In this document: positions 1 to 63,905 of the stretch, in pieces
Position numbering within the stretch: the first letter of the stretch is position 1
How the letters are laid out: each line of letters begins with the position of its first letter
Source of the DNA: a virus
Length of the DNA: 63,905 nucleotides
Reading direction: 5' to 3' (one strand)
Virus record (IMG/VR): IMGVR_UViG_3300023180_000052
Span: 1-63,905 of that record
Made by a program: the position numbers and the translations under genes
The notes under the pieces: generated by a model
Seen by the model: the letters and a program-made list of their open reading frames with translations, nothing else
The model's database searches: none
Told to the model about the DNA's origin: nothing

Positions 1-109
1 GTGTTTAACCTACTTCTCAACCCACCCACGACAAGGAGACAGAAATGAGAAGACTAGCGTCAGAAGTCCTTAGAGACTTACAATTAAGAGTGGCTCGCCT
101 TGAGCGAGA
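1..109 (+). repeat. Partial copy of the tagged-gene leader cassette
   Basis: The first bases (GTGTTTAACC, then CACCCACG, then AAGGAG) line up with the leaders at 13596-13631 and 14665-14700. They run into the same start of coding sequence for the ASEVLRDL N-terminal tag. The 5' half of the hairpin seen in the other copies would lie outside the window. Confidence 0.55.
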
Positions 110-893
110 GTCTGCTAAAGTTTATACAGAAGATATGATCGAACGAGAAATACAGAATGCAGGTCGTTTATCAAACGTAGACCCTGCTTTGGCTAAGTAT
201 CTCGTGGAACATGGTGATGGAAGTCAAGATAAGATTAAAGTCAGGAAAACTAAGGTTCAAGCAGGTCGTTTAAATCCCTCACAGACTAGTATGCGTTTGC
301 CTCAGTCTGTGAGTATGGCTCTTGGTATTCTTTCAGGTGCTTTTGATACTGATCTTGGCTGTATCATTTCTAGTGATGGTCAGATTATGGACGGACACCA
401 CAGATGGAGTGCTGCTATTATCGCACTTGGACCTCGTGTGCAAGTTGGTGGTTATGTGGCAGACCTTGAGGGTCGTCATCTTCTTAAAGTTTTGAACATC
501 GTTAGTAAAGGCGAGTTCAATGAAATGAAAGGCAAGCCAGGTTCGGGTGATATTACTCAGTACACTCCACAGGCAGTAGAGAATGAGCTTAGAAAGCTCG
601 TTCTTAAGGGAAATGAGTATAATTCTCCTGAGAAAGTTAAACAACTTTTGATAGATAATTTTGGCTCTGTTGAAGAGGGTATCGCTACTATGTCTAACAA
701 TGTTAAGAGCATGAGTAAGGAAGTCCCGTCTTGGGCTCCTGATCGCTCAGAAATGCCTGTCATTGATGGCAAACAGAGGACCGAACAAGCTGCAAAAATG
801 CTTAATGATGGTGAGGTAGAGTGGAATAAGCCATACCCATCAGAAATCAGACTTGCTCGAAGAAGACGAGAGCAGTTTCGTAGACACTATTAA
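45..893 (+). CDS. ParB-like/sulfiredoxin-fold protein with N-terminal tag
   Basis: A 282-residue protein. Residues 1-21 are the helical tag (ASEVLRDL, RVARLER) shared with four other proteins in this window. Residues about 80-130 carry a ParB/Srx-type core: an SSDGQIMDGHHRWSAA stretch, in which DGHHRW is the usual nucleotide-binding signature. The rest shows no recognisable domain and ends in an Arg-rich tail. ParB-like domains bind or cleave DNA or use CTP; which applies here is unknown. SD AAGGAG lies 7-8 bases before the ATG. The tag suggests delivery to the same place as the other tagged proteins, perhaps the capsid (inference). The fold assignment is fairly sure, the role is not. Confidence 0.7.
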   Translation: MRRLASEVLRDLQLRVARLERESAKVYTEDMIEREIQNAGRLSNVDPALAKYLVEHGDGSQDKIKVRKTKVQAGRLNPSQTSMRLPQSVSMALGILSGAFDTDLGCIISSDGQIMDGHHRWSAAIIALGPRVQVGGYVADLEGRHLLKVLNIVSKGEFNEMKGKPGSGDITQYTPQAVENELRKLVLKGNEYNSPEKVKQLLIDNFGSVEEGIATMSNNVKSMSKEVPSWAPDRSEMPVIDGKQRTEQAAKMLNDGEVEWNKPYPSEIRLARRRREQFRRHY

Positions 894-914
894 GAGGCAC
901 TAGCTTGTTTATGT

Positions 915-959
915 TCTCCTTGTAGGTATATCTTTATGACCTATAAAAAGACAAGGAGA
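915..959 (+). promoter_or_regulatory. Hairpin masking the nrdB Shine-Dalgarno
   Basis: TCTCCTTGT (915-923) is the exact reverse complement of ACAAGGAGA (951-959). A nested TAGGT/ACCTA pair lies in the loop. The right arm contains the SD AAGGAG used by the ATG at 967, so the folded mRNA would hide it. Confidence 0.55.
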
Positions 960-966
960 GCAAGGT

Positions 967-1932
967 ATGTCTCTTACAGAGTTTAGTAAGACTTATAAGC
1001 CATTTCAGTATCCTTGGGCGATGCAAGTTGCCGAAGAACATGAGAAAATCCATTGGGGTTCTTGGGAAGCACGTCTACAAGAAGACGTGAACCAATGGAA
1101 AGGTGGCGAAATGAGTGATGATGAAAAACAACACATCACTCAGATACTCAGAATTTTCACACAGTCAGATGTCGCTGTCGGTGGCAACTACTGTGACCTT
1201 TTCATTTCTGCTTTCAAAAATAATGAGATCAGAAATATGCTCTTGAGCTTCGCTAATCGTGAGGGAACTCATCAGAGAAGTTATGCTCTTTTGAACGACA
1301 CCCTTGGTCTTGCTGAAGAAGAGTATTCTGCATTTCTGAAGTACCAAGAAATGGCGAACAAGATCGAGTTTATGACCAATGCCCCACAAGGGCTTTCTGA
1401 CAAAGCTCAGTTGGCTTTTGAGTTGGCTCGCTCAGTATGTAATGAAGGTATGAGTCTGTTCTCAGCTTTCGTTATGCTTCTTAATTTCCAACGCTTCGGG
1501 AAGATGAAGGGTATGTGTGAAATAGTAGAGTGGTCGATCAGAGATGAGACTACTCACGTTGAGGGTATGACTCAGCTATTTCACGAATACTGCAAAGAGA
1601 ACCCCGAAGTGGTGGGTGACGATCTTAAATCTTACATTTACACCAACTACACAAAAGCAGTAGAACATGAAGACGCTCTGATTGATCTTGTTTTTGTGGG
1701 TGAGGAAATGAATGAACTCACTAAGAGTGATCTCAAGACCTACGTCAGATACCTTGCAGATCGCAGACTCCTACAGCTCGGATTAAAGCCTGTTTTCAAG
1801 CAGAAAGAAAACCCTCTGAAATGGCTCGATTGGGTTGTAAGTGGTGCAGACCACACCAATTTCTTTGAGGGGGTTGTCACTTCGTATTCGGCTGATGGTC
1901 TTACAGGCGAGTTTGATTGGAACGGCATTTAA
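967..1932 (+). CDS. nrdB: Ribonucleotide reductase class I, small (R2) subunit
   Basis: A 321-residue ferritin-like R2 protein that would house the diiron-tyrosyl radical cofactor for reducing ribonucleotides to deoxyribonucleotides. Metal ligands read as D68, E99, H102, E160, E194 and H197. Their spacings (31, 3, 34 and 3 residues) equal those of E. coli NrdB. The radical Tyr is present as Y106, four residues after H102, so this is a tyrosyl-radical type. The C-terminal tail is short. The large subunit NrdA is not in the window and must come from elsewhere in the phage or from the host. It belongs with ThyX, dCMP deaminase and thymidine kinase in dNTP supply. The SD is inside a hairpin. Confidence 0.95.
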   Translation: MSLTEFSKTYKPFQYPWAMQVAEEHEKIHWGSWEARLQEDVNQWKGGEMSDDEKQHITQILRIFTQSDVAVGGNYCDLFISAFKNNEIRNMLLSFANREGTHQRSYALLNDTLGLAEEEYSAFLKYQEMANKIEFMTNAPQGLSDKAQLAFELARSVCNEGMSLFSAFVMLLNFQRFGKMKGMCEIVEWSIRDETTHVEGMTQLFHEYCKENPEVVGDDLKSYIYTNYTKAVEHEDALIDLVFVGEEMNELTKSDLKTYVRYLADRRLLQLGLKPVFKQKENPLKWLDWVVSGADHTNFFEGVVTSYSADGLTGEFDWNGI

Positions 1933-1952
1933 GAGATGAGGGGGAAATAGAA

Positions 1953-2171
1953 ATGTATTACGTTCAAAACAAGACTACAGGGCTTCCTACATATTATACG
2001 AATAAAGGCAGAGTAGAGAAATGCTACTCATTGAGACTTCTTGCAGAAATAGATGCAGAGAAGGTTGAGAAGTCCTCTCATCTTAAAACTGCCCGTATTG
2101 ATGTAGTGGAGATTTCTAAGTCAGCTAGGCTCTACATGGAGAACCAAGCTCGGCTGTTGGAGTGTCCGTAA
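1953..2171 (+). CDS. Small hypothetical protein after nrdB
   Basis: A 72-residue protein. The ATG at 1953 is chosen over an upstream in-frame start at 1917 because GAGGGGG lies just before it and because the upstream start would overlap nrdB. The protein opens with a Tyr-rich stretch (YYVQNKTTGLPTYYTNKG), then a mixed charged part with no motif I recognise. It is probably co-transcribed with nrdB, 20 bases away. Function unknown. Confidence 0.6.
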   Translation: MYYVQNKTTGLPTYYTNKGRVEKCYSLRLLAEIDAEKVEKSSHLKTARIDVVEISKSARLYMENQARLLECP

Positions 2172-2232
2172 TAGATTGTTTATTCTAAGTTAAATGTAAG
2201 GATATTACCTTAACAGAGAGAAGGGTTTAAAA

Positions 2233-3612
2233 ATGATGCACCACAAATACTCATCAAATTCACTAGATTTAGACTTATATGAGGGACTTCCATCTTTCCA
2301 CAGAGGGCTTGATAATCTTGCTGAGGATATTGGGGATATGTCGCTTTGGGTGGTTAAGAGAAATAAGCGTGAGTGGTCGCAGATAGCTTCAACAATCGGG
2401 CGAATGATGGCTATAAATGAGGCTGTCGGGGCGGACTTAAAAGTTTCCGAAACTCTTGAAGACCACTCTAATAGGACTGCTATAGAAGTCCTCAAAGGGC
2501 TTAGGAAATTGTTAGACCCAAGAGTGCTACTTTCGAGCTTCGGTTCAGAAGATGAATTTGTAAAGTACGTTCAAAAAAACGAGAGTGAACTGAAGCCTCT
2601 TATCGGCTTTCAGACCTACAATGCTACAGGTCTGAGATTGATCTCAAAGTTTAGGTCAATGTTTTTTAATCAGTATGCCTTAAAAATCTTAGTGACGGCT
2701 CTTGACGAGGACTTTGAATGGAACGAAGAAGAGTATGCTTGGAGCATTGATGTAGAAGATGAAGTCACTCGTTTGTTCAAAAAGTACACTAAGAATTTTC
2801 TTCGCAGAGTTGTTGGGAGTACTACTGACGAAAGAATGGAAAGTGTCAAAGGCTTGATAGAAGATGCGTTTAAAGATGCGTTAGCAGACCCTACGTTAAA
2901 TGCTGTTTCTGAGGAGGTTAAAGCTTCTATTAAGGAGAAGTTCTCGCAGAAAGTACTTTATGCTATGCGAGACGTGATTGTTGTCGATACCGTCACAGAG
3001 GATTCTCCATTAGTTGCTCAGTTCTTTGAATATATGATTAAGTTTAATGTGGGCATATTTGACTCTATTAGTGGCTTCTCAACAGAAGTTGGTGAGACTC
3101 AGCAAGTCATCTCTAAAGTTATTTGGAGTAGCCTTGCTGAGTACATTTCTTCTAGTCCTAAAAATCTTGCTAAGTTCAAGAAATGGCTTAAGACCGTTGT
3201 GAGATACAATATCAGTCAGATTGATAATTCTGAAGCAGAAGCTGGTTTAACGAGAGCAGTACATGACCATTACGCTAATACGAGCAAGGGGAAGTTGCCT
3301 GCTACTATCTTTGAAGAAGCTGAAAACGCTTATCGCTTGTTCATAGGTCGTAAATCAAACCAAGCAACTAAGTCTATCCTAAAAGGTAAATTAGGTAGTG
3401 AATTCTTAGAGGGCACTCTAAGAAGGGAACCGAAAATAAACGAGGTTGTTTCTGATGTGTATGAATACGCAAAAGAAGAGTTGATGAGAGCGTTCCGTTT
3501 CAAAGCGTATGTGGAGGACATTGGGGAACTCATTTCAGATAAACCTAAATATAACACAGAAAGACTGTATGAGGAGTTCATGGCTGAACTTTCGATTGAA
3601 GGTATCTATTGA
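2233..3612 (+). CDS. Hypothetical protein, 459 residues
   Basis: A soluble, highly charged and mostly helical protein with no signal peptide or membrane segment. I recognise no family. A second ATG directly follows the first (2236), and the GAGAGAAGGG stretch upstream could serve either. It lies between the nrdB unit and the RecD-like helicase, which suggests but does not show a replication or early role. The codon pattern is continuous with neighbours and there is no sign of damage. Confidence 0.7.
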   Translation: MMHHKYSSNSLDLDLYEGLPSFHRGLDNLAEDIGDMSLWVVKRNKREWSQIASTIGRMMAINEAVGADLKVSETLEDHSNRTAIEVLKGLRKLLDPRVLLSSFGSEDEFVKYVQKNESELKPLIGFQTYNATGLRLISKFRSMFFNQYALKILVTALDEDFEWNEEEYAWSIDVEDEVTRLFKKYTKNFLRRVVGSTTDERMESVKGLIEDAFKDALADPTLNAVSEEVKASIKEKFSQKVLYAMRDVIVVDTVTEDSPLVAQFFEYMIKFNVGIFDSISGFSTEVGETQQVISKVIWSSLAEYISSSPKNLAKFKKWLKTVVRYNISQIDNSEAEAGLTRAVHDHYANTSKGKLPATIFEEAENAYRLFIGRKSNQATKSILKGKLGSEFLEGTLRREPKINEVVSDVYEYAKEELMRAFRFKAYVEDIGELISDKPKYNTERLYEEFMAELSIEGIY

Positions 3613-3696
3613 GGGTGTCTTTTGAGAAGATAGTCGTGTTTTCTTAAGATTCTGATATGTAGTACACAAAGAAAGTCTCTGCGAAAGGAGAACAAC

Positions 3697-5766
3697 GTGT
3701 ACTGCGTAGCAAAAGTCTTAGGGCAGATATTTGCCAACCCTCCATTTTATGTGCTTCGGTGTCTTGTGTCTCATGGAGACGAGACTACTTCTTCAGTCGT
3801 TAAGGGCAAGATAGCAGGTCCTGTCGGCAGAGGGACTGTCTTTACTTTTAAGGGTAAGAAAACCTTCGACAAGGAAGGTCGTCCTGCCATTGAAATAGAT
3901 CGTACTCCGATTAACCCTAAATTCTTACAGGGGAACTCTCTCACGCAGTGGGCTGATTGGTCTGACCCTTCTGTGCAGGAAAGCATTGAAATATTCGCTA
4001 CGCTTGCTGAGTCGGGAGCTAATGTTTCGGTGCTAAACTCCCTGTGGAGAGAGGTCAGTCAGAACCCTCAGATTATTTCCAAGAACCCTTGGTTTCTAGT
4101 CCAAAAAGGTCTGACCTTCAAGGTCGCAGATAACATAGCCCAACGACTAATAGGTGACTTTGAGCCTGCTTGTAAAGAGCGTGTATCAGCATCAATCTTA
4201 TGGTCACTAAAACAAGCTACAGCACAGGGTCACTGCTATCTCGATTCCACCACGACATTTCGAGATGCTTCTATCTTGACAGGTATTTCTGAAGTGCGAG
4301 AAATAGCTGAAGTGGTCAAGCAACTCAAAGAAGATGGGAGCTTGGTAGTAGACAAGATAGGAGGTAAGAACGCTCTCTACTTACCCTCAATACATAAGAT
4401 GGAAACGGAAGTGTCAGAATATCTCATGTCTGTTGAAAGAGATACAAACTCCGACTCCCTATACGAGGAAATAAAAGATGAGGAAATAACCAAGTTATCA
4501 AGGTTTACTCTGACTGAGGAACAGATCAGAGCAGTAAAGCAAGGTTTGATTGAACCTGCGAGTATTGTGACAGGGTTGCCTGGCACAGGGAAAACTACGA
4601 TTCTGAACACTCTCTGTAAGGCTCTGATTGAAAGGAAAGAGAAGATACTTTTAGTTGCTCCTACAGGGATTGCCGCTAAGCGTGTTTCAAGTCTTACAGG
4701 TATTGAAGCAATGACTATCCACCGAGCTTTCGGTGCAGGTATGCCCGATGATGATAAAAAAGAGAAGTCGGACTATGAGGGTATTAAGAAGTCTGAGGAC
4801 GATAGCTTGTCTACTAAAGCCGAGTCGGACAGACATAAAGAGCATTGGAAATACAACCCACATAACCCTCGACCCGAAAGCGTAGTCATCATAGACGAAG
4901 CGAGTATGGTGGACTTACACTTAATGTGGAGATTGCTAAGGGGTATTTCACCCTCTTGTCGTGTTGTTATGGTTGGAGACATAGCACAGCTTCCCCCTGT
5001 CGGAGCAGGGTTCGCTTTACAGGAAATCATCGAGTCTGAAGCTCTTCCTCGTATTCACCTAGACACCATTTTCCGACAAGGTGAGGGAAGTGGTGTGGTG
5101 AAAGCCGCCCATAAGATTCACGCAGGGGAAATACCAAACGAAGAGGGTGAATATGAAATGGTTGATAGATACACAAAGTTTGATGTCCTCGATTTCATCT
5201 TGGAGAAATGCAAAGAGCTTCAACTTGACGGAGTGGATTTCCATGTGATGAGTCCCACACATCATGGAGTATTAGGTGTGACTAATCTAAATAGGGAGCT
5301 AAGGTCTGTTTTGAACCCCAACGCTTTGGGTCACAGATCAGTCAAGGTAGGAAATGATGAAGTTCGTATTGGTGATCGAGTGATGTTCACTAAGAATGAT
5401 TATGATCTTGAAGTGTTCAATGGCGATGTTGGTGTGATTCATCACATTTCAGGTAGTGACGTTGAGGTGCTGATTAAAGGAGGAAATAGTCAGCTTGTGA
5501 GCTTGCCTATAGAGAGGGTGGGTAGCCTTCTCAGATTAGCCTATGCGACAACTGTCCATAAGGCACAGGGGCAGGAATACCATACGATTCTTATGCCTAT
5601 GTCATGCGATCATGGGGCGAACTTGCTCCAAAGAAGTTTACTCTATACGGCTGTGACAAGAGCGAAAGAAAAAGTGTACTTGGTAGGAGAGAGAGACGCT
5701 GTAGCTATTTCCGTATCGAATGTGTCTTCTGATAATCTTATGTGCGGCTTACACTCACGTTTCTGA
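3697..5766 (+). CDS. RecD-like SF1B DNA helicase
   Basis: A 689-residue ATP-dependent 5'-3' DNA helicase, probably used in replication or recombination. The GTG at 3697 is preceded by AAAGGAG. After an N-terminal OB-like and helical region of about 270 residues come the motor motifs: Walker A GLPGTGKTT (about residue 291), Walker B VVIIDEASMVD (about 399), motif III GDIAQLPPVGAG (about 430), and a C-terminal UvrD-like part with TTVHKAQGQEY (about 620) and LLYTAVTRAKEKV (motif VI). Length and order fit the RecD2 family better than short Dda-type phage helicases. It acts on phage DNA in the cytoplasm. A promoter-like TTCTGATATG lies upstream near 3650. Confidence 0.9.
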   Translation: MYCVAKVLGQIFANPPFYVLRCLVSHGDETTSSVVKGKIAGPVGRGTVFTFKGKKTFDKEGRPAIEIDRTPINPKFLQGNSLTQWADWSDPSVQESIEIFATLAESGANVSVLNSLWREVSQNPQIISKNPWFLVQKGLTFKVADNIAQRLIGDFEPACKERVSASILWSLKQATAQGHCYLDSTTTFRDASILTGISEVREIAEVVKQLKEDGSLVVDKIGGKNALYLPSIHKMETEVSEYLMSVERDTNSDSLYEEIKDEEITKLSRFTLTEEQIRAVKQGLIEPASIVTGLPGTGKTTILNTLCKALIERKEKILLVAPTGIAAKRVSSLTGIEAMTIHRAFGAGMPDDDKKEKSDYEGIKKSEDDSLSTKAESDRHKEHWKYNPHNPRPESVVIIDEASMVDLHLMWRLLRGISPSCRVVMVGDIAQLPPVGAGFALQEIIESEALPRIHLDTIFRQGEGSGVVKAAHKIHAGEIPNEEGEYEMVDRYTKFDVLDFILEKCKELQLDGVDFHVMSPTHHGVLGVTNLNRELRSVLNPNALGHRSVKVGNDEVRIGDRVMFTKNDYDLEVFNGDVGVIHHISGSDVEVLIKGGNSQLVSLPIERVGSLLRLAYATTVHKAQGQEYHTILMPMSCDHGANLLQRSLLYTAVTRAKEKVYLVGERDAVAISVSNVSSDNLMCGLHSRF

Positions 5767-5776
5767 TATATAATAA
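5763..5776 (+). promoter_or_regulatory. Candidate promoter -10 element
   Basis: TATAAT at 5769-5774, within CTGATATATAATAAGC, lies just after the helicase stop and about 45 bases before the next start. A related TTCTGATATG is found near 3650. No clear -35 box is visible. Confidence 0.3.
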
Positions 5777-5816
5777 GCAAACACTCAATCCCTTGTGGGA
5801 GAAACGGAAGTCGAAT

Positions 5817-6170
5817 ATGACTCAAGAGCAACTTGCCCAACTAAAAGAAAAAATCACCATGATTAAGAACGGTACGAAGGTATCACAGATCATGGTTTCT
5901 CGTATTGTAAAAAGCCCTCGTAGTGGTGGTGACGTATTTCTGTCAATGACAGCGAACTATGGAAACCCTACTGATTCTGACGACTCGGAAATGCTATCTA
6001 TCGAAGATGCTAAGATCGCTTCACATATCCTTGCGAAAGAGGTGAATATCCTTGCCCACGAGCAGGCTTCAGCAAGTGGGTTGATTACTCAGAATCAAGC
6101 AGAAATGGTTAACAAAAAAATTAAGGGGAACTTCTCTTACTTGATCTCTAAACTAGGTGAAAATAAATGA
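5817..6170 (+). CDS. Hypothetical protein, 117 residues
   Basis: The ATG at 5817 begins MTQEQLAQLKEKI. An in-frame extension back to 5742 would overlap the helicase and has no ribosome binding site. The protein is small, soluble and helical with no recognised motif. It overlaps the next gene by 4 bases (ATGA), so the two are probably translationally coupled. Position suggests a place in the replication cluster that includes the coiled-coil protein and the ssDNA-binding candidate. Confidence 0.65.
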   Translation: MTQEQLAQLKEKITMIKNGTKVSQIMVSRIVKSPRSGGDVFLSMTANYGNPTDSDDSEMLSIEDAKIASHILAKEVNILAHEQASASGLITQNQAEMVNKKIKGNFSYLISKLGENK

Positions 6171-6925
6171 GCGTGGACTTGAAATATATAGAGAGCATAT
6201 ACAAACAGCTTTCTAAAATGGACGTTGAGTTAGACCCCGACCCGATTGAGTTTGGACCGTCTAGGTTAAATAATAAGACGGCTGAGTCGAGGAAATATCT
6301 GTCTCAGACTGAGAAGGTTTTTTTGCAGGTTTCTCAGAACCTTCACAAGTACAAGCGAGACTTACTTGTGGCTGAAACTCAGTATAATCTTGAGCAAACT
6401 CGACTCATGGCAGAAGACCCTCATGTACGGCAAGGTCGCTCACAGCAAGAGCGAGAAGCGTTAGCGTCAACTCAGCTCGTACATATTCAGTCTAAGATTA
6501 ATGAGTGTCGTCTTGCCGTACATGACCTTGAAGACGTACTGAAAGTAATCAAAGCCAAGCGTACTGACCTCAAAGATTTACAAGGTCGTATTCGAGATCA
6601 GTTGAAGCTATGTCAAGAGCAGATCGCTCTTGGTCAGCGTTGGGGTCAGAAGATTGATAAGAATGTCTTTGGGGACGTTATTTCTGTTGATGACTTTGAG
6701 ACAGAATCAGATGTACTCATTAAGGCAGACGCTTCATTGAGAAATGACACTCAAGATTTTGTCGATGATCTTTTGAGTGAAGCTACGGGTGAGGAGATTA
6801 TTTCTGAGCCTGCTCAAACTTCAAGTGAGGAAATAGATACATTTCTTTCTTCTCCATTAGAGCGTGTAGATCACGCTAAGATCGAGGAATTTGACCTTGA
6901 TTCTCTCCTTGACGACTTTTCTTAA
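6167..6925 (+). CDS. Coiled-coil protein with SSB-like acidic tip
   Basis: A 252-residue protein, largely long charged helices (about residues 40-165) with an internal IRDQLKLCQEQIALGQRWG stretch that I associate with conserved hypothetical proteins of large phages beside ssDNA-binding genes. The last residues (EEFDLDSLLDDFS) are acidic with hydrophobics, resembling the interaction tips of SSBs and of the neighbouring 7061-7762 protein (DVDDVLDDVLG). It could load or regulate the ssDNA-binding protein or compete for its partners (inference). It follows the upstream gene with an ATGA overlap. Confidence 0.65.
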   Translation: MSVDLKYIESIYKQLSKMDVELDPDPIEFGPSRLNNKTAESRKYLSQTEKVFLQVSQNLHKYKRDLLVAETQYNLEQTRLMAEDPHVRQGRSQQEREALASTQLVHIQSKINECRLAVHDLEDVLKVIKAKRTDLKDLQGRIRDQLKLCQEQIALGQRWGQKIDKNVFGDVISVDDFETESDVLIKADASLRNDTQDFVDDLLSEATGEEIISEPAQTSSEEIDTFLSSPLERVDHAKIEEFDLDSLLDDFS

Positions 6926-7060
6926 AAAAAGTGAAAAAAATTCGTCAGAACCTTTTCCTTTCCTATATACACTAACTGAGCAAAGGCAAATCACTTCGGA
7001 AGAACGCCCAAGCTCTTTCTCTTAAACAGCCGAAAGGCACAACAAACAAAGGAGTCCCAC

Positions 7061-7762
7061 ATGAGTGGTTTCTCAGATTTTTCTCTCGGTGGCAGTAGCC
7101 CAATTCTTTCAGCAGGCAAGGCTCGTTGGAAGCCACAAAAGGGCAAGTATCGTGTGTCCTTCATCGCATTACCAGGTCTTGAGAACGGCAACCCCGATCT
7201 TGACGCAGATGCACCCTCATTCAAAGGTGGTCGCAGACTTTATCAAAAGGGTGTTGGTTATTTCTTAGATCATGGACCTGAGTATCAGAAGATTGCAGGT
7301 GGACCTTCAAAGACAGCGATTGCTACCACCCTTTGCTTTTGGCCTGTTGATGCGAATGGTATGCTCGACAAGACCCGTCTTGGAAATGGCGAGTTTGAGA
7401 TCAAGACTTGGGTGTTCTCACTCGACAAGTATCGTCAGCTTGAGGCTATCCACGCTGAGTTCCCTCTGACTAAGCATGACCTTAATGTGGTTGTGACAGA
7501 CCCACAGTATCACAAGATGACTTTCAGTCCTTGTCGTGACTCTCTTCTCGTCACTCTGAAAGACAAGAAGACTGATCTGTTCAACAGCGTTGTTGATGTT
7601 GCTAAGGGAGTTCATGCAAATCTGCAAAATGATATTGCACAGGACTTGACCCTCGATCAGATTCGTGAGAAGCTCTCAGGTGAAGTTGGTTCTCCCGTTG
7701 GAAATAGTTCAATGTCATCTAACTTAGACGTTGATGATGTACTTGATGATGTTCTTGGGTAA
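7061..7762 (+). CDS. Putative ssDNA-binding protein
   Basis: A 233-residue protein. A compact basic and aromatic core (residues about 20-180) carries KGKYRVSFIALPG, GVGYFLDHGPEY and CRDSLLVTLKD. It is followed by a Ser/Asn-rich linker and an acidic C-terminus (DVDDVLDDVLG), the architecture of phage gp32-like SSBs. It would coat single-stranded DNA during replication and recruit partners by its tail. It has its own 135-base leader with an SD AAAGGAG, and a strong terminator follows, so it is probably abundantly and separately transcribed. Family match is by architecture and memory of similar phage proteins. Confidence 0.6.
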   Translation: MSGFSDFSLGGSSPILSAGKARWKPQKGKYRVSFIALPGLENGNPDLDADAPSFKGGRRLYQKGVGYFLDHGPEYQKIAGGPSKTAIATTLCFWPVDANGMLDKTRLGNGEFEIKTWVFSLDKYRQLEAIHAEFPLTKHDLNVVVTDPQYHKMTFSPCRDSLLVTLKDKKTDLFNSVVDVAKGVHANLQNDIAQDLTLDQIREKLSGEVGSPVGNSSMSSNLDVDDVLDDVLG

Positions 7763-7816
7763 GAGTTAGCGTGTAGTTGTTAGATTGACTCCTTCGGGAG
7801 TTGGTTGATGTGTAGT

Positions 7817-7860
7817 AGAAGCCCTCATTAAGTTCGTCTTGGTGGGGGCTTCTGTTATTT
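7817..7860 (+). terminator. Rho-independent-like terminator after the SSB gene
   Basis: AGAAGCCC (7817-7824) pairs perfectly with GGGCTTCT (7846-7853), followed by a T-rich run (GTTATTTCTTT). A smaller ACTCC-TTCG-GGAGT hairpin with a UUCG tetraloop lies upstream at 7788-7801. Confidence 0.7.
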
Positions 7861-7865
7861 CTTTA

Positions 7866-7900
7866 TATCTCCCTTGTTTTATATTAAGACAAAGGAGATA
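7866..7900 (+). promoter_or_regulatory. Hairpin masking a Shine-Dalgarno
   Basis: TATCTCCCTTGT (7866-7877) pairs with ACAAAGGAGATA (7889-7900) over 12 positions with one mismatch. The right arm contains the SD AAAGGAG for the ATG at 7905. The design matches the nrdB leader. Confidence 0.55.
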
Positions 7901-7904
7901 CGAC

Positions 7905-8432
7905 ATGAGTGACTTTTGGGACAGCATTAGCTTCGGCAGTGTGAAAACGGCTAGTATGGACGAGGTTCTGAATACTAAGATTTCAGACCTCACCGATTAT
8001 GGTCGTAAGGTGCATAAGGATACCTCTTCATTTACTGATGGTATGAGGGTCTACGCTACAACGAATAACGGTCTTCTAATTCCTAATACCCTCCCCTCAG
8101 CAGGCTCAAAGGGAACGGTTGTTTCTGTACGGACAGCTTCGGGTGATGTGACCTCTATGGAAGGTGAGGTTTTTGTTCAATGGGACGGTAGGGGAAATAA
8201 GATTGATCGAGTTCCCGTAGATTTCATTAGATTGGCTAGTATGCGAGTCGCTAACCTTGACAACTTCATTGTCTTATCAGGTCCTTCCCTAACTATCCCC
8301 AACTCTACACAGGGGACAGGTGAGCTAGTTCATAAGTCTACTAAAGACCTTTGGTCTGTTAAAGTGGGTGAAGACGGCTCATACGAAATAGAGAGACTTT
8401 TTGATGACAATGGAGAACCTCTGAAGGTTTGA
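7905..8432 (+). CDS. Hypothetical protein with SH3-like barrel signature
   Basis: A 175-residue protein. The start at 7905 follows AAAGGAG; an upstream TTG extension would run into the terminator. Residues about 45-110 carry GMRVYATTNN, GTVVSV, VFVQWDG and VPVDFIRLAS, a KOW/SH3-like beta pattern. A related pattern closes the giant 29091-33116 protein (GMRVYPYFGG, GVVVQI, VDVQFPHG, YPVEDL). It heads the operon with the Cys-rich peptide, lipoprotein, cyclase and membrane protein. Function unknown; virion or adaptor roles are both possible. Confidence 0.6.
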   Translation: MSDFWDSISFGSVKTASMDEVLNTKISDLTDYGRKVHKDTSSFTDGMRVYATTNNGLLIPNTLPSAGSKGTVVSVRTASGDVTSMEGEVFVQWDGRGNKIDRVPVDFIRLASMRVANLDNFIVLSGPSLTIPNSTQGTGELVHKSTKDLWSVKVGEDGSYEIERLFDDNGEPLKV

Positions 8433-8435
8433 GTC

Positions 8436-8594
8436 ATGTCTCGTTCAGAGATAGAAATATGCCCTTGTTGCGAAGCTGAAATAGAGTGCGATTGCATACC
8501 TAGATGCCTAAAGGGAGAACATGAGCATGAATGTTTCTACTGCCAAGAAACATTAGATGAGGAAGACGAAGAAGGGGCAGAAGGCGATGACTAG
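8436..8594 (+). CDS. Small Cys-rich, probably zinc-binding protein
   Basis: A 52-residue ORF starting 3 bases after the preceding stop. Cysteines are arranged C-P-C-C, then C-D-C, then a C (R-C-L), a GEHEHEC segment and C-F-Y-C, followed by an acidic tail (DEEDEEGAEGDD). The Cys/His content suggests one or two zinc sites. No clear SD is visible, so it may rely on translational coupling. It overlaps the lipoprotein start (8587) by 8 bases. Function unknown. Confidence 0.55.
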   Translation: MSRSEIEICPCCEAEIECDCIPRCLKGEHEHECFYCQETLDEEDEEGAEGDD

Positions 8595-8811
8595 ATTTAT
8601 TTTAATATTTACGATGACCCTCCTCGCTTCTTGTGACGATACGGATTCTCCAAACACAAAGACTCTTTGCGAGCAAGTCGCAGATAAGATTTCTGAGTGT
8701 GTGGGGGGTCGAATTCCCCAATTGAACTCTTGTAGCCAACCTATTTCTGAGCAAATCCTTTCTTCTAGTTGTGAAGACGTTCTGAGGCTCATTCGTGGAG
8801 AGGAGCTTTGA
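8587..8811 (+). CDS. Small Cys-rich lipoprotein
   Basis: A 74-residue protein. The start at 8587 gives a clean lipoprotein signal: MTR, a hydrophobic stretch, then the lipobox LLAS-C with Cys16. The mature part has four more cysteines at regular intervals (TLC, SEC, NSC, SSC), suggesting two disulfides in the periplasm. Asp follows the lipidated Cys (CDD), which in E. coli favours inner-membrane retention. Candidates are a superinfection-exclusion lipoprotein, a spanin-like part or a modifier of host envelope signalling. The Cys spacing recalls small lipoproteins of Myxococcota-type bacteria (memory only). Sits 1 base before the cyclase. Confidence 0.65.
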   Translation: MTRFILIFTMTLLASCDDTDSPNTKTLCEQVADKISECVGGRIPQLNSCSQPISEQILSSSCEDVLRLIRGEEL

Positions 8812-9702
8812 ATGTCACACAAGAAGAAGCCTTTCTATGACATAGAAATGAAGGAAAGATACCTAGCGATAGTCTTATTAGACATCATAGGTTCTACGGC
8901 TTTCGTTCAAAAGGTCGGTGCGAGAACAGCGGCTCAATGGTTTCAAGTGCATGACCGTCTCGCTCGCAGTCTTTGCTATAAGTTTAATGGTAGAGAAATA
9001 GATAGGTCCGATGGTTTTCTCTTATCTTTTGAGACAGTTCTTGACGCTGTGAACTTTGCTCTGAAATACCAAAAGACGATTCCTCCTAAAATCAAGCTTC
9101 AGACTAGGATTGGAATCCATTGGGGGAAGATCATAGAGGTGAAGCAAGATGACTTGTTTGTAGGGGTAGGAGCAAAGCGTGTCGAACTTGAGGGTCTTGC
9201 TAAGAATATAGCCGCTCGTACTATGAGCCTTTGCCAAGCAGGACAAGTCTTACTCACTAAAGAAGCTATGCAGATAGTGAAGCATAGGGTTAATATACAT
9301 ACTCCCAAAAGCACTCGATACGTCTGCGTAGGTATGTATAAGTTTAAGGGCGTTAGAGATCCTCAAGAGGTGTATGCCGTAGGTGAAACCATTGAGTCAC
9401 TCCAACCTCCTCCTGGTTCAGATAAAGTAAAGAGACTAGGAGGTCCGAAATACATCAAGTCAAGAATTAGGGATAGAAAGTTCAAAGAGTGGTTTTGGTG
9501 GTTTGTATGGAGGGCAGGAATCTTATCATTTCTATTATGGTCTTGGATTTTAATACCAATGATCTTTTCCCCAACAGGCAGGTACTTGTTAGGTTTGCCT
9601 TACTCTATGCCTTGGTTAGATGCCATCGGTGATTTCTTTATTTACTTCTTTGAAATAGTTAAAGATGCTTTTGAAGTAGTTAAGAAAGATTTAGAACCAT
9701 GA
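8812..9702 (+). CDS. Class III nucleotide cyclase with C-terminal membrane helix
   Basis: A 296-residue protein. Residues about 16-190 are a class III adenylate/guanylate cyclase domain. The metal Asp residues are D24 (VLLDIIGST) and D67 (REIDRSDGFLLSF). The transition-state pair is N132 and R136 (LAKNIAAR), with E125 near the base-recognition position. These features fit an active enzyme making a 3',5'-cyclic nucleotide, most likely cAMP, but base specificity cannot be read surely. A Trp-rich hydrophobic stretch (about 226-252) would anchor it in the inner membrane. SD GAGAGGAG precedes the ATG. It overlaps the downstream membrane gene by 4 bases. Cyclases are rare in phages; see findings. 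Confidence 0.85.
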   Translation: MSHKKKPFYDIEMKERYLAIVLLDIIGSTAFVQKVGARTAAQWFQVHDRLARSLCYKFNGREIDRSDGFLLSFETVLDAVNFALKYQKTIPPKIKLQTRIGIHWGKIIEVKQDDLFVGVGAKRVELEGLAKNIAARTMSLCQAGQVLLTKEAMQIVKHRVNIHTPKSTRYVCVGMYKFKGVRDPQEVYAVGETIESLQPPPGSDKVKRLGGPKYIKSRIRDRKFKEWFWWFVWRAGILSFLLWSWILIPMIFSPTGRYLLGLPYSMPWLDAIGDFFIYFFEIVKDAFEVVKKDLEP

Positions 9703-10220
9703 ATGATCTGACAAACAAACAGTTTACCAAGAGTGATAAAGCCAAACGTGGTTGGTGGGCTTCTGTCGTCTTTATGTTAATGATTTGTGAGCTTATCTAT
9801 TTCTTATCTACTACGAAGATAGTAGAAGAAAACCGAGACATACTTATAGGTATTATAGGTATGTTGACGGGTTCTATTTCTAGTATGTTGGCGATAGCTA
9901 GTGGGCGTGACCCTTCAGAAGTAGAGGAGCTGAAGGATAAGCTTGCTAGTGCAAACGCAGACCGAGAAGCCTTGATAGGTAGACTCCGAGACGCTCAGAT
10001 TCAAATGCAGTTATTGAGACAGCAGATATTTGAGCTTCAAAGTGCTGTGATTGAAAAGCTCTCTGTATTTCATGGGAGTAGTCCTATTAGGACAATGGAC
10101 GAAGATTCGGTTATTCTCCCTAAAGTAGTCGATCAATGGACTCCTAAGAAAGAGGAAGTCCCTCCTGTTCAAGAGACACCATTTCCTTCTAAGCCTGAAG
10201 ACTCTAAGAAAAAGAAATAG
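9699..10220 (+). CDS. Two-helix membrane protein with coiled coil
   Basis: A 173-residue protein with two hydrophobic helices (about 19-38 and 47-66), then a coiled coil (about 73-125) and a Pro/Lys-rich hydrophilic tail. Translationally coupled to the cyclase by ATGA. Topology would allow a holin, a scaffold holding the cyclase at the membrane, or an effector responding to its product. No cyclic-nucleotide-binding domain is visible. Function is unassigned. Confidence 0.6.
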   Translation: MNDLTNKQFTKSDKAKRGWWASVVFMLMICELIYFLSTTKIVEENRDILIGIIGMLTGSISSMLAIASGRDPSEVEELKDKLASANADREALIGRLRDAQIQMQLLRQQIFELQSAVIEKLSVFHGSSPIRTMDEDSVILPKVVDQWTPKKEEVPPVQETPFPSKPEDSKKKK

Positions 10221-10229
10221 GTATTAGCT

Positions 10230-11450
10230 ATGGACATCTTTGATAAGATCGCTTCTGAGTATATAAAAGAAGCTCGTATTCCGTCAGCAGGAAATATCAA
10301 ACGAGTGACAAACCCCAAGAAGCCTTGGCATAAGACCAAGAATAATTGCCTTCCTAGAACCAAAGAAAACTGTGGTGTTTGGACTCAGAAAGAAGTCGAT
10401 CAGAAATACGAGGAGTGGAAGAACCAAAAGAATATAGGTGACGGTTTGTGGACTTGGCAGAAATACGAGGGTGCTATGTCACCTGGTTCTCAAGGTCTTA
10501 GCCAAGAGAGAATTAATAAGAATCTTCAGGAAATAGAGGGTTTCGCTAATAAAAAAGAGAACCAATTTACAGTTGGAGACAAGGTTAATCGCTTCTTTGG
10601 GAAGAAGAAGAAAGTCGAAGACTTTACAAAACTTAATCGTGGTATCGGTGGAGATGGCGACCCTCGTAAGAAGAAGAAACGACAAGAACTAAAGAAGAAG
10701 AAGGAAATGAAAAAGCAGAACAAGAAAGCATCTGCAATAAGAGTAGCGAGTCTCTATCTTCAAGGTATGAGCATGACTAAAGAGGGTGCTTGGGCAGGGG
10801 GTAGCTATGGAGGAACTCTGTCTCCTGTCACTACTGAGCCAGGGGAGGGTTATAAGATTGTACGTTCGGGGGGTACTTTGCATGGTTGGGATAAGTACGT
10901 TCAACTAGTAGCAGAACATTACGCAAGTCTTCCTAGCTACACCTCAGAGGGTGAGAAGTCTTTTGTCGCTCTTAAGGGGCATATCATTACGATGTTCCAA
11001 AGGCAGAACAGTAAGATTGATGTTGTCTTTGTAGATTACGACCCCTACTCAAGTGCTGAGGAAATGAGAGAAGACGTACTCAAGAACAATGTTCTAAAGA
11101 TTACTGAACTTTACAACCAAGACGCTTGGTTTGGACCTGACGTAAACTTAATGCTGAGAGCTGTTCACGATTTCCAAGCTCACTTGGGTGCGAACCCTAA
11201 GAACAAGCCAAAGAGCTTTGGTATGAAAGGTGAACTTCAAGCTTATAACAAGCACATGAATCTAGTAGGTAAGACTAGTAAAGCTGTGCCTGCTCTGTTT
11301 ATCGAGATTATCGGTCAAGCGGCTCACTTTTGGTACTATGGAGAATTCCCCGATCAGAAGATTGCTTCTATGGGGGATAAGTTTGATATGGTCAGACTTG
11401 GAAATGTAAAAGGGTACGAGATTGTAAATGGTGACTTGGTTAAGGTCTAG
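10230..11450 (+). CDS. Conserved phage protein of unknown function with RVAS.YL module
   Basis: A 406-residue protein. The first half is basic with long Lys runs (residues about 115-165), followed by an RVASLYLQG module (about 170). The second half holds a globular domain with LRAVHDFQAHLGANP, FGMKGELQAYNKHMNL and EIIGQAAHFWYYGEFP. I recall similar RAVHD...FG..GE..A...H patterns in phage conserved hypotheticals; conserved His and Glu could bind metal, but no activity is known to me. It ends tail-to-tail with the minus-strand gene, sharing CTAG. Confidence 0.65.
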   Translation: MDIFDKIASEYIKEARIPSAGNIKRVTNPKKPWHKTKNNCLPRTKENCGVWTQKEVDQKYEEWKNQKNIGDGLWTWQKYEGAMSPGSQGLSQERINKNLQEIEGFANKKENQFTVGDKVNRFFGKKKKVEDFTKLNRGIGGDGDPRKKKKRQELKKKKEMKKQNKKASAIRVASLYLQGMSMTKEGAWAGGSYGGTLSPVTTEPGEGYKIVRSGGTLHGWDKYVQLVAEHYASLPSYTSEGEKSFVALKGHIITMFQRQNSKIDVVFVDYDPYSSAEEMREDVLKNNVLKITELYNQDAWFGPDVNLMLRAVHDFQAHLGANPKNKPKSFGMKGELQAYNKHMNLVGKTSKAVPALFIEIIGQAAHFWYYGEFPDQKIASMGDKFDMVRLGNVKGYEIVNGDLVKV

Positions 11451-11839
11451 TTGTATAGCTTATAGACCTCTATATCAACTTCACCATTTCCATGACTTGC
11501 TTTGCGTACAGAGAACTGAATAAGTCTAAGTTTAGTCCATTCGTAAATCACTTCTTCTGTAGGCTTTTTCAGTTGGTAGCCTTTCTCAAAGTTGTAGGTA
11601 CTGACCTTCACTAATCTCTTTGATTCGTCATAAGTGCATTTGTGAATCTGAGCAACAGGGACAATGTGTCTAACTTCTGTTCTGATGAAGCGTACTTCCC
11701 TAGTAGGATAGTTGCACCCTTTAGAGAGAGGGAGCGACCATACCACAGTTTTTATTTTCTGTGGCGTAGATAGAAATAAGACTGAAGTGATAGTAATGGC
11801 GAGGGTTAACATCAATTTGGTTGTGTGTTCTTGAGTCAT
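11447..11839 (-). CDS. Hypothetical membrane-anchored or secreted protein
   Basis: A 130-residue minus-strand protein. A hydrophobic stretch near the N-terminus (LMLTLAITITSVLFLS) acts as signal anchor or signal peptide. The remainder is basic and beta-rich with two Cys (GCNYP, HKCTY). ATG at 11839 is preferred; a GTG at 11851 is too close to the GAAAGGA sequence. Its divergence from thyX suggests a shared control region. No family recognised. Confidence 0.5.
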   Translation of the reverse strand: MTQEHTTKLMLTLAITITSVLFLSTPQKIKTVVWSLPLSKGCNYPTREVRFIRTEVRHIVPVAQIHKCTYDESKRLVKVSTYNFEKGYQLKKPTEEVIYEWTKLRLIQFSVRKASHGNGEVDIEVYKLYN

Positions 11840-11866
11840 AAGGTAGGTCACTTTCCTTTCGGTTTG

Positions 11867-11881
11867 GGTATAAGCTATACC
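11867..11881. promoter_or_regulatory. Palindrome in a divergent promoter region
   Basis: GGTATA-AGC-TATACC is a perfect inverted repeat lying between the divergent 11447-11839 gene and thyX. Each arm also resembles a -10 box (TATAAG, TATACC). It could be an operator or paired -10 elements. Confidence 0.35.
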
Positions 11882-11905
11882 TCACATACTTCAAGGAGAT
11901 TGTAA

Positions 11906-12658
11906 ATGTCAGTGGACTTCTTAGACAGGAAAGTCGATATATTTAATGACGGTATCGGAGGGGTTGCACTCATTCAGAGTATGGGTGATGACTTGACTAT
12001 CGTAAATGCTGCGAGAGCAAGTCTCGATCAGATTTCAACAGAAATGGGAGAGCGAGAAGAGAGGCTTTCAAACTTCTTAATTCGCTCAGGTCACACCTCC
12101 ACAACAGAACATAATGTAATCACTTTTTGGATTAAAGTTCCTATGTTCGTAGCTCGTCAGCAGATGAGACATAGGACTTTTTCTTATAACGAGATTTCTC
12201 GCAGATATACCTCAGAGAAGTTAGAGTTTTACTTGCCTCAAGAAATGAGGAAGCAAGACGAGAAGAACAGGCAGGCGAGCTTAGATGAAACCTTCAATCC
12301 TACGATTGAGTATGACCCTTATGACTATCCTAAGTTCTTAAAGTTAGACGCTGTGTCTGCAATCAAGAACCATGTTAGTGACTCAGTAAGGCTCTATAAT
12401 CAGATGATTGATAAGGGTGTTGCAAGAGAGCAGGCTCGTATGGTCTTGCCTCAGAATATCTATACTACTTATTGGGCAACAGGCTCACTTCACAATTGGG
12501 TGAACAGCTTCATTTCCAAGCGAGATCACGAAGATGCTCAATGGGAAATCAAGCTCCTAGCTCGTGAGATAAGCCGTCAGATCGCTGAGGTATGGCCTCT
12601 TGCCCACGCTAACTTTGTGAAGCATGGGAAGATACCTGCCTTAGATTCTGAAATATGA
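11906..12658 (+). CDS. thyX: Flavin-dependent thymidylate synthase
   Basis: A 250-residue ThyX, which methylates dUMP to dTMP using methylene-tetrahydrofolate, FAD and NADPH. The signature RHRTFSYNEISRRY (RHRxxSxNExSxRY) is intact, preceded by SGHTSTTEHNVITFWIKVP and followed by ARMVLPQNIYTTYWATGSLHNW, the usual dUMP and FAD pocket segments. Length is typical. SD AAGGAGA lies before the ATG. It pairs with dCMP deaminase, which supplies dUMP, and thymidine kinase. Confidence 0.95.
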   Translation: MSVDFLDRKVDIFNDGIGGVALIQSMGDDLTIVNAARASLDQISTEMGEREERLSNFLIRSGHTSTTEHNVITFWIKVPMFVARQQMRHRTFSYNEISRRYTSEKLEFYLPQEMRKQDEKNRQASLDETFNPTIEYDPYDYPKFLKLDAVSAIKNHVSDSVRLYNQMIDKGVAREQARMVLPQNIYTTYWATGSLHNWVNSFISKRDHEDAQWEIKLLAREISRQIAEVWPLAHANFVKHGKIPALDSEI

Positions 12659-12723
12659 ATGACTTTGAAATACTTTTGTTATGTTGCATACCTTTTTTGA
12701 TTATGATTGCTAAAGATTTTTGA
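12655..12723 (+). CDS. Possible 22-residue membrane microprotein
   Basis: The ATG overlaps the thyX stop (ATGA) and the frame runs 22 codons. A hydrophobic core (ILLLCCIPFLIMIA) is flanked by acidic and basic ends, enough for one membrane segment. There is no separate SD, so expression would rely on coupling with thyX. Could be chance; no homologue is known to me. Confidence 0.35.
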   Translation: MNDFEILLLCCIPFLIMIAKDF

Positions 12724-12731
12724 GGTTTAGT

Positions 12732-12962
12732 ATGCCCCCTTTATTAAGAAATGAAATAGAACCTAACATTCGAGATATAAACATAGAGATACAAGCCCTA
12801 GAGCGAATGATTGACTTCTATGTTAAGTACGAAGAAAAGCATGGTGAGCATGAGTACACTACTGAGCGAATTACAAAGCTAAACAACAGATACGCAGAGT
12901 TTCTGATTGCGGCTCAGATTACAAGGGGAGGGGCTGAGGCTCCTCGTCTGATAGGCGACTAA
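12732..12962 (+). CDS. Small hypothetical helical protein
   Basis: A 76-residue protein. ATG at 12732 follows a GAGG (12722-12725); the upstream TTG in frame is less likely. The sequence is helical and charged (ALERMIDFYVKYEEKHGEH). No motif recognised. Lies in a run of small genes downstream of thyX. Confidence 0.55.
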   Translation: MPPLLRNEIEPNIRDINIEIQALERMIDFYVKYEEKHGEHEYTTERITKLNNRYAEFLIAAQITRGGAEAPRLIGD

Positions 12963-12963
12963 T

Positions 12964-13007
12964 AACTTTTCTATCTACCTCAGCTAGAAATAGAAAAGTT
13001 GAGGTGG
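12964..13007 (+). promoter_or_regulatory. Putative H-type pseudoknot over a ribosome binding site
   Basis: AACTTTTCTAT (12964-12974) pairs perfectly with ATAGAAAAGTT (12990-13000). The loop segment ACCTC (12977-12981, extendable to 12975) is complementary to GAGGT(GG) (13001-13007), which is the SD for the ATG at 13011. Together the pairings form an H-type pseudoknot burying the SD, a layout used by some translational riboswitches. Confidence 0.45.
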
Positions 13008-13010
13008 CTT

Positions 13011-13577
13011 ATGTGTGTAATCGGACAAGGCGAATACGCAATTCTTCTTAAAGGTGGATTAGTTAAGCTCAAGAATGGTGATGTCTATCACTTATCTGAC
13101 TGTACGTTGGAAGCAGGAGGGAGACTTGCTCTTTCTATAGGGCAAGTAAGCTCTACTAAACCCCCCCGAAGTAAACCTCCTAAAAAAGTCATTAAGGGGG
13201 AAGTTCTTTTTAGTGATTCTGAGGAAGTTCATTTCTTGGAGGAAGGGCTTCGAGAACCTGTTGTCGTACTAAAAGAAATACGACAGGAAATACAGCAACC
13301 ACCTCCTCTACCCCCACCTGCTGAAATCCCTTATTCTCCTTTTGTAGTTATGGGAGGGATTCTCATGTTTGTTCTTAAAAAGGTAGCAGGTCTTGATCGT
13401 GTCTTGAAAGCAGGAACTTGTGAAATGAGGCATCAAGAAGCAATCTTCCGTATTGCTAAACTTGAGGGTAAAGTCTTGAGGAAGCAAATCGTGGATGGGG
13501 CTAAGGGTGTTAAAGGGGCTAAAGAGAAATGGGACAGCAGGAAAGCTAAGGAAGAAGACTCCTCGATAGATTCTTAA
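13011..13577 (+). CDS. Hypothetical proline-rich single-pass membrane protein
   Basis: A 188-residue protein. ATG at 13011 (MCVIGQGEY) lies 6 bases after GAGG; an in-frame TTG at 12999 would sit inside the hairpin. The order is a small N-terminal beta region, a basic Pro/Lys stretch, a PPPLPPPAEIP hinge (about 100), a hydrophobic segment VVMGGILMFVLKKVAG (about 113-128) and a charged helical tail ending EEDSSIDS. The 3' end of the gene is duplicated at 14623. Function unknown. Confidence 0.6.
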   Translation: MCVIGQGEYAILLKGGLVKLKNGDVYHLSDCTLEAGGRLALSIGQVSSTKPPRSKPPKKVIKGEVLFSDSEEVHFLEEGLREPVVVLKEIRQEIQQPPPLPPPAEIPYSPFVVMGGILMFVLKKVAGLDRVLKAGTCEMRHQEAIFRIAKLEGKVLRKQIVDGAKGVKGAKEKWDSRKAKEEDSSIDS

Positions 13578-13700
13578 TCTCTTTATCGTAGGTAGTGTTT
13601 TAACCAAATTCACACCACCTACGGTAAGGAGCGTAAGAAATGAAACGATTAGCTTCAGAAGTTCTAAGAGACTTGGAAATAAGAGTCGCTCGTCTTGAAA
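13554..13700 (+). repeat. Direct repeat copy 1: gene tail, leader and tag
   Basis: About 147 bases closely match 14623-14768. The repeat spans the last codons of the 13011 gene, an intergenic leader, the SD and the first 20 or so codons (the tag) of the next gene. The leader hairpin is CGTAGGTAGTGT (13587-13598) with ACACCACCTACG (13612-13623), 12 pairs with one A-C mismatch, directly upstream of TAAGGAG. Confidence 0.85.
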
Positions 13701-14587
13701 GACAAGTCGGTTTTGGGTTCAATCGTATGTCAAAGTCTTCTTCTCACAACAAGAGTGCAGTCTTAAGTGGGCTTGCCTCGAAAGTAGAAGACTTTTATGT
13801 TTACTTGAAGAGAGAGTTGCCAGGTGAGAAAGAAAGGAAAGAAATACTTTCTAAGATTGTTTCTGACCTTGAAGATGAACTGATTAATTCTATTGAGAGC
13901 TTTCAAGGGGATGGTTGGGTAGGGAAAACTAAAGGTAGAGTCAAGTGCTCAATCCAATCGGGTCAGTTAGTCATAAGCATTTCTGTAGATACCCTCAATA
14001 ACGAGGACTCTATCACTCTTAAAATCTCTGAAATGTCTGATCTTATACCCTTAAAGATGTATGTTTGGGACCTTAAGACCGAGTGGACGAAAGACTCTTG
14101 GACAAGAAGGCAGGTTACCAGAAGAATCCCTTTTGAAGTGTGGGATATGATTTTGAGAATAATCACTGAGACTCTTGAAATGCCACTATTCTTACCCATG
14201 CTTCAAGGCGATTTAGCAACACTTGCTGATCGTGTTGACGCATCTCTTAGAAAAGAGTTTGAAAAGAAATTTTGGGATAGACTTGAGAGGTACTCATCAG
14301 TAGCCGCTAAGGTGCTAAAGGCTATTGCTAAGATTGGGGTAGGGGCTTTAGTTGTAGGGCTTTGCATTTCTGTCTTTATGCTTATCCCTTGGGGTTTGAT
14401 TGGAAATTTGTTGGTAATGCTTCTGAAATCAATCGTAGCCGCATTAGCGATTATGGCAGGTGGCTACCTCGGCACAATCATCGGTGGAGGGTTAGGTTCT
14501 TTGAGGGTGGCTAACGAAATACCTGACGACCCCGAAGAGAGGTTAGAGCTTTTCTTAGAAGTTCTTGAGCAAGAGGGGATTGCTTAA
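13640..14587 (+). CDS. N-tagged protein with two C-terminal membrane helices
   Basis: A 315-residue protein. The N-terminal tag (residues 1-21) is nearly identical to that of 14708-15439. The middle (about 40-200) is a mixed alpha/beta region with ITLKISEMSDLIPLKMYVW and no known motif. Residues about 225-290 form two Gly-rich hydrophobic segments (VGALVVGLCISVFMLIPWG; AALAIMAGGYLGTIIGGGLG), then an acidic tail. Because the first helix follows a long soluble part, the protein could insert into membrane after delivery. Role unknown; tag suggests shared targeting with its neighbours. Confidence 0.65.
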   Translation: MKRLASEVLRDLEIRVARLERQVGFGFNRMSKSSSHNKSAVLSGLASKVEDFYVYLKRELPGEKERKEILSKIVSDLEDELINSIESFQGDGWVGKTKGRVKCSIQSGQLVISISVDTLNNEDSITLKISEMSDLIPLKMYVWDLKTEWTKDSWTRRQVTRRIPFEVWDMILRIITETLEMPLFLPMLQGDLATLADRVDASLRKEFEKKFWDRLERYSSVAAKVLKAIAKIGVGALVVGLCISVFMLIPWGLIGNLLVMLLKSIVAALAIMAGGYLGTIIGGGLGSLRVANEIPDDPEERLELFLEVLEQEGIA

Positions 14588-14589
14588 TA

Positions 14590-14646
14590 ATGATTAAGCT
14601 ACAGCCTCTCCCATACGAATATGAAGACTCCTCAATAGATTCTTAA
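14590..14646 (+). pseudogene. 18-codon remnant ORF ending like the 13011 gene
   Basis: An 18-residue frame that ends EDSSIDS, the same C-terminus as the 13011-13577 protein, because the duplicated segment carried the 3' end of that gene along. It is most simply a scar of the duplication, with no sign of independent function. Confidence 0.6.
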
Positions 14647-14768
14647 TCTCTTTATCGTAGGTAGTGTTTTAACTAACTTCACACCATCTACGGTAAGGAG
14701 AGAAGAAATGAAACGATTAGCTTCAGAAGTTCTAAGAGACTTGGAAATAAGAGTTGCCCAACTTGAAA
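14623..14768 (+). repeat. Direct repeat copy 2: gene tail, leader and tag
   Basis: Matches 13554-13700. The leader hairpin is CGTAGGTAGTGT (14656-14667) with ACACCATCTACG (14681-14692). The C-to-T change relative to copy 1 keeps pairing as G-U, so the stem appears conserved. SD TAAGGAG is at 14694-14700. Confidence 0.85.
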
Positions 14769-15439
14769 AGTCATCATCAGACGATGATTGGCTCGTGAAT
14801 GAACTAGAGTTGTTCATCACCAACGAGTACAGCCTCTACGGAATGATTCAGGCAGTTGTTAAGAACCAAGCGAAGCACTACCAAAGAGGTCGTTGGAACG
14901 AAGCAGGTGCTATCAAGGGCTTTATGAATGTCGTAAACGCAGGTATCAAAGAGTATCGCAGACAGGGACTCGACTTACCTACTCGCATTTCTCGCCAAGT
15001 AAAAGAAGAAGTCGCTAAGAATCTCTTTGAATTCTATGAAGAAGACATCAATGACGCTATTGGAACTCCTATTCGTAGTGCCTCTTTAAGAAATGCAGGT
15101 CGCAGATTTGACGCTGATGAGTGGGTCTTCTTTATCCATGAAGAAACAGGGCTTGAAGATGATCGCAAAGGTCATAGAGCAGCTGAAACTCTGAGAAAGA
15201 GATTTGAAGATCGTCTTGAAGACGTTTGCGAAAGAAATAACCTCAGCATCTGTTCCGATGAGGGCGTGAGTGAAACGGCTTGGAAAGCGTTTGCTTCTAT
15301 CGTAGGGCATGGTACGGGCTTGTGGGATCACGATCATGCTGAAGCTAAGATTCTTGAGGAATTGGTCTTCAAAGATCGTCTGCTCACTAGCGTTGCTCAA
15401 GACATTGACAACCTACCTTATGAGCTAGGTTTAGCGTGA
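14708..15439 (+). CDS. N-tagged hypothetical protein
   Basis: A 243-residue protein. The tag at residues 1-20 is nearly identical to that of the preceding gene, including its codons. After a short Ser/Asp linker comes a helical domain with EYSLYGMIQAVVKNQAKHY, FIHEETGLEDDRKGHRAAETL and ETAWKAFASIVGHGTGLWDHDH. Several His and Asp residues could bind metal but no family is recognised. Different body, same tag: the duplication fused the tag to an unrelated domain or the bodies diverged completely. Confidence 0.65.
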   Translation: MKRLASEVLRDLEIRVAQLEKSSSDDDWLVNELELFITNEYSLYGMIQAVVKNQAKHYQRGRWNEAGAIKGFMNVVNAGIKEYRRQGLDLPTRISRQVKEEVAKNLFEFYEEDINDAIGTPIRSASLRNAGRRFDADEWVFFIHEETGLEDDRKGHRAAETLRKRFEDRLEDVCERNNLSICSDEGVSETAWKAFASIVGHGTGLWDHDHAEAKILEELVFKDRLLTSVAQDIDNLPYELGLA

Positions 15440-15443
15440 TCTG

Positions 15444-15839
15444 ATGAGAAAGCTCGCTGAACTAGAAGCTCGAATAGCTCGGTTAGAGAAGCGAGCTACA
15501 AATAAGGTTTACCCTATCTACACGACATTTCAAGGGCATGATGAACGCACGATCAAGATCATTCCACTTCCTAGAGTCTTAGAGGCGATGGTTCAAGACC
15601 GAAGAATAGATGAAGATCAGATCATAGAGTACATGACACTCAGAAAGAAATACACTGTCGATTTTGTCGCTGATATGTTTATTATGTTTTGCGAATCTCA
15701 AACAGGTAAGTCTTTTCCGATTTCTTTTAAGGACGACAAAGAAGTTGTCGTGGATATGAGTGAATGGCCGGAAGATGATGGCTTTGATCGTTGGTTTAAG
15801 GATTGGGCTGAAACCTACTTGGTTAACATCATCGACTGA
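15444..15839 (+). CDS. Short protein with shortened tag-like N-terminus
   Basis: A 131-residue protein starting 5 bases after the previous stop. Its N-terminus, MRKLAELEARIARLEKRA, is a shortened relative of the tag (LE.RIARLEK). The body is acidic (IDEDQIIEYMTLRKKY, DMSEWPEDDGFDRWF) with no known motif. No convincing SD; probably translationally coupled. Ends directly against a convergent minus-strand gene. Confidence 0.6.
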   Translation: MRKLAELEARIARLEKRATNKVYPIYTTFQGHDERTIKIIPLPRVLEAMVQDRRIDEDQIIEYMTLRKKYTVDFVADMFIMFCESQTGKSFPISFKDDKEVVVDMSEWPEDDGFDRWFKDWAETYLVNIID

Positions 15840-16316
15840 TTACCAATTCTTGGTGTACTTGTCGGCAACAGCCGAAGCCCCCCAAGATTTCGGTTTTATT
15901 TCTACCTCAGAATATGCGTAGCCTCTGACTAAACTCATCATAGCGTTCGCATACTTCGAGGTCTTATGTCGTGAGTTTTCAGGGCTTACGTCTAAGTGTA
16001 TTTCTATGCTCGCATCAGAGCTTATTTCTTTCACCTCCTCAGCCACTTTGATACTCGCCATTGTTTCAGAGTAGAGCCTCTCATATAGACTGATCTTGTG
16101 AGTATAACGCTCTTTTTTGCGATGATAGAAATACCTTCGGTGATGGCAGTTTTCAGAGGAAATGAGACATATAGCCGTCACAACGACCACCCCACTTCTG
16201 AACGGCTGACTGTCACTTCCGATGATGATCTTGTGGTTGGATTCGCAGACACTTGTTAAGATGTCTTTGATCTCTTCCCAAGTCGTGTCTTCAGAGTCAG
16301 CTCGTTTCCAAGTCAT
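15840..16316 (-). CDS. RNase H-like protein, YkuK/DUF458 family
   Basis: A 158-residue protein. IIIGSDSQPFRSGVVVVTAIC resembles the first strands of the RNase H-like YkuK family (the DSQ Asp would be the first catalytic acid). ISLYERLYSETMASIKVAEEV gives the conserved Glu, IEIHLDVSPENSRHKTSKY the next acid, and EIKPKSWGASAVADKYTK the closing acid. The family is RNase H fold; its substrate is not firmly known. Its pairing here with phoH on the minus strand suggests RNA or DNA turnover. Confidence 0.75.
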   Translation of the reverse strand: MTWKRADSEDTTWEEIKDILTSVCESNHKIIIGSDSQPFRSGVVVVTAICLISSENCHHRRYFYHRKKERYTHKISLYERLYSETMASIKVAEEVKEISSDASIEIHLDVSPENSRHKTSKYANAMMSLVRGYAYSEVEIKPKSWGASAVADKYTKNW

Positions 16317-16348
16317 TTCATTTCCCTCGCTTTCTGAGGGATTATACC

Positions 16349-17635
16349 TTAGAGCAAGTCTGCGGCAATATCGGAAAGTTCTGAGCGTTCAGATTTGTGT
16401 AGGCTAGTGTACCCAAAGATCGGCTGACCTTTCATCTTCTCGACTACATAAGTAAGTCCATTAGACCTTGTGTCTAAGTAAGGGTTGTCGATCTGATAGG
16501 GGTCGCCAAGTAGGACTACTTTTGTACCTTCTGCCGCTCTTGTGACAATACTCTTAATCTCATGTTTGGTGAGGTTCTGAGCTTCATCAATAATCATAAA
16601 GGCGTTCTTGAGAGAGCGACCTCTGATTGAGTTGATAGGCTGTATTTCAATGTGGTTCTTCTCGAAATAGAAGTTCCTTTCCTCGCCTTGTTCCATGTCC
16701 CAATAAGGGTTAATCTGATCGAGGTTGTCGAAGAAAGACTGCATCCAAGGTTCGAGCTTTTCACCAACAGCCCCAGGCAGAAATCCGATACCTTTGCCGA
16801 CATCAACTACGGGCTTAGAAAGTAAGATTCGTTGGTAAATCGCTTTCTGATGTAGAGCTGCGGCTAGGGTCAGAAATGTCTTCCCTGTGCCTGCTTTCCC
16901 AAGTAAAGCCACGAGCTTAATATCCTCATCAAGAAGCAAGTCAAGAGCGACTGTTTGCTCTACATTTCTAGGCTTAACTTTTTCAGTTCTGACGTTTTTC
17001 TTCTCAATAGGGAAGAAGCTGTGTTCCTTATACTGAAAGATGTGAGTCTTCTGTTTGTTGTCTACAAAGGTGACATATTGGTTGTCATGTAAAGGGTAAT
17101 CAAAGCACTCTTGTTCCGTAAGTCTGACAGCCCCCTCCCAATATGACTTCTGTAGCTTCGCCATAAGCAAGGGGCTAGGTGTGATCGTTTCGATCTTGCC
17201 TTCTAGGGTACTTTCAGAAGACCCGTCTTTGACATAACCCTCAGAGCGAATACCCATACTTTCACACAAGATTCTGAGATTGGTGTCTCTTGTGATGAGC
17301 GTGAAGTCTTCAAGCTCCTCGTGGTATCTCATAGCTGTCTTGAGGATAAGTAAATCCACATATCGTATTTCAGACGCACTATCGAGTGACTTGATGTCGA
17401 GCTCTTCTGTGTGTGTGACGACTTTGACGTGATCTCCATTATCCATTTCGGTAAGAATGAGATGGCTCGATTTCCGAGCGAGGTGAGACACATGGTTCTT
17501 TTTGTCTTTGAGGACATCAAGCTCCATGATGACGTAAATAGGTATGAGAACGTCAGCTTCCTTGCAGAAGTCTAGCAGGGAAGTGGGTTCATGGATTAAC
17601 ACAGAGGTATCAAGCATAACTGTTTGTTTAGACAT
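16349..17635 (-). CDS. phoH: PhoH-like ATPase with N-terminal PIN domain
   Basis: A 428-residue protein. Residues about 1-140 are a PIN nuclease domain (VMLDTSVLIHEP at the start, then ITRDTNLRILCES). Residues about 215-428 are a PhoH ATPase with Walker A GKAGTGKT, Walker B FMIIDEAQNL and sensor VLLGDPYQIDNPYLD. The arrangement matches the bacterial YlaK/PhoH2 type, thought to unwind and cleave RNA. PhoH is common in marine phages but its phage role is unsettled. SD GGAGA lies before the ATG; divergent from dCMP deaminase. Confidence 0.92.
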   Translation of the reverse strand: MSKQTVMLDTSVLIHEPTSLLDFCKEADVLIPIYVIMELDVLKDKKNHVSHLARKSSHLILTEMDNGDHVKVVTHTEELDIKSLDSASEIRYVDLLILKTAMRYHEELEDFTLITRDTNLRILCESMGIRSEGYVKDGSSESTLEGKIETITPSPLLMAKLQKSYWEGAVRLTEQECFDYPLHDNQYVTFVDNKQKTHIFQYKEHSFFPIEKKNVRTEKVKPRNVEQTVALDLLLDEDIKLVALLGKAGTGKTFLTLAAALHQKAIYQRILLSKPVVDVGKGIGFLPGAVGEKLEPWMQSFFDNLDQINPYWDMEQGEERNFYFEKNHIEIQPINSIRGRSLKNAFMIIDEAQNLTKHEIKSIVTRAAEGTKVVLLGDPYQIDNPYLDTRSNGLTYVVEKMKGQPIFGYTSLHKSERSELSDIAADLL

Positions 17636-17698
17636 TTCTTATCTCCAATCCTTGTCCTATTATGGAATACATAACTACTCTATTAAGGAGAGAAACTT
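17636..17698. promoter_or_regulatory. Divergent control region between phoH and the deaminase gene
   Basis: A 63-base gap between divergent starts. It carries a GGAGA on each strand as SD and CTATTATGG, a weak -10 candidate on the plus strand. No confident -35 is seen. Confidence 0.35.
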
Positions 17699-18166
17699 AT
17701 GATGAATCCCAAACATTTAAAAATAAGACTCCAACAATGCGATTTAATCGCCTCAGCGTCACCTTGTGGGCGTAGGAAAGTTGGTGCGTTAATTTTAGAC
17801 CCTCTTTCAAATATTGTAATAAGTGAGGGTTATAATGGAACGCCACGAGGAAACAGGTCGCCCTTGTGTGGAGGTCATACTTGTAAGAGAGATACTCTGA
17901 ATGTAGCGAGTGGTACGAGAAATGATGTGGGTTGTCATCATGCAGAAGCGAACGCTATACTTAATGCCTGTAGAGTGGGTCAGACTACTATGGGGAAATG
18001 GTTAATAGTAAACTGTGACCCTTGTTTAATGTGTGCGAAGATGATTCATCACGCAGGCATAGAAATGGTTATCGCACCTTTAGATCATGGTGGGGTACAT
18101 GGAGAGGGGCTGTCTTACTTGTTAGAAAACCAAGTCAGAATCAAAGGGTTTTCCGAGTTCTTTTAG
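17699..18166 (+). CDS. dCMP deaminase
   Basis: A 155-residue zinc deaminase converting dCMP to dUMP for ThyX. CHHAEANAIL supplies the zinc His and catalytic Glu; CDPCLMC supplies the two zinc Cys. GYNGTPRG is the typical substrate-loop motif of dCMP deaminases. Length fits. Two ATGs lie in tandem (17699 and 17702) after AAGGAGA. The candidate promoter for the next gene begins inside its last codons. Confidence 0.92.
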   Translation: MMNPKHLKIRLQQCDLIASASPCGRRKVGALILDPLSNIVISEGYNGTPRGNRSPLCGGHTCKRDTLNVASGTRNDVGCHHAEANAILNACRVGQTTMGKWLIVNCDPCLMCAKMIHHAGIEMVIAPLDHGGVHGEGLSYLLENQVRIKGFSEFF

Positions 18167-18179
18167 CTTCTTTATAATG
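18157..18179 (+). promoter_or_regulatory. Candidate phage promoter, TTTTAG...TATAATG type
   Basis: GTTCTTTTAG, four bases, then TTTATAATG. It nearly matches the element at 36351-36373 upstream of the capsid genes. It lies about 45 bases before the ATG at 18223. Confidence 0.5.
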
Positions 18180-18222
18180 CTCTTAGAGGAAAACATAGTG
18201 TTAGTTTATTAGGGGTAGCTTT

Positions 18223-19365
18223 ATGTCTTTAGCAGAGAACAAGAAATACATTCGACTAGCCTACTTAAAGTCTAGGTATGGTTCGGATAGCTTTGGTTAT
18301 GACTCTTATAGTGATGAGGACTTTGCCTTTGAGAAGATAAGTGACGAGATGTTCGCTGATAGCGAAAGACCTCTTAAGAATCCTAGAATGCCAGGCTGTG
18401 ACCCACATAAAGTCCCAAGTAAAGGTTCGGGTGATGGTGAGTGTTATCAAGTCCACAAAGACTATGGCACAGCTAAATCGGGCGAGAATGGTAGTGACGA
18501 GCGTAAAGAATACATGGTCAATTATCGTAAGCATCACTACGACTATAAGACAGGTCCAAAAGACGGCATGGATAGTAGGAAAATCGTACCTAAGCCAAAA
18601 GGAGATAAGCTTGATCGCTCTCAGAAGAAAGAGGCGACTCTCATTTCTGAGCTTCGCCAAGAGCGTATGGGGCTTTTGAAGATGGCTTACGAAAACCCAC
18701 ATTTGAGGGGTGAAATAATGCCTCTTCTTAAAAAAAAAGCATATAGGAAAAGCAAGTCCGAGAAAGTGAAAAAGCCCTGTAAGCCTTTGAAAAGTTATGG
18801 GAAAGGCAATACTCCTACGAAAGAAGATAAGCTCCAATACTTAAAAGACTATGCAGACGGCAAGTACACAGGTGGGGAATGTTATAACATTTACCACGAA
18901 TGGGGCAATGCTCCGGGAAAAGGTGGGGACAGGAAGAAATACTTTGAGTGGTATAACAGCGAAGTGAGGGGGAAAAACCCCTCAGCTCAGACTATTCAAA
19001 GGTCGCCTGAAAATAAAAGAGAGATAGCAGACGCAAACTTTTTCACCTTTTTTGAAGGTAAGAAATCTCCTCAAAAAACAGTTCAATCTATTAAATGGTT
19101 TTTAAAATCTGAAGGAGTCTCAGAAGACGAATGGGGCGATTATTTACCAAAAGGTGTGAGTCAAGGCACTTCCCCTAGTAGTGATAGTAGTAGTGATAGT
19201 AGTAGTAGTTCAAAGAAGAAGAAGAAGAAGAATAAGAGTACTTCTACGCCTTCACAGACTTCTACGCCTTCACAGACTTCTACGCCTTCACAGACTTCTG
19301 CACCTTCCTCAAGCAGTAGTCCAAAGAAGACAATAGTACAAAGAAGAAATCGTAGAAGGGATTAA
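18223..19365 (+). CDS. Hypothetical protein with internal duplication and LAY module
   Basis: A 380-residue basic protein. It opens with KYIRLAYLKSR and has a fuller LLKMAYENPHLRGEIMPLL module at about residues 150-168. On either side of it lie two copies of a 40-residue unit: GDGECYQVHKDYGT...ERKEYMVNY and TGGECYNIYHEWGN...RKKYFEWY. The C-terminus is low complexity: Ser runs, a Lys run and three TSTPSQ repeats. It looks like a DNA- or surface-associated virion protein, but this is inference. Preceded by a promoter candidate and SD AGGGG. Confidence 0.65.
   Translation: MSLAENKKYIRLAYLKSRYGSDSFGYDSYSDEDFAFEKISDEMFADSERPLKNPRMPGCDPHKVPSKGSGDGECYQVHKDYGTAKSGENGSDERKEYMVNYRKHHYDYKTGPKDGMDSRKIVPKPKGDKLDRSQKKEATLISELRQERMGLLKMAYENPHLRGEIMPLLKKKAYRKSKSEKVKKPCKPLKSYGKGNTPTKEDKLQYLKDYADGKYTGGECYNIYHEWGNAPGKGGDRKKYFEWYNSEVRGKNPSAQTIQRSPENKREIADANFFTFFEGKKSPQKTVQSIKWFLKSEGVSEDEWGDYLPKGVSQGTSPSSDSSSDSSSSSKKKKKKNKSTSTPSQTSTPSQTSTPSQTSAPSSSSSPKKTIVQRRNRRRD
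19240..19298 (+). repeat. 18-bp tandem repeat, three copies
   Basis: Unit ACTTCTACGCCTTCACAG repeated three times plus a partial copy, coding for TSTPSQ. Exact repetition suggests recent slippage. Confidence 0.85.
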
Positions 19366-19369
19366 GCCG

Positions 19370-20035
19370 ATGAGTAACGAAGTAAGAAATGAGCTGAATC
19401 GTAGGAAAATGGTCAGAACAGCAGGTGAAGTTCGCTTCATCAAAGATCATGGTGATGACTCTAACGCTTGGGCTTGGGGTCAACACCCACCTTCACAGCG
19501 TGTTATGGACATAAACCACACCTACAATAAGAAATGTGTAAAGAACCTCTCTAAAGTTCTCAAGTCTACTCTTATGAGTCTTGGTCACGCTATGTCTGCG
19601 TACACCGTATTCGCTAAGATGAAGTCTCGTGATATTTCCCCTGACGGCAACTTAGGGGGTCGTGGTTATATCATGGAAATCAAAGCAATCCGTAGACAGT
19701 ACATGAATGTAGTAGAAGCCCTCTCAGCTATGTCTGACACGATCTATGATGAGATCACAGCAGACCATTGGGCAGACGCTCAAGGTCGTTTAGTTCAAGA
19801 AGTCTTAAACGAGGTCGAGGAAATAAAAGACGACCCAGAGGCTTGGGCTGAAACACAAGAAGATATGACCACCCTAGTAGATAAAGCACATGAAAAAAGG
19901 GAACAGGCTAAGGCTAAGAAAAAGCCCGAAGACCTCAAACCCGAAAGAGACTTTTCTTCATCTAGGGGTAAGACGGCTAACCTTTCAACTTCAGCCACTA
20001 GGGTGGCTCAGAAATACATGAGGGAAATGATATGA
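19370..20035 (+). CDS. Conserved large-phage protein, probably virion-associated
   Basis: A 221-residue protein. FIKDHGDDSNAWAWG, then LMSLGHAMSAYTVFAKMKSRDISPDGNLGGRGYI, then RRQYMNVVEALSAMSDTIYDEI, form a helical core that I remember as conserved near packaging genes of large phages. The tail is Lys-rich and ends ATRVAQKYMREMI, an RVA.xY(L/M) module. It overlaps the next gene by ATGA. Function unknown. Confidence 0.6.
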   Translation: MSNEVRNELNRRKMVRTAGEVRFIKDHGDDSNAWAWGQHPPSQRVMDINHTYNKKCVKNLSKVLKSTLMSLGHAMSAYTVFAKMKSRDISPDGNLGGRGYIMEIKAIRRQYMNVVEALSAMSDTIYDEITADHWADAQGRLVQEVLNEVEEIKDDPEAWAETQEDMTTLVDKAHEKREQAKAKKKPEDLKPERDFSSSRGKTANLSTSATRVAQKYMREMI

Positions 20036-22659
20036 GTAATAGCAAACTTCCTAATGGGGGCTACTCCCTCACTAATGGTTCTAACTATATGTTAGACGGA
20101 TTTCAGTTCGATACAGAGTATGGAAATGGAGTCTATGAGAAAGCAAGGCTACCCGAAGCTAAGGGACTAGCTACGCTTCCTAGTGGAATGATACCTCCTG
20201 ATTCACCCTTAACCTCAGACTTGCCGACAGGGGTGGAAGTAGACCTCGATCTCGACTTGTCTGACCTAACAAAAGATGCTTCCGAGCAACTTATCCCTCT
20301 AGTAGATCACTCTTGGTTAGCGTCTAACCCACAAGAGAATCTTGATGGTATGCGTACTCACGAAGAAATCTTAGAACAATTTGCTGAGGGTCGTTTTGAA
20401 CACCCTCAAGCCAACCAACTCAAGACCCTTGAGGAGTCTTGGGCAGATGGCTCGACAACAGGATTAGAAATAATCCCCAATAGCCAACGCACTCATCAGA
20501 AATACACAAATCCGTACCATGAGCATCAATCAGAGTTGCCAGGGGACGATTATCGTCAAAAGGTAGAACAAGGCTCTCGTAAAGTGGCTTACGGAAATGA
20601 GACTCTTGATGAAATAGTAGACAGCCTTTCATTAGACGGCAAGACTGCTAGTAGACTCATGTCAGACTTATCTGATGAGTATGGTCTGCATGGTCGAGTC
20701 TATGTAAAGGAAGCAAGTTTCCCTGGTCTCTTTAATGGGCGTTGGGACGAGGTAATCAATAAGCGTTGTGCTACCTCTATGTATATTATCCCTAGTAAGT
20801 CTGATTGTGCCTTTGATCGCTTCTTGGGCATGAAGGTAGTCGCTTCAGTAGAGGACATTCCTTGGAAAGAGGCTTATCAGACCCTCATGCCTAAACTTGA
20901 GACTTATGGTGTCACAAAGGTGTCGGGGTCTAGCTATGCTTCAATGCTTCGCCAAGCGTTCGTTGACGTTATGGAAGGTCGTATTGAGTCTCCTGTGCAG
21001 TCCTCTACTTGGTTTCAAGTTCAACCCGATCAGACGAATCTTATTTCTATTGATCGAGCTAAGGTTGCTCTTGAGCAGTTTGAGGTGGACAACCCTTTCA
21101 TAGAGACGCAAGAGCAAAGACACCTTTCAGCTACCGAGTCTCGCCTTAATAGGATTGCGAAACAGCTTGTCGATCAGCATTTAGTGGAAGGCGAAATCGT
21201 TGAAGACGTTCTTCAGAGTGATCGCACAGCGAGTGCTAAAATTGATCGTCTTTACGAGATCGCTTCACAGCCTGTAGTCGCATCTTCGTATGAGGGGCAA
21301 GGCAAGGAAGCTAAGTTGCTCAACCCTTACAAGTCTACTCTCGACCCGAACGCTAAAGTCATTTCTGCCACTCAGAAAGACAAGATCGCTTCAGCGAAGA
21401 AATGCCAAGAGAAAGTCGCTAAGCTCATTCAGCAAGGCTTGATCTCTATTTCTGAGGTAGAGGAAGTAACCAAGACAGCTTCAACTCCTGAAGCGAAGTT
21501 GGCTTCTGTTTACGAGTTCCTTTCTCGTCCTGCACAGGTTCAGAAATACATGGGGGAGCAAGAAGCCCACTACATGACTAAGAAGTCTACTATTGACCCT
21601 AACGCTCATGTAGATAACAAAGAAGCTCGCAACCTCGCACAGAGAAATATTGTAGCTCAGACTAAGATCGCTAAGATGATCGAGAGTGGGCTTATTTCCT
21701 ATGACGAAGTAGCCGTTGCAATCAAGGGTCAGAAGACTCCCGAAAGCAAAGTCGCTTCCGTATTTGCTTTCCTTGCGAAGCCACAAAAGACTGCTTCCTA
21801 CAATCAGTATAGTGTGACAGAACATCGCATGGTTAAGAGTCGTAATAAGCCTCTTGATGAAGTCCCTAATATGGAGAAGCGAGCGAGTGCCAACCTTTGG
21901 AAAGAAGCTCACTCTAAGGTAGATCGTCTTGTTAGTGCAGGCTTGCTTTCACAAGAGAAGTACGAGTCATTAAGTGGTATTTCTGACCCGAATGACTTTG
22001 TACGCAAAGCGTTTGATATTGCGTCTAAGCCTAGTGAAGCCACCGAGTATCAAGGTGGTGAAACAGCTCATTTCCTTAACAGCAAAAAGTCAGCTCAGAT
22101 GACAGAATCTGAAGTGCGTGTAGCTACATGGCTTCGACAGAAGATGTCAGAGGGTTCAGCAGGCGAGGAACTTGACATCTTACTCTCTACTAGGTTCTCT
22201 CAGAATGTTCTTCAAGATCACCAATCTCGTATCGCTTCACTTAGAAATGAACACGAGGGTGTTTCGGGTCATGCTTATGTAGACGCAGAAGCCTACATGA
22301 CACAAGGTACAGAGGGTTGTGAGAAGGGTGCTCTTATTCACAGAGCAAACCAAATCCCAACACTTCTTAAAACAGCGAAATGTGGTACTTGCGTGTTCAA
22401 CTCAGGAGGCTCTTGTCAGAAGTACAACAAGGTTGTAGTGGCGAGTGCTTCTGAAATCGTTGAGGACAAAGAGCAGTATCAGAAAGAAATGATTAGGCTT
22501 GCCAATGCGAGTGACGCAGAGCAGACGGCATCTCTTTTCGTAAATAACTACGATGAGTCTGAGTTTGGTTTGACCCAAGCAGGCTCGAATGTAGATTTCT
22601 CAGATTCACCGACAACAGCTACCGTAGGTGATGTTCTTTTCGGTGGCTTTGAAGTGTAA
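20032..22659 (+). CDS. Large repeat protein, probably structural
   Basis: An 875-residue protein with no known enzymatic motif. Four related helical repeats of about 50-60 residues lie at about 373-423, 456-515, 539-600 and 622-682. The pattern is K(I/V)..L(I/V)..GL(I/L)S..E, a P-E-x-K-(L/V)-AS turn, then a Pro-Tyr end. Near residues 784-795 is a C-G-T-C...C motif (AKCGTCVF, GGSC) with a fourth ligand unclear. It begins with an ATGA overlap and sits upstream of the terminase. A neck, head-completion or core role is plausible. Confidence 0.6.
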   Translation: MSNSKLPNGGYSLTNGSNYMLDGFQFDTEYGNGVYEKARLPEAKGLATLPSGMIPPDSPLTSDLPTGVEVDLDLDLSDLTKDASEQLIPLVDHSWLASNPQENLDGMRTHEEILEQFAEGRFEHPQANQLKTLEESWADGSTTGLEIIPNSQRTHQKYTNPYHEHQSELPGDDYRQKVEQGSRKVAYGNETLDEIVDSLSLDGKTASRLMSDLSDEYGLHGRVYVKEASFPGLFNGRWDEVINKRCATSMYIIPSKSDCAFDRFLGMKVVASVEDIPWKEAYQTLMPKLETYGVTKVSGSSYASMLRQAFVDVMEGRIESPVQSSTWFQVQPDQTNLISIDRAKVALEQFEVDNPFIETQEQRHLSATESRLNRIAKQLVDQHLVEGEIVEDVLQSDRTASAKIDRLYEIASQPVVASSYEGQGKEAKLLNPYKSTLDPNAKVISATQKDKIASAKKCQEKVAKLIQQGLISISEVEEVTKTASTPEAKLASVYEFLSRPAQVQKYMGEQEAHYMTKKSTIDPNAHVDNKEARNLAQRNIVAQTKIAKMIESGLISYDEVAVAIKGQKTPESKVASVFAFLAKPQKTASYNQYSVTEHRMVKSRNKPLDEVPNMEKRASANLWKEAHSKVDRLVSAGLLSQEKYESLSGISDPNDFVRKAFDIASKPSEATEYQGGETAHFLNSKKSAQMTESEVRVATWLRQKMSEGSAGEELDILLSTRFSQNVLQDHQSRIASLRNEHEGVSGHAYVDAEAYMTQGTEGCEKGALIHRANQIPTLLKTAKCGTCVFNSGGSCQKYNKVVVASASEIVEDKEQYQKEMIRLANASDAEQTASLFVNNYDESEFGLTQAGSNVDFSDSPTTATVGDVLFGGFEV

Positions 22660-22669
22660 GGAGTAGGAA

Positions 22670-23335
22670 ATGCCATTACCTCAGTATCTACAAAAATCGA
22701 CAGTCACAGCCCCTTTTAAAATGCTTGTGGCTCATCATACGAGAGCTTCAGACCCGTCTAAGGGAGAAGCAGGTAATCCTGTTAAGATTCGTAATGGCTT
22801 TGAAATGCAAGTCGTGACGACACAGCATAGAACAGCCGTCTTGGGCTATCTACAAGAGAACACACCTGTTCTTGTTATTAAGGTTAATAGTGCTGACTTT
22901 GCTAATCCTGCGATTGGCAACCCTCCACCTTATTATGACCTTGATACTATCCAAGCTCTTGCGAGTGACATTCAGAAAAGCGACCAAGTGAGTCCTCTTT
23001 CAGCAGGTGTCCATTTCGGTCAAGCTCATGGTCATGGTGTGGGGGCTATCCCTGTACTAGCGAGTGAGTTAGCTGTTGCTCTTAACTCCCTTGATGGTAT
23101 TGAAGCGAATGTCAGCAATCTTGATAATACTAAGGTTGAGATTTCCACTTCAGCAGTAGATGACGCACTTATTCTAAATGTAGTGAGCTACTCGTACTTG
23201 CTACTTAACGGTGTCCCACCTTTCACGATTGAAGACACAGATGGAAATACTCTGTATGACCCTGCTATTGCAGGGACTTCTTCGGGTACTATAAAGGCGA
23301 ACAGTAAGGACATTGGCTCGATTAGAAGCATTTAA
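22670..23335 (+). CDS. Hypothetical beta-rich protein
   Basis: A 221-residue protein with alternating hydrophobics and Gly/Asn turns, no Cys, no membrane segment. The style is that of a virion protein (GVHFGQAHGHGVGAIPVLASEL in the middle; EDTDGNTLYDP near the end). SD AAGGAGTAGG precedes the ATG. Position between the large repeat protein and the candidate small terminase suggests head or neck. No family recognised. Confidence 0.55.
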   Translation: MPLPQYLQKSTVTAPFKMLVAHHTRASDPSKGEAGNPVKIRNGFEMQVVTTQHRTAVLGYLQENTPVLVIKVNSADFANPAIGNPPPYYDLDTIQALASDIQKSDQVSPLSAGVHFGQAHGHGVGAIPVLASELAVALNSLDGIEANVSNLDNTKVEISTSAVDDALILNVVSYSYLLLNGVPPFTIEDTDGNTLYDPAIAGTSSGTIKANSKDIGSIRSI

Positions 23336-23353
23336 TCAGAAAGGACATTTCCC

Positions 23354-24016
23354 ATGCAAAACTTAATTCCTAAAGGGGCAACCCGTGTTCAAGTGACAGA
23401 CGAAGTAGGGAAAGTTGTGTGGAGAAAGCCCTCTGATGTACGCACAACGGATTCGATTAAGTTTAATCCGAATACAGGCGAGCCTTATGTTATGTTCGGG
23501 ACTCCTGGGGTCGGTCCAAAAACAGCAAGCACCCCTACGCAACTACCTCCCTCTAATGCTGTCATTTCAGCGATTAAGACTCGCAAGAAGGACAGCCTAG
23601 ATGCTGACGAAATAGTTCAAGTCACCAAAGCTAACCCCGACTCGTCTAATGTACTGACCAAAGTCATTGAGGGTTTAGCAGAGGAATCGGCTTCACTAGC
23701 TTTTGAGAGACAAGAGGCAGAGCGTAAGGGTGAATCTACTTCTCAGATTAGTATGCGTAGAGTCCAAGCACTCAAGGCTGTTGGAGATACTTGGCTCAAG
23801 AAGAAAGAAATCATTTCTTCAAAGGGTGTAGACCTAGAGTCGCCTTCATTTAAGATTATTTTTACACATATCGCTGAGACATTCCGTAAGGCTTGTGATG
23901 AAGCAGGTGTCAGACCCGAAATGGCAGAGAGTGTCTTTGCTGAGTTCGGCAAGTTAGTTGACGATCAAGATTGGATAACTGAAGCTAAGGCAAAAATGGA
24001 GAAGGGTGACGACTAA
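23354..24016 (+). CDS. Candidate small terminase subunit
   Basis: A 220-residue helical protein immediately before the large terminase (2 bases between stop and start), the normal place for TerS. The N-terminal part is beta-like with Thr/Pro linkers. The core has MRRVQALKAVGDTWLKKKEI and IFTHIAETFRKACDEAGVRPEM, conserved in my memory next to terminases of large phages. A DNA-binding HTH is not obvious. The assignment rests mainly on position; an unrelated head protein is the alternative. Confidence 0.45.
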   Translation: MQNLIPKGATRVQVTDEVGKVVWRKPSDVRTTDSIKFNPNTGEPYVMFGTPGVGPKTASTPTQLPPSNAVISAIKTRKKDSLDADEIVQVTKANPDSSNVLTKVIEGLAEESASLAFERQEAERKGESTSQISMRRVQALKAVGDTWLKKKEIISSKGVDLESPSFKIIFTHIAETFRKACDEAGVRPEMAESVFAEFGKLVDDQDWITEAKAKMEKGDD

Positions 24017-24018
24017 GA

Positions 24019-27000
24019 ATGAGTTTTTCCTCTTTAGCTATTTCAGCGAGTGCGAGGGCAGGAAAGCAGTCAGAAAAGAACGCAGATATTATCGAGTTCG
24101 TGGAAGCCCCTTGGGGCTTGAAGATGAAGCTATTTCCTGTTCAGCGAGTGATCTTAAAAGTTCACTACGGGCTTGAATTAGATGATACCAAGACCTTTGA
24201 AATATCTGATTGGCGAAGGCAGAACGTAGAAGTACATACTGAAAAATCTTATCTCAAGAAACTTTATGACGAAGGTCGGTGCAACGTAGGTGAGGTAATC
24301 CCTGGCAAACAACGTAGGGAAATGATCTTGTCAATCGGTAGACGTTCGGGGAAATGCGTCACAGGAGACACTCTTGTCACTACAGATAGAGGACTCGTCA
24401 GAATAGATTCTTTAGGTGATGTGAATGGGGCTGAGTTTCAGCCTCTTTCTGTGTCCGTTACTCAAGAGGGAGGTCGAGTTTCAAGGTCTGCTTATTTCTA
24501 TAATGGTGGTGTTCGTCAGACGAAGTACTTTAGAACCAAGTCGGGATATGACCTTGAGGGAACAGGCAACCATCGAGTGAAAGTCCTTACTCCCGAATGT
24601 GAGATCAAGTGGAAGTTTCTCCAAGATATTTCTGAAGGAGATATGGTTGGTATCAACAGGAGCAATAACCTATTTCCTTATAACTACTTATGTCTCAGCA
24701 AGTATAAAGAGGGACTCACTGACCAAGAACATCTCCCTAACTACTTAGACGAGAAATGGGGTCAGCTTCTAGGTATTTTAGTGGGTGACGGCTTATGGAC
24801 AGAACATAGATGCGTTAAAGTTTCTGTGGGGGAAAGTGGCTTTGACAACTACCTAGTTAACTTCTTTAAGAGTTTGTTTAAAAGAGTCTCTTACTACCCT
24901 GACTTGAGAACCGAAAATGCAGGGTCTGTAGTAGCAAATGGTTCATATAACCGACTTTTCTTAGACCGACTAGGTTGGGTTATAGATGTCACTTCTAGCA
25001 CGAAAGAAATACCTCATTCAATCAAGGCTTCTCCTGCTTTAGTTCAGATGGCATTTCTGAGAGGGTTATTTGAGACAGATGGCTGTGTTTCAGGGCCGAA
25101 GATAGCTTTCAGCACAGTGTCGTCAGAGTTGGCTCGTCAAGTTCAAGTGATGTTGTTAAACTTAGGGATTACTTCGAGCCGATCTGAGAGAGTGCGTTCT
25201 AAAAAGAACCACTCAAATGAGTTCGTTGTTTCTATTAAAGGCTCAAGGTCTAAGAGAACTTTTGCACAAAAGATCGGGTTTATTTCTGAGAGGAAAAAGA
25301 AGCTACTTCAAGAGCTAGTTTCGACCCTCACATATCGGGAGTCGAGAGAGGGCGTTCCGTTCTTCCTAGACCTCTTGAAGAAAGAGGGTTTGAACCTTTA
25401 CTCTTATGATAAGAACACCATTCCTTATTGGAAGCTCAAGGAAATCCTTCCTCAGCTTAGGGGTGAGATCAGACAGAAATGTGAAACGCTAATAGACGCT
25501 GACTACTACTTTGACCCTGTAGTTGAAGTGAGGGATTCTGAGAATCGGGTGTATGACTTGAATGTGCCTGATGGTTCGAGCTTCTTGGCGAATGGCTTCA
25601 CTAACCACAACACGACTATTTCTGCGTGTATTGCGGCTTATGAGACGTACAAACTCATCAAGAAACAAGACCCTCAGAAATACTACGGACTTCCTGCGAG
25701 CAATAACATTCAGATCATTTCGGTGGCGACAGATAAAGACCAAGCAGGGTTGCTCTATCAAGAAGTGTCGGGTCACTATCGCAACTGTTCTTTCTTCGGT
25801 CCATACACAGCGAATAATACTCTGAGCTATGCTCGATTTCAGACCCCTGCCGATGTTGAAAAGTACGGTAGGTACATTGAGAATTCGAGTGCGAAAGCAA
25901 CGCTCAAAGTCACCTTCAGATCATGTGTCGCTAAGGGTCTTCGTGGTGCAGGTAATATATGCGTTATTCTTGACGAGGTTGCTCACTTTACAGAGTCGGG
26001 TCAATCGGGTGCTGAGGAAGTGTATAACGCTGTTGTGCCTTCGACCTCAGCATATTCACCGAAAGACCCCGACAACCCTACTGTTCCTATTGGAGAAGTA
26101 GAGGGTCGTGTTATTCTCATTTCTTCGCCACTAGGTAAACAGGGTCTGTTCTATAATCTATTTCAGATCGGTATGCGAGGAGGTAAAGCGAGCGAGAATA
26201 TCCTTGCCGTTCAAGCTCCTACTTGGGAAGTAAACCCCACCGTCCCTGCTGAGGAATTCGAGAAGCATTATCTTAAAAATGCGGCTGTCTTCTTTACGGA
26301 GTATGGTGGCGAGTTTACAGATCGTACTAGGGGTTGGATTGAAAAGTCTGAGGACTTGTTTGCCTGCGTTGATGTCGGTCTTAGAGCAAAACAGAAAGCT
26401 CCTGCGAGGAAACCTCATTTCATGGGGATTGACTTGGGTCTTGTAGGTGACGGCACAGCGATAGCAATCGGGCATCTTGAGGAAGATAAGATTGTTGTGG
26501 ACTTGGTGACACAGATCAAAGCAGGTGAGGGAGAGTATGCTGAAAAAGATCGCTTAGACTTTGATGATGTAGCTGATTGGATTCTTGAAATGACCAAGAA
26601 GTTCTATGTGGTTGAGGGTATCTTTGACCAATGGGCAGGTATCCCCTTAGAGCAAGCGTTGTCGAAGCGTGGTTTAGGTCAGATGAAATCGGTGCAGATG
26701 ACGAAGCAGTTGACCTCTCAGATTTTCCAAAACTTTAAGGACATGATGTGGGACGAAAGGCTTGGTTTATATGACCGACCTAACCCTGAAGAAGATGGAC
26801 ATGAGCCTTACATACAAGAGCTTTTAGAGCTTCAAGCGAAGGTTCAGAGTAAACACCTCATTACTGTAGAAGCACCACAAGTACAGGGCAAACATGACGA
26901 TATGTCAGACGCATTAACTCGTATGATTTGGATAGCTTCTCAGCAGATAGGGAAGCAGAGGTATTTCGCAGGAGGTTCGGGTAGATCATCAATGGGCAAC

Positions 27001-27138
27001 TATTCTAGTGGGAAAGGCTTTGCAGGAGGCACAAGACTTAGAGGAGGCTCAGACCCTCGTAGAATTGCTCCCCGAACGACAAACCGATCTGACAAACACA
27101 GCATAAGAAATCGAATCTTAGGAAATAAAAAGAGGTAA
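24019..27138 (+). CDS. terL: Large terminase subunit interrupted by an intein
   Basis: A 1039-residue precursor. Residues 1-112 and 532-1039 make a 620-residue terminase that pumps DNA into the prohead and cuts it. Splicing restores Walker A as GRRSGK-TT. Walker B is VILDEVAHF (about 649-657). The nuclease acids are in MGIDLG (about 803), GIFDQWAG (about 870) and HDDMSDAL (about 960), an RNase H-type nuclease. Residues 113-531 are an intein with homing endonuclease domain, listed separately. The C-terminus is Gly/Arg-rich. The frame is intact throughout, so excision at protein level is expected to give an active motor. Confidence 0.93.
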   Translation: MSFSSLAISASARAGKQSEKNADIIEFVEAPWGLKMKLFPVQRVILKVHYGLELDDTKTFEISDWRRQNVEVHTEKSYLKKLYDEGRCNVGEVIPGKQRREMILSIGRRSGKCVTGDTLVTTDRGLVRIDSLGDVNGAEFQPLSVSVTQEGGRVSRSAYFYNGGVRQTKYFRTKSGYDLEGTGNHRVKVLTPECEIKWKFLQDISEGDMVGINRSNNLFPYNYLCLSKYKEGLTDQEHLPNYLDEKWGQLLGILVGDGLWTEHRCVKVSVGESGFDNYLVNFFKSLFKRVSYYPDLRTENAGSVVANGSYNRLFLDRLGWVIDVTSSTKEIPHSIKASPALVQMAFLRGLFETDGCVSGPKIAFSTVSSELARQVQVMLLNLGITSSRSERVRSKKNHSNEFVVSIKGSRSKRTFAQKIGFISERKKKLLQELVSTLTYRESREGVPFFLDLLKKEGLNLYSYDKNTIPYWKLKEILPQLRGEIRQKCETLIDADYYFDPVVEVRDSENRVYDLNVPDGSSFLANGFTNHNTTISACIAAYETYKLIKKQDPQKYYGLPASNNIQIISVATDKDQAGLLYQEVSGHYRNCSFFGPYTANNTLSYARFQTPADVEKYGRYIENSSAKATLKVTFRSCVAKGLRGAGNICVILDEVAHFTESGQSGAEEVYNAVVPSTSAYSPKDPDNPTVPIGEVEGRVILISSPLGKQGLFYNLFQIGMRGGKASENILAVQAPTWEVNPTVPAEEFEKHYLKNAAVFFTEYGGEFTDRTRGWIEKSEDLFACVDVGLRAKQKAPARKPHFMGIDLGLVGDGTAIAIGHLEEDKIVVDLVTQIKAGEGEYAEKDRLDFDDVADWILEMTKKFYVVEGIFDQWAGIPLEQALSKRGLGQMKSVQMTKQLTSQIFQNFKDMMWDERLGLYDRPNPEEDGHEPYIQELLELQAKVQSKHLITVEAPQVQGKHDDMSDALTRMIWIASQQIGKQRYFAGGSGRSSMGNYSSGKGFAGGTRLRGGSDPRRIAPRTTNRSDKHSIRNRILGNKKR
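24355..25611 (+). mobile_element. Intein with LAGLIDADG homing endonuclease in terL
   Basis: A 419-residue intein, residues 113-531 of the precursor. It starts with Cys (CVTGDTLVTTDRG, block A), has block B G-T-G-N-H, and ends with VPDGSSFLANGFTNHN (blocks F/G) before Thr +1. These are the residues for standard class 1 splicing. Two dodecapeptide motifs, LLGILVGDGLW and FLRGLFETDGCV, mark a dimeric-motif LAGLIDADG endonuclease. Insertion within the Walker A P-loop, right after the Lys codon, is a typical conserved target. All key splice residues are present, so it is probably functional. Confidence 0.93.
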
Positions 27139-27142
27139 TATC

Positions 27143-27370
27143 ATGCTCCCTAGAGAAAGAAAGACAGCAGATCATCGAGTGCTTGGTAGAATACTAGAAC
27201 TTAGCTTTGGACAAAAAGAGCCTAAAGATTCGACAATCAACTTTATTTCTGAGCTATTTATGCGTATGGGAGGAAGTTGGGTAGGTTTTTTTCAAGGCGA
27301 CCCCAAGCAAGTAAGATTACTAAAACAATGTTCGGCGGCAGTCGTTAAGAGAGAAAAAGAAAATGAGTGA
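27143..27370 (+). CDS. Small hypothetical protein between terminase and portal
   Basis: A 75-residue basic protein (MLPRERKTADHRVLGRIL, SELFMRMGGSWVGFFQGD). The 3' end overlaps the portal start by 8 bases. No known motif. AAGAGGTA precedes the start. Perhaps a packaging or portal accessory, judged only by place. Confidence 0.55.
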   Translation: MLPRERKTADHRVLGRILELSFGQKEPKDSTINFISELFMRMGGSWVGFFQGDPKQVRLLKQCSAAVVKREKENE

Positions 27371-29033
27371 TGATTCCGTAGAAGTAGGGAAGATACTCCC
27401 TCGATCAAAAGCTATTTCACGCTCTTTGACGGCTTCAGAAATGAAGTCTCGTGTGAAGATAGCGATGACTACATCAGGGACTCAGATGGGGTCGGGTGGT
27501 AACTTTTACTCGCCTGAACTTTCTACTGATTTCCTTGAGCTTCCACAGAGCCAAGACGAACAACGCAACTATTTCAGATTCTTCTATCGTACTGACCCTT
27601 TCGTGGGTCAAGCTGTTGACTTACATACTGAACTACCTCTCTCAAAGATTAGGCTCGGTATGCCCAAGTCGAGAAATAGACAGATGGCAGAAGCCTCTCT
27701 CAGATTTTGCGAGAAATGGGCTAAGCGTATCGGTCTTTTACACAGGCTTATTGAGATTCTCCATGAGTATAATCTACTCGGTGAAGTGTTCGTTTTCTGT
27801 GAGGATAATAACCCCGATGTGCCTAGAGAAGTGACTCATAACAAAGTCAATGAGATCACAGAAGAAGGAGCTGAGGTTAAGTATTACAAAAAAGACGATG
27901 CTGATGACTTGGCTTATAAGTGGATGAAGAAGAACTACAAGGGGTGGACAGCGATTAGAATCTTGCCTCCCGAACAAGTTCACATGGAGTCATTTCCTTT
28001 CACAGATGAGAAGATCATTTCTTTAGTGCCTGACTCTAAGACTAAAGATGTAGTCGAGCGTTCAGCGATGCAAGACCCTGACGCTATGCGTATCGTGGAC
28101 TCGATGCCCGAAAACGTAGTGGAGTCGATTAGAGAGGGGCGAAATATTCCTCTTAATACTGACCCCACATTAGGTTCTTTCTGCTATTTCATGGCTCGTA
28201 AGAAATCGCAGTATGAACCTCGTGGTCACTCTATGCTTGAGAGATGTCTCAGAATCTTGGTGTATCGAGACAAACTCCGACAGGCTCAGACCTCTATTGC
28301 TTCTCGTCACATGACTCCTATTCGTCTTGTCTATGCAGAGGATATGGACATGAATGATGTGGAAGCGTTGAGAGAGCAAGTAGACTTAGCACTCCAAGAC
28401 CCCGACTACTCGATCATCGCTAACTTTCAGATTAGTTGGGAAGAAATGGGTGCTGACCAACGCTTGCTTGATCTTGGGGGTGAGTATGATATGACTGACC
28501 GACAGATGTACGCAGGCTTGGGGGTTACGGAATCACTCTTATCGGGTGAGTCTAGCTATTCGGGAGATCGCATTAACCTAGAGGTGATTAACACTCGCTA
28601 TATGTTAATGAGAGAGGTCTTGCAGGAAATGGTTGAGGAAAACATTCTGAAACCAATGTGTAGACGCATGGGCTTCGTGGAGGAAGATGAAGACGGTGAG
28701 GAAGTGGTGGTACACCCGACTCTGAGCTTCACTCGTCTTGGTTTGCGAGATAACCAAGATACCTTTGACGCTCTGTTCAACCTTTATCAAAAGGGGTCGT
28801 TGGACATTGACATTATTCTTGAGCTTCTCAACGTAGACCCTGAGTCCACAAAGAGGAAGTTAGAACGTGATATGTGGACGATGAATGACTCTCAATTCAA
28901 TGAGGTTCTGCGTGGCATTTATGGTGAAGCAGGTCGTATGCTTGCAGAGAACTCTGAGGTTATTGAGAAGATCGCTGCTAATCTCGGTTTGGAATATACA
29001 CCACCTGCTGAAGATGAGGGTGGGCGTTTCTAA
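27363..29033 (+). CDS. Portal protein
   Basis: A 556-residue protein between terminase and prohead protease. The N-terminal part has FYSPELSTDFLELPQSQDEQRN and YRTDPFVGQAVDLHTELPLSKI, a pattern familiar from portals of large myophages. The middle carries the wing and stem regions (MARKKSQYEPRGHSMLERCLRIL, LRQAQTSIASRHMTPIRLVY), then a helical crown (VTESLLSGESSYSGDRINLEVIN). It would form the dodecameric ring through which DNA enters, docking TerL. No intein. Confidence 0.82.
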   Translation: MSDDSVEVGKILPRSKAISRSLTASEMKSRVKIAMTTSGTQMGSGGNFYSPELSTDFLELPQSQDEQRNYFRFFYRTDPFVGQAVDLHTELPLSKIRLGMPKSRNRQMAEASLRFCEKWAKRIGLLHRLIEILHEYNLLGEVFVFCEDNNPDVPREVTHNKVNEITEEGAEVKYYKKDDADDLAYKWMKKNYKGWTAIRILPPEQVHMESFPFTDEKIISLVPDSKTKDVVERSAMQDPDAMRIVDSMPENVVESIREGRNIPLNTDPTLGSFCYFMARKKSQYEPRGHSMLERCLRILVYRDKLRQAQTSIASRHMTPIRLVYAEDMDMNDVEALREQVDLALQDPDYSIIANFQISWEEMGADQRLLDLGGEYDMTDRQMYAGLGVTESLLSGESSYSGDRINLEVINTRYMLMREVLQEMVEENILKPMCRRMGFVEEDEDGEEVVVHPTLSFTRLGLRDNQDTFDALFNLYQKGSLDIDIILELLNVDPESTKRKLERDMWTMNDSQFNEVLRGIYGEAGRMLAENSEVIEKIAANLGLEYTPPAEDEGGRF

Positions 29034-29050
29034 TCTAATAGCCTCTTTAT

Positions 29051-29064
29051 CTTTTAGTATAATG
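29051..29064 (+). promoter_or_regulatory. Candidate promoter, TTTAGTATAATG type
   Basis: CTTTTAGTATAATG, with a perfect TATAAT at 29058-29063, lies 27 bases before the ATG at 29091. TTTAGTATRATGTAAA recurs at 42732. Confidence 0.45.
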
Positions 29065-29090
29065 TAAATTAAGGTAGTGAGGTTATTAGT

Positions 29091-32000
29091 ATGAGATATG
29101 CAAGTAAAGAAGAAGTGGCTAAAGGGATTCTCCCTGTTATGAACCCTCTGTTCAATCTTAGAGAAATTTGTAAGCAGTCTGCTCTTTTGGAAGATCATCT
29201 CAATAACCCAAGAAAGAGATGCCCCGACTGTATTAGGAAGCATTTCTTAACCATTGAAGCATTTTATGAGGAAGCTGTCTCTCTTGATAAAGAGTTCAAG
29301 TTTGATGAGTACCTAGACGGCAAGGCTGAAATGATGAGGGAGCTTCAAGCTGAGTGGCTTGACGCAAGAGATACTAAGAAATATGGAGATGTTTGTACTG
29401 ACATTTCACAGAGACTTAGAGTCATTAGAAAAGACTTTGCCCCTGAGTGTTTTGATCTCAGGAAGATGGCTAGTCTGAGAGAAATAAAAGCACCTAACCT
29501 CTGCCGTCACATGAAGCTTTCTTCAAAAGATTATAGTGACTTTGAAGACCACATGGACATCATTTTACATAACTTCAATAAAGGTAAGAATACTCTTTAT
29601 GTTGATATTGAAATGGAGAATGCAGATTACTTTGGGTCTTTTGACGGTTTTTTCCCTCCTGAAAAACCCTCTCATATTAAGGGTCTTTACCTTTTGGCTA
29701 GAAATGAAATGCCACGCCAATACGAGACGAGTTTGATGGGTGCTGAGTACTTCTACAAGTCTGAGTATATCCCTATGGTAGAGGCTATAATCAAGGGCTT
29801 GAAAAAAGAAATAGAAGAGATTGAGGAAGAATACCCAAATAACTCGGTGACTTTTCGCCTCGAAGAACATCTTGAGGACTTTCAAGATCAGCTTAAAAAA
29901 CTAAAGAGAAATAGAATGGCTACCCTCTCTCAGACCGAGAAAGAGGAACGGGAAATGGAACGGCTTGTTAAGAAGAAGCCAAAGAAGAAGCCACCTCGTA
30001 AAGACCTCATGCGTAAGCGTGTAAAGGTTGAGGACAAAGACCTTGAAAACTTAGGGGCAGGTGCAGGGGGTGATAGAGACTTGTCTATGAACCATAAGCG
30101 AGTGGCTCATCTAGTTGCGTCACGCTACTTAAGAAAGTTGGCAGAGGAAGGCGAGCAAAAAAAAAAAGAACCTAACTCAGACTTTTATAATCAAGCAGTT
30201 GAGGAGCTAAGTCGTAGTGACAGGCAACTCTATGACTCTGAAGCAGAAAATGGAGGTCAGGTCAAGTTTACGACAGCTATCTCCTATGACTCTAAGAGCA
30301 AGGGTTATCAGCAGGCTCAGAAAGCGATAGCGTCTTTAGCAAAAACTAAGCAAAAAGCTAAGGTTTCTGAAGAAGCCACTAAGCGTAAAGTAGAAAAGGC
30401 AAAGAAGAAGAAGACAAGAGTAGGTCTTAAAAAAGTTTTAGGTGAAGACCCTATGACTTTTGTCTTGCTCGCTCAAAATGGTAGCCCTACTAATGAGGCT
30501 GATGAGTTTATCGAAGCCATCGCAGAAATGACACTTTCCGAGAACTTTGAGGACAGCGTTGGGTTTCCTGCTGTTGAAGTTTTGAGCCAAGGAGAAAAGG
30601 CTAATCGTGACAGTCAGCTATATAAGCTCAACCAACAACTTGAGGGAGCTACAGACGAGACAGTTAAAGAATCTTTAGAGGGTCAGATTCAAGACCTCAA
30701 AGAGAAGTTCCACGAGGAAGATTCTGATAGAAATGAGAGAAACCTAGAGGCTCGTAAGGAAAAAGTAAAAGAGCTTTTAGCAGGGGCGAAAGACGTTTTT
30801 GGGTTAGAAGCGAAACGGAAAGCTAAAGAAGATCGACTCGCTGAGTTAGAAAGTAAGTTAGAAGGTCAGACTCAAGAGGGTCAAGAAGGTCAGGGTCAAG
30901 AGGGGCAAGAGGGAAATCAGCAATCTACAGAAGAAATACAGAACGAGATAAAACAACTTAAGAAAGAGCTAGGCATTTCAGACGAGGAATTCCCTCATTA
31001 TCATAGTCGGCAACAAGATGGAGAAGACTCTAAAGCGAAGTCTCTTAAAGAAGAGAGTCTAGCTGTCCTTGAGGGAGATACGGAAGACGCTCGGAAATTG
31101 GCTGAGGAAAGCCCAACGCTCAAATTCTTACAGGATTTACATAAGGCGAACACCTCTACACAGATTTCTGATGAAGAAGACACTTTAGAACGTAGAGAAG
31201 CAGACCTAATTAAGAGAGACTTTGCTACCAAGCTGAAATCAGCAGTCGGTCAACTAGAAGTTTTTGGTGACTCACGACTCCGTAGGGCAGTTGATAAGAT
31301 TATAAGTGAGCTAGATGATCTACCTGCCGACAAGATGCAGAAAGTCCAAGAGGGGTTCTTTGAGGCTTCTAAGAACTTGTCAGACGCTTTTATGGGGCAA
31401 TCTTCGTTTACTGACTCTGTTTCTGCGATAAAACAAGCGATTGAAGATAACGACTACGAAGACAAAATTAGTGGTAGCTCTCAACCTAGTGACATAGGGG
31501 CAACCATTGCTACTATGGCGATGAAAGCCGCATTCTTAGATAACTTCGATTATGGAGTTCCCTCTGACGATGACCTAACCATTACTTCCACAGATAGTAA
31601 TGGTAGGACAGACAGCGTTATCAACTCGGCTAAAGTTGAGGGTTTGGTTGCTTCTCAAGCATTAAGGTTTAGAGGGACAAGAGATGATGACAAAGACAGG
31701 AGGACGGAGGCTCTAGCAAGTTATAAAAAGAAAATGCAAGAGGCAATAGACCAAGGAAATGATGCTTCTGTAGCTAAGTATAGAGCGTCTTATAACGGAG
31801 TGCTTGCGGCGAAGCTGATGGAGGGTGATGCAGATGTCCCCGCAGGTCTTGCTAAAGTAGATTCCTTTTTCTTAGAACACGCCCGACAATCGAATCACCC
31901 CACAGCAATACAGTTAGTCGCAGAGCTTGCACAGAGTGGGTCTGTTTCAGACCCTAGAATAAGACGTAAAAAGCTAGAATACCTTAACGAGCTAGACCAC

Positions 32001-33116
32001 GATAACTTTGCCCAAGCTGTTGGAGGTGATCGTGGTGACTTTACAGACTTGATGGAAGTGATTGACCCTGAGTATTGTCCCGACATTCCTTTGAACGGAG
32101 ACTCGGCAGGTCGTAAAGTACCTACCAAGGATTGTCCTGTACCCGTAGCACCTGAAATCAGAAAGGCTATCCGAGAAACCATTTCTAAAATGGTTGTGGA
32201 TTTGTACTCGATAGACCCAAGTGGAGACTTCCGAAATAGCAAAGGAGGTCGTGGTGGTTTTGGTGACGATGATGATGAAGGTTCAGAGTCAACGAAAGCC
32301 TACGACAAGCTACTGAAAACAAATAAAAAAGAGTTAATCAAGGCTCTTGGTATGCCTACAGGCGAAGCTAGAGAGAAAGCACTTGCTTGGCTTATGTTTC
32401 AGATGAGGAAGGCTAGTTTTGAACATAAATTTAGCTTTAGTGATTCTTTCTCAGAGCTTGATAAGGCAGAGAAGGGACTTGATGAAAAGAAGCTACTAGA
32501 GTTCAGAGTAAAAAAGCTCAAAGAGTTGTTTGAGAAGGCGAATGAGGGCGACAATGTTGAAACTATTAACAAAGTCTTAGAACAGATCGAGGAAGAACTG
32601 AACACTGAAACAAGCAGTGGAGGCTATAGTAATAGGTTTAGTCGTCGTGCAAGTGCAAGACGCATCGCTTCAGTTAAATTTGTAGCTCAGAAATTTATTT
32701 CTAATACTATGTTTATATCTACCTGCTTATCTAGTGACCCCGAAGGAGATACACCTATGCGTAGACAAGCTACATCTTATGTAGATTATCAGCAGAGAGC
32801 ACGCCAGTTTGAGATTGGTATGCGTGTGTACCCCTATTTCGGAGGGAAGCCTGACAAGTCAGGTGTAGTAGTTCAGATTTTCCCTGCTATCGGCATGGTC
32901 GATGTCCAATTCCCTCATGGAGTTTCACGATACCCTGTAGAGGATTTAGTCTTAGATACTTCAGGTGACTATGAGAACTTAGCAAATACCCCCGACTCTA
33001 TCCCTGGCGGTAGAGGGGTCGTTCCCGTTTCTTCGGGTTCTGCTAAATCTCTTATAACTGATAGTTCTAAGAAGCGTGTTGCGAGCCTCTACATGAAAAA
33101 ACTTATGAGGAGATAA
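29091..33116 (+). CDS. Giant multidomain virion-type protein
   Basis: A 1341-residue protein placed between portal and protease. The N-terminal 110 residues contain FNLREICKQSALLEDHLNNPRKRCPDCIRKH, which I recall as a conserved stand-alone phage domain with a C-x-x-C. Residues about 145-275 are a second, aromatic-rich domain. Then come long charged coiled-coil-like and Gln/Gly/Glu-rich regions (about 330-640), a helical body, and a C-terminal SH3-like domain (GMRVYPYFGG, GVVVQI, YPVEDL). RVAS-type modules lie at about 343, near 1195, and at the very end (RVASLYMKKLMRR). It may be a head-core or ejected protein; no enzymatic motif seen. Confidence 0.65.
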   Translation: MRYASKEEVAKGILPVMNPLFNLREICKQSALLEDHLNNPRKRCPDCIRKHFLTIEAFYEEAVSLDKEFKFDEYLDGKAEMMRELQAEWLDARDTKKYGDVCTDISQRLRVIRKDFAPECFDLRKMASLREIKAPNLCRHMKLSSKDYSDFEDHMDIILHNFNKGKNTLYVDIEMENADYFGSFDGFFPPEKPSHIKGLYLLARNEMPRQYETSLMGAEYFYKSEYIPMVEAIIKGLKKEIEEIEEEYPNNSVTFRLEEHLEDFQDQLKKLKRNRMATLSQTEKEEREMERLVKKKPKKKPPRKDLMRKRVKVEDKDLENLGAGAGGDRDLSMNHKRVAHLVASRYLRKLAEEGEQKKKEPNSDFYNQAVEELSRSDRQLYDSEAENGGQVKFTTAISYDSKSKGYQQAQKAIASLAKTKQKAKVSEEATKRKVEKAKKKKTRVGLKKVLGEDPMTFVLLAQNGSPTNEADEFIEAIAEMTLSENFEDSVGFPAVEVLSQGEKANRDSQLYKLNQQLEGATDETVKESLEGQIQDLKEKFHEEDSDRNERNLEARKEKVKELLAGAKDVFGLEAKRKAKEDRLAELESKLEGQTQEGQEGQGQEGQEGNQQSTEEIQNEIKQLKKELGISDEEFPHYHSRQQDGEDSKAKSLKEESLAVLEGDTEDARKLAEESPTLKFLQDLHKANTSTQISDEEDTLERREADLIKRDFATKLKSAVGQLEVFGDSRLRRAVDKIISELDDLPADKMQKVQEGFFEASKNLSDAFMGQSSFTDSVSAIKQAIEDNDYEDKISGSSQPSDIGATIATMAMKAAFLDNFDYGVPSDDDLTITSTDSNGRTDSVINSAKVEGLVASQALRFRGTRDDDKDRRTEALASYKKKMQEAIDQGNDASVAKYRASYNGVLAAKLMEGDADVPAGLAKVDSFFLEHARQSNHPTAIQLVAELAQSGSVSDPRIRRKKLEYLNELDHDNFAQAVGGDRGDFTDLMEVIDPEYCPDIPLNGDSAGRKVPTKDCPVPVAPEIRKAIRETISKMVVDLYSIDPSGDFRNSKGGRGGFGDDDDEGSESTKAYDKLLKTNKKELIKALGMPTGEAREKALAWLMFQMRKASFEHKFSFSDSFSELDKAEKGLDEKKLLEFRVKKLKELFEKANEGDNVETINKVLEQIEEELNTETSSGGYSNRFSRRASARRIASVKFVAQKFISNTMFISTCLSSDPEGDTPMRRQATSYVDYQQRARQFEIGMRVYPYFGGKPDKSGVVVQIFPAIGMVDVQFPHGVSRYPVEDLVLDTSGDYENLANTPDSIPGGRGVVPVSSGSAKSLITDSSKKRVASLYMKKLMRR

Positions 33117-33119
33117 AAT

Positions 33120-34520
33120 ATGGGATTTCTAAAGTACGCAAAAGCTGAGGTAGTACGACCTCAGCTACATGGGCTAGAATGGGATAAGATTCGAGTTGCT
33201 TCGGGGGCGAAAAAGCTCGACATTTCTCTCAAGAAAAAAGCCGAGGAAATACTTGGCGAGCCTTTTACACCTGATCGTTTCCTCTTAACTCACTCGACAA
33301 TCGTCTGCTCTGTAGACGCTGTTTCTGTTCCTAATACTAAGACAGGTTCGGTTGAGGAAGAGGGTCAGCAGATCAACAGGAAATACGCAGACTACCGAGT
33401 CACCTCAGAGACAGATAAGTACATCAATAACAACCTCGACTGTTGGTCAAGAGGGGTTATCAAGAAGTCTTATAAGACTTTTGTAGGGGCTCATAATTTT
33501 GTGGAACACGTTCAAGTCGAAGAACTTTCTAAAGGGCGTATTATTGACGCTGTTCTTAGAGATGTTGGTGAGTCTATTTATGTGGATATTCTTGTAGCCA
33601 CAGATAGAAAACACGAGGACTTAGTTCGCCAAATCTTATCAGGCGAAATGAACGCTATGTCTATGGGGTGTTCTGTAGACTTTACTATTTGTACGAAATG
33701 TGGACACGTTGCGGCAGATGAGCCACAGATGTGTAAACACGTTAAGTATGAAAAGGGAAATTGGTTCTACGATGAGAGTGGAAATAAGCACCGAGTTGCA
33801 GAGCTTTGTGGTCACGAGACTACGGGTGAAACAGCAGGTGTCACTTTCATTGAAGCGTCTTGGGTTGCAGTTCCTGCCTTTAAGGGAGCTGTCGCTAGAA
33901 ATACGCTTGAAATACCTTCGACTGATGCTAACCCACAGGAAGCTACTCTTAATGAAGTTCCTGCTCAATGGTTAAGCAAGTCAGCTTCTTCTAAGCTCGG
34001 ATTTGATTTCGGAGATGAAGAAGAAGAAGAAAAAGAAGAAGAACCAAAGGTAGACCCTGACGCATCAATCTTAGATCAACTTGAGGGCGTTGTTACTGAG
34101 GCTTTAATCGAGAGACTTCGTAAGAAGCTCGATAATGAGATTAAGCAAAGCCTTGTCGAAAAAGCAGTTAACCTTCCTGCAACTTCTGACGCTACTCAAA
34201 CAGACGATACGATCATTAAAGAGGGTACAAATAAGCGTAAAGAGACTCTTTACCTTATGGCTCTTGATCGTGCTGTGAAAATCGCTTCTTCTCAGAGACA
34301 AGCGATTGAAAACATCAGACTTGTCAATGACAGGTTTGACGTTTATCTTCCTTCTTATTTATACAAGATAGCAGGACAAATAAAAACTGCTGACAAGTAT
34401 AGTAAGGTCGGTAGTTTTATTTCTGACGCTGAACGTGTTCATGGTCAGAAATTGACTCAAAAAGATTCCCTTCGCTTGGTGCGACTTTCCAAGCTTCTTT
34501 CATTCATACACGGGCGATAA
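33120..34520 (+). CDS. Putative prohead (head maturation) protease
   Basis: A 466-residue protein. Residues about 60-265 resemble phage capsid proteases: GAHNFVEHVQVEELSKGRI with a candidate catalytic His, then AMSMGCSVDF with a candidate Ser, and FIEASWVAVPAFKGAVARN. Between them is a Cys/His-rich insertion (C-T-K-C-G-H, C-K-H, C-G-H) likely to bind zinc. The C-terminal 190 residues are acidic and helical, like a core or scaffold extension. It would process the scaffold and tagged proteins inside the prohead. Position between portal and scaffold supports the call; catalytic residues are inferred. Confidence 0.6.
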   Translation: MGFLKYAKAEVVRPQLHGLEWDKIRVASGAKKLDISLKKKAEEILGEPFTPDRFLLTHSTIVCSVDAVSVPNTKTGSVEEEGQQINRKYADYRVTSETDKYINNNLDCWSRGVIKKSYKTFVGAHNFVEHVQVEELSKGRIIDAVLRDVGESIYVDILVATDRKHEDLVRQILSGEMNAMSMGCSVDFTICTKCGHVAADEPQMCKHVKYEKGNWFYDESGNKHRVAELCGHETTGETAGVTFIEASWVAVPAFKGAVARNTLEIPSTDANPQEATLNEVPAQWLSKSASSKLGFDFGDEEEEEKEEEPKVDPDASILDQLEGVVTEALIERLRKKLDNEIKQSLVEKAVNLPATSDATQTDDTIIKEGTNKRKETLYLMALDRAVKIASSQRQAIENIRLVNDRFDVYLPSYLYKIAGQIKTADKYSKVGSFISDAERVHGQKLTQKDSLRLVRLSKLLSFIHGR

Positions 34521-34551
34521 GCCCACCCCCCCACAAGAAAGGATATTTCTC

Positions 34552-36336
34552 ATGGCTAGAAATAATCGCTTCCGCAGGGCTAACTCAGGGCTCCCTGGTT
34601 ATGATAACCTTGGCTTTGAGAGTTTCGGACACCCTGCTTCACAGGCACAGCCTTCTGTTGATTCTTATGGCATTGACTCCGAGTTCGGAGAAGGTGTACG
34701 CAAAGGTCCATATAAGAGTGGTCCTGCACCTGCTTCTTATGCTTGGACTCCCGATCACCCTGCGGCAGATGATGAGATCATTGACGATTTCGCAGAGACT
34801 CGTGATCTTTACGAGCAGAATCTGAAACTCGCTATGGAGCGTAAAGCGGCAAAGTGCATCGAGATCGCTGAGAGCCGTCTTGGTAAGACTGCTTCACAGG
34901 GTGAGATCGAAGACCTCGCACTTCGCTACATGGACTTGCCTTCTCGTCAGATTAACGCAAAGCTTCAGAGCCTTGCTTCTGATTTCCTAGCAGGTGACGA
35001 AATGCAAGAAGCTACAGGCTATGAGGGCGATGATGTCGGCCCTGGCAACGTAACTGCTGAAGACACCACCGTTGCTGAAGACCTCGCTGAGGAAATCGCA
35101 ATGCTTAAAGCGGCTAACGCTCGTCTTACTCGTCAAATGCGTAGACTCGCTGAAGATGTTGTCCAAAAAGAGACAGGCTACGAGGGTACTGATGAGAGCG
35201 TAGAGACTCTTGACTCAACTGAGTCTGAGGGTCCAACCAAGAAGCTCGCTTCTGAGGCAATGGCTGAGGACATGGCTATTCTTTCTGAAATGATGGCTGA
35301 GGCGGCTCACATGGGCGATTCAGCTCGTATGGCTGAGATCATGGCTGAAATGGATCTTGTAGCTAAGACTTATCAGAAGCACAATGCTTATGGTGAGGCG
35401 GCTCCAGGCTTCGGTTATCAAGACCCTGATACTCGTGCTGAGAACCGTTCTACAGGAAATAAGGATTGGAACAAGAAGACCAAGCATTTCCACAACCTCA
35501 ACTATTACACAGCAAACAAAGAGCTTTGGAAGAAGGCAGACTTCATGGCTTCTGACATTCTTAGCGATGAGGAGTTTGCTGAGGTAATGGCAGAAATGGA
35601 AGCAATGGCTTCTGAGGAAATGGCAGGTGGTAAGGGTTCAGGTGGTAACTCTAAGGGTTCACGCAAAGTCATCAATCAGTATGGCGAAGCGGCTCCAGGC
35701 TTCGGTTATCAAGACCCTGACGTTCGTGCTCAGAATCGTGCCAACAGAGATAGTGATTGGAACAAGAAGACCAAAGAGTTCTACAACAAGAACTACTACT
35801 CTGAGAATCGTGGCAAGATTGAAGGTTGGCCTACCCCTGCTAATCCTCGTGTAGCTGAAATGGAAATGGCTGACGATCAGCTTGCGTCTGAAGAGCAGGC
35901 GATGCTTGACGAGATGCTCGCTGAAATGGAGAGCATGGCTAATCAGAATACCATGATGGCTTCTGACGAGGTGGCTTCTGACGAGGTGGCTTCTGACGAG
36001 GTGGCTTCTCACCACATGAGCGAGAGCGTTGAGTCTAGTGACATCATGGGTCTTGACCTTATGTCTGACGAAATGGGTCTTGACCCTAAGCTCGCTCGCA
36101 TCTTCCAAGCCGCTGAGGAAGTAGCTGAGGATTCTGAGGCTTCTGAGGAAGTAGCTGAGGAGACTGCTGAGGAAGCTGTTGCTACCAAGAAGTCTGCTTC
36201 TTTCCGTCCACAGACAACTGCTCGCCAAGCGTCTGTTAAGACTCTCGGAAATATTAGCCGTGAAGCAAGCTCTGCTTCTGACGAACTCAGCAAGCTTTGG
36301 GAGTCTGCTCCTGACGTTTCTAAGTTCTTCGGCTAA
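34552..36336 (+). CDS. Putative scaffold/prohead core protein
   Basis: A 594-residue, Met/Ala/Glu-rich acidic protein. The N-terminal part has DHPAADDEIIDDFAETRDLYE and ERKAAKCIEIAESRLGK, conserved in my memory upstream of major capsid genes. Two copies of a 47-residue unit begin YGEAAPGFGYQDPD and run to DWNKKTK. Later comes a run of ASDEV repeats and helical Glu-rich segments. Composition, repeats and position before decoration and capsid proteins support an internal scaffold that is later degraded. SD AAAGGA precedes the ATG. Confidence 0.65.
   Translation: MARNNRFRRANSGLPGYDNLGFESFGHPASQAQPSVDSYGIDSEFGEGVRKGPYKSGPAPASYAWTPDHPAADDEIIDDFAETRDLYEQNLKLAMERKAAKCIEIAESRLGKTASQGEIEDLALRYMDLPSRQINAKLQSLASDFLAGDEMQEATGYEGDDVGPGNVTAEDTTVAEDLAEEIAMLKAANARLTRQMRRLAEDVVQKETGYEGTDESVETLDSTESEGPTKKLASEAMAEDMAILSEMMAEAAHMGDSARMAEIMAEMDLVAKTYQKHNAYGEAAPGFGYQDPDTRAENRSTGNKDWNKKTKHFHNLNYYTANKELWKKADFMASDILSDEEFAEVMAEMEAMASEEMAGGKGSGGNSKGSRKVINQYGEAAPGFGYQDPDVRAQNRANRDSDWNKKTKEFYNKNYYSENRGKIEGWPTPANPRVAEMEMADDQLASEEQAMLDEMLAEMESMANQNTMMASDEVASDEVASDEVASHHMSESVESSDIMGLDLMSDEMGLDPKLARIFQAAEEVAEDSEASEEVAEETAEEAVATKKSASFRPQTTARQASVKTLGNISREASSASDELSKLWESAPDVSKFFG
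35388..35826 (+). repeat. Two copies of a ~145-bp coding repeat
   Basis: Copies at about 35388-35530 and 35682-35826 encode the YGEAAPGFGYQDPD...DWNKKTK unit of the scaffold. The first ~40 bases are almost identical; the rest diverges, as expected for an older internal duplication. Confidence 0.8.
35958..36009 (+). repeat. 15-bp tandem repeat in the scaffold gene
   Basis: GGCTTCTGACGAGGT is repeated three times plus a partial copy, encoding ASDEV. The copies are identical. Confidence 0.85.
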
Positions 36337-36350
36337 GAAATGTAATAAAG

Positions 36351-36373
36351 GTTCTTTTAGTTCCTTTATAATG
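36351..36373 (+). promoter_or_regulatory. Candidate late promoter upstream of the capsid genes
   Basis: GTTCTTTTAG, then TTCCTTTATAATG. It nearly matches the element at 18157-18179. It lies about 110 bases before the decoration gene start. No standard -35 TTGACA is present, as expected if read by a phage-modified polymerase. Confidence 0.5.
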
Positions 36374-36439
36374 ACACGCTTTATTATTGAAACCCTTTCG
36401 GGGGGTTGGGACTTTCCCTCCCCTTTCTTAACACACACT

Positions 36440-36460
36440 ACTCTCTTGGAAACAGAGAGT
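36440..36460 (+). promoter_or_regulatory. Leader hairpin before the decoration/capsid operon
   Basis: ACTCTCT (36440-36446) pairs exactly with AGAGAGT (36454-36460). The SD AGGAG follows 10 bases later and stays free. It may stabilise the capsid mRNA 5' end. Confidence 0.4.
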
Positions 36461-36482
36461 ATGAGCTTCTAGGAGAAATACT

Positions 36483-37109
36483 ATGGCTCTACTTGGACAA
36501 GCTAGTGGTGGGTTTACTGAGTCAAGTTCGGCTCTCAGAATTCTGCACGTTGGTGTTCGTAACACTGTCGGTCAGCTTTCTGCGAACGCATTCACTCAGA
36601 CTAACCCCCCAATTTCATCAACCGGTGCGGCTATGCCTGAAATCAATAAAACTGAGGCTTCAGGTCTTCTTGACGGTCTAGTTCGTGGCGTACTTAGTGG
36701 TTCTGTTGCTTTCGCTCAGAATACAGGCTCTAACGAGCATGGTGGACCTCAGAATGCCGTTGCTGTTCTTGGTGTCTTCCTCAACAATGCCGCAGGAAAT
36801 GCCTTTGAGAATCAACCTGGCGTTGCTTCTAACAGAGGACCTTACGTTTCAGCTCAGGGTACTTATGGAAATAAGCTCTATGAGACTAAAGGTGATCTTT
36901 CTAATGTTGCTGGAGCTACTGACTTTACTTACTCTGTAGGTGATAGACTTATCGCTTCTGTTAACGGTTATCTTACATCTGCTGATAATGGTACTGTTAC
37001 AGACGCTGACGCATTCGGTGGTGCTAAAGCTTCTGCTACCACTATCGGTATTCTTAAAATTGTTCCTGACTCAAACTCTGATGAGTTAGTCTACGACCAA
37101 CGCATCTGA
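36483..37109 (+). CDS. Probable head decoration protein
   Basis: A 208-residue protein between scaffold and major capsid genes. It is rich in Gly, Ala, Ser, Asn and Thr with beta-type alternation (VGVRNTVGQLSANAFTQ, AVAVLGVFLNNAAGNAF) and lacks Cys and membrane segments. It has its own leader, strong SD (AGGAG) and codons typical of highly expressed genes here. Position and composition suggest a decoration or cement protein. A minor capsid role is the alternative. Confidence 0.5.
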   Translation: MALLGQASGGFTESSSALRILHVGVRNTVGQLSANAFTQTNPPISSTGAAMPEINKTEASGLLDGLVRGVLSGSVAFAQNTGSNEHGGPQNAVAVLGVFLNNAAGNAFENQPGVASNRGPYVSAQGTYGNKLYETKGDLSNVAGATDFTYSVGDRLIASVNGYLTSADNGTVTDADAFGGAKASATTIGILKIVPDSNSDELVYDQRI

Positions 37110-37128
37110 TATTAGAAAGGAGCCTACA

Positions 37129-38007
37129 ATGAGTAATACAGTTGATAACGCAGTAAAGCAGAAGATCATTGCTGACTACATCAAGACCCCACAGGGTCGT
37201 AGCAAGCTAGCCGCTTCAATGACACAACCACTTCGTCTTCGTCGTGACTATACGAGTGTTGGTCGTAAGACTTTCCTCGTAGAGCAACTTCCTGATGGTG
37301 CTTTGCCGATCTACGACAAAGACCCTGACGTAACTGCTTTCGTAGTTGGTGAAGAAGGCGAGAACATTCTTGCTATCACCAAGCCACGTCGTGTCATTTT
37401 CCCTCTCTTTGAGATCGCTTCTAACCCTGAGATTCCATTGACTCAGATTAAGGAAAGACGCTTCGATCTTATCGAGAGAGCACAGGATTTGGCTCGTGCT
37501 CAGATTCAGGCGGCAGAGGACGAGCGTGTATTCGCTATCCTCGATGCTGTTGCGACTCAGGGCTTCGACTCAATCGCAGGTCAGACTAACGCTGACATTC
37601 CTGTTATCGCTCCTCTTAACGGTGCTGTTCTCGCTGACGCATACGCTCAGATTGAGCGTCACGATCTTCGTGTAGCTCGTGTCTTTATGAATGCTCGTGA
37701 CTACGCTGACATCCGTAAGTTTGGTCGTGATATTCTTGACATCGAGAGCCAAGCGGCTCTCCTCAAGACAGGTCTTCAGGCTACCCTTTGGGGTGCTCAG
37801 ATTATCACTAGCCGTCTCGTTCCTGTTGGAACTGTTTACGTCTGCTGTGAGCCTGAGATGTTCGGTCGTATTCCTGTTCGTACCGAGCTTACCGTTCTCT
37901 CTGCTGACGATCCAAAGGCTCGTACAATTGGATTCAGCGTATTTGAGAATTTGGGTATTGGAGCCTACAACCCTAAGGGTCTAGCTCGCCTTACCGTTAC
38001 TCGCTAA
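37129..38007 (+). CDS. Major capsid protein, HK97 fold
   Basis: A 292-residue protein. The E-loop region (FLVEQLPDGALPIYDKD), spine helix (LIERAQDLARAQIQAAEDERVFAILDAV), A-domain (HDLRVARVFMNARDYADIRKFG; TGLQATLWGAQIITSRLVPVGTVYV) and the closing FSVFENLGIGAYNPKGLA follow the HK97-type pattern of large myophages. No obvious N-terminal delta domain precedes it. SD AAAGGAG lies before the start and a strong terminator follows the gene, as expected for the most abundant virion protein. Confidence 0.85.
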   Translation: MSNTVDNAVKQKIIADYIKTPQGRSKLAASMTQPLRLRRDYTSVGRKTFLVEQLPDGALPIYDKDPDVTAFVVGEEGENILAITKPRRVIFPLFEIASNPEIPLTQIKERRFDLIERAQDLARAQIQAAEDERVFAILDAVATQGFDSIAGQTNADIPVIAPLNGAVLADAYAQIERHDLRVARVFMNARDYADIRKFGRDILDIESQAALLKTGLQATLWGAQIITSRLVPVGTVYVCCEPEMFGRIPVRTELTVLSADDPKARTIGFSVFENLGIGAYNPKGLARLTVTR

Positions 38008-38066
38008 TCTTTAAGAAATAGCTAGTAAATAAGCCTACTTAGGTGGGCTTAGGTAATCTCAGATTA

Positions 38067-38098
38067 AACCTCATCTTCTTCGGGAGATGAGGTTTTTT
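38067..38098 (+). terminator. Rho-independent terminator after the capsid gene
   Basis: AACCTCATCT (38067-38076) pairs perfectly with AGATGAGGTT (38085-38094), followed by TTTT. A smaller AAGCC/GGCTT hairpin lies just upstream. Confidence 0.9.
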
Positions 38099-38119
38099 CG
38101 TATCTAGGTGAAATAAATC

Positions 38120-38190
38120 TTGACCTCTTTAGGTTCTTAGTGGTACGAATGGTACACAACCAACCACACTAGAACCTAAAGAGAGGTCAG
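38120..38190 (+). promoter_or_regulatory. Long hairpin masking a ribosome binding site
   Basis: TTGACCTCTTTAGGTTCT (from 38120) pairs with AGAACCTAAAGAGAGGTCA (38171-38189) save a two-base bulge, and TAGTGGT/ACCACACTA extends the stem inward. The SD AGAGAGG for the ATG at 38194 lies in the right arm. T4 controls several late genes, including the homing endonuclease I-TevI, by similar SD-masking hairpins. Confidence 0.6.
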
Positions 38191-38193
38191 AGA

Positions 38194-38523
38194 ATGAACG
38201 CTTTTGAACGCATATATGAAGGTATCGGGCTTGCCTTAGCAAAGGTAGGATATTTCCTCCTTACTCTTGTGTGCCTGTATCTTTGTGTCGGGTCAGCTTG
38301 CATCTTAGGATTCATTGTAGGGGGTATGCTTGGCTACTTTAGTTTTGACGACTTTGTAGGGTGGGTCTTATGGTATGTGTTCCCCTTACCTCTTGGGTGG
38401 GGGATTTTCGTAGGTGTTTTGTACGCCCTTATCTGTGGGTTTATTGCGTTGTTTGGGGTGACATACGAACTGCTAACTAGAAGAGAACTTAAAGGTGTCC
38501 TATATCACATGGAGTCACTATGA
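38194..38523 (+). CDS. Small multi-pass membrane protein
   Basis: A 109-residue protein with about three hydrophobic helices (about 15-45, 53-68, 72-93) and short loops. A basic tail ends the protein. It overlaps the homing endonuclease by ATGA. It might be a holin or an envelope-modifying protein; nothing distinguishes these. The masked SD suggests expression must be tightly timed, which fits a toxic membrane protein. Confidence 0.6.
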   Translation: MNAFERIYEGIGLALAKVGYFLLTLVCLYLCVGSACILGFIVGGMLGYFSFDDFVGWVLWYVFPLPLGWGIFVGVLYALICGFIALFGVTYELLTRRELKGVLYHMESL

Positions 38524-39431
38524 GAGCGATACCTTGCCCTATCAGTAGAGAGAGGTTTGTAGACCTCTATGTGAACCAATGCTTAACCGAGAAACAGATC
38601 AACGAGCTTTTGATTTCTGAGGGTCTTGACTCAAGCATGAAGCGTATTCGTAGTTGGAGACTACGCTATGAGATTGAGACAGTTGCGAAATATGATCGGC
38701 TTGATTTACCTAAGATTGAGGGAGAGCTAAAGTCAATCCTTATCGGGTCAATGCTTGGTGACGGTCGTATTGCCTTTAGGACGAACGCTTCGCATTATGA
38801 GGAACGCCACGCACCTAATCAGAAAGAGTATCTTGAATGGAAGCAAAAGAAATGGGGCAAGTGGTCTAGTGGCGAGTTGACCACAGCCATGAGTCGAGAG
38901 TTTACTTCTTATATCTTTCGCACCCATGCTCACCCTATGTTGAATGAGTACCGAGACTTGTTCTATGAGGAAAGGGATAAGGGTTGGAAAGTAGTTAAGT
39001 ATGACATTGTAGATCAAGTAGACGAGTTAGCATTTGCGATGTGGTATCTTGATGATGGGTTTAGTGGTCATTGGCCTTGTATCACTTTTGGAGCTAAAGG
39101 GGAGAGTCGAGCGAACGCTTACTTAATCTTTGAGAAGTTTGGTTTATCCCCTAGATGGAAACTCAGGAAAGGTGAGACAGGAGAGTTCCATTTCCGAGAG
39201 GAAGATGCTGAGAGGTTTATTGAGATCGTTAGCCCTCATGTACCCGACTGTATGAAATACAAGTTAGACTTTGGATTTCAAGGTCGCAACAATGCTGTTA
39301 AGAAGAAGATGGACAAGGACTTGTTATTAGAGCTTAGGGGTAAGGGTTGGAGTCAGCGTAGGATTGCTAAGTATCTTGATTGTGGTGCGAGCACAGTTGG
39401 TCGTTGGTTAGTGAAGTTTGGAGTAGACTGA
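38520..39431 (+). CDS. Free-standing LAGLIDADG homing endonuclease
   Basis: A 303-residue protein. The two LAGLIDADG motifs are ILIGSMLGDGRI (about 78-89) and ELAFAMWYLDDGF (about 167-179), spaced as in the LAGLIDADG_2 group. The N-terminus has a small helical region and the C-terminus a helix-turn-helix (KGWSQRRIAKYLDCGASTVGRWL). It likely cuts a specific DNA site to spread itself, perhaps in the capsid region of related phages. It is not inside a recognisable intron. Coupled to the membrane gene upstream; terminator follows. Confidence 0.9.
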   Translation: MRAIPCPISRERFVDLYVNQCLTEKQINELLISEGLDSSMKRIRSWRLRYEIETVAKYDRLDLPKIEGELKSILIGSMLGDGRIAFRTNASHYEERHAPNQKEYLEWKQKKWGKWSSGELTTAMSREFTSYIFRTHAHPMLNEYRDLFYEERDKGWKVVKYDIVDQVDELAFAMWYLDDGFSGHWPCITFGAKGESRANAYLIFEKFGLSPRWKLRKGETGEFHFREEDAERFIEIVSPHVPDCMKYKLDFGFQGRNNAVKKKMDKDLLLELRGKGWSQRRIAKYLDCGASTVGRWLVKFGVD

Positions 39432-39437
39432 TTCTAG

Positions 39438-39492
39438 GGGATAGAAAAGTCTATACTTAACAACAAGTGCATACTTTTCTATCCCTTTTTTT
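39438..39492 (+). terminator. Strong rho-independent terminator
   Basis: GGGATAGAAAAGT (39438-39450) pairs perfectly over 13 bases with ACTTTTCTATCCC (39473-39485), followed by TTTTTTTG. The ATAGAAAAGT arm is also found in the hairpin at 12964-13000. Confidence 0.93.
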
Positions 39493-39552
39493 GTTTGTTT
39501 ATCTTCTCTATTAGGTGTTCCTTTAACCTTTAGCTCATACGGAGAAATGATT

Positions 39553-39918
39553 ATGAGAAGAACAGCATCAGAAGTCCTTAGAGACTTAGAAATAAGAGTA
39601 GCCAACCTTGAAAAACAAGCGAGTATCATTGCTAACACCATAGTTCAACAGCTTGGTGGTAGTCGTAGGCTTCAAATTTTCATTGGGTTAAAGCAGATTC
39701 TTACTGCGTCTAATGCCGTTACCTTAGTATTTCCAAAACCTAAACATAGAGGTGCTGTGAATAGGGTTCGTATCACTCTTAATGGTAAAGACCTCTATGA
39801 CATGGAATTCATTCGCACTCATGGTCATAGCGTAAAGGTAGTAAAAGAGTTCAATGATGTTTATGCAGAGGACTTGAAAGATCGGTTTGAAGATGGTACA
39901 GGACTCTACATTCGTTAA
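39553..39918 (+). CDS. Short N-tagged hypothetical protein
   Basis: A 121-residue protein. ATG at 39553 is preferred to 39547 because it lies 8 bases after GGAG and gives the exact tag start (MRRTASEVLRDLEIRVANLEK). The body (about 25-121) is a small alpha/beta domain (RRLQIFIGLKQILTASNAVTL; RVRITLNGKDLYDMEFI). No family known. It is the tagged member farthest from the others, beyond the head module. Confidence 0.65.
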   Translation: MRRTASEVLRDLEIRVANLEKQASIIANTIVQQLGGSRRLQIFIGLKQILTASNAVTLVFPKPKHRGAVNRVRITLNGKDLYDMEFIRTHGHSVKVVKEFNDVYAEDLKDRFEDGTGLYIR

Positions 39919-39937
39919 TGATAGAGGAAGGTGTATC

Positions 39938-40483
39938 TTGAAATATTTATCGTTAATGATTCTGAGCTTAGTTCTTCTATTTCCCACGACTACTCTAGCA
40001 GAGGAAACAGTAGAGGAAAACAATTGGGAAGTGAGCTTCGGCACGACTCAAATGTTTATCGGTTGGTACGACAAGGGTTCTTCACCTGTACCGACTGCTT
40101 CAGCGACTCTTATTCTTTCTCGTAAGGTTTTTGGAGACTTTGCCCTATGGGGTGTGTTTAATCTCCCACTTGTACCTAATAAGAGAGTAACAGAAGACGG
40201 TTTACTAGTAGAGACTCAGACACCTCCAACATTTATGTTAGGGGCGAGCTATGAGCTTATGAGTTATGAGATCAGTAAAACTAAGAGTTTGGGTATAGAC
40301 GCAGGTGCTTCTGTGGGCAGACCTTTGACGCTTGACGGGCAGTTATTTCCTGTGGGTGCTTTCCGTTTCAAGATTCTTACCTCTCAAGACAGCACGATGT
40401 ATGCAGGGGTTACGACTTCGCCTTACAATGCTGAGGGTGATCTTGTTTGGGGTATCATTTACGGAGCAGGTACGAGGTTTTAG
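39938..40483 (+). CDS. Exported protein, possible outer-membrane barrel
   Basis: A 181-residue protein. TTG at 39938 follows GAGGAAGG and gives a classical signal peptide (LSLMILSLVLLFPTTTLA, then EE). The ~160-residue mature part consists of alternating amphipathic strands with Gly turns (VSFGTTQMFIGWY, SATLILSRKVFGDFALWGVF, GASYELMSYEI, FRFKILTSQDSTMYAGV). It ends in Phe (GAGTRF), a hallmark of outer-membrane proteins. It might alter the host surface, for example to block other phages. The role is inference. Confidence 0.6.
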   Translation: MKYLSLMILSLVLLFPTTTLAEETVEENNWEVSFGTTQMFIGWYDKGSSPVPTASATLILSRKVFGDFALWGVFNLPLVPNKRVTEDGLLVETQTPPTFMLGASYELMSYEISKTKSLGIDAGASVGRPLTLDGQLFPVGAFRFKILTSQDSTMYAGVTTSPYNAEGDLVWGIIYGAGTRF

Positions 40484-40487
40484 CTTT

Positions 40488-40919
40488 TTAAGTCAGAAGC
40501 TCTAAGGCTCTTTCGAGGTTTTTCATATTAAACCCGTAATCTTGGTATTTCTTATGTACTCGTTCTAGGTATTTGAGTGAGGGCGTGTTCATTTCCTCAC
40601 TATCTACATAGTAAACTTTAGCTCTAACGAATCCCCCCTCGTCTGTAAGTATGTCCATTTCAGATACTTTAGACTTGTTTATTGGCGAAGGTAGCTCTTT
40701 AGAGTCTACGGTATAAAGAACACCCTCTACATAGTCGTTGTACTTGCTAGGGGAAATAGAACAGAACCCTTTACCTGTTTCTTTATCCTTACCTGCAAAG
40801 ACGAGTCTGAACCCTTTTAGGGTTGCGAACTTGTAGAACTGTGCAGAGGGGTACTCTGTTGTCATTCTAAACTCTTCTAGGTTTAGTCCATATGCAAAGT
40901 AAAAGGTAGGGGATTTCAT
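40488..40919 (-). CDS. Gamma-glutamylcyclotransferase-like (AIG2) protein
   Basis: A 143-residue protein. ATG at 40919 lies 8 bases after AAGGA; a longer frame to 41003 lacks an SD. YFAYGLNLEEFRM matches the YFAYGSN glutamyl-binding motif with Ser changed to Leu. VEGVLYTVD and VRAKVYYVDSEE are the usual later strands. The region normally holding the catalytic Glu (LDxxEG) reads differently, so cyclotransferase activity is doubtful. It may bind glutamyl groups only. Minus strand, convergent with the barrel gene. Confidence 0.7.
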   Translation of the reverse strand: MKSPTFYFAYGLNLEEFRMTTEYPSAQFYKFATLKGFRLVFAGKDKETGKGFCSISPSKYNDYVEGVLYTVDSKELPSPINKSKVSEMDILTDEGGFVRAKVYYVDSEEMNTPSLKYLERVHKKYQDYGFNMKNLERALELLT

Positions 40920-40990
40920 ATTTCTTATCCTTTCTTTATCGAGAGTCATTATAATAATACAGCATATATAGTTTACAAAAGAGGTGAAGC

Positions 40991-42718
40991 ATGAACGAGA
41001 CATTAGCTCAATTAATTAGGTTAGCGTATGACAACCCTGACCTGCGTAGTTTATTGCTTCCGATTATCATTTCTGAGATCGACCCTCAACTTTTGCTCAA
41101 GACAGGTGCTTCCACGAAGTCACAGAAGCGAAAAAAGAAAAAAATAAAGGAAAGAGAGAGGGAGAAGGAGCAAGAAAGAGAGAGGGAGAGGGAGAGGATT
41201 CAGAATGCTACGATAGAAGAAATGCTATCTGACTTTGAGTTTATTGCTCACATCAAGAGAACTCAAAAAGACAATACTTGGGTAGACCCAAATACTAACC
41301 TAGAGAATAACATTAACTCTATTCTTTCTAAAGCTCGTGGGCAGTCTGATATTTCTGGTGAGAATATTAGTCAAGAGTGGGCAAGTGGTATTATTTCTGA
41401 GCTATATAAACAACATAGAGAAGAAGTATCTGTAGACACCGCTTATGGTGGAGATCAATATAAAGCCGAGTTAGATCAGCTTCACGAAATGCTTGATGGG
41501 TTAGCTAATACAGGAGCACTTGATGAGCTAAGAAAAGATTCGAGAAGAGTTTGTACCTTAATTTCTAGGAAGATGTCTGAGGGTGCTTTCGTAGAGCGAT
41601 CAGGAGCCATTTCTAAAATGGCTGACAACTTCCTATGGGGTCTTGAAAGACAGGCTATTCCGATTGCCGATCTCCTTCGTAAGTTGAATGAGCTAAAAGA
41701 AAAGATGAAAGAGAAAGACCGAGAAAGCCTGTCAACGACAGGTGAGCTTCAACCACTTGATGATGTAGTCTTTGAGGAAGTTGCAAAATTGTTAGGGAAA
41801 GGGACTTATGCCGTTGTAAATTTAGAATATGAGGCTCAGATAGAAAAACTGCAAAATGATTTAGGCGATCTGTTAGGGAAACAAATACTTAAAGGGATTA
41901 AAGAGTATGGTAAGGAAGCTATTTCTGAGGGGACTATGGCTGTTTTAGAAGCTACAGTGGGGGCTGTGGGAGGGGGTGTTGTAACTGCTATTGCAAATGC
42001 TTTCGGTTTTGAACATAAGATGAGAAAAGTGAAAGGAAATGTGGTTGAGGTGGTAGGTCGGGGGGTAGACAAGATGAGAGGGACAAAAGGTTCGGGCGAA
42101 CATTGGGAAGAAAAATTCTTACAAGCTACGATGACACCTGCTTCGATTAATGATGCTTATCAAGGCAGAGTAGATGAGATTTCAGCTAAAGTTAAGGAAG
42201 CTGAAACTAGAGAAGATATACTTTCTTTAATCGGAGAAGTGAGAAATACTACTGACCAATACTATACAGAAGCTAAGGTTGATATAGATAGGTCTATCCA
42301 AAGGTCAGTGGTTTACAAGAGAATAGACTCTGCGAGGAACAGGGGTAATCAGGAGATTCAGAATACGCCTAGAGGTCAAAGAGACACCTCTGTTTCAAGG
42401 CAGTTAGACAGAGCCATAGCAGGAGTCTCTAACTTAGCAAATCTTGTTTCTAAGGCAGAAGCGAAGACTGAAGATTTAAGGAGTAAGTTTGCTTCAGAGC
42501 CAAAACACGCAGGCATTTCTTTACTACTCATACAGAGAGAACTAGAGCAGGCATACGCAGAACAAGAGATTATTTCTGCTTTTGAGTCTGAGACACCAAA
42601 AATGTTTGAAAGGTCAATAGATATACTTAAAGATCGTGACAAACGAGACTTGATCTTTGGTGTTAAGGACAAAGAGATCAGAGATTCTTTCAATAAGTTG
42701 ACTGAGGCTGAAGTTTAA
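40991..42718 (+). CDS. Large helical protein with N-terminal LAY module
   Basis: A 575-residue protein. It opens with LIRLAYDNPDLRSLLLPII (about residues 8-26), the recurring LAY module. A Lys/Arg/Glu repeat helix follows (about 45-70). The body is helical with a Gly/Ala-rich hydrophobic patch (ATVGAVGGGVVTAIANAFG, about 318-336) that might be membrane-active. SD GAGGTG precedes the start. No catalytic motif. A virion or ejected-protein role fits the module but is inference. Confidence 0.6.
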   Translation: MNETLAQLIRLAYDNPDLRSLLLPIIISEIDPQLLLKTGASTKSQKRKKKKIKEREREKEQERERERERIQNATIEEMLSDFEFIAHIKRTQKDNTWVDPNTNLENNINSILSKARGQSDISGENISQEWASGIISELYKQHREEVSVDTAYGGDQYKAELDQLHEMLDGLANTGALDELRKDSRRVCTLISRKMSEGAFVERSGAISKMADNFLWGLERQAIPIADLLRKLNELKEKMKEKDRESLSTTGELQPLDDVVFEEVAKLLGKGTYAVVNLEYEAQIEKLQNDLGDLLGKQILKGIKEYGKEAISEGTMAVLEATVGAVGGGVVTAIANAFGFEHKMRKVKGNVVEVVGRGVDKMRGTKGSGEHWEEKFLQATMTPASINDAYQGRVDEISAKVKEAETREDILSLIGEVRNTTDQYYTEAKVDIDRSIQRSVVYKRIDSARNRGNQEIQNTPRGQRDTSVSRQLDRAIAGVSNLANLVSKAEAKTEDLRSKFASEPKHAGISLLLIQRELEQAYAEQEIISAFESETPKMFERSIDILKDRDKRDLIFGVKDKEIRDSFNKLTEAEV

Positions 42719-42730
42719 TAGTTTCTTGTT

Positions 42731-42748
42731 GTTTAGTATGATGTAAAC
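42731..42748 (+). promoter_or_regulatory. Candidate promoter, TTTAGTATGATG type
   Basis: GTTTAGTATGATGTAAAC resembles TTTAGTATAATGTAAA at 29054. It lies about 60 bases before the 42807 start. A small GGTCGG/CTGACC hairpin follows at 42758-42774. Confidence 0.4.
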
Positions 42749-42806
42749 TATATGTAGGTCGGTATAACTGACCAATCTTCTACTTAAGAAAGAAATGGAG
42801 AACACA

Positions 42807-43778
42807 ATGGAGTTCATTCGAGGAACATTCCAAACTTTTGAGTCACAAACTACTGTTCATCTTGGTCGTTTGGAAAGAAATCTTTCTAAGGGCGATCTCG
42901 TTGAGTTTGATGGCTATACTCTGAAGTTTGCAGGGAAAGAGACTGTTATGCCTGAGTTGAAGGCGGGCATTAAGCGTGGTTGGTTGAAGCATACAGAGGC
43001 TTCAGCTTCTACTGTTGTTGCCGAGCCTGTGGTCGAAGCTCCTGCACCCCCTAAGAAAGAAATGAAGATCGACACCGTGTATGACGAGGAGAGGTCTGTC
43101 GCTGAGATCAACCCCACTAAGACTGAGGAAACAAAGAAGTTCCCTATTGTTGTTGAGTCACAAGACGATGATATGATCGCAGTCTCTAAGGTAGAGAATA
43201 AGAGTGGTGCGACAATCAATAACGCTTCTAGTGCCGAGACAGGTGGTGGTATCGCTGAGTCTCAAGGTGCTGAGTCAGTGGGCAAGATCAAGATCAAGAC
43301 AGCTTCTAAGCAGAAGACCGTTATTTCTGACGGGTCACAAGCAAGCTCTGAAATCTCTCGCCTAGAGAACCTTTCTCGTGACGCTGTGAAATCTGAGTCT
43401 ACTACTGAGGCTTCTGTTGAGAAGATTGCTTCTGAGATCAACGATCAGATTGAGGAAATCGATGAGGAGCTAGAACTTATTGATCTTCTTGAGGAAGAAG
43501 CTCCTGCCGTTGATGACCAAGCACTAGAGGCGGCTCAGATTCTTGCAGCTGTTGATGGTGAAGTACAGCCAACACAAGGTGCTGTCACAGTCGGTAAGGA
43601 TACCTCAAAGGTGAAGTCTTTACCTGTAGGCATTGATTGGGATATGGCTCCCCATTGGACGAAGCGAGCAAGCCTAGCTGTTGAGCTTTATCGTGACCAC
43701 CCTGAAATCTTAGAAGCGATTATGGCTGTAGAGTCTAAGGGCGTTGTTAACTCTATCAAGAAAGCGATTGAGGCTTAA
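42807..43778 (+). CDS. Conserved phage protein with acidic linker
   Basis: A 323-residue protein. ATG at 42807 follows GGAG; an in-frame ATG at 42795 lacks an SD. The first 65 residues (GRLERNLSKGDLVEFDGYTLKF, MPELKAGIKRGWL) are a small beta domain I recall from conserved phage proteins. A long disordered Ala/Glu/Ser linker follows, then a C-terminal helical segment (SLPVGIDWDMAPHWTKRASLAVELYRDHPEILEAIM). The two conserved ends separated by an acidic linker suggest a connector in the virion. Function unknown. Confidence 0.6.
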   Translation: MEFIRGTFQTFESQTTVHLGRLERNLSKGDLVEFDGYTLKFAGKETVMPELKAGIKRGWLKHTEASASTVVAEPVVEAPAPPKKEMKIDTVYDEERSVAEINPTKTEETKKFPIVVESQDDDMIAVSKVENKSGATINNASSAETGGGIAESQGAESVGKIKIKTASKQKTVISDGSQASSEISRLENLSRDAVKSESTTEASVEKIASEINDQIEEIDEELELIDLLEEEAPAVDDQALEAAQILAAVDGEVQPTQGAVTVGKDTSKVKSLPVGIDWDMAPHWTKRASLAVELYRDHPEILEAIMAVESKGVVNSIKKAIEA

Positions 43779-43830
43779 TAATCTCTTGATATATTCCCTT
43801 CCTTGAATAGTTTTTGATAGGGAGAGAACC

Positions 43831-44412
43831 ATGAGAAATAAGAAAGCCTCAAGCCAAGCTTCTTGGTCGATTTTAGCAGGGGGCGTTTCAGACGCTAGAG
43901 TTGAAGCGTATAAGATCAGAATAGCAGTCAATCAGATGGTTGAAGCTCTTAAAGATTCCCCTGCTATTGAAGAAGTTTATCGCCTTTGTGGTGATACATT
44001 TCTCTCTATTCCTGATAGTCTTGCTCTCCTTGAGAGACATTTAGATAAGACTAATTATGCACTTATTACAATGGGTGCTGATTTCTACCGTCAGCGACTG
44101 CCCCATAGTGATCGTGAGACTGTAGATATTGCTTCTAAGTATAATCCTGCACCTCATGCGGCTCGTATGATTAACTCGGAAATGATCTCCAAAGAAGCAG
44201 GTACTTCAGGTGAGTTTTGGGAAGAGATTGCTGATCTCATTTCTGAGAAGATAGAGAATGGAGACAAAGAGATTACTATTTCTCGCAGAGAGCTTTCAGA
44301 CCCTAGTCAATATGGTGCGTTGGTTTCTTTTGAGAGAGAGGGTCTTGTTCAGAATTTTGGCTCGTATCTTGTGGTGACTCAAGATGGTATTCGTGCATTC
44401 CTACACGGGTAA
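43831..44412 (+). CDS. Conserved hypothetical protein with helical repeat
   Basis: A 193-residue protein. SWSILAGGVSDARVEAYKIRIAVNQMV and LLERHLDKTNYALITMGADFYRQRLPHSDR form a core I recall from large phages. The tail (ELSDPSQYGALVSFEREGLVQNFGSYLVVT) is a small winged-helix-like fold. SD GGGAGAG precedes it. Its 3' end may be overlapped by a minus-strand Zn-ribbon frame. Confidence 0.6.
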   Translation: MRNKKASSQASWSILAGGVSDARVEAYKIRIAVNQMVEALKDSPAIEEVYRLCGDTFLSIPDSLALLERHLDKTNYALITMGADFYRQRLPHSDRETVDIASKYNPAPHAARMINSEMISKEAGTSGEFWEEIADLISEKIENGDKEITISRRELSDPSQYGALVSFEREGLVQNFGSYLVVTQDGIRAFLHG

Positions 44413-44512
44413 AACAAGGTAGGTCTTTTCTCATCGGACAAGATACTTTAAGCGTATTGCCACATCGCCAACAGATGAAGTGCTTAGGGTTTTTCTGAGG
44501 GGTTAGCTTCAT
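44303..44512 (-). CDS. Possible small zinc-ribbon protein
   Basis: A 69-residue frame from ATG 44512, with GGAG ten bases before it. FICWRCGNTLKVSC and a further Cys (DLPC) make a plausible zinc ribbon. Against it: the 3' half lies antisense to the end of the 43831 gene (about 110 bases of overlap), which is unusual here. It also begins inside the DUF3310 gene in another frame. Confidence 0.35.
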   Translation of the reverse strand: MKLTPQKNPKHFICWRCGNTLKVSCPMRKDLPCFTRVGMHEYHLESPQDTSQNSEQDPLSQKKPTHHID

Positions 44513-44720
44513 TGCTTTTACGCTCCATTTCTCGTTGGAGATACCATATTGCTTTACTGATGTCCTCTTCAAAGGACTCATTGGGTTTAGACCCTGCTCT
44601 CAGAATATACTTGATGGCAGAGCCGAGTGAAAAGTTCAAATCATAGGCTTCGATTACGTCTATGGCTTTCATTCCATTTCCTTTATAATGGTCGGGTTGG
44701 TTTATCTTTTCATATCCCAT
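44484..44720 (-). CDS. DUF3310 family protein
   Basis: A 78-residue protein. INQPDHYKGNGMKAIDVIEAYDLNFSLGSAIKYILRAG is the DUF3310 signature (N-P-x-H-Y...I.VIE...F..G.AIKY..R.G), followed by EEDISKAIWYLQREM. This small family is widespread in phages and has been described as nucleotide-kinase-like in one case; the true role is unclear. It lies on the minus strand amid plus-strand genes, like other early-type genes in this window (phoH, thymidine kinase). Confidence 0.8.
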   Translation of the reverse strand: MGYEKINQPDHYKGNGMKAIDVIEAYDLNFSLGSAIKYILRAGSKPNESFEEDISKAIWYLQREMERKSNEANPSEKP

Positions 44721-44770
44721 TTATGTGAGCCTTTCTTAGAAGAAGCATTTATATTTTGAGGTAGGTTAGC

Positions 44771-47700
44771 ATGGCAAAGCACATAGACAAAGAAGCAGGG
44801 TTGGTAAAGCCACCACCTGCACTCTTCAGATTAGTGACACAGATCGCTCAAGGTGTATTAGCTGACCATGTTACTCGTAGTATATACAGCACCACAGTCG
44901 GTATGGAAGAAATAGAATATCTTGAAGAAGTAAACGAAGAAATACTTAAAGTTCTGAACAACTACGAAAAAGCTGACATGGAGGATTTCTTTGAGCTTGT
45001 TGATAGCTTTCGTATCGAATACCACGATGTTCTCAGAGTCATTCTTAACGACTATGAGGATTATCCAGAAGACGTTCAAATTAAAGAAGATGCAAAGTTC
45101 GGGTTGAAGCTTGTCGAGGAAATTACAAGATTCCACGACATAGAATTCAAACCTTACTCTAATAGAGACTTAGAGAAGCTCAGAGAGAGTAAGAGAGCAG
45201 TACAACTACTTGTTGCCGCTCTTTCTTTTGTCACGAAGCAACTAAGACTCAAGAAAGAAAGAGAACCTTATGAAGATAAGGACAGCTTTGAACGAGCTTT
45301 ATCTCAGCTTCCTAGAGAGTATCTCATAAGCAAGTACACCCACTTAAATTTAGGCGTTAAAGCAGAAGTTACTTACAATGACTTTAACCACCCAATAAAG
45401 CTAACTTTTAAGTTCCAAAACTCTAGGGTTTTGGGCAGTCATAGTATGGTTGGGAATTACCACCATATTCTGATTACTATGCCCGACAAACGGAAATATA
45501 GTCAGCAAGATTTAGATGCTGTTGAAGATACTGTTAGACATGAGTTAGTTCATGCTGTGCAAGAGGAAATAGCCACACGCAACTTATTAGCTGAGAGTGG
45601 TGGGTTGCCTTTCTCTAAGAGAGATCGAAGATTCAGACAGCATGACCAAGCAGGCGAGCGAAGAGTCCGTAATGAATTAAGGCAGTTAGGCTTAGACCCC
45701 AATTTAGCTAACTTTCATGCCCTTGATGATGTGGAATTCTACACAAGACTCTTAGACGAAGTTGAGGGCTTTAAGGACGAACACCCGAACCCCGACAATC
45801 GAACTATTTCTAGGTATATTAATAATAGACCTTTCTTTAGATCGCTCAAACACTTTAAGAAGAAGTATTGGGACAAGGCTGTGGGTCTGTTTTATCAAGC
45901 TGTAAATGAGGGTTCAGAAGCTCGTGTAGCGAGACAACTAATACAAGACCTTGCAGGCGTACAGACATGGGTAAGTAAGACTCGTCAAGATCAAATAGAG
46001 AACGACACTTCGACACCCGAACCTAGCAGGGCTGACTACCAAGACGGGAAGCCTCAGAGAGACAGGGTTTTACCCTTACCTAGTGGACACCCTAAAGGCA
46101 GAGATGAGGTAAGGGCAGGGCCACCTGTTTCTAACACTCCGTCTGATAGTGCAGGTTCATCTCTTAATCATAATACTCCGATGAACCCTAATGCTATTCC
46201 GAACCAACCCGATGGGAAACCACTTCATCAGCGACCTCGTTCTTCAGGGCTTCCTGGAGATGAATACGGACACCCTTACATAGACGCTAAGAATACAACA
46301 GGGTTGTCGAGGAGAACCTTCAAAACTGCTTTTGAAATGGACTTATCAGAGGGTGATGACCTTGATTATTTCCTTGAAGACGATGGCGACTTTTCTAACC
46401 GAGAAGGTGTGGGTCGAGCTAAGATTAATTGGAGAAGACCAAAGGTTCGACAACGAAAGTGGCAAGGTCAGCTCAAGAGAGAATACAAAGTTAATCGGGC
46501 TAGAACTAAGCGTAAAAACCTTAGTAAAAAGATTAATATGCGTAAGAGGTACTACGAAAGAAATAAGCACTTGATTCTGAGGTATCAAAAACGCAGGAGG
46601 GAGCACCCTGAACAGCATAAACGGTTTAAGGGAGGTCCTTCTACTCAAACTCAAAAAAATAACAGAAGCAAGAGAGCTGAAATGATGAAAGACACCTTGG
46701 CTTTGGTTCAGAATGTGGACATCTTCGATAGAATGGCAGAGGAAATGGAATCGTCAGAAATCATGGCGAAGCCTCGCTATCAAAGTGGACCTGGTTCGAG
46801 AAGTACCCACAAGCAACAGAAAACTAGACGTAAGCGTAAGAAGTTGAGGAACTCGAACTATACGAAATTGCGTAGGGCGAGAAAGAGATATTATCGCAAG
46901 AACAAAGCTAAGATTAAAAAGAGAGTGAAGACTTGGAGAAGAAAACATAAGCAAAGGCTCAAGAGGTATAAGCCTATGGGCAAGAAAGCTTCAATGTTCT
47001 TTGAGTACCCATTTCTTTTAGAGTGTTCTATTGAGGGTATGCCTCTTTGTGTCGAGCGTATTTCACCTTGTACCTCTTTTATAATTCTCAGTCATCAGAA
47101 CGATGAGTCTGATCTTTATGAAATGTCGCTTTACGACTTCTATTGGGAAGCCGAGTGGAATGATGAAGAAGATGAATGGGACTTTGATGACTTTGTAGAG
47201 GAAATAGCTGAAATGAAAAGAATTGCTAAGAATGTTCCGAACGACCCTAAACTGTGGGGGCAAATTATAGAGCTTGCTAAAGGGGAACGTAAGACTCCTG
47301 TAGAAAAAGGTGGGGTTAGCGTTTCTCCTGTTAGAGATGGTGAGGGGTTTCAGAAATACCCAAGTGCCTATGCAAATGGGTGGGCTTCAAAAGCTTATGG
47401 GGACTTAGGTGGTACTTGGTCTAAGCAAGCTAGTCAGCGTGATATTTCCTTGCCTACTTTACAGGTTCTCTTAGCTATTCTGAGAGGAGCACATTGGGCT
47501 CATTGGACAAGCCATTGGCAAGTCAAGGGGCAGAGCTACTATGGAGATCATCTATTACTAGAGAGAATCTATGAGTCTTTGATTGAGGAAATAGATACCC
47601 TCGCAGAGAAGATCGTAGGCACTTACGGTGCGATGGCTGTAGCTCCTGTCGAGCAGGCTCAGATTATGGCGAACACTCTTTTACCTGTAGCTGAGGCACA

Positions 47701-47887
47701 GGCAGAGAATGACCCTATCCGTAGAGCTTTAGTCATTGAAGAAGCGTTGCAGGTTGTCTTTAAGAACATCTATAAATCTCTCAAAGAAATGAACACTCTC
47801 ACTTTAGGTATGGACGACTTTTTGATGTCTATGGCTAATGCTCACGAAACAAATCTATATCTGTTACGACAAAGAACAAGGGGTTAA
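44771..47887 (+). CDS. Fusion of metalloprotease, basic and Dps/ferritin-like domains
   Basis: A 1038-residue protein. Residues about 190-400 contain a zincin signature H257-E-L-V-H261 (TVRHELVHAVQEE). A Pro/Asn-rich linker follows. Two extremely Arg/Lys-rich regions (about 550-625 and 666-740) can bind DNA. YPSAYANGWASKAYGDLGG (about 863) is a motif I recall from phage proteins. Residues about 893-1038 are Dps-like with the full ferroxidase set H915, H927, D942, E946, at E. coli Dps spacing. It might condense or protect DNA and oxidise iron, with proteolysis at the start. Domain identities are strong, function is inference. Confidence 0.8.
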   Translation: MAKHIDKEAGLVKPPPALFRLVTQIAQGVLADHVTRSIYSTTVGMEEIEYLEEVNEEILKVLNNYEKADMEDFFELVDSFRIEYHDVLRVILNDYEDYPEDVQIKEDAKFGLKLVEEITRFHDIEFKPYSNRDLEKLRESKRAVQLLVAALSFVTKQLRLKKEREPYEDKDSFERALSQLPREYLISKYTHLNLGVKAEVTYNDFNHPIKLTFKFQNSRVLGSHSMVGNYHHILITMPDKRKYSQQDLDAVEDTVRHELVHAVQEEIATRNLLAESGGLPFSKRDRRFRQHDQAGERRVRNELRQLGLDPNLANFHALDDVEFYTRLLDEVEGFKDEHPNPDNRTISRYINNRPFFRSLKHFKKKYWDKAVGLFYQAVNEGSEARVARQLIQDLAGVQTWVSKTRQDQIENDTSTPEPSRADYQDGKPQRDRVLPLPSGHPKGRDEVRAGPPVSNTPSDSAGSSLNHNTPMNPNAIPNQPDGKPLHQRPRSSGLPGDEYGHPYIDAKNTTGLSRRTFKTAFEMDLSEGDDLDYFLEDDGDFSNREGVGRAKINWRRPKVRQRKWQGQLKREYKVNRARTKRKNLSKKINMRKRYYERNKHLILRYQKRRREHPEQHKRFKGGPSTQTQKNNRSKRAEMMKDTLALVQNVDIFDRMAEEMESSEIMAKPRYQSGPGSRSTHKQQKTRRKRKKLRNSNYTKLRRARKRYYRKNKAKIKKRVKTWRRKHKQRLKRYKPMGKKASMFFEYPFLLECSIEGMPLCVERISPCTSFIILSHQNDESDLYEMSLYDFYWEAEWNDEEDEWDFDDFVEEIAEMKRIAKNVPNDPKLWGQIIELAKGERKTPVEKGGVSVSPVRDGEGFQKYPSAYANGWASKAYGDLGGTWSKQASQRDISLPTLQVLLAILRGAHWAHWTSHWQVKGQSYYGDHLLLERIYESLIEEIDTLAEKIVGTYGAMAVAPVEQAQIMANTLLPVAEAQAENDPIRRALVIEEALQVVFKNIYKSLKEMNTLTLGMDDFLMSMANAHETNLYLLRQRTRG

Positions 47888-47890
47888 GAA

Positions 47891-49507
47891 ATGACTGCTA
47901 TTTCACTTAGAGGCGAACTAATCCGAGTAGCTTATGAACATGAGGGTGTTCGAGCTTTAATTTTACCTATCCTTACAAGTAGGGTTGCAAGTACGGAAGT
48001 TAGTTTAAAAGCGAGGGCTATTAGACTAGCGTATGCTCACCCTGAGTTGAGAGGTTTAGTCTTACCTTGTATTAAAGTTGCCGATACAAGAAAGCGTATG
48101 AACCAACAGAGGAAGAAGAATCAGCAAAGGTCTGAGCGATCTAAAAAGAGAGATGCTGAAATCGCTGAGAATAATGCGGCGAGAGACGCTACCAAAGCAG
48201 GTGAGGGTTTAGTTGAGGCTCTAGGTAAAGGCTACAAAGTACCTTGGAAACATGGTCGTAGAGGTGAGATTACCTTAAAGACTCTTATTTCTTATGCAGG
48301 GGACAAAAACCACCCTAAAAGACAAGAAGCTCAAAAGCTCGTAGAGCAACTTAGGAAAAAACAAAGGAATGACAGAATTAAAGGTGCGATTAAAGACACC
48401 TCTAAGAAAGCCCTAGCAGGAGCGAGCCGACTTTTAGCTGAGGGTGTTAAAGCAGGTCTAGGAGCCGCTTCTGAGCTTTCAGATGGTATCGGAAACATGA
48501 TCTTAAGTGGTTCAAGAACACCAGGCGAAATAATGTCAGAAGCCGTAGGAAAGATTTCTGAGCAACTTGAAAAAGATAAAGCTAAGAATGAAGGTCATTA
48601 TAATCAAGCTATGCAAAGCTTAGGCGTTCAAGACTTCCAATCTGCGAGTTCAATGATGATGGCAGGTAAAAAAGTCGGTATGGGTATGATGAAGACGGCA
48701 GGGGCTAAAATAGGTTCGGCAGGGGTAGGTGCTCTTAAGGGGGCAGGTGAAGCCGCTATGGGTGGTGTGGGTTCGGGTGCTCTTTGGATAGCAGGAGGTG
48801 CTTTCAAAGCTCTTGGAGGAGGACTTAAAGTCTTACAAAAGGGTGCAGAAGTCGCAGATAGAGTCAAACTTGCGAGCGATGTTGACGCTACTGTAGACGA
48901 GTTACTTGACAATATTTCTGAATATCTTGGAGAGATCGGTCCAAATGAGTTGGAAGCTCTTGAGCCATATATTCAAGATGACGGTAACTTTGACGTAGAA
49001 GCCTTTAACAAGGATTTAGAGGAGCAAGGTGCTGAAGCAATCAAAGCTCTTGAAGAATACTTGAGTGAGGTTGTTGAAGACGAGGAAGATTCTGAGGAGA
49101 CAGAGGAGACAGAGGAGACAGAGGAAGCTGAGGAAGATTCTGAGGAAGCTGAGGAGGTAGAGGAAGCTGAGGAAGCTGAGGAAGCTGAGGAGACAGAGGA
49201 AGCTGAGGAGATAGAGGAAGATTCTGAGGAAGCTGAGGAGACAGAGGAAGCTGAGGAGACAGAGGAAGCTGAGGAGACAGAGGAAGCTGAGGAAGATTCT
49301 GAGGAGACAGAGGAAGCTGAGGGTGTTTCCGATGAGGCGAAAGCTAAGGCGAACGAAGCTATCCAAAAGGCTCTGTCTAAGAAAGCTCTCGTCAGAGTTG
49401 CTTACGAGAACCCCAAGTATAGACCTGTTCTTCTTGATCTGATTAAAGACGGAAGAAATAGATACCCTGCTTCTGAGATTAGAAGCGTGTTAATGAGTGC
49501 TTTATAA
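47891..49507 (+). CDS. LAY-module protein with acidic repeat tail
   Basis: A 538-residue protein. It has three LAY modules: about 10-28, about 42-60 and again near the C-terminus (LVRVAYENPKYRPVLLDLI, about 500-518). The middle is basic, then Gly/Ala-rich amphipathic (MMKTAGAKIGSAGVGALKGAG), then a long Glu tract (about 399-477) made of EETEEAEED-type repeats. It starts 3 bases after the Dps fusion. Bacterial homologues unknown to me. A virion protein bearing several copies of an address peptide is the working guess. Confidence 0.6.
   Translation: MTAISLRGELIRVAYEHEGVRALILPILTSRVASTEVSLKARAIRLAYAHPELRGLVLPCIKVADTRKRMNQQRKKNQQRSERSKKRDAEIAENNAARDATKAGEGLVEALGKGYKVPWKHGRRGEITLKTLISYAGDKNHPKRQEAQKLVEQLRKKQRNDRIKGAIKDTSKKALAGASRLLAEGVKAGLGAASELSDGIGNMILSGSRTPGEIMSEAVGKISEQLEKDKAKNEGHYNQAMQSLGVQDFQSASSMMMAGKKVGMGMMKTAGAKIGSAGVGALKGAGEAAMGGVGSGALWIAGGAFKALGGGLKVLQKGAEVADRVKLASDVDATVDELLDNISEYLGEIGPNELEALEPYIQDDGNFDVEAFNKDLEEQGAEAIKALEEYLSEVVEDEEDSEETEETEETEEAEEDSEEAEEVEEAEEAEEAEETEEAEEIEEDSEEAEETEEAEETEEAEETEEAEEDSEETEEAEGVSDEAKAKANEAIQKALSKKALVRVAYENPKYRPVLLDLIKDGRNRYPASEIRSVLMSAL
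49085..49322 (+). repeat. Degenerate tandem repeat coding poly-Glu
   Basis: Repeats of GAGGAGACAGAG and GAGGAAGCTGAG with GAAGATTCTGAG interruptions, encoding EETEEAEEDSEE. Units of 6, 12 and 30 bases can be seen, typical of slippage. Confidence 0.9.
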
Positions 49508-49938
49508 TGAGTACGACCAAGTTAAAGCGAGAGCTACTACAATACTTTAACTCATTTCCTGATGAGGTGAGAGATGTATTAGCCCCTCGTGTAGATACCA
49601 CATTAAGAAATGCACTAGCGAAAGCTCGTACAGGTATGATTATTCGCCCTGGGGCGAACAATCTTAGAATTGAGGGTCTTCCTAAAATTACAGGTTCTCA
49701 CCTCTTAGAAATCAAGGCTCACAAGAATCTCCAACTAGAGGGTCTTAGAGTTGTCAGAGCTGAGACAGACCCGACTTTCAGTGCTGGTGTCTTATTTCAT
49801 CTTTCTTTACCTTTTAGGATAGAAATAGAGGACACAACCTATAAGCCCATACTTCGGGTAACAGAAGCCTTGAAGGTGGACTTAAAGTTCTCAGATGAGA
49901 TCAATGACATCTATTTCGACTACTTGAGTGATCTTTAA
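49507..49938 (+). CDS. Paralogue 1 of a phage domain ending LKFSD.INDIYFD.LSDL
   Basis: A 143-residue protein beginning on the last base of the previous stop. A helical start (KLKRELLQYFNSFPDEVRDVL) is followed by beta strands and an end, DLKFSDEINDIYFDYLSDL, almost repeated in the next gene. It is probably an older tandem duplication. Related region appears at the end of the 50430 protein. Function unknown. Confidence 0.6.
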   Translation: MSTTKLKRELLQYFNSFPDEVRDVLAPRVDTTLRNALAKARTGMIIRPGANNLRIEGLPKITGSHLLEIKAHKNLQLEGLRVVRAETDPTFSAGVLFHLSLPFRIEIEDTTYKPILRVTEALKVDLKFSDEINDIYFDYLSDL

Positions 49939-49947
49939 GGTAGTGAT

Positions 49948-50418
49948 ATGCGTTGGACGTTGAATCGGTCATTAAGAATACTTTCTAATGAGTTGGAAGC
50001 TTACTTGATTACTTTCCCTAAAGAACTCTTTTCTATGGTGGAAGAAATAGTAGACTCTAACGATTTCAAAAAAGAAGTAGACGATGCCCTCAACTACCCA
50101 CATGGTCCGAATCAGTATCAGAATGGTCTTTTTAACTTTATCAATTTACCCGTACCAAGGCTAAGTGAAAGCTTCTCTTGGCGTATTGATAGCGTTGATC
50201 GAAATATCCACTTTATAAGTGTTATAGACCTTAAAGAAGTTCCAACATTTCAAGCAGAGGTCGAGCTTGGCATTTCTTTTGAGATGACTTTGATTTATTG
50301 GGCTAATGGTAGAGCGAGGCACACTATTTCAGTAGAGACTAAGATACCCATTTCTCTTGATTTGAAGTTTTCAGATAAGATTAATGACATATATTTCGAT
50401 CATTTGAGTGATCTTTAG
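49948..50418 (+). CDS. Paralogue 2 of the LKFSD.INDIYFD domain
   Basis: A 156-residue protein. Helical start (RSLRILSNELEAYLITFPKELFSMVEEIV), beta middle, and the ending DLKFSDKINDIYFDHLSDL. Even the DNA of the last 60 bases resembles that of paralogue 1. No motif of known function. Likely acts with paralogue 1 and the C-terminal domain of the next gene. Confidence 0.6.
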   Translation: MRWTLNRSLRILSNELEAYLITFPKELFSMVEEIVDSNDFKKEVDDALNYPHGPNQYQNGLFNFINLPVPRLSESFSWRIDSVDRNIHFISVIDLKEVPTFQAEVELGISFEMTLIYWANGRARHTISVETKIPISLDLKFSDKINDIYFDHLSDL

Positions 50419-50429
50419 GGGGGCTAGAT

Positions 50430-52814
50430 ATGAGAAGAAAACACGCAGACTTTTACAGGGAAGTTTCCCCTCCCGACTCACTTTCTTCTCTTTCAAATGG
50501 CTCACCCGTCTCTGTTTCTGAGAACCCTGACGGCACTAGCTCGCACAGTGCTTTGCCAAATGGCGAGGTGGCTCGAAATATAGGCAGACCCTCACCTGAC
50601 TCTCCGAATCTGAAATATAGAAATCTTGATCGAGCAGAAGCCAATGGGAGAACACCTGCTGAGGGTCAAGACTTCGGCTATGTGCATGATAGTGGTAGTG
50701 GTTCAGCGAGAGTAATCCCTTATGATAGTGGTTTCACTAACAACGGGTCTGCGATAAGAAAAGCAGGTCTGACGGGTACTTTAGAGCAGTCGCTGAGATC
50801 ACTAGAAGAAAGATTAGAGAGTCGCTATCAAGGTCTTGTTTTGATGACGAGCCTCTTATCGGGTGGGGACGAGTACGAGCCTCCCATTGTCAGGATTATG
50901 ACAGTTCAGATTCCCGCTGATAGCCGAAAGCAAGGCTTGGGGTCAGAGGTCATGTTTCAGATTATTTCTTGGGCTGATGGTCATGGGGTTATGCTATCTC
51001 TTTCTCCCTCGACAGACTTTGGTGCGAGTTCTGTTTCTCGTTTGACTAAGTTTTACAGGAGGTTTGGGTTCAAGCCCAACAAGGGCAGAAACAAAGACTT
51101 CAGAACAAGAGACACCATGCTCAGAAACCCTTCTCTGAGAAAGAGTTCTGCCACTTACAAGATGCCTCGTAAGTGGGATAGAGAGCATTGTGAGTCTAAA
51201 CCCTGTGACGAGATGGGTTTCTCTGAGAAGGCTTCTTGTCGTCCATATGTTGACTGTTATGGGGATAAAACAGGGTCTAACAGACAAGATATGATCTCTA
51301 AGGGTAAGCAAGCGTCTTCTAAAGCTAAACTTAGGTATTTAGGTTCAGAAAGTGGAGTGATGCCTTACGACTTCTACTTTATGCGAGTAGAGAATGACTA
51401 TTACTATCACTACACATATAGAGATCGTGCTGAGGAAATAATTGAAGACGGCTTTTTAAGACCTAACTTCTATAAAGATCAGCCTGGTGCTGTTGGAGCT
51501 TTTGCTATTTCGGGTTCTTATGGGCAAGAGGTCACAAGTCTCCAAGTCAGTGGTTCTAGGAAAGACCACATGGACAAAATCGTAGCTCTTAAATTCAAGA
51601 CTCGGACAGAGCCGAAGTATGGATTTCCTGAAGAAGTGAAATGGGATAAACCTGTGAAGCTCATTAAGCCTGAGATTGTAAGTGTCTCGGAAGTCATTTC
51701 TGATTTAAGGAAGAATGAGGACTTGGGGGAGTACTTCAAAGTTTTTTACGACTTTAAGGAAGCGATTGAGATCAAAAAGAAATATGGTCAATCTTCAAGG
51801 GTTGCGTCACGCTATTTGGAGTCAGCGAAGCGAGATGATTCTAAACTGAAAAACACAGGGCATGGGGGCTTAGATACTTGGTTTGCAGGGCATGGTGGTG
51901 GTAAACCCGATGAGAGAGCAACTTGGGGTGATTGGATAGCGATCACACCGATAAAACACACGATAAAAAAAGAAGACGGGGAAGATAAGACTTATGACGC
52001 AGGAGACATTGTTGGCCCATGTGCCGTATCTAGTGAACCAAGTTGGAAAAGCGTTACAAACGGAGGAAAGAACCCCCTTAAATGTATGCCTAGAGACAAA
52101 GCCCACGACCTCACGAAAGAGCAGAGGGCTACGTTGGCTCGTAAGAAGAGGCGTGAGGAGAGCAAAGCTAAAGATGGGCAGAAGCCCGTTCACACCCCTA
52201 CTTTTTCTGAAAAGGGCAAAGAGATGATTGAGAAAAAATCTTCCAAGGTGCAACATAAAGTTAAGTTTGATCCTACAGGAAATAACAAGCTAGACATAGC
52301 TCTAGCTCTTGCTCATTCCAAAAAGCAAGGCTTCATTTCTCTTGTGGGGCATGATGTGTATGAAGACATTATTGCAGGTATTTTAGCAGATGCTCATACC
52401 ATGCTTTACACACGAAATTTAGACGTTGGTCGCTATCAGAATATTAGACCTTATAACATTTCTATTTTTCAATGGAAGAAAGACTACGAGCGTTTGAATG
52501 TTCAAAAGTCTAGGTACAGAGCAGGCAACGCTCACATATGGGGTGAAGCACCTAAGATTTGGGTAGAAGCTGCTACTTTAGGTGCAGAACTCAAAGTAGA
52601 AATGGAAGGGAGTCAACCTTCCATAAAAGGGGAGGTAAAGGTTCATTTCCCCATCACATATACGATACTTGAAGATCGAGGAGCTCACCCTTATAGATTA
52701 ATAGAAAGAGAGGGGATAAAGTTTTACAGTACAATTCCAATAGAAATAAATCTTAGAAATAGCGATGCTTTTAATCGTCTTTATTTAAGTTGGTTAGAAG
52801 GTAACTTTGACTGA
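50430..52814 (+). CDS. Multidomain protein: GNAT acetyltransferase and putative ADP-ribosyltransferase-like region
   Basis: A 794-residue protein. Residues about 110-225 match a GNAT acetyltransferase: VRIMTVQIPADSRKQGLGSEVM (acetyl-CoA loop) and LTKFYRRFGFKPN. Next is a Cys-rich stretch (HCESKPCDEMGFSEKASCRPY). Residues about 325-430 begin YYYHYTYRDRAEEIIEDGFLRP, a pattern like the first strand and helix of ART-fold enzymes (DarT, KptA). RVASRYLES follows (about 455), then a domain with GLDTWFAGHGGGKPDERATWGDW, resembling DUF5872. The last 180 residues resemble the two paralogues upstream. GNAT is fairly sure; ART is tentative. Confidence 0.65.
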   Translation: MRRKHADFYREVSPPDSLSSLSNGSPVSVSENPDGTSSHSALPNGEVARNIGRPSPDSPNLKYRNLDRAEANGRTPAEGQDFGYVHDSGSGSARVIPYDSGFTNNGSAIRKAGLTGTLEQSLRSLEERLESRYQGLVLMTSLLSGGDEYEPPIVRIMTVQIPADSRKQGLGSEVMFQIISWADGHGVMLSLSPSTDFGASSVSRLTKFYRRFGFKPNKGRNKDFRTRDTMLRNPSLRKSSATYKMPRKWDREHCESKPCDEMGFSEKASCRPYVDCYGDKTGSNRQDMISKGKQASSKAKLRYLGSESGVMPYDFYFMRVENDYYYHYTYRDRAEEIIEDGFLRPNFYKDQPGAVGAFAISGSYGQEVTSLQVSGSRKDHMDKIVALKFKTRTEPKYGFPEEVKWDKPVKLIKPEIVSVSEVISDLRKNEDLGEYFKVFYDFKEAIEIKKKYGQSSRVASRYLESAKRDDSKLKNTGHGGLDTWFAGHGGGKPDERATWGDWIAITPIKHTIKKEDGEDKTYDAGDIVGPCAVSSEPSWKSVTNGGKNPLKCMPRDKAHDLTKEQRATLARKKRREESKAKDGQKPVHTPTFSEKGKEMIEKKSSKVQHKVKFDPTGNNKLDIALALAHSKKQGFISLVGHDVYEDIIAGILADAHTMLYTRNLDVGRYQNIRPYNISIFQWKKDYERLNVQKSRYRAGNAHIWGEAPKIWVEAATLGAELKVEMEGSQPSIKGEVKVHFPITYTILEDRGAHPYRLIEREGIKFYSTIPIEINLRNSDAFNRLYLSWLEGNFD

Positions 52815-52861
52815 CCCTCATTGGTAATGTGGTTGTGTTCAATCTTAGTAAAGGAAATAAT

Positions 52862-53908
52862 ATGAGACATACGATTGCAGAGTACATTTGGATTGATGGT
52901 GGCAACCCCACCTCTCGTGTTCGTTCAAAAACAAAAGTCCTACCTCACATTTCTGAGGACAGTCTTTCAGGGCGTAGTCTTTTAGAGCAACTTCCCGAAT
53001 GGTCATTTGACGGGTCTTCTACTATGCAGGCAGAGGGTGGTTCTTCAGATTGTATTCTGAAGCCTGTCTTTGTTACGAGTGACCCTATTCGTGGTGGCTT
53101 TGATAATTTTCTTGTTCTCTGCGAGGTTTTCACAAGTGATGGAAAGCCCCACCCTACAAATACGAGAGCGAAGTTGAGAGAGCTTTTAGAAGCTAACTCT
53201 GACTTGGGAGCTTGGATTGGTTTTGAGCAAGAGTACACACTTTTTGAGGGTTCTCGACCTCTAGGTTTTCCCTCAGAAAGACGCTTCCCTCCTGCTCAAG
53301 GGCCATACTACTGTGGCGTAGGTTCTGATGAAGTTTCGGGTAGAGGCATGGTAGAAGATCATCTTAGGAAATGTATTTCTGCTGAGTTGTCTATACAGGG
53401 AGTAAACGCAGAAGTAATGCCAGGTCAATGGGAGTTTCAGATTGGTGGACCTGACATTGACCCTTTGCGAGCAAGTGATGAGCTTTGGGTAGCTCGTTGG
53501 TTGCTTTATCGTATTGGTGAGGATTACAACATTTCTGCGACTCTTGACCCAAAGCCCGTGACGGGAGATTGGAATGGTGCAGGTATGCACACTAATTTCT
53601 CGACTAATAAGACTAGAGCTGAAGGCGGAATGGCAGCTATCGAAAAAGTCATGGACTATCTCGCAGGAAATATTTCCGAGCATTTAGCAGAGTATGGTGA
53701 TGGCTACGAGATCAGACTTACAGGCAAACACGAGACTTGTCGCTACGATGAGTTCAAGTGGGGCGTGTCTGATCGTACAGCGAGCGTCAGAATTCCTGTG
53801 ACAACAGCTCGTGATGGTCATGGCTATTTCGAGGACAGACGACCTAACTCAAACGCAGACCCTTATAGAGTTTCTCTTGCCTTAGTTAAGGCAGTTATTT
53901 CAGCTTAG
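52862..53908 (+). CDS. Glutamine synthetase, type II (eukaryote-like)
   Basis: A 348-residue enzyme making glutamine from glutamate, ammonia and ATP. ATG at 52862 (MRHTIAEYIWIDG) follows AAAGGA. Conserved blocks: LPEWSFDGSST, IGFEQEYTLF (metal Glu), MPGQWEFQIGGPDID, GAGMHTNFST (ATP/ammonia pocket), and YFEDRRPNSNADPY with SDRTASVRIP. All catalytic segments are intact and the length fits GSII. Type II enzymes lack the adenylylation Tyr of type I, so the enzyme would escape that host control. A phage-encoded, complete GS is unusual; it may keep nitrogen flowing into nucleotides during infection. Confidence 0.93.
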   Translation: MRHTIAEYIWIDGGNPTSRVRSKTKVLPHISEDSLSGRSLLEQLPEWSFDGSSTMQAEGGSSDCILKPVFVTSDPIRGGFDNFLVLCEVFTSDGKPHPTNTRAKLRELLEANSDLGAWIGFEQEYTLFEGSRPLGFPSERRFPPAQGPYYCGVGSDEVSGRGMVEDHLRKCISAELSIQGVNAEVMPGQWEFQIGGPDIDPLRASDELWVARWLLYRIGEDYNISATLDPKPVTGDWNGAGMHTNFSTNKTRAEGGMAAIEKVMDYLAGNISEHLAEYGDGYEIRLTGKHETCRYDEFKWGVSDRTASVRIPVTTARDGHGYFEDRRPNSNADPYRVSLALVKAVISA

Positions 53909-53913
53909 TTCTT

Positions 53914-53948
53914 CTATATCCGTCAAGTTTAAGAAATGACGGATATAG
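53914..53948 (+). promoter_or_regulatory. Perfect hairpin touching a Shine-Dalgarno
   Basis: CTATATCCGTCA (53914-53925) and TGACGGATATAG (53937-53948) pair over 12 bases. The SD TAGGAG (53946-53951) for the 53958 start overlaps the right arm. Without a T-run it is unlikely to be a terminator for glutamine synthetase. Confidence 0.55.
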
Positions 53949-53957
53949 GAGTTCAAG

Positions 53958-54164
53958 ATGAAAGAAGATAAAGACCCTCATACAACCACTCAGCCTGTGA
54001 TTCTGATTGGTGTAGATCGTCAAGAAGCCCCTGAGTTTGAAAAGCTTACTGTCATTGTAGAAGATGAAACAGGGCTGAAAGTGACTGAAAGTCATTACAA
54101 TGGTATAGTCTCTGTGGAAATGAGAAATGACCGACTTTTGATTTATGTCTCTAAAAAGGGATAG
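53958..54164 (+). CDS. Small hypothetical beta-rich protein
   Basis: A 68-residue protein (TQPVILIGVDRQEAPEFEK; VSVEMRNDRLLIYVSKKG) with alternating strands. Start at 53958, SD TAGGAG. No family recognised. It lies between glutamine synthetase and a neck/tail gene, and the hairpin above could tune its translation. Confidence 0.6.
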   Translation: MKEDKDPHTTTQPVILIGVDRQEAPEFEKLTVIVEDETGLKVTESHYNGIVSVEMRNDRLLIYVSKKG

Positions 54165-54173
54165 GAGATTCTT

Positions 54174-55286
54174 ATGTTTCAGCACTTAACTTTAGCAGTT
54201 CGAGATAGGGTTATAAAAGAGCTTAGAGACTATTGGTCAGACCACCCTAGATACCCTGATTTTGCTCAGAATATACAGGGGAAATATAGCTTTGATGAGC
54301 GACCTCAGTTTGGCATGGTAGTTCGTACAGGAGGGGCAAACAATGTAGTTTTAAGCCCCGATAACTTCATAGGCACAGTTGAGGGTTATGTCTCTCTCGC
54401 TAAGATACCGAGCAAGCCTTATGGTGGTTCAATCGAGTGGGTCAGAGAAGATGTAAATGGTGCTCCTAAGAATCCTGGCGTTTATGTCTTTTCAGTTTAT
54501 GAGGCTGAGGGTGTAGACCCTGCTACCCGACAGCATGATGTGTATTATCAAAGGTATCGTAGGGCAGTAGAGACTGAGTTGATGTTTACAAGCCCCTCAG
54601 AAATAATGTTAGCAGGCGAGCCGATTGAGGAATCTTTGAGGTTGATTGAAGACCCTTCAGGTCGCAATCTTGGGGCTTCAGAGTTTGCTGTAAATGGGTC
54701 TATGGTTACGCTCGCTGAGGAAGTACCTAGAGGACTCAAACTAAAAGCTCTCTACACCGAGAAGATGGAGCAACAAGGTCCATTCAGAGTCAAACCTGCG
54801 ACTGCATACAGAAATATCATTGAGGGTGTCGTGGTTGTCTTTGGGAGAAGACTTCGAGTAGGTGACGAAATGGCTGTGATTGTAGCAGAAGGTCGGGAGG
54901 AAATAGCTCACGAGTATGGGGGTCGTTGGGACGTAAGTGTGGACATAGACTTAATTACAAGAGATGTTCACTCACAAGCAGATATAGCAGACCAAACAGC
55001 GATATGGTTATGGGCGAACCTTAGACCCAAGCTCGCTAACTTGGGGTTAGATATTTCTGATGTCTCTCTAGGTGGCGAAGCTGAAGAAGTTTATGATGAT
55101 AATGGAGATGATTATTTCTATACGGCAAGTATGAGCTTCTCAATGCAGGTAGATTGGTTTATACATTTCCCGTTAGTTATCCCGATTCAGAGTGCTTTTG
55201 AAAGGGGTATTGTTTTAGAACCTTTAAGTCAACCGATAACAGGGATTGGAAATAGATCGGCTGACTTTATTCAGCGTCTTTTATAG
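54174..55286 (+). CDS. Probable neck or tail structural protein
   Basis: A 370-residue protein, mainly beta with short helices (FGMVVRTGGANNVVLSPDNFIG; YVSLAKIPSKPYGGSIEWV; WDVSVDIDLITRDVHSQADIADQTAIWLW). It precedes the Zn-ribbon and sheath genes, the place where large myophages code neck or tail-terminator proteins. SD GGAG lies 6 bases before the ATG. The specific role is not determinable here. Confidence 0.5.
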   Translation: MFQHLTLAVRDRVIKELRDYWSDHPRYPDFAQNIQGKYSFDERPQFGMVVRTGGANNVVLSPDNFIGTVEGYVSLAKIPSKPYGGSIEWVREDVNGAPKNPGVYVFSVYEAEGVDPATRQHDVYYQRYRRAVETELMFTSPSEIMLAGEPIEESLRLIEDPSGRNLGASEFAVNGSMVTLAEEVPRGLKLKALYTEKMEQQGPFRVKPATAYRNIIEGVVVVFGRRLRVGDEMAVIVAEGREEIAHEYGGRWDVSVDIDLITRDVHSQADIADQTAIWLWANLRPKLANLGLDISDVSLGGEAEEVYDDNGDDYFYTASMSFSMQVDWFIHFPLVIPIQSAFERGIVLEPLSQPITGIGNRSADFIQRLL

Positions 55287-55325
55287 TTCGTCTATCTTTA
55301 GTGGGATAGATAGAAGGAGACTCCT

Positions 55326-55760
55326 ATGCCTATACTCAGATTTCAATGTTCATCATGTGGCTTATCCTCAAAGAAGAGGGTGAGCAGAGGTACGGAAAGT
55401 GCCAAGTGTGATTGTGGTCAGCAAGCATACTTAGATGGACATATTTCTGCGTCAGTCGGGTTCACCTCTAATGTAGATCAGAGTTTGAAAGTGCAAACCA
55501 CAGGTGTGGATTCTTTTGACTTGGACTTTGATCGAGTTATTGGGGAAGATGCTCGTCAGAAATGGGAGCAAATCTATCAACGTCGCAGGGATAAGTGGGA
55601 CTTGATCGAAAAGCACAAAGTATCGGGTCAAGACTTGATACGCATGGAAGATCAAACCTACGAGGTCTTGCCTGAAATGGGAACTAATCTTCGTACTAGT
55701 AGAATGTCTGCTATGGAAAACATTAAGTCTGAAAATTCTAACACTCAACAGGAGAAATAA
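55326..55760 (+). CDS. Zinc-ribbon protein upstream of the tail sheath
   Basis: A 144-residue protein. The N-terminal 45 residues are an FmdB-like zinc ribbon (FQCSSCGLSSKKRV...AKCDCGQQA), with four Cys in C-x2-C and C-x-C pairs. The remainder is charged and helical (VIGEDARQKWEQIYQRRRDKWDLI). Proteins of this layout are commonly found just before sheath genes in large phages (memory). It may chaperone sheath or neck assembly. SD AAGGAG precedes the ATG; ends 2 bases before the sheath. Confidence 0.65.
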   Translation: MPILRFQCSSCGLSSKKRVSRGTESAKCDCGQQAYLDGHISASVGFTSNVDQSLKVQTTGVDSFDLDFDRVIGEDARQKWEQIYQRRRDKWDLIEKHKVSGQDLIRMEDQTYEVLPEMGTNLRTSRMSAMENIKSENSNTQQEK

Positions 55761-55762
55761 TT

Positions 55763-58700
55763 ATGGCTATTCGAGGAGGCTATGCACCACCTGGGGTCTA
55801 CACCGAGACAGTATTCGAGTCTCCGACCCCTCAGAATAACTTTTCGGGGAGAATTCCTCTCCTCATTGGCTCAGGTACTGAGTCTTTTGCTCAAAACGGC
55901 TTAACTGTTGTCCGAGGGTCATCTGCTACGATAGATCAGCAGATCGTAGAAGAAGATGCAACAGGTCGGTCAGTCTTATTTCAGAACCCCGATGGGTCGT
56001 ACTCACTAGGCGACTTTGATGGTACTTCTAATGTCGTTAGGGTTCGTCAATGGCCTATCGTTAATGGTGACGGAACAGGCACTACTGCTACAACTGCCTC
56101 AGTAGTTACTGCTTCGATTAACGGACAGGCTACTGTTGTTCTAAGTATTAATGCGAAAGAGGGTCTTGTCACCCTAGCTTCATCTCCTGATGAGGGTGAT
56201 GATGTTCGCATTTCTTACTTCTTCAATCGTACTGACAACTTTGTAGATAGTGAAGATGTCTCAACTCAAGTTACTTCTGAGGAATCAGACCTCTATGCAA
56301 CTTTTGCTGATATGGCAATCACTCCTACTACAAGAACACTTGTCGCTACCATTGATGGCGTAGTTCATGTAATCGACTTGCCTATCAAGTCAGTTAATAC
56401 CACACGCACAGAGCACTTAGGCTTTATCGTGTCTAAGATCAATGCTCTTGAGATTGGTACTTTGGGTGCAAGCACCTACGTTGACCACAGAGGAAATACA
56501 AACCTCCTCTTGTCTGCAAGTGGGTCAATCTTAATCGGTGCAGGTACTGCTAACCCTCACATCGGTGTCTTTGAGGGCATGACAGGGACAGCTAGAAATA
56601 CTGTTTTCTACACAGCCCACAACCCGATTGTAGACGGTACTAATGGTGGTATCGTTACGTCAGAAGTATCTGACGTAGTTGTTAAAGTAGATGGTGTTGA
56701 GGTGACTCCTATTTCCCTCGACCCAACTACAGGTGCAGTCACTCTTGCCGTTGCTCCTCCTGTTGGTGCTGAAGTCACTATTTCTTATTACTTCAACTCG
56801 TTCAAAGACAACTTCGACTTTATCCCAAGTCGTGATGTTCTTTCTGTGAGCCGAGTTTCCCTTGTGCCTGAAGGTGGTGGTGACGCCGCTCGCTACTATG
56901 AGGGTGTTAGTTGGGTTCTCAAAGACGATAAGATTTATTGGGGTACTTTCGTAGATGCTTCTGTAGGAAATATCCAAGAGGGTCTTGTTAGCTTTGGACC
57001 GAATCAGATTACGACAGCCCTTAGAGATGAGCGTTTGTTCCTCGCTGAGTGTGCTAATGTGACGGACACTTCTGTAGTCCCACCTCGTACTCTCCCTAAT
57101 GTTTTCAAGCTACCTCATCAGCCTACTGACGGCACAGGTACAGCGACTGCGACAAGTAACCCTGCTCTCGTACAGGTCAGAGTTGGTACTAGCATTTCAG
57201 ATGCTCTTGAAAGATCAACCGTTGCTGTGACTCGTGTAAATCCTGCTGATAGTACGATTACTCTGAGTCAGCCTGTTCCTTTCGGAAGCAAGGTCTTTGC
57301 TACTTTCTACTACAATAACATTCAAGATGAGTTTGATATTGCAGGTGGTGGCTATGAGGTACAGGTTGCTTCTGTTGGTGGTTCAAATGTCGGTACTTAC
57401 ACCCTCTCTCGTTCGGGTCTTCCTCTCTTTGGAGCAACCTATGAGGGTAAGGGTTCAGACTTGTCTCTTACTGCGATCAACTTCCCATCAGGAAGCGAAG
57501 CACAGTCAGGTGTGAGTCTGAGTGCAGGTACTCCTGTTGAGGAAACAGTTACTGTTAAGTTTGCGAGCTTCGAGCCAACCCCTGCGATCTTTACTGCTCC
57601 AAAGGCGGCTCCTTACTCATTCTTAGAGACTACTTCAGACACCATTTCTGTGAACCTAGATAATGCAGGTGCTTTGAATGTAGAGCTTGTTAATCCTACA
57701 GGTCTAGGAAATAAGGGCTTGATGACTTATATGGTCAGCGAGCCACTTCCTTATACAGCTTCTTCTGACAATGCTAATCTCGGCACAGTTGATGGAGACT
57801 TGTTCCTTAAGATTGATGGCGTAGAAATGAGCATTGATCTTAGTGGTGGAAATGCAATCGCCAATGCGACAGCGGCTTTGATTGCGGCTGAGATTAACAC
57901 ACAGGCTAAGGCTATCGGTGCTTCGTACACAGCGATGACTCCGATTGGACCGTACACTGTGATTGCAGGTGAGAACGACCTTCTCACCTTCCACTATGAA
58001 GACAATACCCAAAACCTCGTTCCGATTACACTCACTTTAACCCCAGGTGAGTATTTAACAGCAGACGCTATTGCTACTGAGATCAATGCTCAGATTACTA
58101 TTGATGCTACTTTCGACCCTGCTACTCAGTTTGGTGCTTCTGCTGTAGACGGTAGACTCGTATTCACTCTGAAGTCACTTCTGGCAGGTGACTTTGGTTA
58201 TGTCGAGTTCATCGCCCAAGGCGACCCGACAGACGATTTCGCTCGTGTTGCAGGTATTGATGTAGGTGCTGATGGGGGAAGTCAGACTAAGTTCGGCATC
58301 TTGCCTATCGCATACTCAGTCGCAAACGATCTTTCAGCAGTTGTCGGAAATGACGCTAGTAAAGATCGCCTTATCCTCAGAAATAGAACTCTGATCGGTG
58401 AGTCATACTTCCCAACTACGACTCTCGGTATCGAGGTTATTGGTGGTAGCGTTCTCACTCAGCTTGGTCTTGAGGTAGAGGAAGTCATTTCTCCACGTCA
58501 AGCAGTTGTGGAAGCACCTTCACTCTTACTTCGTGCAGGTTGGAATGCTCAAGACGCTGTGTCAGGCTCTCCAAGTGTTACTTTCTATGACGGTACAGAT
58601 ACCAACTTCCCTGCCAATAATGTTCTTACTCTGAACATTAATGGTGACTCATATTCAGTCACTTTTGTAGGGTCAGCTCAAGGTACTTCTACTGTTCTTT

Positions 58701-60556
58701 ACACGACTGTACTTACAGCGATTAACACTCAGCTTACAGGGATTGCTACAGCAACGATTGAGGGAGCGAACCTCAGAATCACTCCGAACAGCTTCGATGA
58801 TGACAGCTTCATTTCTGTTCTTGATGGTTCAGCAAATGATCTGTTTGCTCTTACACAAGGTGCGTCCGTTACTTCAAGACCTGTTAGTGCAGACGCTCTA
58901 AGTTCTGCTTTCATGCAAGCAGGTGCTTGGGCTTCTGTTAAGTCGTTCTTAACTGACCCAGCTGCGGTAGCAGGCTCTTATAGAGCTGATGCTATTTCCT
59001 ACGTTACTGTTGATGGTGCGAATAGACGCTATGTCAACTTCGAGACTCTCTCAACAGGCACTCAGACTTCAATCGCCTTTACAGGTGGTGACGCTATTAC
59101 AACTGTCTCAACTAATCTTGGTATCAAGGTGAATGACGGGGCTGTTGGTGAGGCTTCTTATCAAGGCTTCTATGTCACCTCTACTCATGCTAGTGGTTCA
59201 GGTACTGCAAACACCTCGACTCTGAATGATGGTACAGGTGCAGACGGTGTTGTCGGTCAGACTTATGTGGATAGCGTAACGGGCTTGACCTTTACTATTC
59301 TCCCTAGAGAGGGTAGTCAGCCTTACCCAACTGGTGCGAACTCTACCCTTACTTTCAAGGTGGGTCGGGTTCTCACAGCGAATGCTAACATTCCTGTCAA
59401 TGCGATTGCAGGCGTTAGTCTGATCGTAGCGAACACAGTAGGTACTGAGGTTGGTGATACAGCACTTGTTGAGACTTTCCGAGCATCTGAAGTAGAGAGA
59501 GAGCCTTCAATCGGAACACCTTATTTCTTAAATGTGACTCGTAAAAAGGCTTCTTTCGCAACGGGCGTATTTAATCGTATTGCTGACGTAGTTGCGGCGT
59601 ATGGACCTATTTCTGTGGACAATCCACTTTCGTTAGGTGCTTATATCGCTTTCCTCAATGGTGCGAGTGTTATTGCTCTCAAGCAAATCTCTCTTGATGA
59701 GGGTCAATCTGAGCCAACTGAAGCTCAGATGGTTGACGCTCTTGTAGAGGTTGAGGGTGAGATCAGTTCGGGTCTTTCACCAAGCGTGATTGTACCTCTC
59801 TTGCCTGCAAGCTCAACGCTTCTTGCAGACATTTCTTTGCATTGCGATGTTCAGTCAAGTCTGAGGTATCGTTCAGAGCGTACTGCGATCTTGGGCTGTC
59901 CTGCTGGGACTTCACCTGAGCAAGCGGCAACTCTTGCAAGAAATGTAGGAAATAGCCGTGTTCGTCTTGTCTACCCTGACATCGTTAGTTTATCAGTAAC
60001 TAACACGAATGGTGTGACTAACAATCTTATTGTTGATGGTCGTTATCTTGCTGTGGCTCTTGCCTGTGCGACAACTTCTTCAACAGTTGATGTGGCTACT
60101 CCTTGGACTAATAGAAACCTTTTAGGCTTCAATGGTCTTTTGAGAACCCTAGACGCAGTAGACGCAAATAAGACTGCTTCAGCAGGTGTGACTATCCTAC
60201 AGCAACAGGGTGCTTTGATTAACATCAGACAGGGCTTGACTACTGACGTTAGCTCAATCCTTGCGAAGACTCCTACTGTGATTCAGATTGCAGACGAGGT
60301 ACACCTCAGAGCGAGAAACCTACTTGCAGGTTATATCGGTCAGAAATACCTCCCAAGCGTTGTAGGTCAAGTAGAGGGTCGTGTGAACATGATGTTCAAG
60401 GACTTAGTGAAGGAGCAGATCATTGATTCTTACACAGGTCTTTCGGTCATTCCTGACCCCGAAGACCCAACGAGCTTGCTTGTTGATGTGTACTACAAGC
60501 CGATCTTCCCACTTCTCTACATTCAGTTCACATTTAATGTGAGAAGCTCGATCTAA
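55763..60556 (+). CDS. Giant tail sheath protein
   Basis: A 1597-residue protein. The N-terminus GGYAPPGVYTETVFE is the classical sheath start. The C-terminal third (SLGAYIAFLNGASVIALKQIS, GVTILQQQGALINIRQGLTTDV, and the ending VDVYYKPIFPLLYIQFTFNVRSSI) is the conserved contractile core. The middle has large insertions: three beta repeats at about 112-158, 301-352 and 467-525 share a V.L..GP..G..V.I.YYFN pattern, and later segments repeat ITLTPG...T...IA..IN. At over twice the length of T4 gp18 (659 residues), the extra domains probably decorate the tail surface. It shares CTAA with the convergent thymidine kinase gene. Confidence 0.88.
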   Translation: MAIRGGYAPPGVYTETVFESPTPQNNFSGRIPLLIGSGTESFAQNGLTVVRGSSATIDQQIVEEDATGRSVLFQNPDGSYSLGDFDGTSNVVRVRQWPIVNGDGTGTTATTASVVTASINGQATVVLSINAKEGLVTLASSPDEGDDVRISYFFNRTDNFVDSEDVSTQVTSEESDLYATFADMAITPTTRTLVATIDGVVHVIDLPIKSVNTTRTEHLGFIVSKINALEIGTLGASTYVDHRGNTNLLLSASGSILIGAGTANPHIGVFEGMTGTARNTVFYTAHNPIVDGTNGGIVTSEVSDVVVKVDGVEVTPISLDPTTGAVTLAVAPPVGAEVTISYYFNSFKDNFDFIPSRDVLSVSRVSLVPEGGGDAARYYEGVSWVLKDDKIYWGTFVDASVGNIQEGLVSFGPNQITTALRDERLFLAECANVTDTSVVPPRTLPNVFKLPHQPTDGTGTATATSNPALVQVRVGTSISDALERSTVAVTRVNPADSTITLSQPVPFGSKVFATFYYNNIQDEFDIAGGGYEVQVASVGGSNVGTYTLSRSGLPLFGATYEGKGSDLSLTAINFPSGSEAQSGVSLSAGTPVEETVTVKFASFEPTPAIFTAPKAAPYSFLETTSDTISVNLDNAGALNVELVNPTGLGNKGLMTYMVSEPLPYTASSDNANLGTVDGDLFLKIDGVEMSIDLSGGNAIANATAALIAAEINTQAKAIGASYTAMTPIGPYTVIAGENDLLTFHYEDNTQNLVPITLTLTPGEYLTADAIATEINAQITIDATFDPATQFGASAVDGRLVFTLKSLLAGDFGYVEFIAQGDPTDDFARVAGIDVGADGGSQTKFGILPIAYSVANDLSAVVGNDASKDRLILRNRTLIGESYFPTTTLGIEVIGGSVLTQLGLEVEEVISPRQAVVEAPSLLLRAGWNAQDAVSGSPSVTFYDGTDTNFPANNVLTLNINGDSYSVTFVGSAQGTSTVLYTTVLTAINTQLTGIATATIEGANLRITPNSFDDDSFISVLDGSANDLFALTQGASVTSRPVSADALSSAFMQAGAWASVKSFLTDPAAVAGSYRADAISYVTVDGANRRYVNFETLSTGTQTSIAFTGGDAITTVSTNLGIKVNDGAVGEASYQGFYVTSTHASGSGTANTSTLNDGTGADGVVGQTYVDSVTGLTFTILPREGSQPYPTGANSTLTFKVGRVLTANANIPVNAIAGVSLIVANTVGTEVGDTALVETFRASEVEREPSIGTPYFLNVTRKKASFATGVFNRIADVVAAYGPISVDNPLSLGAYIAFLNGASVIALKQISLDEGQSEPTEAQMVDALVEVEGEISSGLSPSVIVPLLPASSTLLADISLHCDVQSSLRYRSERTAILGCPAGTSPEQAATLARNVGNSRVRLVYPDIVSLSVTNTNGVTNNLIVDGRYLAVALACATTSSTVDVATPWTNRNLLGFNGLLRTLDAVDANKTASAGVTILQQQGALINIRQGLTTDVSSILAKTPTVIQIADEVHLRARNLLAGYIGQKYLPSVVGQVEGRVNMMFKDLVKEQIIDSYTGLSVIPDPEDPTSLLVDVYYKPIFPLLYIQFTFNVRSSI

Positions 60557-61128
60557 TCCTTACGAACCCAATGGGTTCTGAGATCGAATTCTGAGCGAGT
60601 GACGGGGGCGTAGTGGAAGCCTGCTTCTATTGCGTCCCCGTCTTCATTTCTGCTCCCGTCAGCGTTGACTTTTTGGTTGTGGGTAGCCTTATTTCCACAT
60701 AGAGAAAACGTAGCTATTTCTTCTATGTTATCAGCCCATGCCATCATGTATGTACTGCCCTCAAAGGGATTGCCTTGAAAGTCAGTTCGGAGTCCGTAAG
60801 CATATACAGGGATTTTGAGTTGGTCAGCGATTTCTGTGAAATGTAAGACTTGCTCTTTAGAGAGAAATTGAGCTTCGTCTACGAAGATGACTTGGGGCTT
60901 GCTACTCATGTCAGAAATGATCGCATAAGCGTTGTCAGTCTTGGATAGTGAAATAGCTTTTTGAGTGAAGCCGACACGAGAAGCGACTTGATTGTCTCCA
61001 TCTCTTGATGAGGCGACTTCAGGGACAAAAATCTGAAATGGGATTTTGTATTCAGAGCAGGAGTAGGCTCTCATCAAGAGGTTGGCTGACTTACCTGCAT
61101 TGACTGTAGAATAGGTAAACTTTAACAT
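60553..61128 (-). CDS. tdk: Thymidine kinase
   Basis: A 191-residue TK1-type kinase that salvages thymidine to dTMP. P-loop TVNAGKSANLL (about 8-18), a QVIFVDEAQFLSKEQV Walker B and the catalytic Glu in DEAQF are intact. GLRTDFQGNPFEGS and the C-terminal Tyr loop GFHYAPVTRSEF are present. The zinc ribbon is reduced: LCGNKATHNQK has one Cys where two pairs are usual. SD AGGA lies 7 bases before the ATG. The start overlaps the end of the sigma gene by 7 bases. Confidence 0.9.
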   Translation of the reverse strand: MLKFTYSTVNAGKSANLLMRAYSCSEYKIPFQIFVPEVASSRDGDNQVASRVGFTQKAISLSKTDNAYAIISDMSSKPQVIFVDEAQFLSKEQVLHFTEIADQLKIPVYAYGLRTDFQGNPFEGSTYMMAWADNIEEIATFSLCGNKATHNQKVNADGSRNEDGDAIEAGFHYAPVTRSEFDLRTHWVRKD

Positions 61129-61772
61129 GGATAGTCCTGAGCGTAAGGTTTAAGAGTTTTGCGAATATCCTCTATGTACTTATTTACCTTACGAGTGTCC
61201 ATGCTTCGTCTGCGAGAAATGTGGCTGACTTTATACCCCTCCATGAGATCATCGAAAATGTCAACGAGGTGTTCTTTTAAGCTCTCTCTTGCTTGTTTTA
61301 GGAACAGCACATTTTCAGCATCTGGAGAAGTGCTACATTCAGCTATGATGTAGTCTTCATCTTCAACGCTTGACTCTTTCCCGTAGACCTCTCTCTCCTT
61401 TTTCTTAGACATCTTGTTTATGTAGTTAATCGTCACGCATTTTGACACCATGACAATGTAAGTGCTGAACGCTGACTTGGTTTCATCAAAAGGACACTTC
61501 CCTCTATTTCTGATGAGTATTCCTTTGTAGACTTCTTGGAGTACGTCTTGAGGGTCGCAGTTTTTTTCGAGGCACATATGAGCACAATGCTTCATAAAGA
61601 GCTTCTTCACTTCTTCGTGCTTGAGATTTAGGTTTATTCCTTTTGGTTTTAAGTTGTTTACCTTTAATTTCGTGGTCTTTTTAAAGTTAAATTTAAGTTC
61701 GCAAAGTTCAATCACACCAACTTGCCACTTTTTCAGCACTTTGTTGGGTAAATTCTGATATGAGTACGTCAA
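61122..61772 (-). CDS. Phage sigma-70-like factor
   Basis: A 216-residue protein. TTG at 61772 follows a full SD AAAGGAGGG; a longer frame to 61823 lacks an SD and would collide with the divergent gene. CDPQDVLQEVYKGILIRNRG, FDETKSAFSTYIVMVSKCVTINYINKM match region 2 (-10 recognition and core binding). The C-terminal GYKVSHISRRRSMDTRKVNKYIEDIRKTL fits a region 4 helix-turn-helix. It would redirect host RNA polymerase to phage promoters, probably the TATAATG-type elements seen in this window (inference). Confidence 0.75.
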   Translation of the reverse strand: MTYSYQNLPNKVLKKWQVGVIELCELKFNFKKTTKLKVNNLKPKGINLNLKHEEVKKLFMKHCAHMCLEKNCDPQDVLQEVYKGILIRNRGKCPFDETKSAFSTYIVMVSKCVTINYINKMSKKKEREVYGKESSVEDEDYIIAECSTSPDAENVLFLKQARESLKEHLVDIFDDLMEGYKVSHISRRRSMDTRKVNKYIEDIRKTLKPYAQDYPC

Positions 61773-61822
61773 GACATACCCTCCTTTAGATAATTGAAGA
61801 GTTATTTCATTTATTGCTGACA
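61773..61822. promoter_or_regulatory. Divergent region between the sigma gene and the 61823 gene
   Basis: A 50-base gap between two divergent starts. It carries the sigma SD on the minus strand (61779-61787). AT-rich, no clear -10/-35 seen. May hold both promoters. Confidence 0.3.
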
Positions 61823-62806
61823 ATGAAAGGAAGTCAAGTGGAAGTTTCCAAACTAATAAAGACTCTTGGAGAGTTAGAGAAGAAAGGGGTCTTTAACCCC
61901 ACAAAAATGATCTCAACTCATGGGCTAGAGAAAGTAAGCGAGGCTATAGAATCTTATCTTGTAGGAGTGTCTTATGGGATACCCGAAGACGTTTGTTTGA
62001 GTGTTCTTGAAAAGCTTTCCTCACCCCAAACGAATAACTATTTCTTAGGTGACGAGGAGGTACATAACCTCCTGTTAAAGTACTCAAGAGTGGCTCATGG
62101 TCGAGAGGGTTATCTCTACATGAACGTGAGAGATATTTGCAAGCTCGCTTGCGTAGAAGCCAATCAAACAAATACCTCAGAAATAGCTAAAAACCTAGAG
62201 AGGCAAGGGTATGTTAGCACTTCTGTAGCCGACCCCACGAAATTCACAAGAACAAGGGTGAAGCAGTTTCATTTCGACTTGTCCTGCTTACCTGACCTGT
62301 CTTCTTTATGGTCTTACTTAGGGGAGCTAAAGGACTCTGCGACCTTACCTATCAAGGTTTCAGACTTTCTCGATGGTACTGAGGACAACTATAACTTAAG
62401 GTTTAAAAAAGAGGACTTTGCTCTTGTTGTTCCAAAAGAGTGCCTACTGCATTTCCGAACTTACTTGTGTGACTTTGTAGAGGCTATTTATGAGGAGGAC
62501 TCGTCTTCTTCTTATATGTATTTAGAGAATACAGGGTTTAATCGCTTCCTACTTTCACAAGTGCTTTGTAAGGCATTTCCTAGAGTGAGTCTAAGAGACT
62601 TGGTGGCTCGCTCCTCTAAGAACATACCTCCAAAAGAAGTGACACCTATAGTGGACTATATAAGAGAGAGACTCCGAGCGACTCAGGTAAATCAAGGCAT
62701 CTTTAATGCTAAGTGGAACTTGATTGACTCAAATATTTCGGGGTATGTCTACTTACTTTCTTATATGTACCTAGAGTATTACCTAGAAGAAAATCCGATT
62801 ACATAG
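61823..62806 (+). CDS. Hypothetical protein divergent from sigma
   Basis: A 327-residue soluble protein, mostly helical (VSKLIKTLGELEKKGVF; EIAKNLERQGYVST; RVKQFHFDLSCLPDLSSLWSYL). Start is uncertain: ATG 61823 has no SD, while GTG at 61838 follows AAAGGAAG closely. It may contain a winged-helix region (MNVRDICKLACVEANQTNTSEIAKNL). Possibly a regulator, by placement against the sigma gene. No firm family. Confidence 0.6.
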   Translation: MKGSQVEVSKLIKTLGELEKKGVFNPTKMISTHGLEKVSEAIESYLVGVSYGIPEDVCLSVLEKLSSPQTNNYFLGDEEVHNLLLKYSRVAHGREGYLYMNVRDICKLACVEANQTNTSEIAKNLERQGYVSTSVADPTKFTRTRVKQFHFDLSCLPDLSSLWSYLGELKDSATLPIKVSDFLDGTEDNYNLRFKKEDFALVVPKECLLHFRTYLCDFVEAIYEEDSSSSYMYLENTGFNRFLLSQVLCKAFPRVSLRDLVARSSKNIPPKEVTPIVDYIRERLRATQVNQGIFNAKWNLIDSNISGYVYLLSYMYLEYYLEENPIT

Positions 62807-62818
62807 AGAGGAGAGGAA

Positions 62819-63580
62819 ATGTTAAGTTTAATAATCTCGCTTGCTTTAACTACACCACAACAATGCTTTTTAGAAAAACTTGAGTGGGCGAGTCACATTG
62901 AGATCACTAAGCCTTTTAACTTGAACACCACCTACAGAGGTACAAGTAGGAGATTTGTTAAGAGGCTGTATGAAGAGGTGATTAAGAAAGAGGGCGAGGC
63001 TGACCCTCGTTATTTCGCATTGGCTTGGATGGAGAGCAGGTTGCGACCTCGCCCCCCTATTGGAGATCGGGGTAAAGCGTGTGGGATATATCAAATTCAT
63101 GCTCGCCACACTTACCCTATGTTTCGTAGGAAAGGGGGGTATGTTGGTTGGGACGAGAAAGACCCTAAGAGCAAGCGAATCATTAGAGGAGAGTGTGGTA
63201 AGTTAAGAACGACACCTTATGCTGTCGATACTTTATCTCGCTTATTAAACATACTAGATGATAAAGGTCTACCTCCTTGTCATCACAATAGTGGCGTATA
63301 CGGGAAATGTAATCCTTGGTATGCCGAAAGAGTTGACTTTTGGGTCGGCTACTTCACAATCGCAAAAATCTTATGCTCTGAAAAGGTGATAACTACTATG
63401 GCTATGATGAAAACAGGAAACCCCGTAGCGTCTGCTCCTACAGACAAGGTACAAGGCTATTTAGACTTTATGGCAGGGAAAGACCCTCAAAAGAAAGAAG
63501 ATGATGTCTATATGTCAGGGTACTCCCTCGCAGAAAAAGTTAAGAGTGGTGAGGAGACAGCTCCTGTATGGGCAATATAG
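62819..63580 (+). CDS. Secreted lytic transglycosylase (SLT-like)
   Basis: A 253-residue enzyme. A weak hydrophobic N-terminus (LSLIISLALT) is likely a signal peptide. The SLT core: FALAWMESRLRP with the catalytic Glu in MES, followed by GDRGKACGIYQIHARHTYP. These match Slt/goose-lysozyme-like lytic transglycosylases that cleave peptidoglycan. GAGGAG lies 6 bases before the ATG. The tail is acidic and Lys-rich. It may act in lysis or in wall penetration at entry. It overlaps the primase start by 13 bases. Confidence 0.75.
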   Translation: MLSLIISLALTTPQQCFLEKLEWASHIEITKPFNLNTTYRGTSRRFVKRLYEEVIKKEGEADPRYFALAWMESRLRPRPPIGDRGKACGIYQIHARHTYPMFRRKGGYVGWDEKDPKSKRIIRGECGKLRTTPYAVDTLSRLLNILDDKGLPPCHHNSGVYGKCNPWYAERVDFWVGYFTIAKILCSEKVITTMAMMKTGNPVASAPTDKVQGYLDFMAGKDPQKKEDDVYMSGYSLAEKVKSGEETAPVWAI

Positions 63581-63905
63581 GTTCATGGTTGACGGAGGGA
63601 TTTGGCGATCTCTCAAAAGACCATCAGACTTACCTCTTAAAAAGAGGTGTCGATGAAAAAACGTCTGTGTCATTTCATACATGGACAACACCTAAAAGTC
63701 CCTGCCCCTGCCCTCGCTTCAAAGCTAACTTTGGAGACAATGGCTTTAAGCTAAGGGGTCAACTTGTGACACCTATATACTCACCAAGAGGTGCGATTTT
63801 AGGTATGGAAGCTCGGTCTTTTTCTGAGGACGGGTCAAAGCGAGTGCTTCAATATCGCACTAATAATGCTCAATGGAATCCCTATTTCTTGGGGGCTGAG
63901 AAAGC
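63568..63905 (+). CDS. DnaG-like DNA primase, 3' end beyond window
   Basis: The first 112 residues of a frame continuing past the window. KLRGQLVTPIYSPRGAILGMEARSF and LQYRTNNAQWNPYFLGAEK match the N-terminal part of the DnaG/gp61-type catalytic core (G.I.G...R.......K.Y.....WNP.FLG). A PCPCPRF segment precedes it, perhaps remnant of a zinc region. It would make RNA primers for lagging-strand synthesis. It overlaps the transglycosylase gene by 13 bases. Only the beginning can be judged. Confidence 0.7.
   Translation, partial: MGNIGSWLTEGFGDLSKDHQTYLLKRGVDEKTSVSFHTWTTPKSPCPCPRFKANFGDNGFKLRGQLVTPIYSPRGAILGMEARSFSEDGSKRVLQYRTNNAQWNPYFLGAEK

What the first reader, a model, noticed from the sequence alone, without database searches (positions are those of the whole stretch)
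44771..47887. One polypeptide joins a zincin, two DNA-binding-like basic regions and a complete Dps ferroxidase
H257-E-L-V-H261 marks a metalloprotease and H915, H927, D942, E946 mark an active-type Dps site with exact E. coli spacing. Between them lie two regions packed with Arg and Lys. Dps proteins protect DNA from iron and peroxide. A phage making a DNA-binding, iron-oxidising protein of this size, beside LAY-module proteins, could use it to condense or protect DNA in the head or to shield it on entry.
Basis: partly seen in the sequence, partly recalled or inferred. Interest (0 to 1): 0.8.

Follow-up and report, generated by a model that had tools for sequence, protein, structure and literature searches.

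The report
Huge-phage zincin–basic-arm–Dps fusion protein
A very large bacterial virus makes one long protein that ends in an intact Dps domain (the bacterial shell protein that binds DNA and disarms iron and peroxide), preceded by two strongly positively charged arms and a protease domain whose relatives in other jumbo phages have been found inside virus particles; this makes a virus-packaged DNA-guarding protein plausible and testable.

Summary
The 1038-aa ORF is intact and has the stated residues. The C-terminal 149 aa is a real Dps domain: AlphaFold2 pLDDT 88, Z 18 to M. smegmatis Dps, and a profile that finds only Dps in the PDB. The ferroxidase ligands H915/H927/D942/E946 are invariant in 34/34 distinct phage homologues. 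The N-terminal 386 aa is a zincin (HExxH, Q264 and E322 invariant in 19/19). The basic blocks carry +31 and +35 net charge. The fusion is no artefact: two other huge phages have it (54-55% identity over the N-terminal 386 aa, 76-82% in Dps).

The window belongs to a huge-phage lineage (capsid 88% identical to LR745208, 38% to Bacillus phage G). There the same modules (zincin, a conserved Pro/Gly block, basic arms, 'SAYAN' module, Dps) are swapped, fused and split inside the head/tail gene block. In multi-module ORFs Dps is always last (18/18), so the basic arms precede it, like an overgrown E. coli Dps tail.

The zincin is homologous (hhalign E 7.5e-10) to CBB_322 of jumbo phage CBB, which was detected in virions with 30 peptides. 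Best explanation: a polyvalent-like virion cargo protein that coats and protects phage DNA. Virion location, dodecamer, ferroxidase and DNA binding are untested. New variant of known kinds.

The parts
44771..47887 (+). whole ORF, 1038 aa, multi-module protein
   Evidence: same protein on three independent IMG/VR contigs
44771..45325 (+). N module (aa 1-185), all-helical bundle that accompanies the zincin
   Evidence: AF2 model helices 16-163; found with Zn in most homologues
45326..45928 (+). zincin-type metallopeptidase domain (aa 186-386)
   Evidence: invariant H257,E258,H261,Q264,E322 in 19 homologues; predicted strands 195-237, HExxH helix 245-270, helix 323-337
45539..45553 (+). HELVH active-site motif (aa 257-261)
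45734..45736 (+). E322, probable third zinc ligand (LDD-V-E-FY)
   Evidence: invariant in 19/19; role inferred
45929..46405 (+). B module (aa 387-545): conserved Pro/Gly-rich block DGKPQRDRVLPLPSGHPKGRDE...KPLHQRPRSSGLPGDEYGHPYID
   Evidence: up to 75-81% identity in relatives; core of the gene at this locus
46406..46690 (+). basic arm K1 (aa 546-640), net +31
46775..46996 (+). basic arm K2 (aa 669-742), net +35, no acidic residue
46997..47215 (+). X module (aa 743-815), acidic, net -21
   Evidence: homologous module in L132, similar stretch by eye in L024
47216..47437 (+). S module (aa 816-889), VPxDPxLW...YPSAYANGWASKxYxxLGGxW
   Evidence: also in Synechococcus phage S-BM3 and in other ORFs of relatives
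47438..47884 (+). Dps domain (aa 890-1038)
47513..47608 (+). ferroxidase-centre residues H915, H927, E931, D942, E946
   Evidence: 34/34 conserved except 931 (22 E, 7 D, 5 other)
42795..44412 (+). two conserved upstream neighbours (42795-43778, 43831-44412) that precede the B gene in many relatives
37129..38007 (+). major capsid protein, marks the structural block
   Evidence: phrog_2522 6e-51
33120..34520 (+). head maturation protease
   Evidence: phrog_18299 6.9e-16
55763..60556 (+). tail sheath, downstream end of the structural block
   Evidence: tblastn to Tunturi_5 annotated tail sheath, E 1e-42

Best explanation
This is a late, structural-locus, polyvalent-like protein of a huge phage, most likely carried in the virion. 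Shown by sequence: (1) an N-terminal helical + zincin domain; (2) a conserved disordered-looking Pro/Gly block; (3) two basic arms; (4) an intact Dps domain, always at the C-terminal end of multi-module ORFs. Inferred mechanism: the Dps domains self-assemble through the usual two-fold ferroxidase interface (ligands come from two subunits, so dimerisation is required) and probably into a shell. The basic arms, on the N-terminal side, radiate outward and coat phage DNA without sequence specificity, as the lysine-rich N-terminal tail does in E. coli Dps but much larger. The Dps core oxidises Fe(II) with H2O2 and keeps Fenton chemistry off the DNA in the head and/or just after entry. The zincin travels along and trims the chain or cleaves a partner or host protein. 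In relatives the zincin is often a separate ORF of the same locus, so a permanent covalent link is not needed.
For: Dps fold: AF2 pLDDT 87.9; top-50 Foldseek PDB hits all Dps; VIA Z 18.1 to 5h46; profile search gives only Dps or Dps-based constructs below E 1e-3. Active-site conservation 34/34. Basic arms +31/+35, and a stretch of at least +17 in 40 aa upstream of Dps in every Dps ORF that carries one. Dps last in 18/18 multi-module ORFs. Where Dps is its own ORF (L098, L100), a P-B-K ORF lies directly upstream with a 4-nt overlap. Location: between capsid and tail sheath here, and between portal and terminase in other relatives (L120, L121), i.e. in the head block in different arrangements. 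Exactly one Dps locus in each of 9 long records. Zincin family: hhalign Prob 96.5, E 7.5e-10 over 252 columns with BF_0319/BF_0320 and CBB_321/CBB_322; CBB_322 was found in purified CBB virions with 30 unique peptides, 43.6% coverage (PMC5259590 Table 4). Relatives of the locus also carry PAP2, GNAT and Dps+InPase modules, the kind of unrelated enzyme mix described for virion-delivered polyvalent proteins (PMC5512222).
Against: No proteomics exists for this lineage, so virion location rests on gene position and on a distant homologue of the zincin part only. Some relatives have the B/K gene without Dps in it (L050, L052), and the 485-kb LR745208 has a lone 161-aa Dps about 84 kb from its capsid gene. 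So Dps is separable from the arms and may act alone. Dodecamer formation with a roughly 890-aa N-terminal extension is sterically untested. No Foldseek or VIA match to a solved zincin. Basic regions could bind RNA or the acidic neighbour protein rather than DNA.
Confidence: 0.5

Rival explanations
1. Intracellular, not virion: the protein is made during infection, coats replicating phage DNA and detoxifies iron/peroxide in the dying host, as proposed for Dps of gut 'Gratiaviridae'. The structural-block position only reflects late expression.
For: Stand-alone phage Dps genes are known and were interpreted this way (PMC8008677); LR745208 has a lone Dps away from its capsid gene; the catalytic site is conserved.
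Against: Most close relatives fuse Dps to B/K modules or place it directly beside them inside the structural block. The zincin family member CBB_322 is a virion protein.
Confidence: 0.28
2. Dps as scaffold: the domain serves mainly as an oligomerisation hub (shell or dimer) that multimerises the arms and cargo modules during head assembly; iron oxidation is secondary.
For: Dps is always the terminal module; the arms and B block are the constant parts of the gene; 12-fold display would suit head assembly.
Against: Strict conservation of all four iron ligands in 34/34 sequences is not needed for a pure scaffold.
Confidence: 0.12
3. The basic arms bind protein or RNA rather than DNA, for example the strongly acidic repeat protein encoded next door (47891-49507), making a charge-paired structural complex.
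For: The downstream ORF carries an acidic EEAEET-type array encoded by 49057-49361; the protein's own X module is net -21.
Against: Most B-K-Dps fusions examined lack an X-module hit; the E. coli Dps precedent is DNA binding by a lysine-rich N-terminus (PMC10536872).
Confidence: 0.08
4. Assembly or annotation artefact: separate genes joined by error.
For: Modules occur in separate ORFs in many relatives.
Against: 100% identical protein on three independent contigs; independent fusions of 991 and 882 aa in L132/L154 and L134/L152, plus a truncated fourth copy on contig L014 that matches L134.
Confidence: 0.02

Closest known systems
Bacterial Dps (E. coli Dps, H. pylori NapA, M. smegmatis Dps, S. 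coelicolor DpsC)
   Same: Four-helix fold with a helical B-C connection, H-x11-H-x14-D-x3-E ligand spacing, basic extension on the N-terminal side as in E. coli
   Different: One C-terminal domain of a 1038-aa protein; arms of about 200 aa with net charge above +60; extra modules; phage-encoded
Phage Dps genes (Lactobacillus phages such as Lpa804, cf. PMC6669764; gut Gratiaviridae, PMC8008677; phrog_3636; Pfam DUF5856)
   Same: Same domain family (phrog_3636 E 2.6e-12; DUF5856 in 14/14)
   Different: The Lactobacillus phage hits match only the Dps part of the query (about 30% identity) and no fusion to basic arms or a zincin is described in the sources read
Polyvalent proteins (Iyer et al. 2017, PMC5512222)
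   Same: Large multi-module phage polypeptides joining unrelated activities, zincin as hub domain, modules shuffled between ORFs, predicted packaging in the capsid
   Different: No Pfam polyvalent domain in this protein; the paper mentions neither Dps nor ferritin
RaK2-like jumbo phage virion proteins CBB_321/CBB_322, BF_0319/BF_0320
   Same: Homologous N-helical + HELQHxxQ...EY zincin domain; CBB_322 is in virions
   Different: No Dps hit in the whole-protein phage search for these records; different C-terminal regions
T4 Alt and internal head proteins
   Same: Works-like analogy (from memory): non-capsid proteins packaged with and injected with DNA
   Different: No homology tested or claimed

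Membership tests
Dps | Ferritin-like four-helix bundle with Dps-type helical B-C connection | tested here: met
   AF2 model, helices 6-31, 39-65, short helices 67-90, 95-119, 125-149; Foldseek and VIA to Dps (ferritins also reach Z about 16)
Dps | Intersubunit ferroxidase ligands at helix A/B positions (H, H, D/E, D, E) | tested here: met
   H915, H927, E931, D942, E946; four invariant in 34/34
Dps | Profile matches Dps rather than ferritin/bacterioferritin | tested here: met
   All 40 PDB sequences with E<=1e-3 are Dps or Dps-based constructs; Pfam Ferritin only weak
Dps | Dodecameric shell | not testable with these tools
Dps | Ferroxidase activity and DNA protection | not testable with these tools
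   Needs biochemistry
Zincin metallopeptidase | HExxH plus a downstream acidic zinc ligand | tested here: met
   H257/E258/H261 and E322 invariant in 19 sequences
Zincin metallopeptidase | Core fold: beta sheet, HExxH helix, second helix with the ligand | tested here: inconclusive
   Order of elements fits, but no solved zincin was matched; the helical N-domain filled the lists
Polyvalent proteins | Several domains of unrelated activity in one mobile-element polypeptide, zincin as hub | tested here: met
   Zincin, basic arms, Dps; PAP2, GNAT and InPase+Dps in relatives
Polyvalent proteins | Contains a curated polyvalent-associated domain | tested here: not met
   Pfam finds only DUF5856 in this protein; hence 'works like', not filed as a member
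RaK2-like virion zincin (CBB_322 family) | Homology across the N-helical + zincin domain | tested here: met
   hhalign Prob 96.5, E 7.5e-10, 252 columns
RaK2-like virion zincin (CBB_322 family) | Present in the virion | not testable with these tools
   Shown for CBB_322 only

The most novel reading that the evidence does not exclude
A phage virion carries its own ferritin-like DNA-protection protein: Dps shells with long protamine-like arms condense the packaged genome and quench iron/peroxide during head storage and genome entry, with a co-packaged zincin that releases them from the multi-module chain.
Probability: 0.3. Interest if true: 0.82.

Novelty: new variant of a known kind. Interest (0 to 1): 0.56.

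Why it matters
If right, it would be a first case of a Dps-type protein built into a phage structural programme, linking bacterial nucleoid protection, iron chemistry and huge-phage DNA packaging. It also names a concrete module set (zincin, Pro/Gly block, basic arms, SAYAN module, Dps, PAP2, GNAT, InPase) that a widespread but uncultured huge-phage lineage shuffles in its head/tail block, which gives proteomics and biochemistry clear targets.

Tried and rejected
Fusion artefact: rejected. Chance HExxH: rejected by conservation. Ferritin/bacterioferritin instead of Dps: fold comparison alone does not separate them (ferritins Z about 16), but profile and ligand pattern do. Fold search with the N+zincin model against the PDB led nowhere because the helical N-domain filled the hit lists. 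Profile search of the zincin in the PDB gave coiled coils and a non-significant BepA match. Pfam and NCBIfam gave no name for the zincin or the B block. tblastn of the zincin and of the B block against phage records: no match; relatives came only through IMG/VR and later profile comparison. The cultured relative Tunturi_5 lacks all modules within 20 kb of its capsid gene. No relative among GTDB genomes or plasmids, so no host hint. A [ILMV][AS]xE prohead-protease-like motif was only mildly enriched over shuffles (80 vs 54) and was dropped as evidence of processing. Sigma-70 promoter and terminator scans were at chance level. No tRNA and no Rfam family.

Full report
WHAT IS THERE. ORF 44771-47887 (+) encodes 1038 aa without interruption. 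The same protein is 100% identical on three further IMG/VR contigs. The window is an IMG/VR virus record. Its capsid protein is 88% identical to the 485-kb uncultured phage LR745208, 47% to Tunturiibacter phage Tunturi_5 and 38% to Bacillus phage G. It belongs to a lineage of contigs up to 376 kb. The gene lies in the structural block: terminase 24019, portal 27363, maturation protease 33120, capsid 37129..., tail sheath 55763.

MODULES. From iterated profiles over 190 fetched loci and relatives' ORFs: N-helical 1-185 + zincin 186-386; B 387-545, a Pro/Gly-rich block that is nonetheless 75-81% identical between some phages; basic arm K1 546-640; basic arm K2 669-742; acidic X 743-815; S 816-889 (YPSAYANGWASK, also in Synechococcus phage S-BM3); Dps 890-1038. 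The full zincin-B-K-...-Dps fusion recurs as 991 aa (L132/L154) and 882 aa (L134/L152, a 275-kb contig). These match at 54-55% over the first 386 aa and 76-82% in Dps. Other relatives have B-K-Dps (356-590 aa), B-K-S-Dps (652-653 aa), K-Dps, or Dps as its own ORF directly after a P-B-K ORF. In L126 the string is split in two adjacent ORFs (Zn-P-B-K | basic stretch-...-Dps). Dps is the last module in all 18 multi-module ORFs. On a tree of 34 Dps sequences the basic-arm fusion needs 2 changes and the zincin fusion 1 (many forks weakly supported).

DPS DOMAIN. AlphaFold2 with 14 homologues: pLDDT 87.9, pTM 0.84. Foldseek PDB: all 50 listed hits are Dps. VIA Z 18.1 to M. smegmatis Dps1, with ferritins at about 16. 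Sequence profile versus PDB: 40 hits below 1e-3, all Dps or constructs built on Dps. H915, H927, D942, E946 are invariant in 34 distinct sequences; position 931 is E/D in 29. Collection of the set used the pattern HWT[ST]HW, so H915 is partly ascertained; the other three are not in the patterns. E990, H1025 and E1026 are also invariant (H1025/E1026 lie inside the second search pattern) and unexplained.

ZINCIN DOMAIN. H257, E258, H261, Q264, E322 are invariant in 19 homologues (HExxH was part of a search pattern). The model (pLDDT 79.8) has a helical bundle, then strands 195-237, the HExxH helix 245-270 and a helix 323-337 starting right after E322. That fits the description of polyvalent zincins in PMC5512222, but no solved zincin was matched by fold. 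The top BFVD match was 'Structural protein' A0A1S6UAZ1 of Serratia phage BF (528 aa, E 1e-4), which fits BF_0319 by length and annotation. The zincin profile also hits BF_0320 (E 3.7e-5). Both carry HELQHxxQ...EY. hhalign of the two families: Prob 96.5, E 7.5e-10, 252 columns from end to end. The CBB homologue CBB_322 was detected in purified CBB virions with 30 unique peptides and 43.57% coverage, the top of the reported range of 1 to 30 (PMC5259590). This is experimental support that this zincin family is virion-borne in jumbo phages; extension to the window is inference.

SURROUNDINGS. The gene follows two conserved neighbours (42795, 43831) in many relatives. In others the Dps cluster sits between portal and terminase (L120, L121). 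Other ORFs of the locus in relatives carry the same zincin, S and Pro/Gly modules plus PAP2 (Pfam 1e-8 to 1e-10), GNAT, and in L186 Dps with InPase (1.5e-40). InPase is a domain listed for virion-packaged polyvalent proteins.

MECHANISM. Shown: modules, conservation, locus, Dps fold, zincin homology to a virion protein. Inferred: dimer/shell assembly, outward DNA-binding arms, iron/peroxide chemistry near packaged or entering DNA, zincin trimming. Basis for the analogy: E. coli Dps binds DNA by its lysine-rich N-terminus, prefers H2O2 as oxidant and forms 12-mers (PMC10536872). Because fused and split forms coexist, the parts probably work in one place rather than needing one chain.

KNOWN VERSUS NEW. 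Dps genes in phages are known (PMC8008677; Lactobacillus phages), and zincin polyvalent proteins are known (PMC5512222). In the papers searched I found no zincin-basic-Dps fusion and no virion-associated Dps; the held library is open-access only. Hence: new variant of known kinds, with a 0.3 chance of the stronger reading (a virion-packaged Dps nucleoid protein).

Noticed in passing
24019-27138: Terminase large subunit carries what looks like an intein (SGKCVTGDTLVTTDRG...; hits split around it), absent from a shorter 617-aa relative with 77% identity in the aligned part (L121).
   Followed up: partly
8812-10220: Class III nucleotidyl cyclase-like ORF (Pfam Guanylate_cyc 9e-7; weak PycC 0.0033) with a hydrophobic C-terminal stretch, followed by a membrane/coiled-coil ORF; the pair is conserved (56-71%) in L050/L052/L122, there inside the structural block.
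   Followed up: partly
52829-53908: Glutamine-synthetase-like gene (Pfam 2.8e-17) in the structural block, conserved at 68-74% in L024, L049 and L122; function in a phage unclear.
   Followed up: no
45-110, 13640-13700, 14708-14768, 39547-39613: Four proteins share an N-terminal tag M(K/R)RLASEVLRDLEIRVARLE, reminiscent of a capsid-targeting peptide; zero expected in shuffles.
   Followed up: partly
40991-42718, 47891-49507: LIRLAYxNPxLRxxLLP motif repeated four times in two neighbours; function unknown.
   Followed up: partly
10230, 19370, 29091, 50430 ORFs; module junctions in relatives: Short (S/A)xRVAxxY(L/M) motif recurs at module junctions and C-termini of structural-locus proteins (6 seen, 0.7 expected).
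   Followed up: partly
49057-49361: Acidic EEAEET-type repeat array in the ORF just downstream, a possible charge partner of the basic arms.
   Followed up: no
13554-13700 and 14623-14768: 95% identical duplicated upstream region plus tagged N-terminus of two adjacent genes.
   Followed up: no
44484-44720 (-): Small opposite-strand ORF (78 aa, GYEKINQPDHYKGNGMKAIDVIEAYDLNFSLGSAIKYILRAG), looks like a DUF3310-type protein, just upstream of the gene.
   Followed up: no
L117, L121, L126: Relatives' ORFs at this locus contain an FYHYTY...DGYLRPN...WDKPVKL region that looks like an ADP-ribosyltransferase-type fold; not tested.
   Followed up: no
L186:2-1696: Dps fused to an InPase domain (PF18823, 1.5e-40) in a related contig.
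   Followed up: partly
aa 990, 1025, 1026 of the window protein (within 47438-47884): E990, H1025, E1026 are invariant in all 34 phage Dps sequences besides the ferroxidase ligands; a second metal site is possible.
   Followed up: no

What the first reader, a model, noticed from the sequence alone, without database searches (positions are those of the whole stretch)
52862..53908. Complete type II glutamine synthetase on a phage
All catalytic blocks are intact and the enzyme is of the eukaryote-like type that is not shut off by adenylylation. It sits in a structural-gene region, so it is probably made late and strongly. Phage GS could keep glutamine available for nucleotide and amino-sugar synthesis under nitrogen limitation. 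A GGCT-like glutamyl protein (40488-40919) is also in this window, though likely inactive.
Basis: partly seen in the sequence, partly recalled or inferred. Interest (0 to 1): 0.7.

Follow-up and report, generated by a model that had tools for sequence, protein, structure and literature searches.

The report
Phage-carried type II glutamine synthetase
This large tailed phage carries an intact, apparently working copy of the bacterial enzyme that makes glutamine from ammonia; such genes are already reported in phages, so it is a well-preserved further example, with some new detail on how the gene has moved and been lost among related phages.

Summary
Window 52862-53908 (+) encodes a full-length 348-aa glutamine synthetase of the GlnII (type II) family. 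Its nearest solved relative is Streptomyces coelicolor GlnII (57-61% identity); vertebrate and plant enzymes are about 49%. All 19 active-site positions checked are intact here, in all 66 phage and all 80 bacterial homologues compared. The GSI tail with the adenylylation tyrosine is absent. Near relatives show purifying selection (dN/dS 0.03-0.13).

It is an accessory gene. Of 14 records picked by their 91-97% identical capsid protein, 3 carry it and 11, including 312- and 316-kb contigs, do not. Its position and strand differ between relatives, and one relative (L273) keeps only a decayed 3' remnant at the same site. 'Late structural operon' thus fits this phage but is not general. GS-positive phages tested lack PII and almost all lack glutamine amidotransferases, so any glutamine made would feed host enzymes.

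Phage glutamine synthetases are already published (moraphages, jumbo phages, viromes): a new member of a known kind. A by-finding is a hairpin, varied in sequence but kept in form, over the ribosome-binding site of the small gene after GS, present also where GS lies elsewhere.

The parts
52862..53908 (+). Type II (GlnII) glutamine synthetase, 348 aa
   Evidence: NF041605 461 bits; 4bax E 6e-124; all 19 checked catalytic positions intact; model TM 0.92 to 4bax
52847..52861 (+). Shine-Dalgarno-like stretch (AAAGGAAAT) before ATG 52862
   Evidence: sequence; inference only
53911..53951 (+). 15-bp hairpin with 11-nt loop just after the GS stop; its 3' arm holds the ribosome-binding site of the next small ORF
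   Evidence: (-22.3 kcal/mol, z -5.3); same place and different sequence in L005, L006, L008, L013, L015, L023, L273
53958..54164 (+). small conserved ORF (68 aa), function unknown, precedes a tail-region gene in relatives with or without GS upstream
50430..52814 (+). upstream neighbour, modular 794-aa tail-region protein (phrog_10691, phrog_11975 matches)
54174..55286 (+). downstream conserved phage gene, 370 aa, no family
37129..38007 (+). HK97-fold major capsid protein
   Evidence: NF042927 157.6 bits; phrog_2522
24019..27138 (+). terminase large subunit with intein and LAGLIDADG domain

Best explanation
The gene encodes a catalytically competent GlnII-type glutamine synthetase (ATP + glutamate + NH3 -> glutamine + ADP + Pi), carried as an accessory metabolic gene by a lineage of large or jumbo phages. 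Shown by sequence: family, intact active site, missing adenylylation segment, purifying selection in near relatives, mobility and loss among relatives. Inferred: during infection the phage makes a glutamine synthetase that the host's covalent control of its own GSI cannot reach, keeping glutamine flowing into host-encoded amidotransferases (nucleotides, amino sugars, amino acids) while the phage replicates. In this phage it is probably transcribed with the tail-region genes.
For: Family and fold. D50, E122, E124, E184, E191, N238, H243, R285, E291, R305, R310, E324 and R326 (human D63, E134, E136, E196, E203, N248, H253, R299, E305, R319, R324, E338, R340), with six further checked positions, are invariant in 66 phage and 80 bacterial homologues. 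dN/dS is 0.03-0.13 in eight informative phage pairs. The gene is on the same strand as the tail-region gene run. Phage GS sequences form deep, well-supported clades. At least 146 IMG/VR stretches encode relatives.
Against: No expression or activity data. The gene was not found in most capsid-clade relatives and is decayed in L273, so it is not essential. Its position in a structural block is lineage-specific. The host is unknown, so nitrogen limitation is conjecture. dN/dS for the window's own copy could not be measured (silent sites saturated).
Confidence: 0.8

Rival explanations
1. The enzyme works, but its main benefit is signalling: a raised glutamine to 2-oxoglutarate ratio silences the host's nitrogen-stress (PII/Ntr) response during infection, rather than supplying nitrogen.
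For: An isozyme without the adenylylation segment would bypass GSI covalent control (established knowledge of GSI regulation; segment absent). GS stands nearly alone: no PII in any tested record and almost no amidotransferase.
Against: Nothing in the sequence favours it over plain glutamine supply; host and its nitrogen regulation unknown.
Confidence: 0.12
2. The protein has drifted to another gamma-glutamyl ligase substrate (for example an amine in place of ammonia) or to a non-catalytic role.
For: Homologous GS-fold enzymes such as gamma-glutamylputrescine synthetase exist (weak NF045547 match). The NF041605 score is below the curated cut-off (461 against 500).
Against: All checked substrate, metal and phosphate positions, including the flap Glu and the Asp for ammonia, match solved GSII enzymes; purifying selection in relatives.
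Confidence: 0.05
3. A captured host gene in passage, with no selected phage function.
For: Accessory, mobile within genomes, not found in many relatives and decayed in L273.
Against: Deep phage-dominated clade (ultrafast bootstrap 100, SH-aLRT 99) and dN/dS well below 1.
Confidence: 0.03

Closest known systems
GlnII glutamine synthetase (Streptomyces coelicolor, PDB 4bax; NCBIfam NF041605)
   Same: Fold, length, every checked active-site residue, 57-61% identity
   Different: Phage-borne; 461 bits against a 500-bit cut-off; short insertions near residues 31-40 and 195-199 relative to 4bax
Glutamine synthetase genes of moraphages (PMC12619734) and of jumbo phages (PMC13037316)
   Same: Phage-encoded glutamine synthetase proposed as an auxiliary nitrogen gene; nine moraphages carry one
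   Different: The passages read do not state the GS type, and whether those sequences are related to this one was not tested. This phage's capsid protein is closest to a 485-kb uncultured phage, then to Tunturi_5 and Bacillus phage G
GSII in 635-735 kb uncultured huge phages (LR756501-LR756503, LR745206)
   Same: GlnII-type gene on a huge phage, 46% identical
   Different: Much more distant in sequence than the window's clade (64-74% identical); not placed in the tree

Membership tests
Type II (GlnII) glutamine synthetase | Beta-grasp N domain plus GS catalytic domain, about 330-370 aa | tested here: met
   348 aa
Type II (GlnII) glutamine synthetase | Metal, glutamate, ATP and ammonia site residues | tested here: met
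   19 of 19 positions
Type II (GlnII) glutamine synthetase | Curated NCBIfam NF041605 naming score of at least 500 bits (not a biological feature) | tested here: inconclusive
   461 bits over the whole profile, below the cut-off; read as divergence, since it is by far the best family and active site and fold agree
Type II (GlnII) glutamine synthetase | No C-terminal adenylylation segment (Tyr397 of GSI) | tested here: met
   chain ends at residue 348; residues 203-344 align to GSI 230-377
Type II (GlnII) glutamine synthetase | Decameric assembly and ammonia-dependent glutamine synthesis | not testable with these tools
   needs purified protein
Phage auxiliary metabolic gene | Lies on a phage genome among phage genes | tested here: met
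   terminase, portal, protease, capsid in the same record
Phage auxiliary metabolic gene | Accessory distribution with a bacterial homologue | tested here: met
Phage auxiliary metabolic gene | Alters host metabolism during infection | not testable with these tools
   no infection data

The most novel reading that the evidence does not exclude
The phage uses a glutamine synthetase free of covalent control to hold the infected cell in a false nitrogen-replete state, overriding the host's GSI adenylylation and PII signalling.
Probability: 0.12. Interest if true: 0.6.

Novelty: new member of a known kind. Interest (0 to 1): 0.3.

Why it matters
It adds a well-preserved, clearly typed (GlnII) case to the list of phage nitrogen genes, shows that such genes have passed between phages and bacteria several times and can be old in phages, and offers closely related phages with and without the gene for a direct test of its value.

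Tried and rejected
Recent eukaryotic origin: rejected, identity to eukaryotic GS is only 49% and the window sits deep among bacterial and phage GlnII (the trees were rooted on the eukaryotic rows). A single phage-wide clade: rejected, at least 5 phage/bacteria label changes are forced by supported branches. L168 and L169, suspected to be mis-binned phage contigs: flanks look bacterial (glutaredoxin/BolA-like and mechanosensitive-channel-like ORFs in L168; a sigma-54-type regulator in L169, judged by eye). Holding the 25 near phage sequences as one clade without them is disfavoured (p-AU 0.015), though that group was named after a tree was seen. The post-GS hairpin as a GS terminator: no T run, and it also precedes the small ORF where GS lies elsewhere. 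Two dN/dS values were set aside: L011/L012 (0.29; almost no changes) and L019/L021 (0.76; L021 reads a different N-terminus).

Full report
Observation. The ORF at 52862-53908 is real, uninterrupted and full length. It matches the GlnII family over its whole length, the Pfam GS domains and solved GSII enzymes, best Streptomyces coelicolor GlnII 4bax. An AlphaFold model built from 35 phage sequences has mean pLDDT 90 and overlays 4bax with TM 0.92. A match of this length and score is not chance.

Active site. I mapped 19 positions from vertebrate GS numbering (roles from general knowledge of human GS structures) on an alignment of 66 phage, 80 bacterial and 3 reference sequences. Every one is identical in every sequence. 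The chain ends before the region of GSI that carries the adenylylated tyrosine. Eight phage pairs show dN/dS of 0.03-0.13, so the protein is maintained in relatives; pairs that involve the window itself are saturated at silent sites.

Kinship. The gene is a bacterial-type GlnII, not a eukaryotic one. In a 149-row tree phage and bacterial GlnII interleave, with at least 5 label changes forced by supported branches. The window falls in a clade of 25 phage sequences and two bacterial ones (100/99 support). The two bacterial sequences lie inside, so either phages gave the gene to bacteria or an unsampled bacterial lineage gave it to phages more than once. No donor can be named. The bacterial sample is the best 80 hits of a capped scan.

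Context and distribution. The window carries terminase (with intein), portal, head protease, capsid and tail-region genes. GS sits between a 794-aa tail-region gene and a small ORF followed by a 370-aa conserved gene; GS also directly precedes the small ORF in L008, L013, L015 and L023. In L005, L006 and L007 GS lies elsewhere, on the strand opposite to these genes, and in G002 and G016 it is 50-80 kb from the 370-aa gene. Among 14 records chosen by their 91-97% identical capsid protein, 3 have GS and 11 do not, including 312-kb and 316-kb contigs; all are classed linear and may be incomplete. L273, a near relative of L008, has at the same site only a remnant of the 3' part with in-frame stops, then the same hairpin and small ORF. 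GS is thus moved and lost among relatives.

What the glutamine could serve. In 20 records (16 with GS) class I amidotransferase was found in one, class II in one and PII in none, while the same searches gave matches in 14, 14 and 13 of 14 control genomes. Phage-encoded glutamine users are therefore rare among these records, some of which are fragments, and the likely users are host enzymes.

Prior work. Nine moraphages carry a GS called an auxiliary metabolic gene (PMC12619734); glnA is listed for jumbo phages (PMC13037316) and for viromes (PMC11944383, PMC12448302). A search for six set phrases such as 'phage glutamine synthetase' found no paper in the held library. None of the passages read reports an assay.

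By-finding. Just after GS lies a 15-bp hairpin whose 3' arm holds the ribosome-binding site of the small ORF. Relatives have a hairpin at the same place with different arm sequences (L005, L006, L008, L013/L023, L015; L273 has the L008 sequence), including those where GS lies elsewhere. It thus belongs to the small ORF; by analogy with ribosome-binding-site hairpins of T4 late genes (from memory) it may block translation on some transcripts. I did not run a covariation count.

Noticed in passing
window 53911-53964 and L005, L006, L008, L013, L015, L023, L273: Hairpin of about 9-19 pairs covering the ribosome-binding site or start of a small tail-region ORF; the arms differ in sequence between phages while the form is kept.
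   Followed up: partly
window 37129-38007; L082-L161: Major capsid protein is 91-98% identical over many contigs (apart from exact copies) while neighbouring genes of the same phages are about 45-80% identical.
   Followed up: no
window 24019-27138: Terminase large subunit interrupted by an intein with a LAGLIDADG domain.
   Followed up: no
window 38520-39431: LAGLIDADG homing endonuclease-like gene shortly after the capsid gene.
   Followed up: no
window 60553-61128 and 61122-61823, minus strand: Thymidine kinase overlapping a weak sigma-70-like gene, both opposite to the tail-region genes.
   Followed up: no
window 44771-47887: 1038-aa protein whose C-terminus matches DUF5856 (sub-threshold), phrog_3636 (DNA binding) and phrog_858 (starvation-inducible regulator).
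   Followed up: no
L273 8117-8261: Decayed 3' remnant of GS with in-frame stops beside a DNA-methyltransferase-like ORF.
   Followed up: partly
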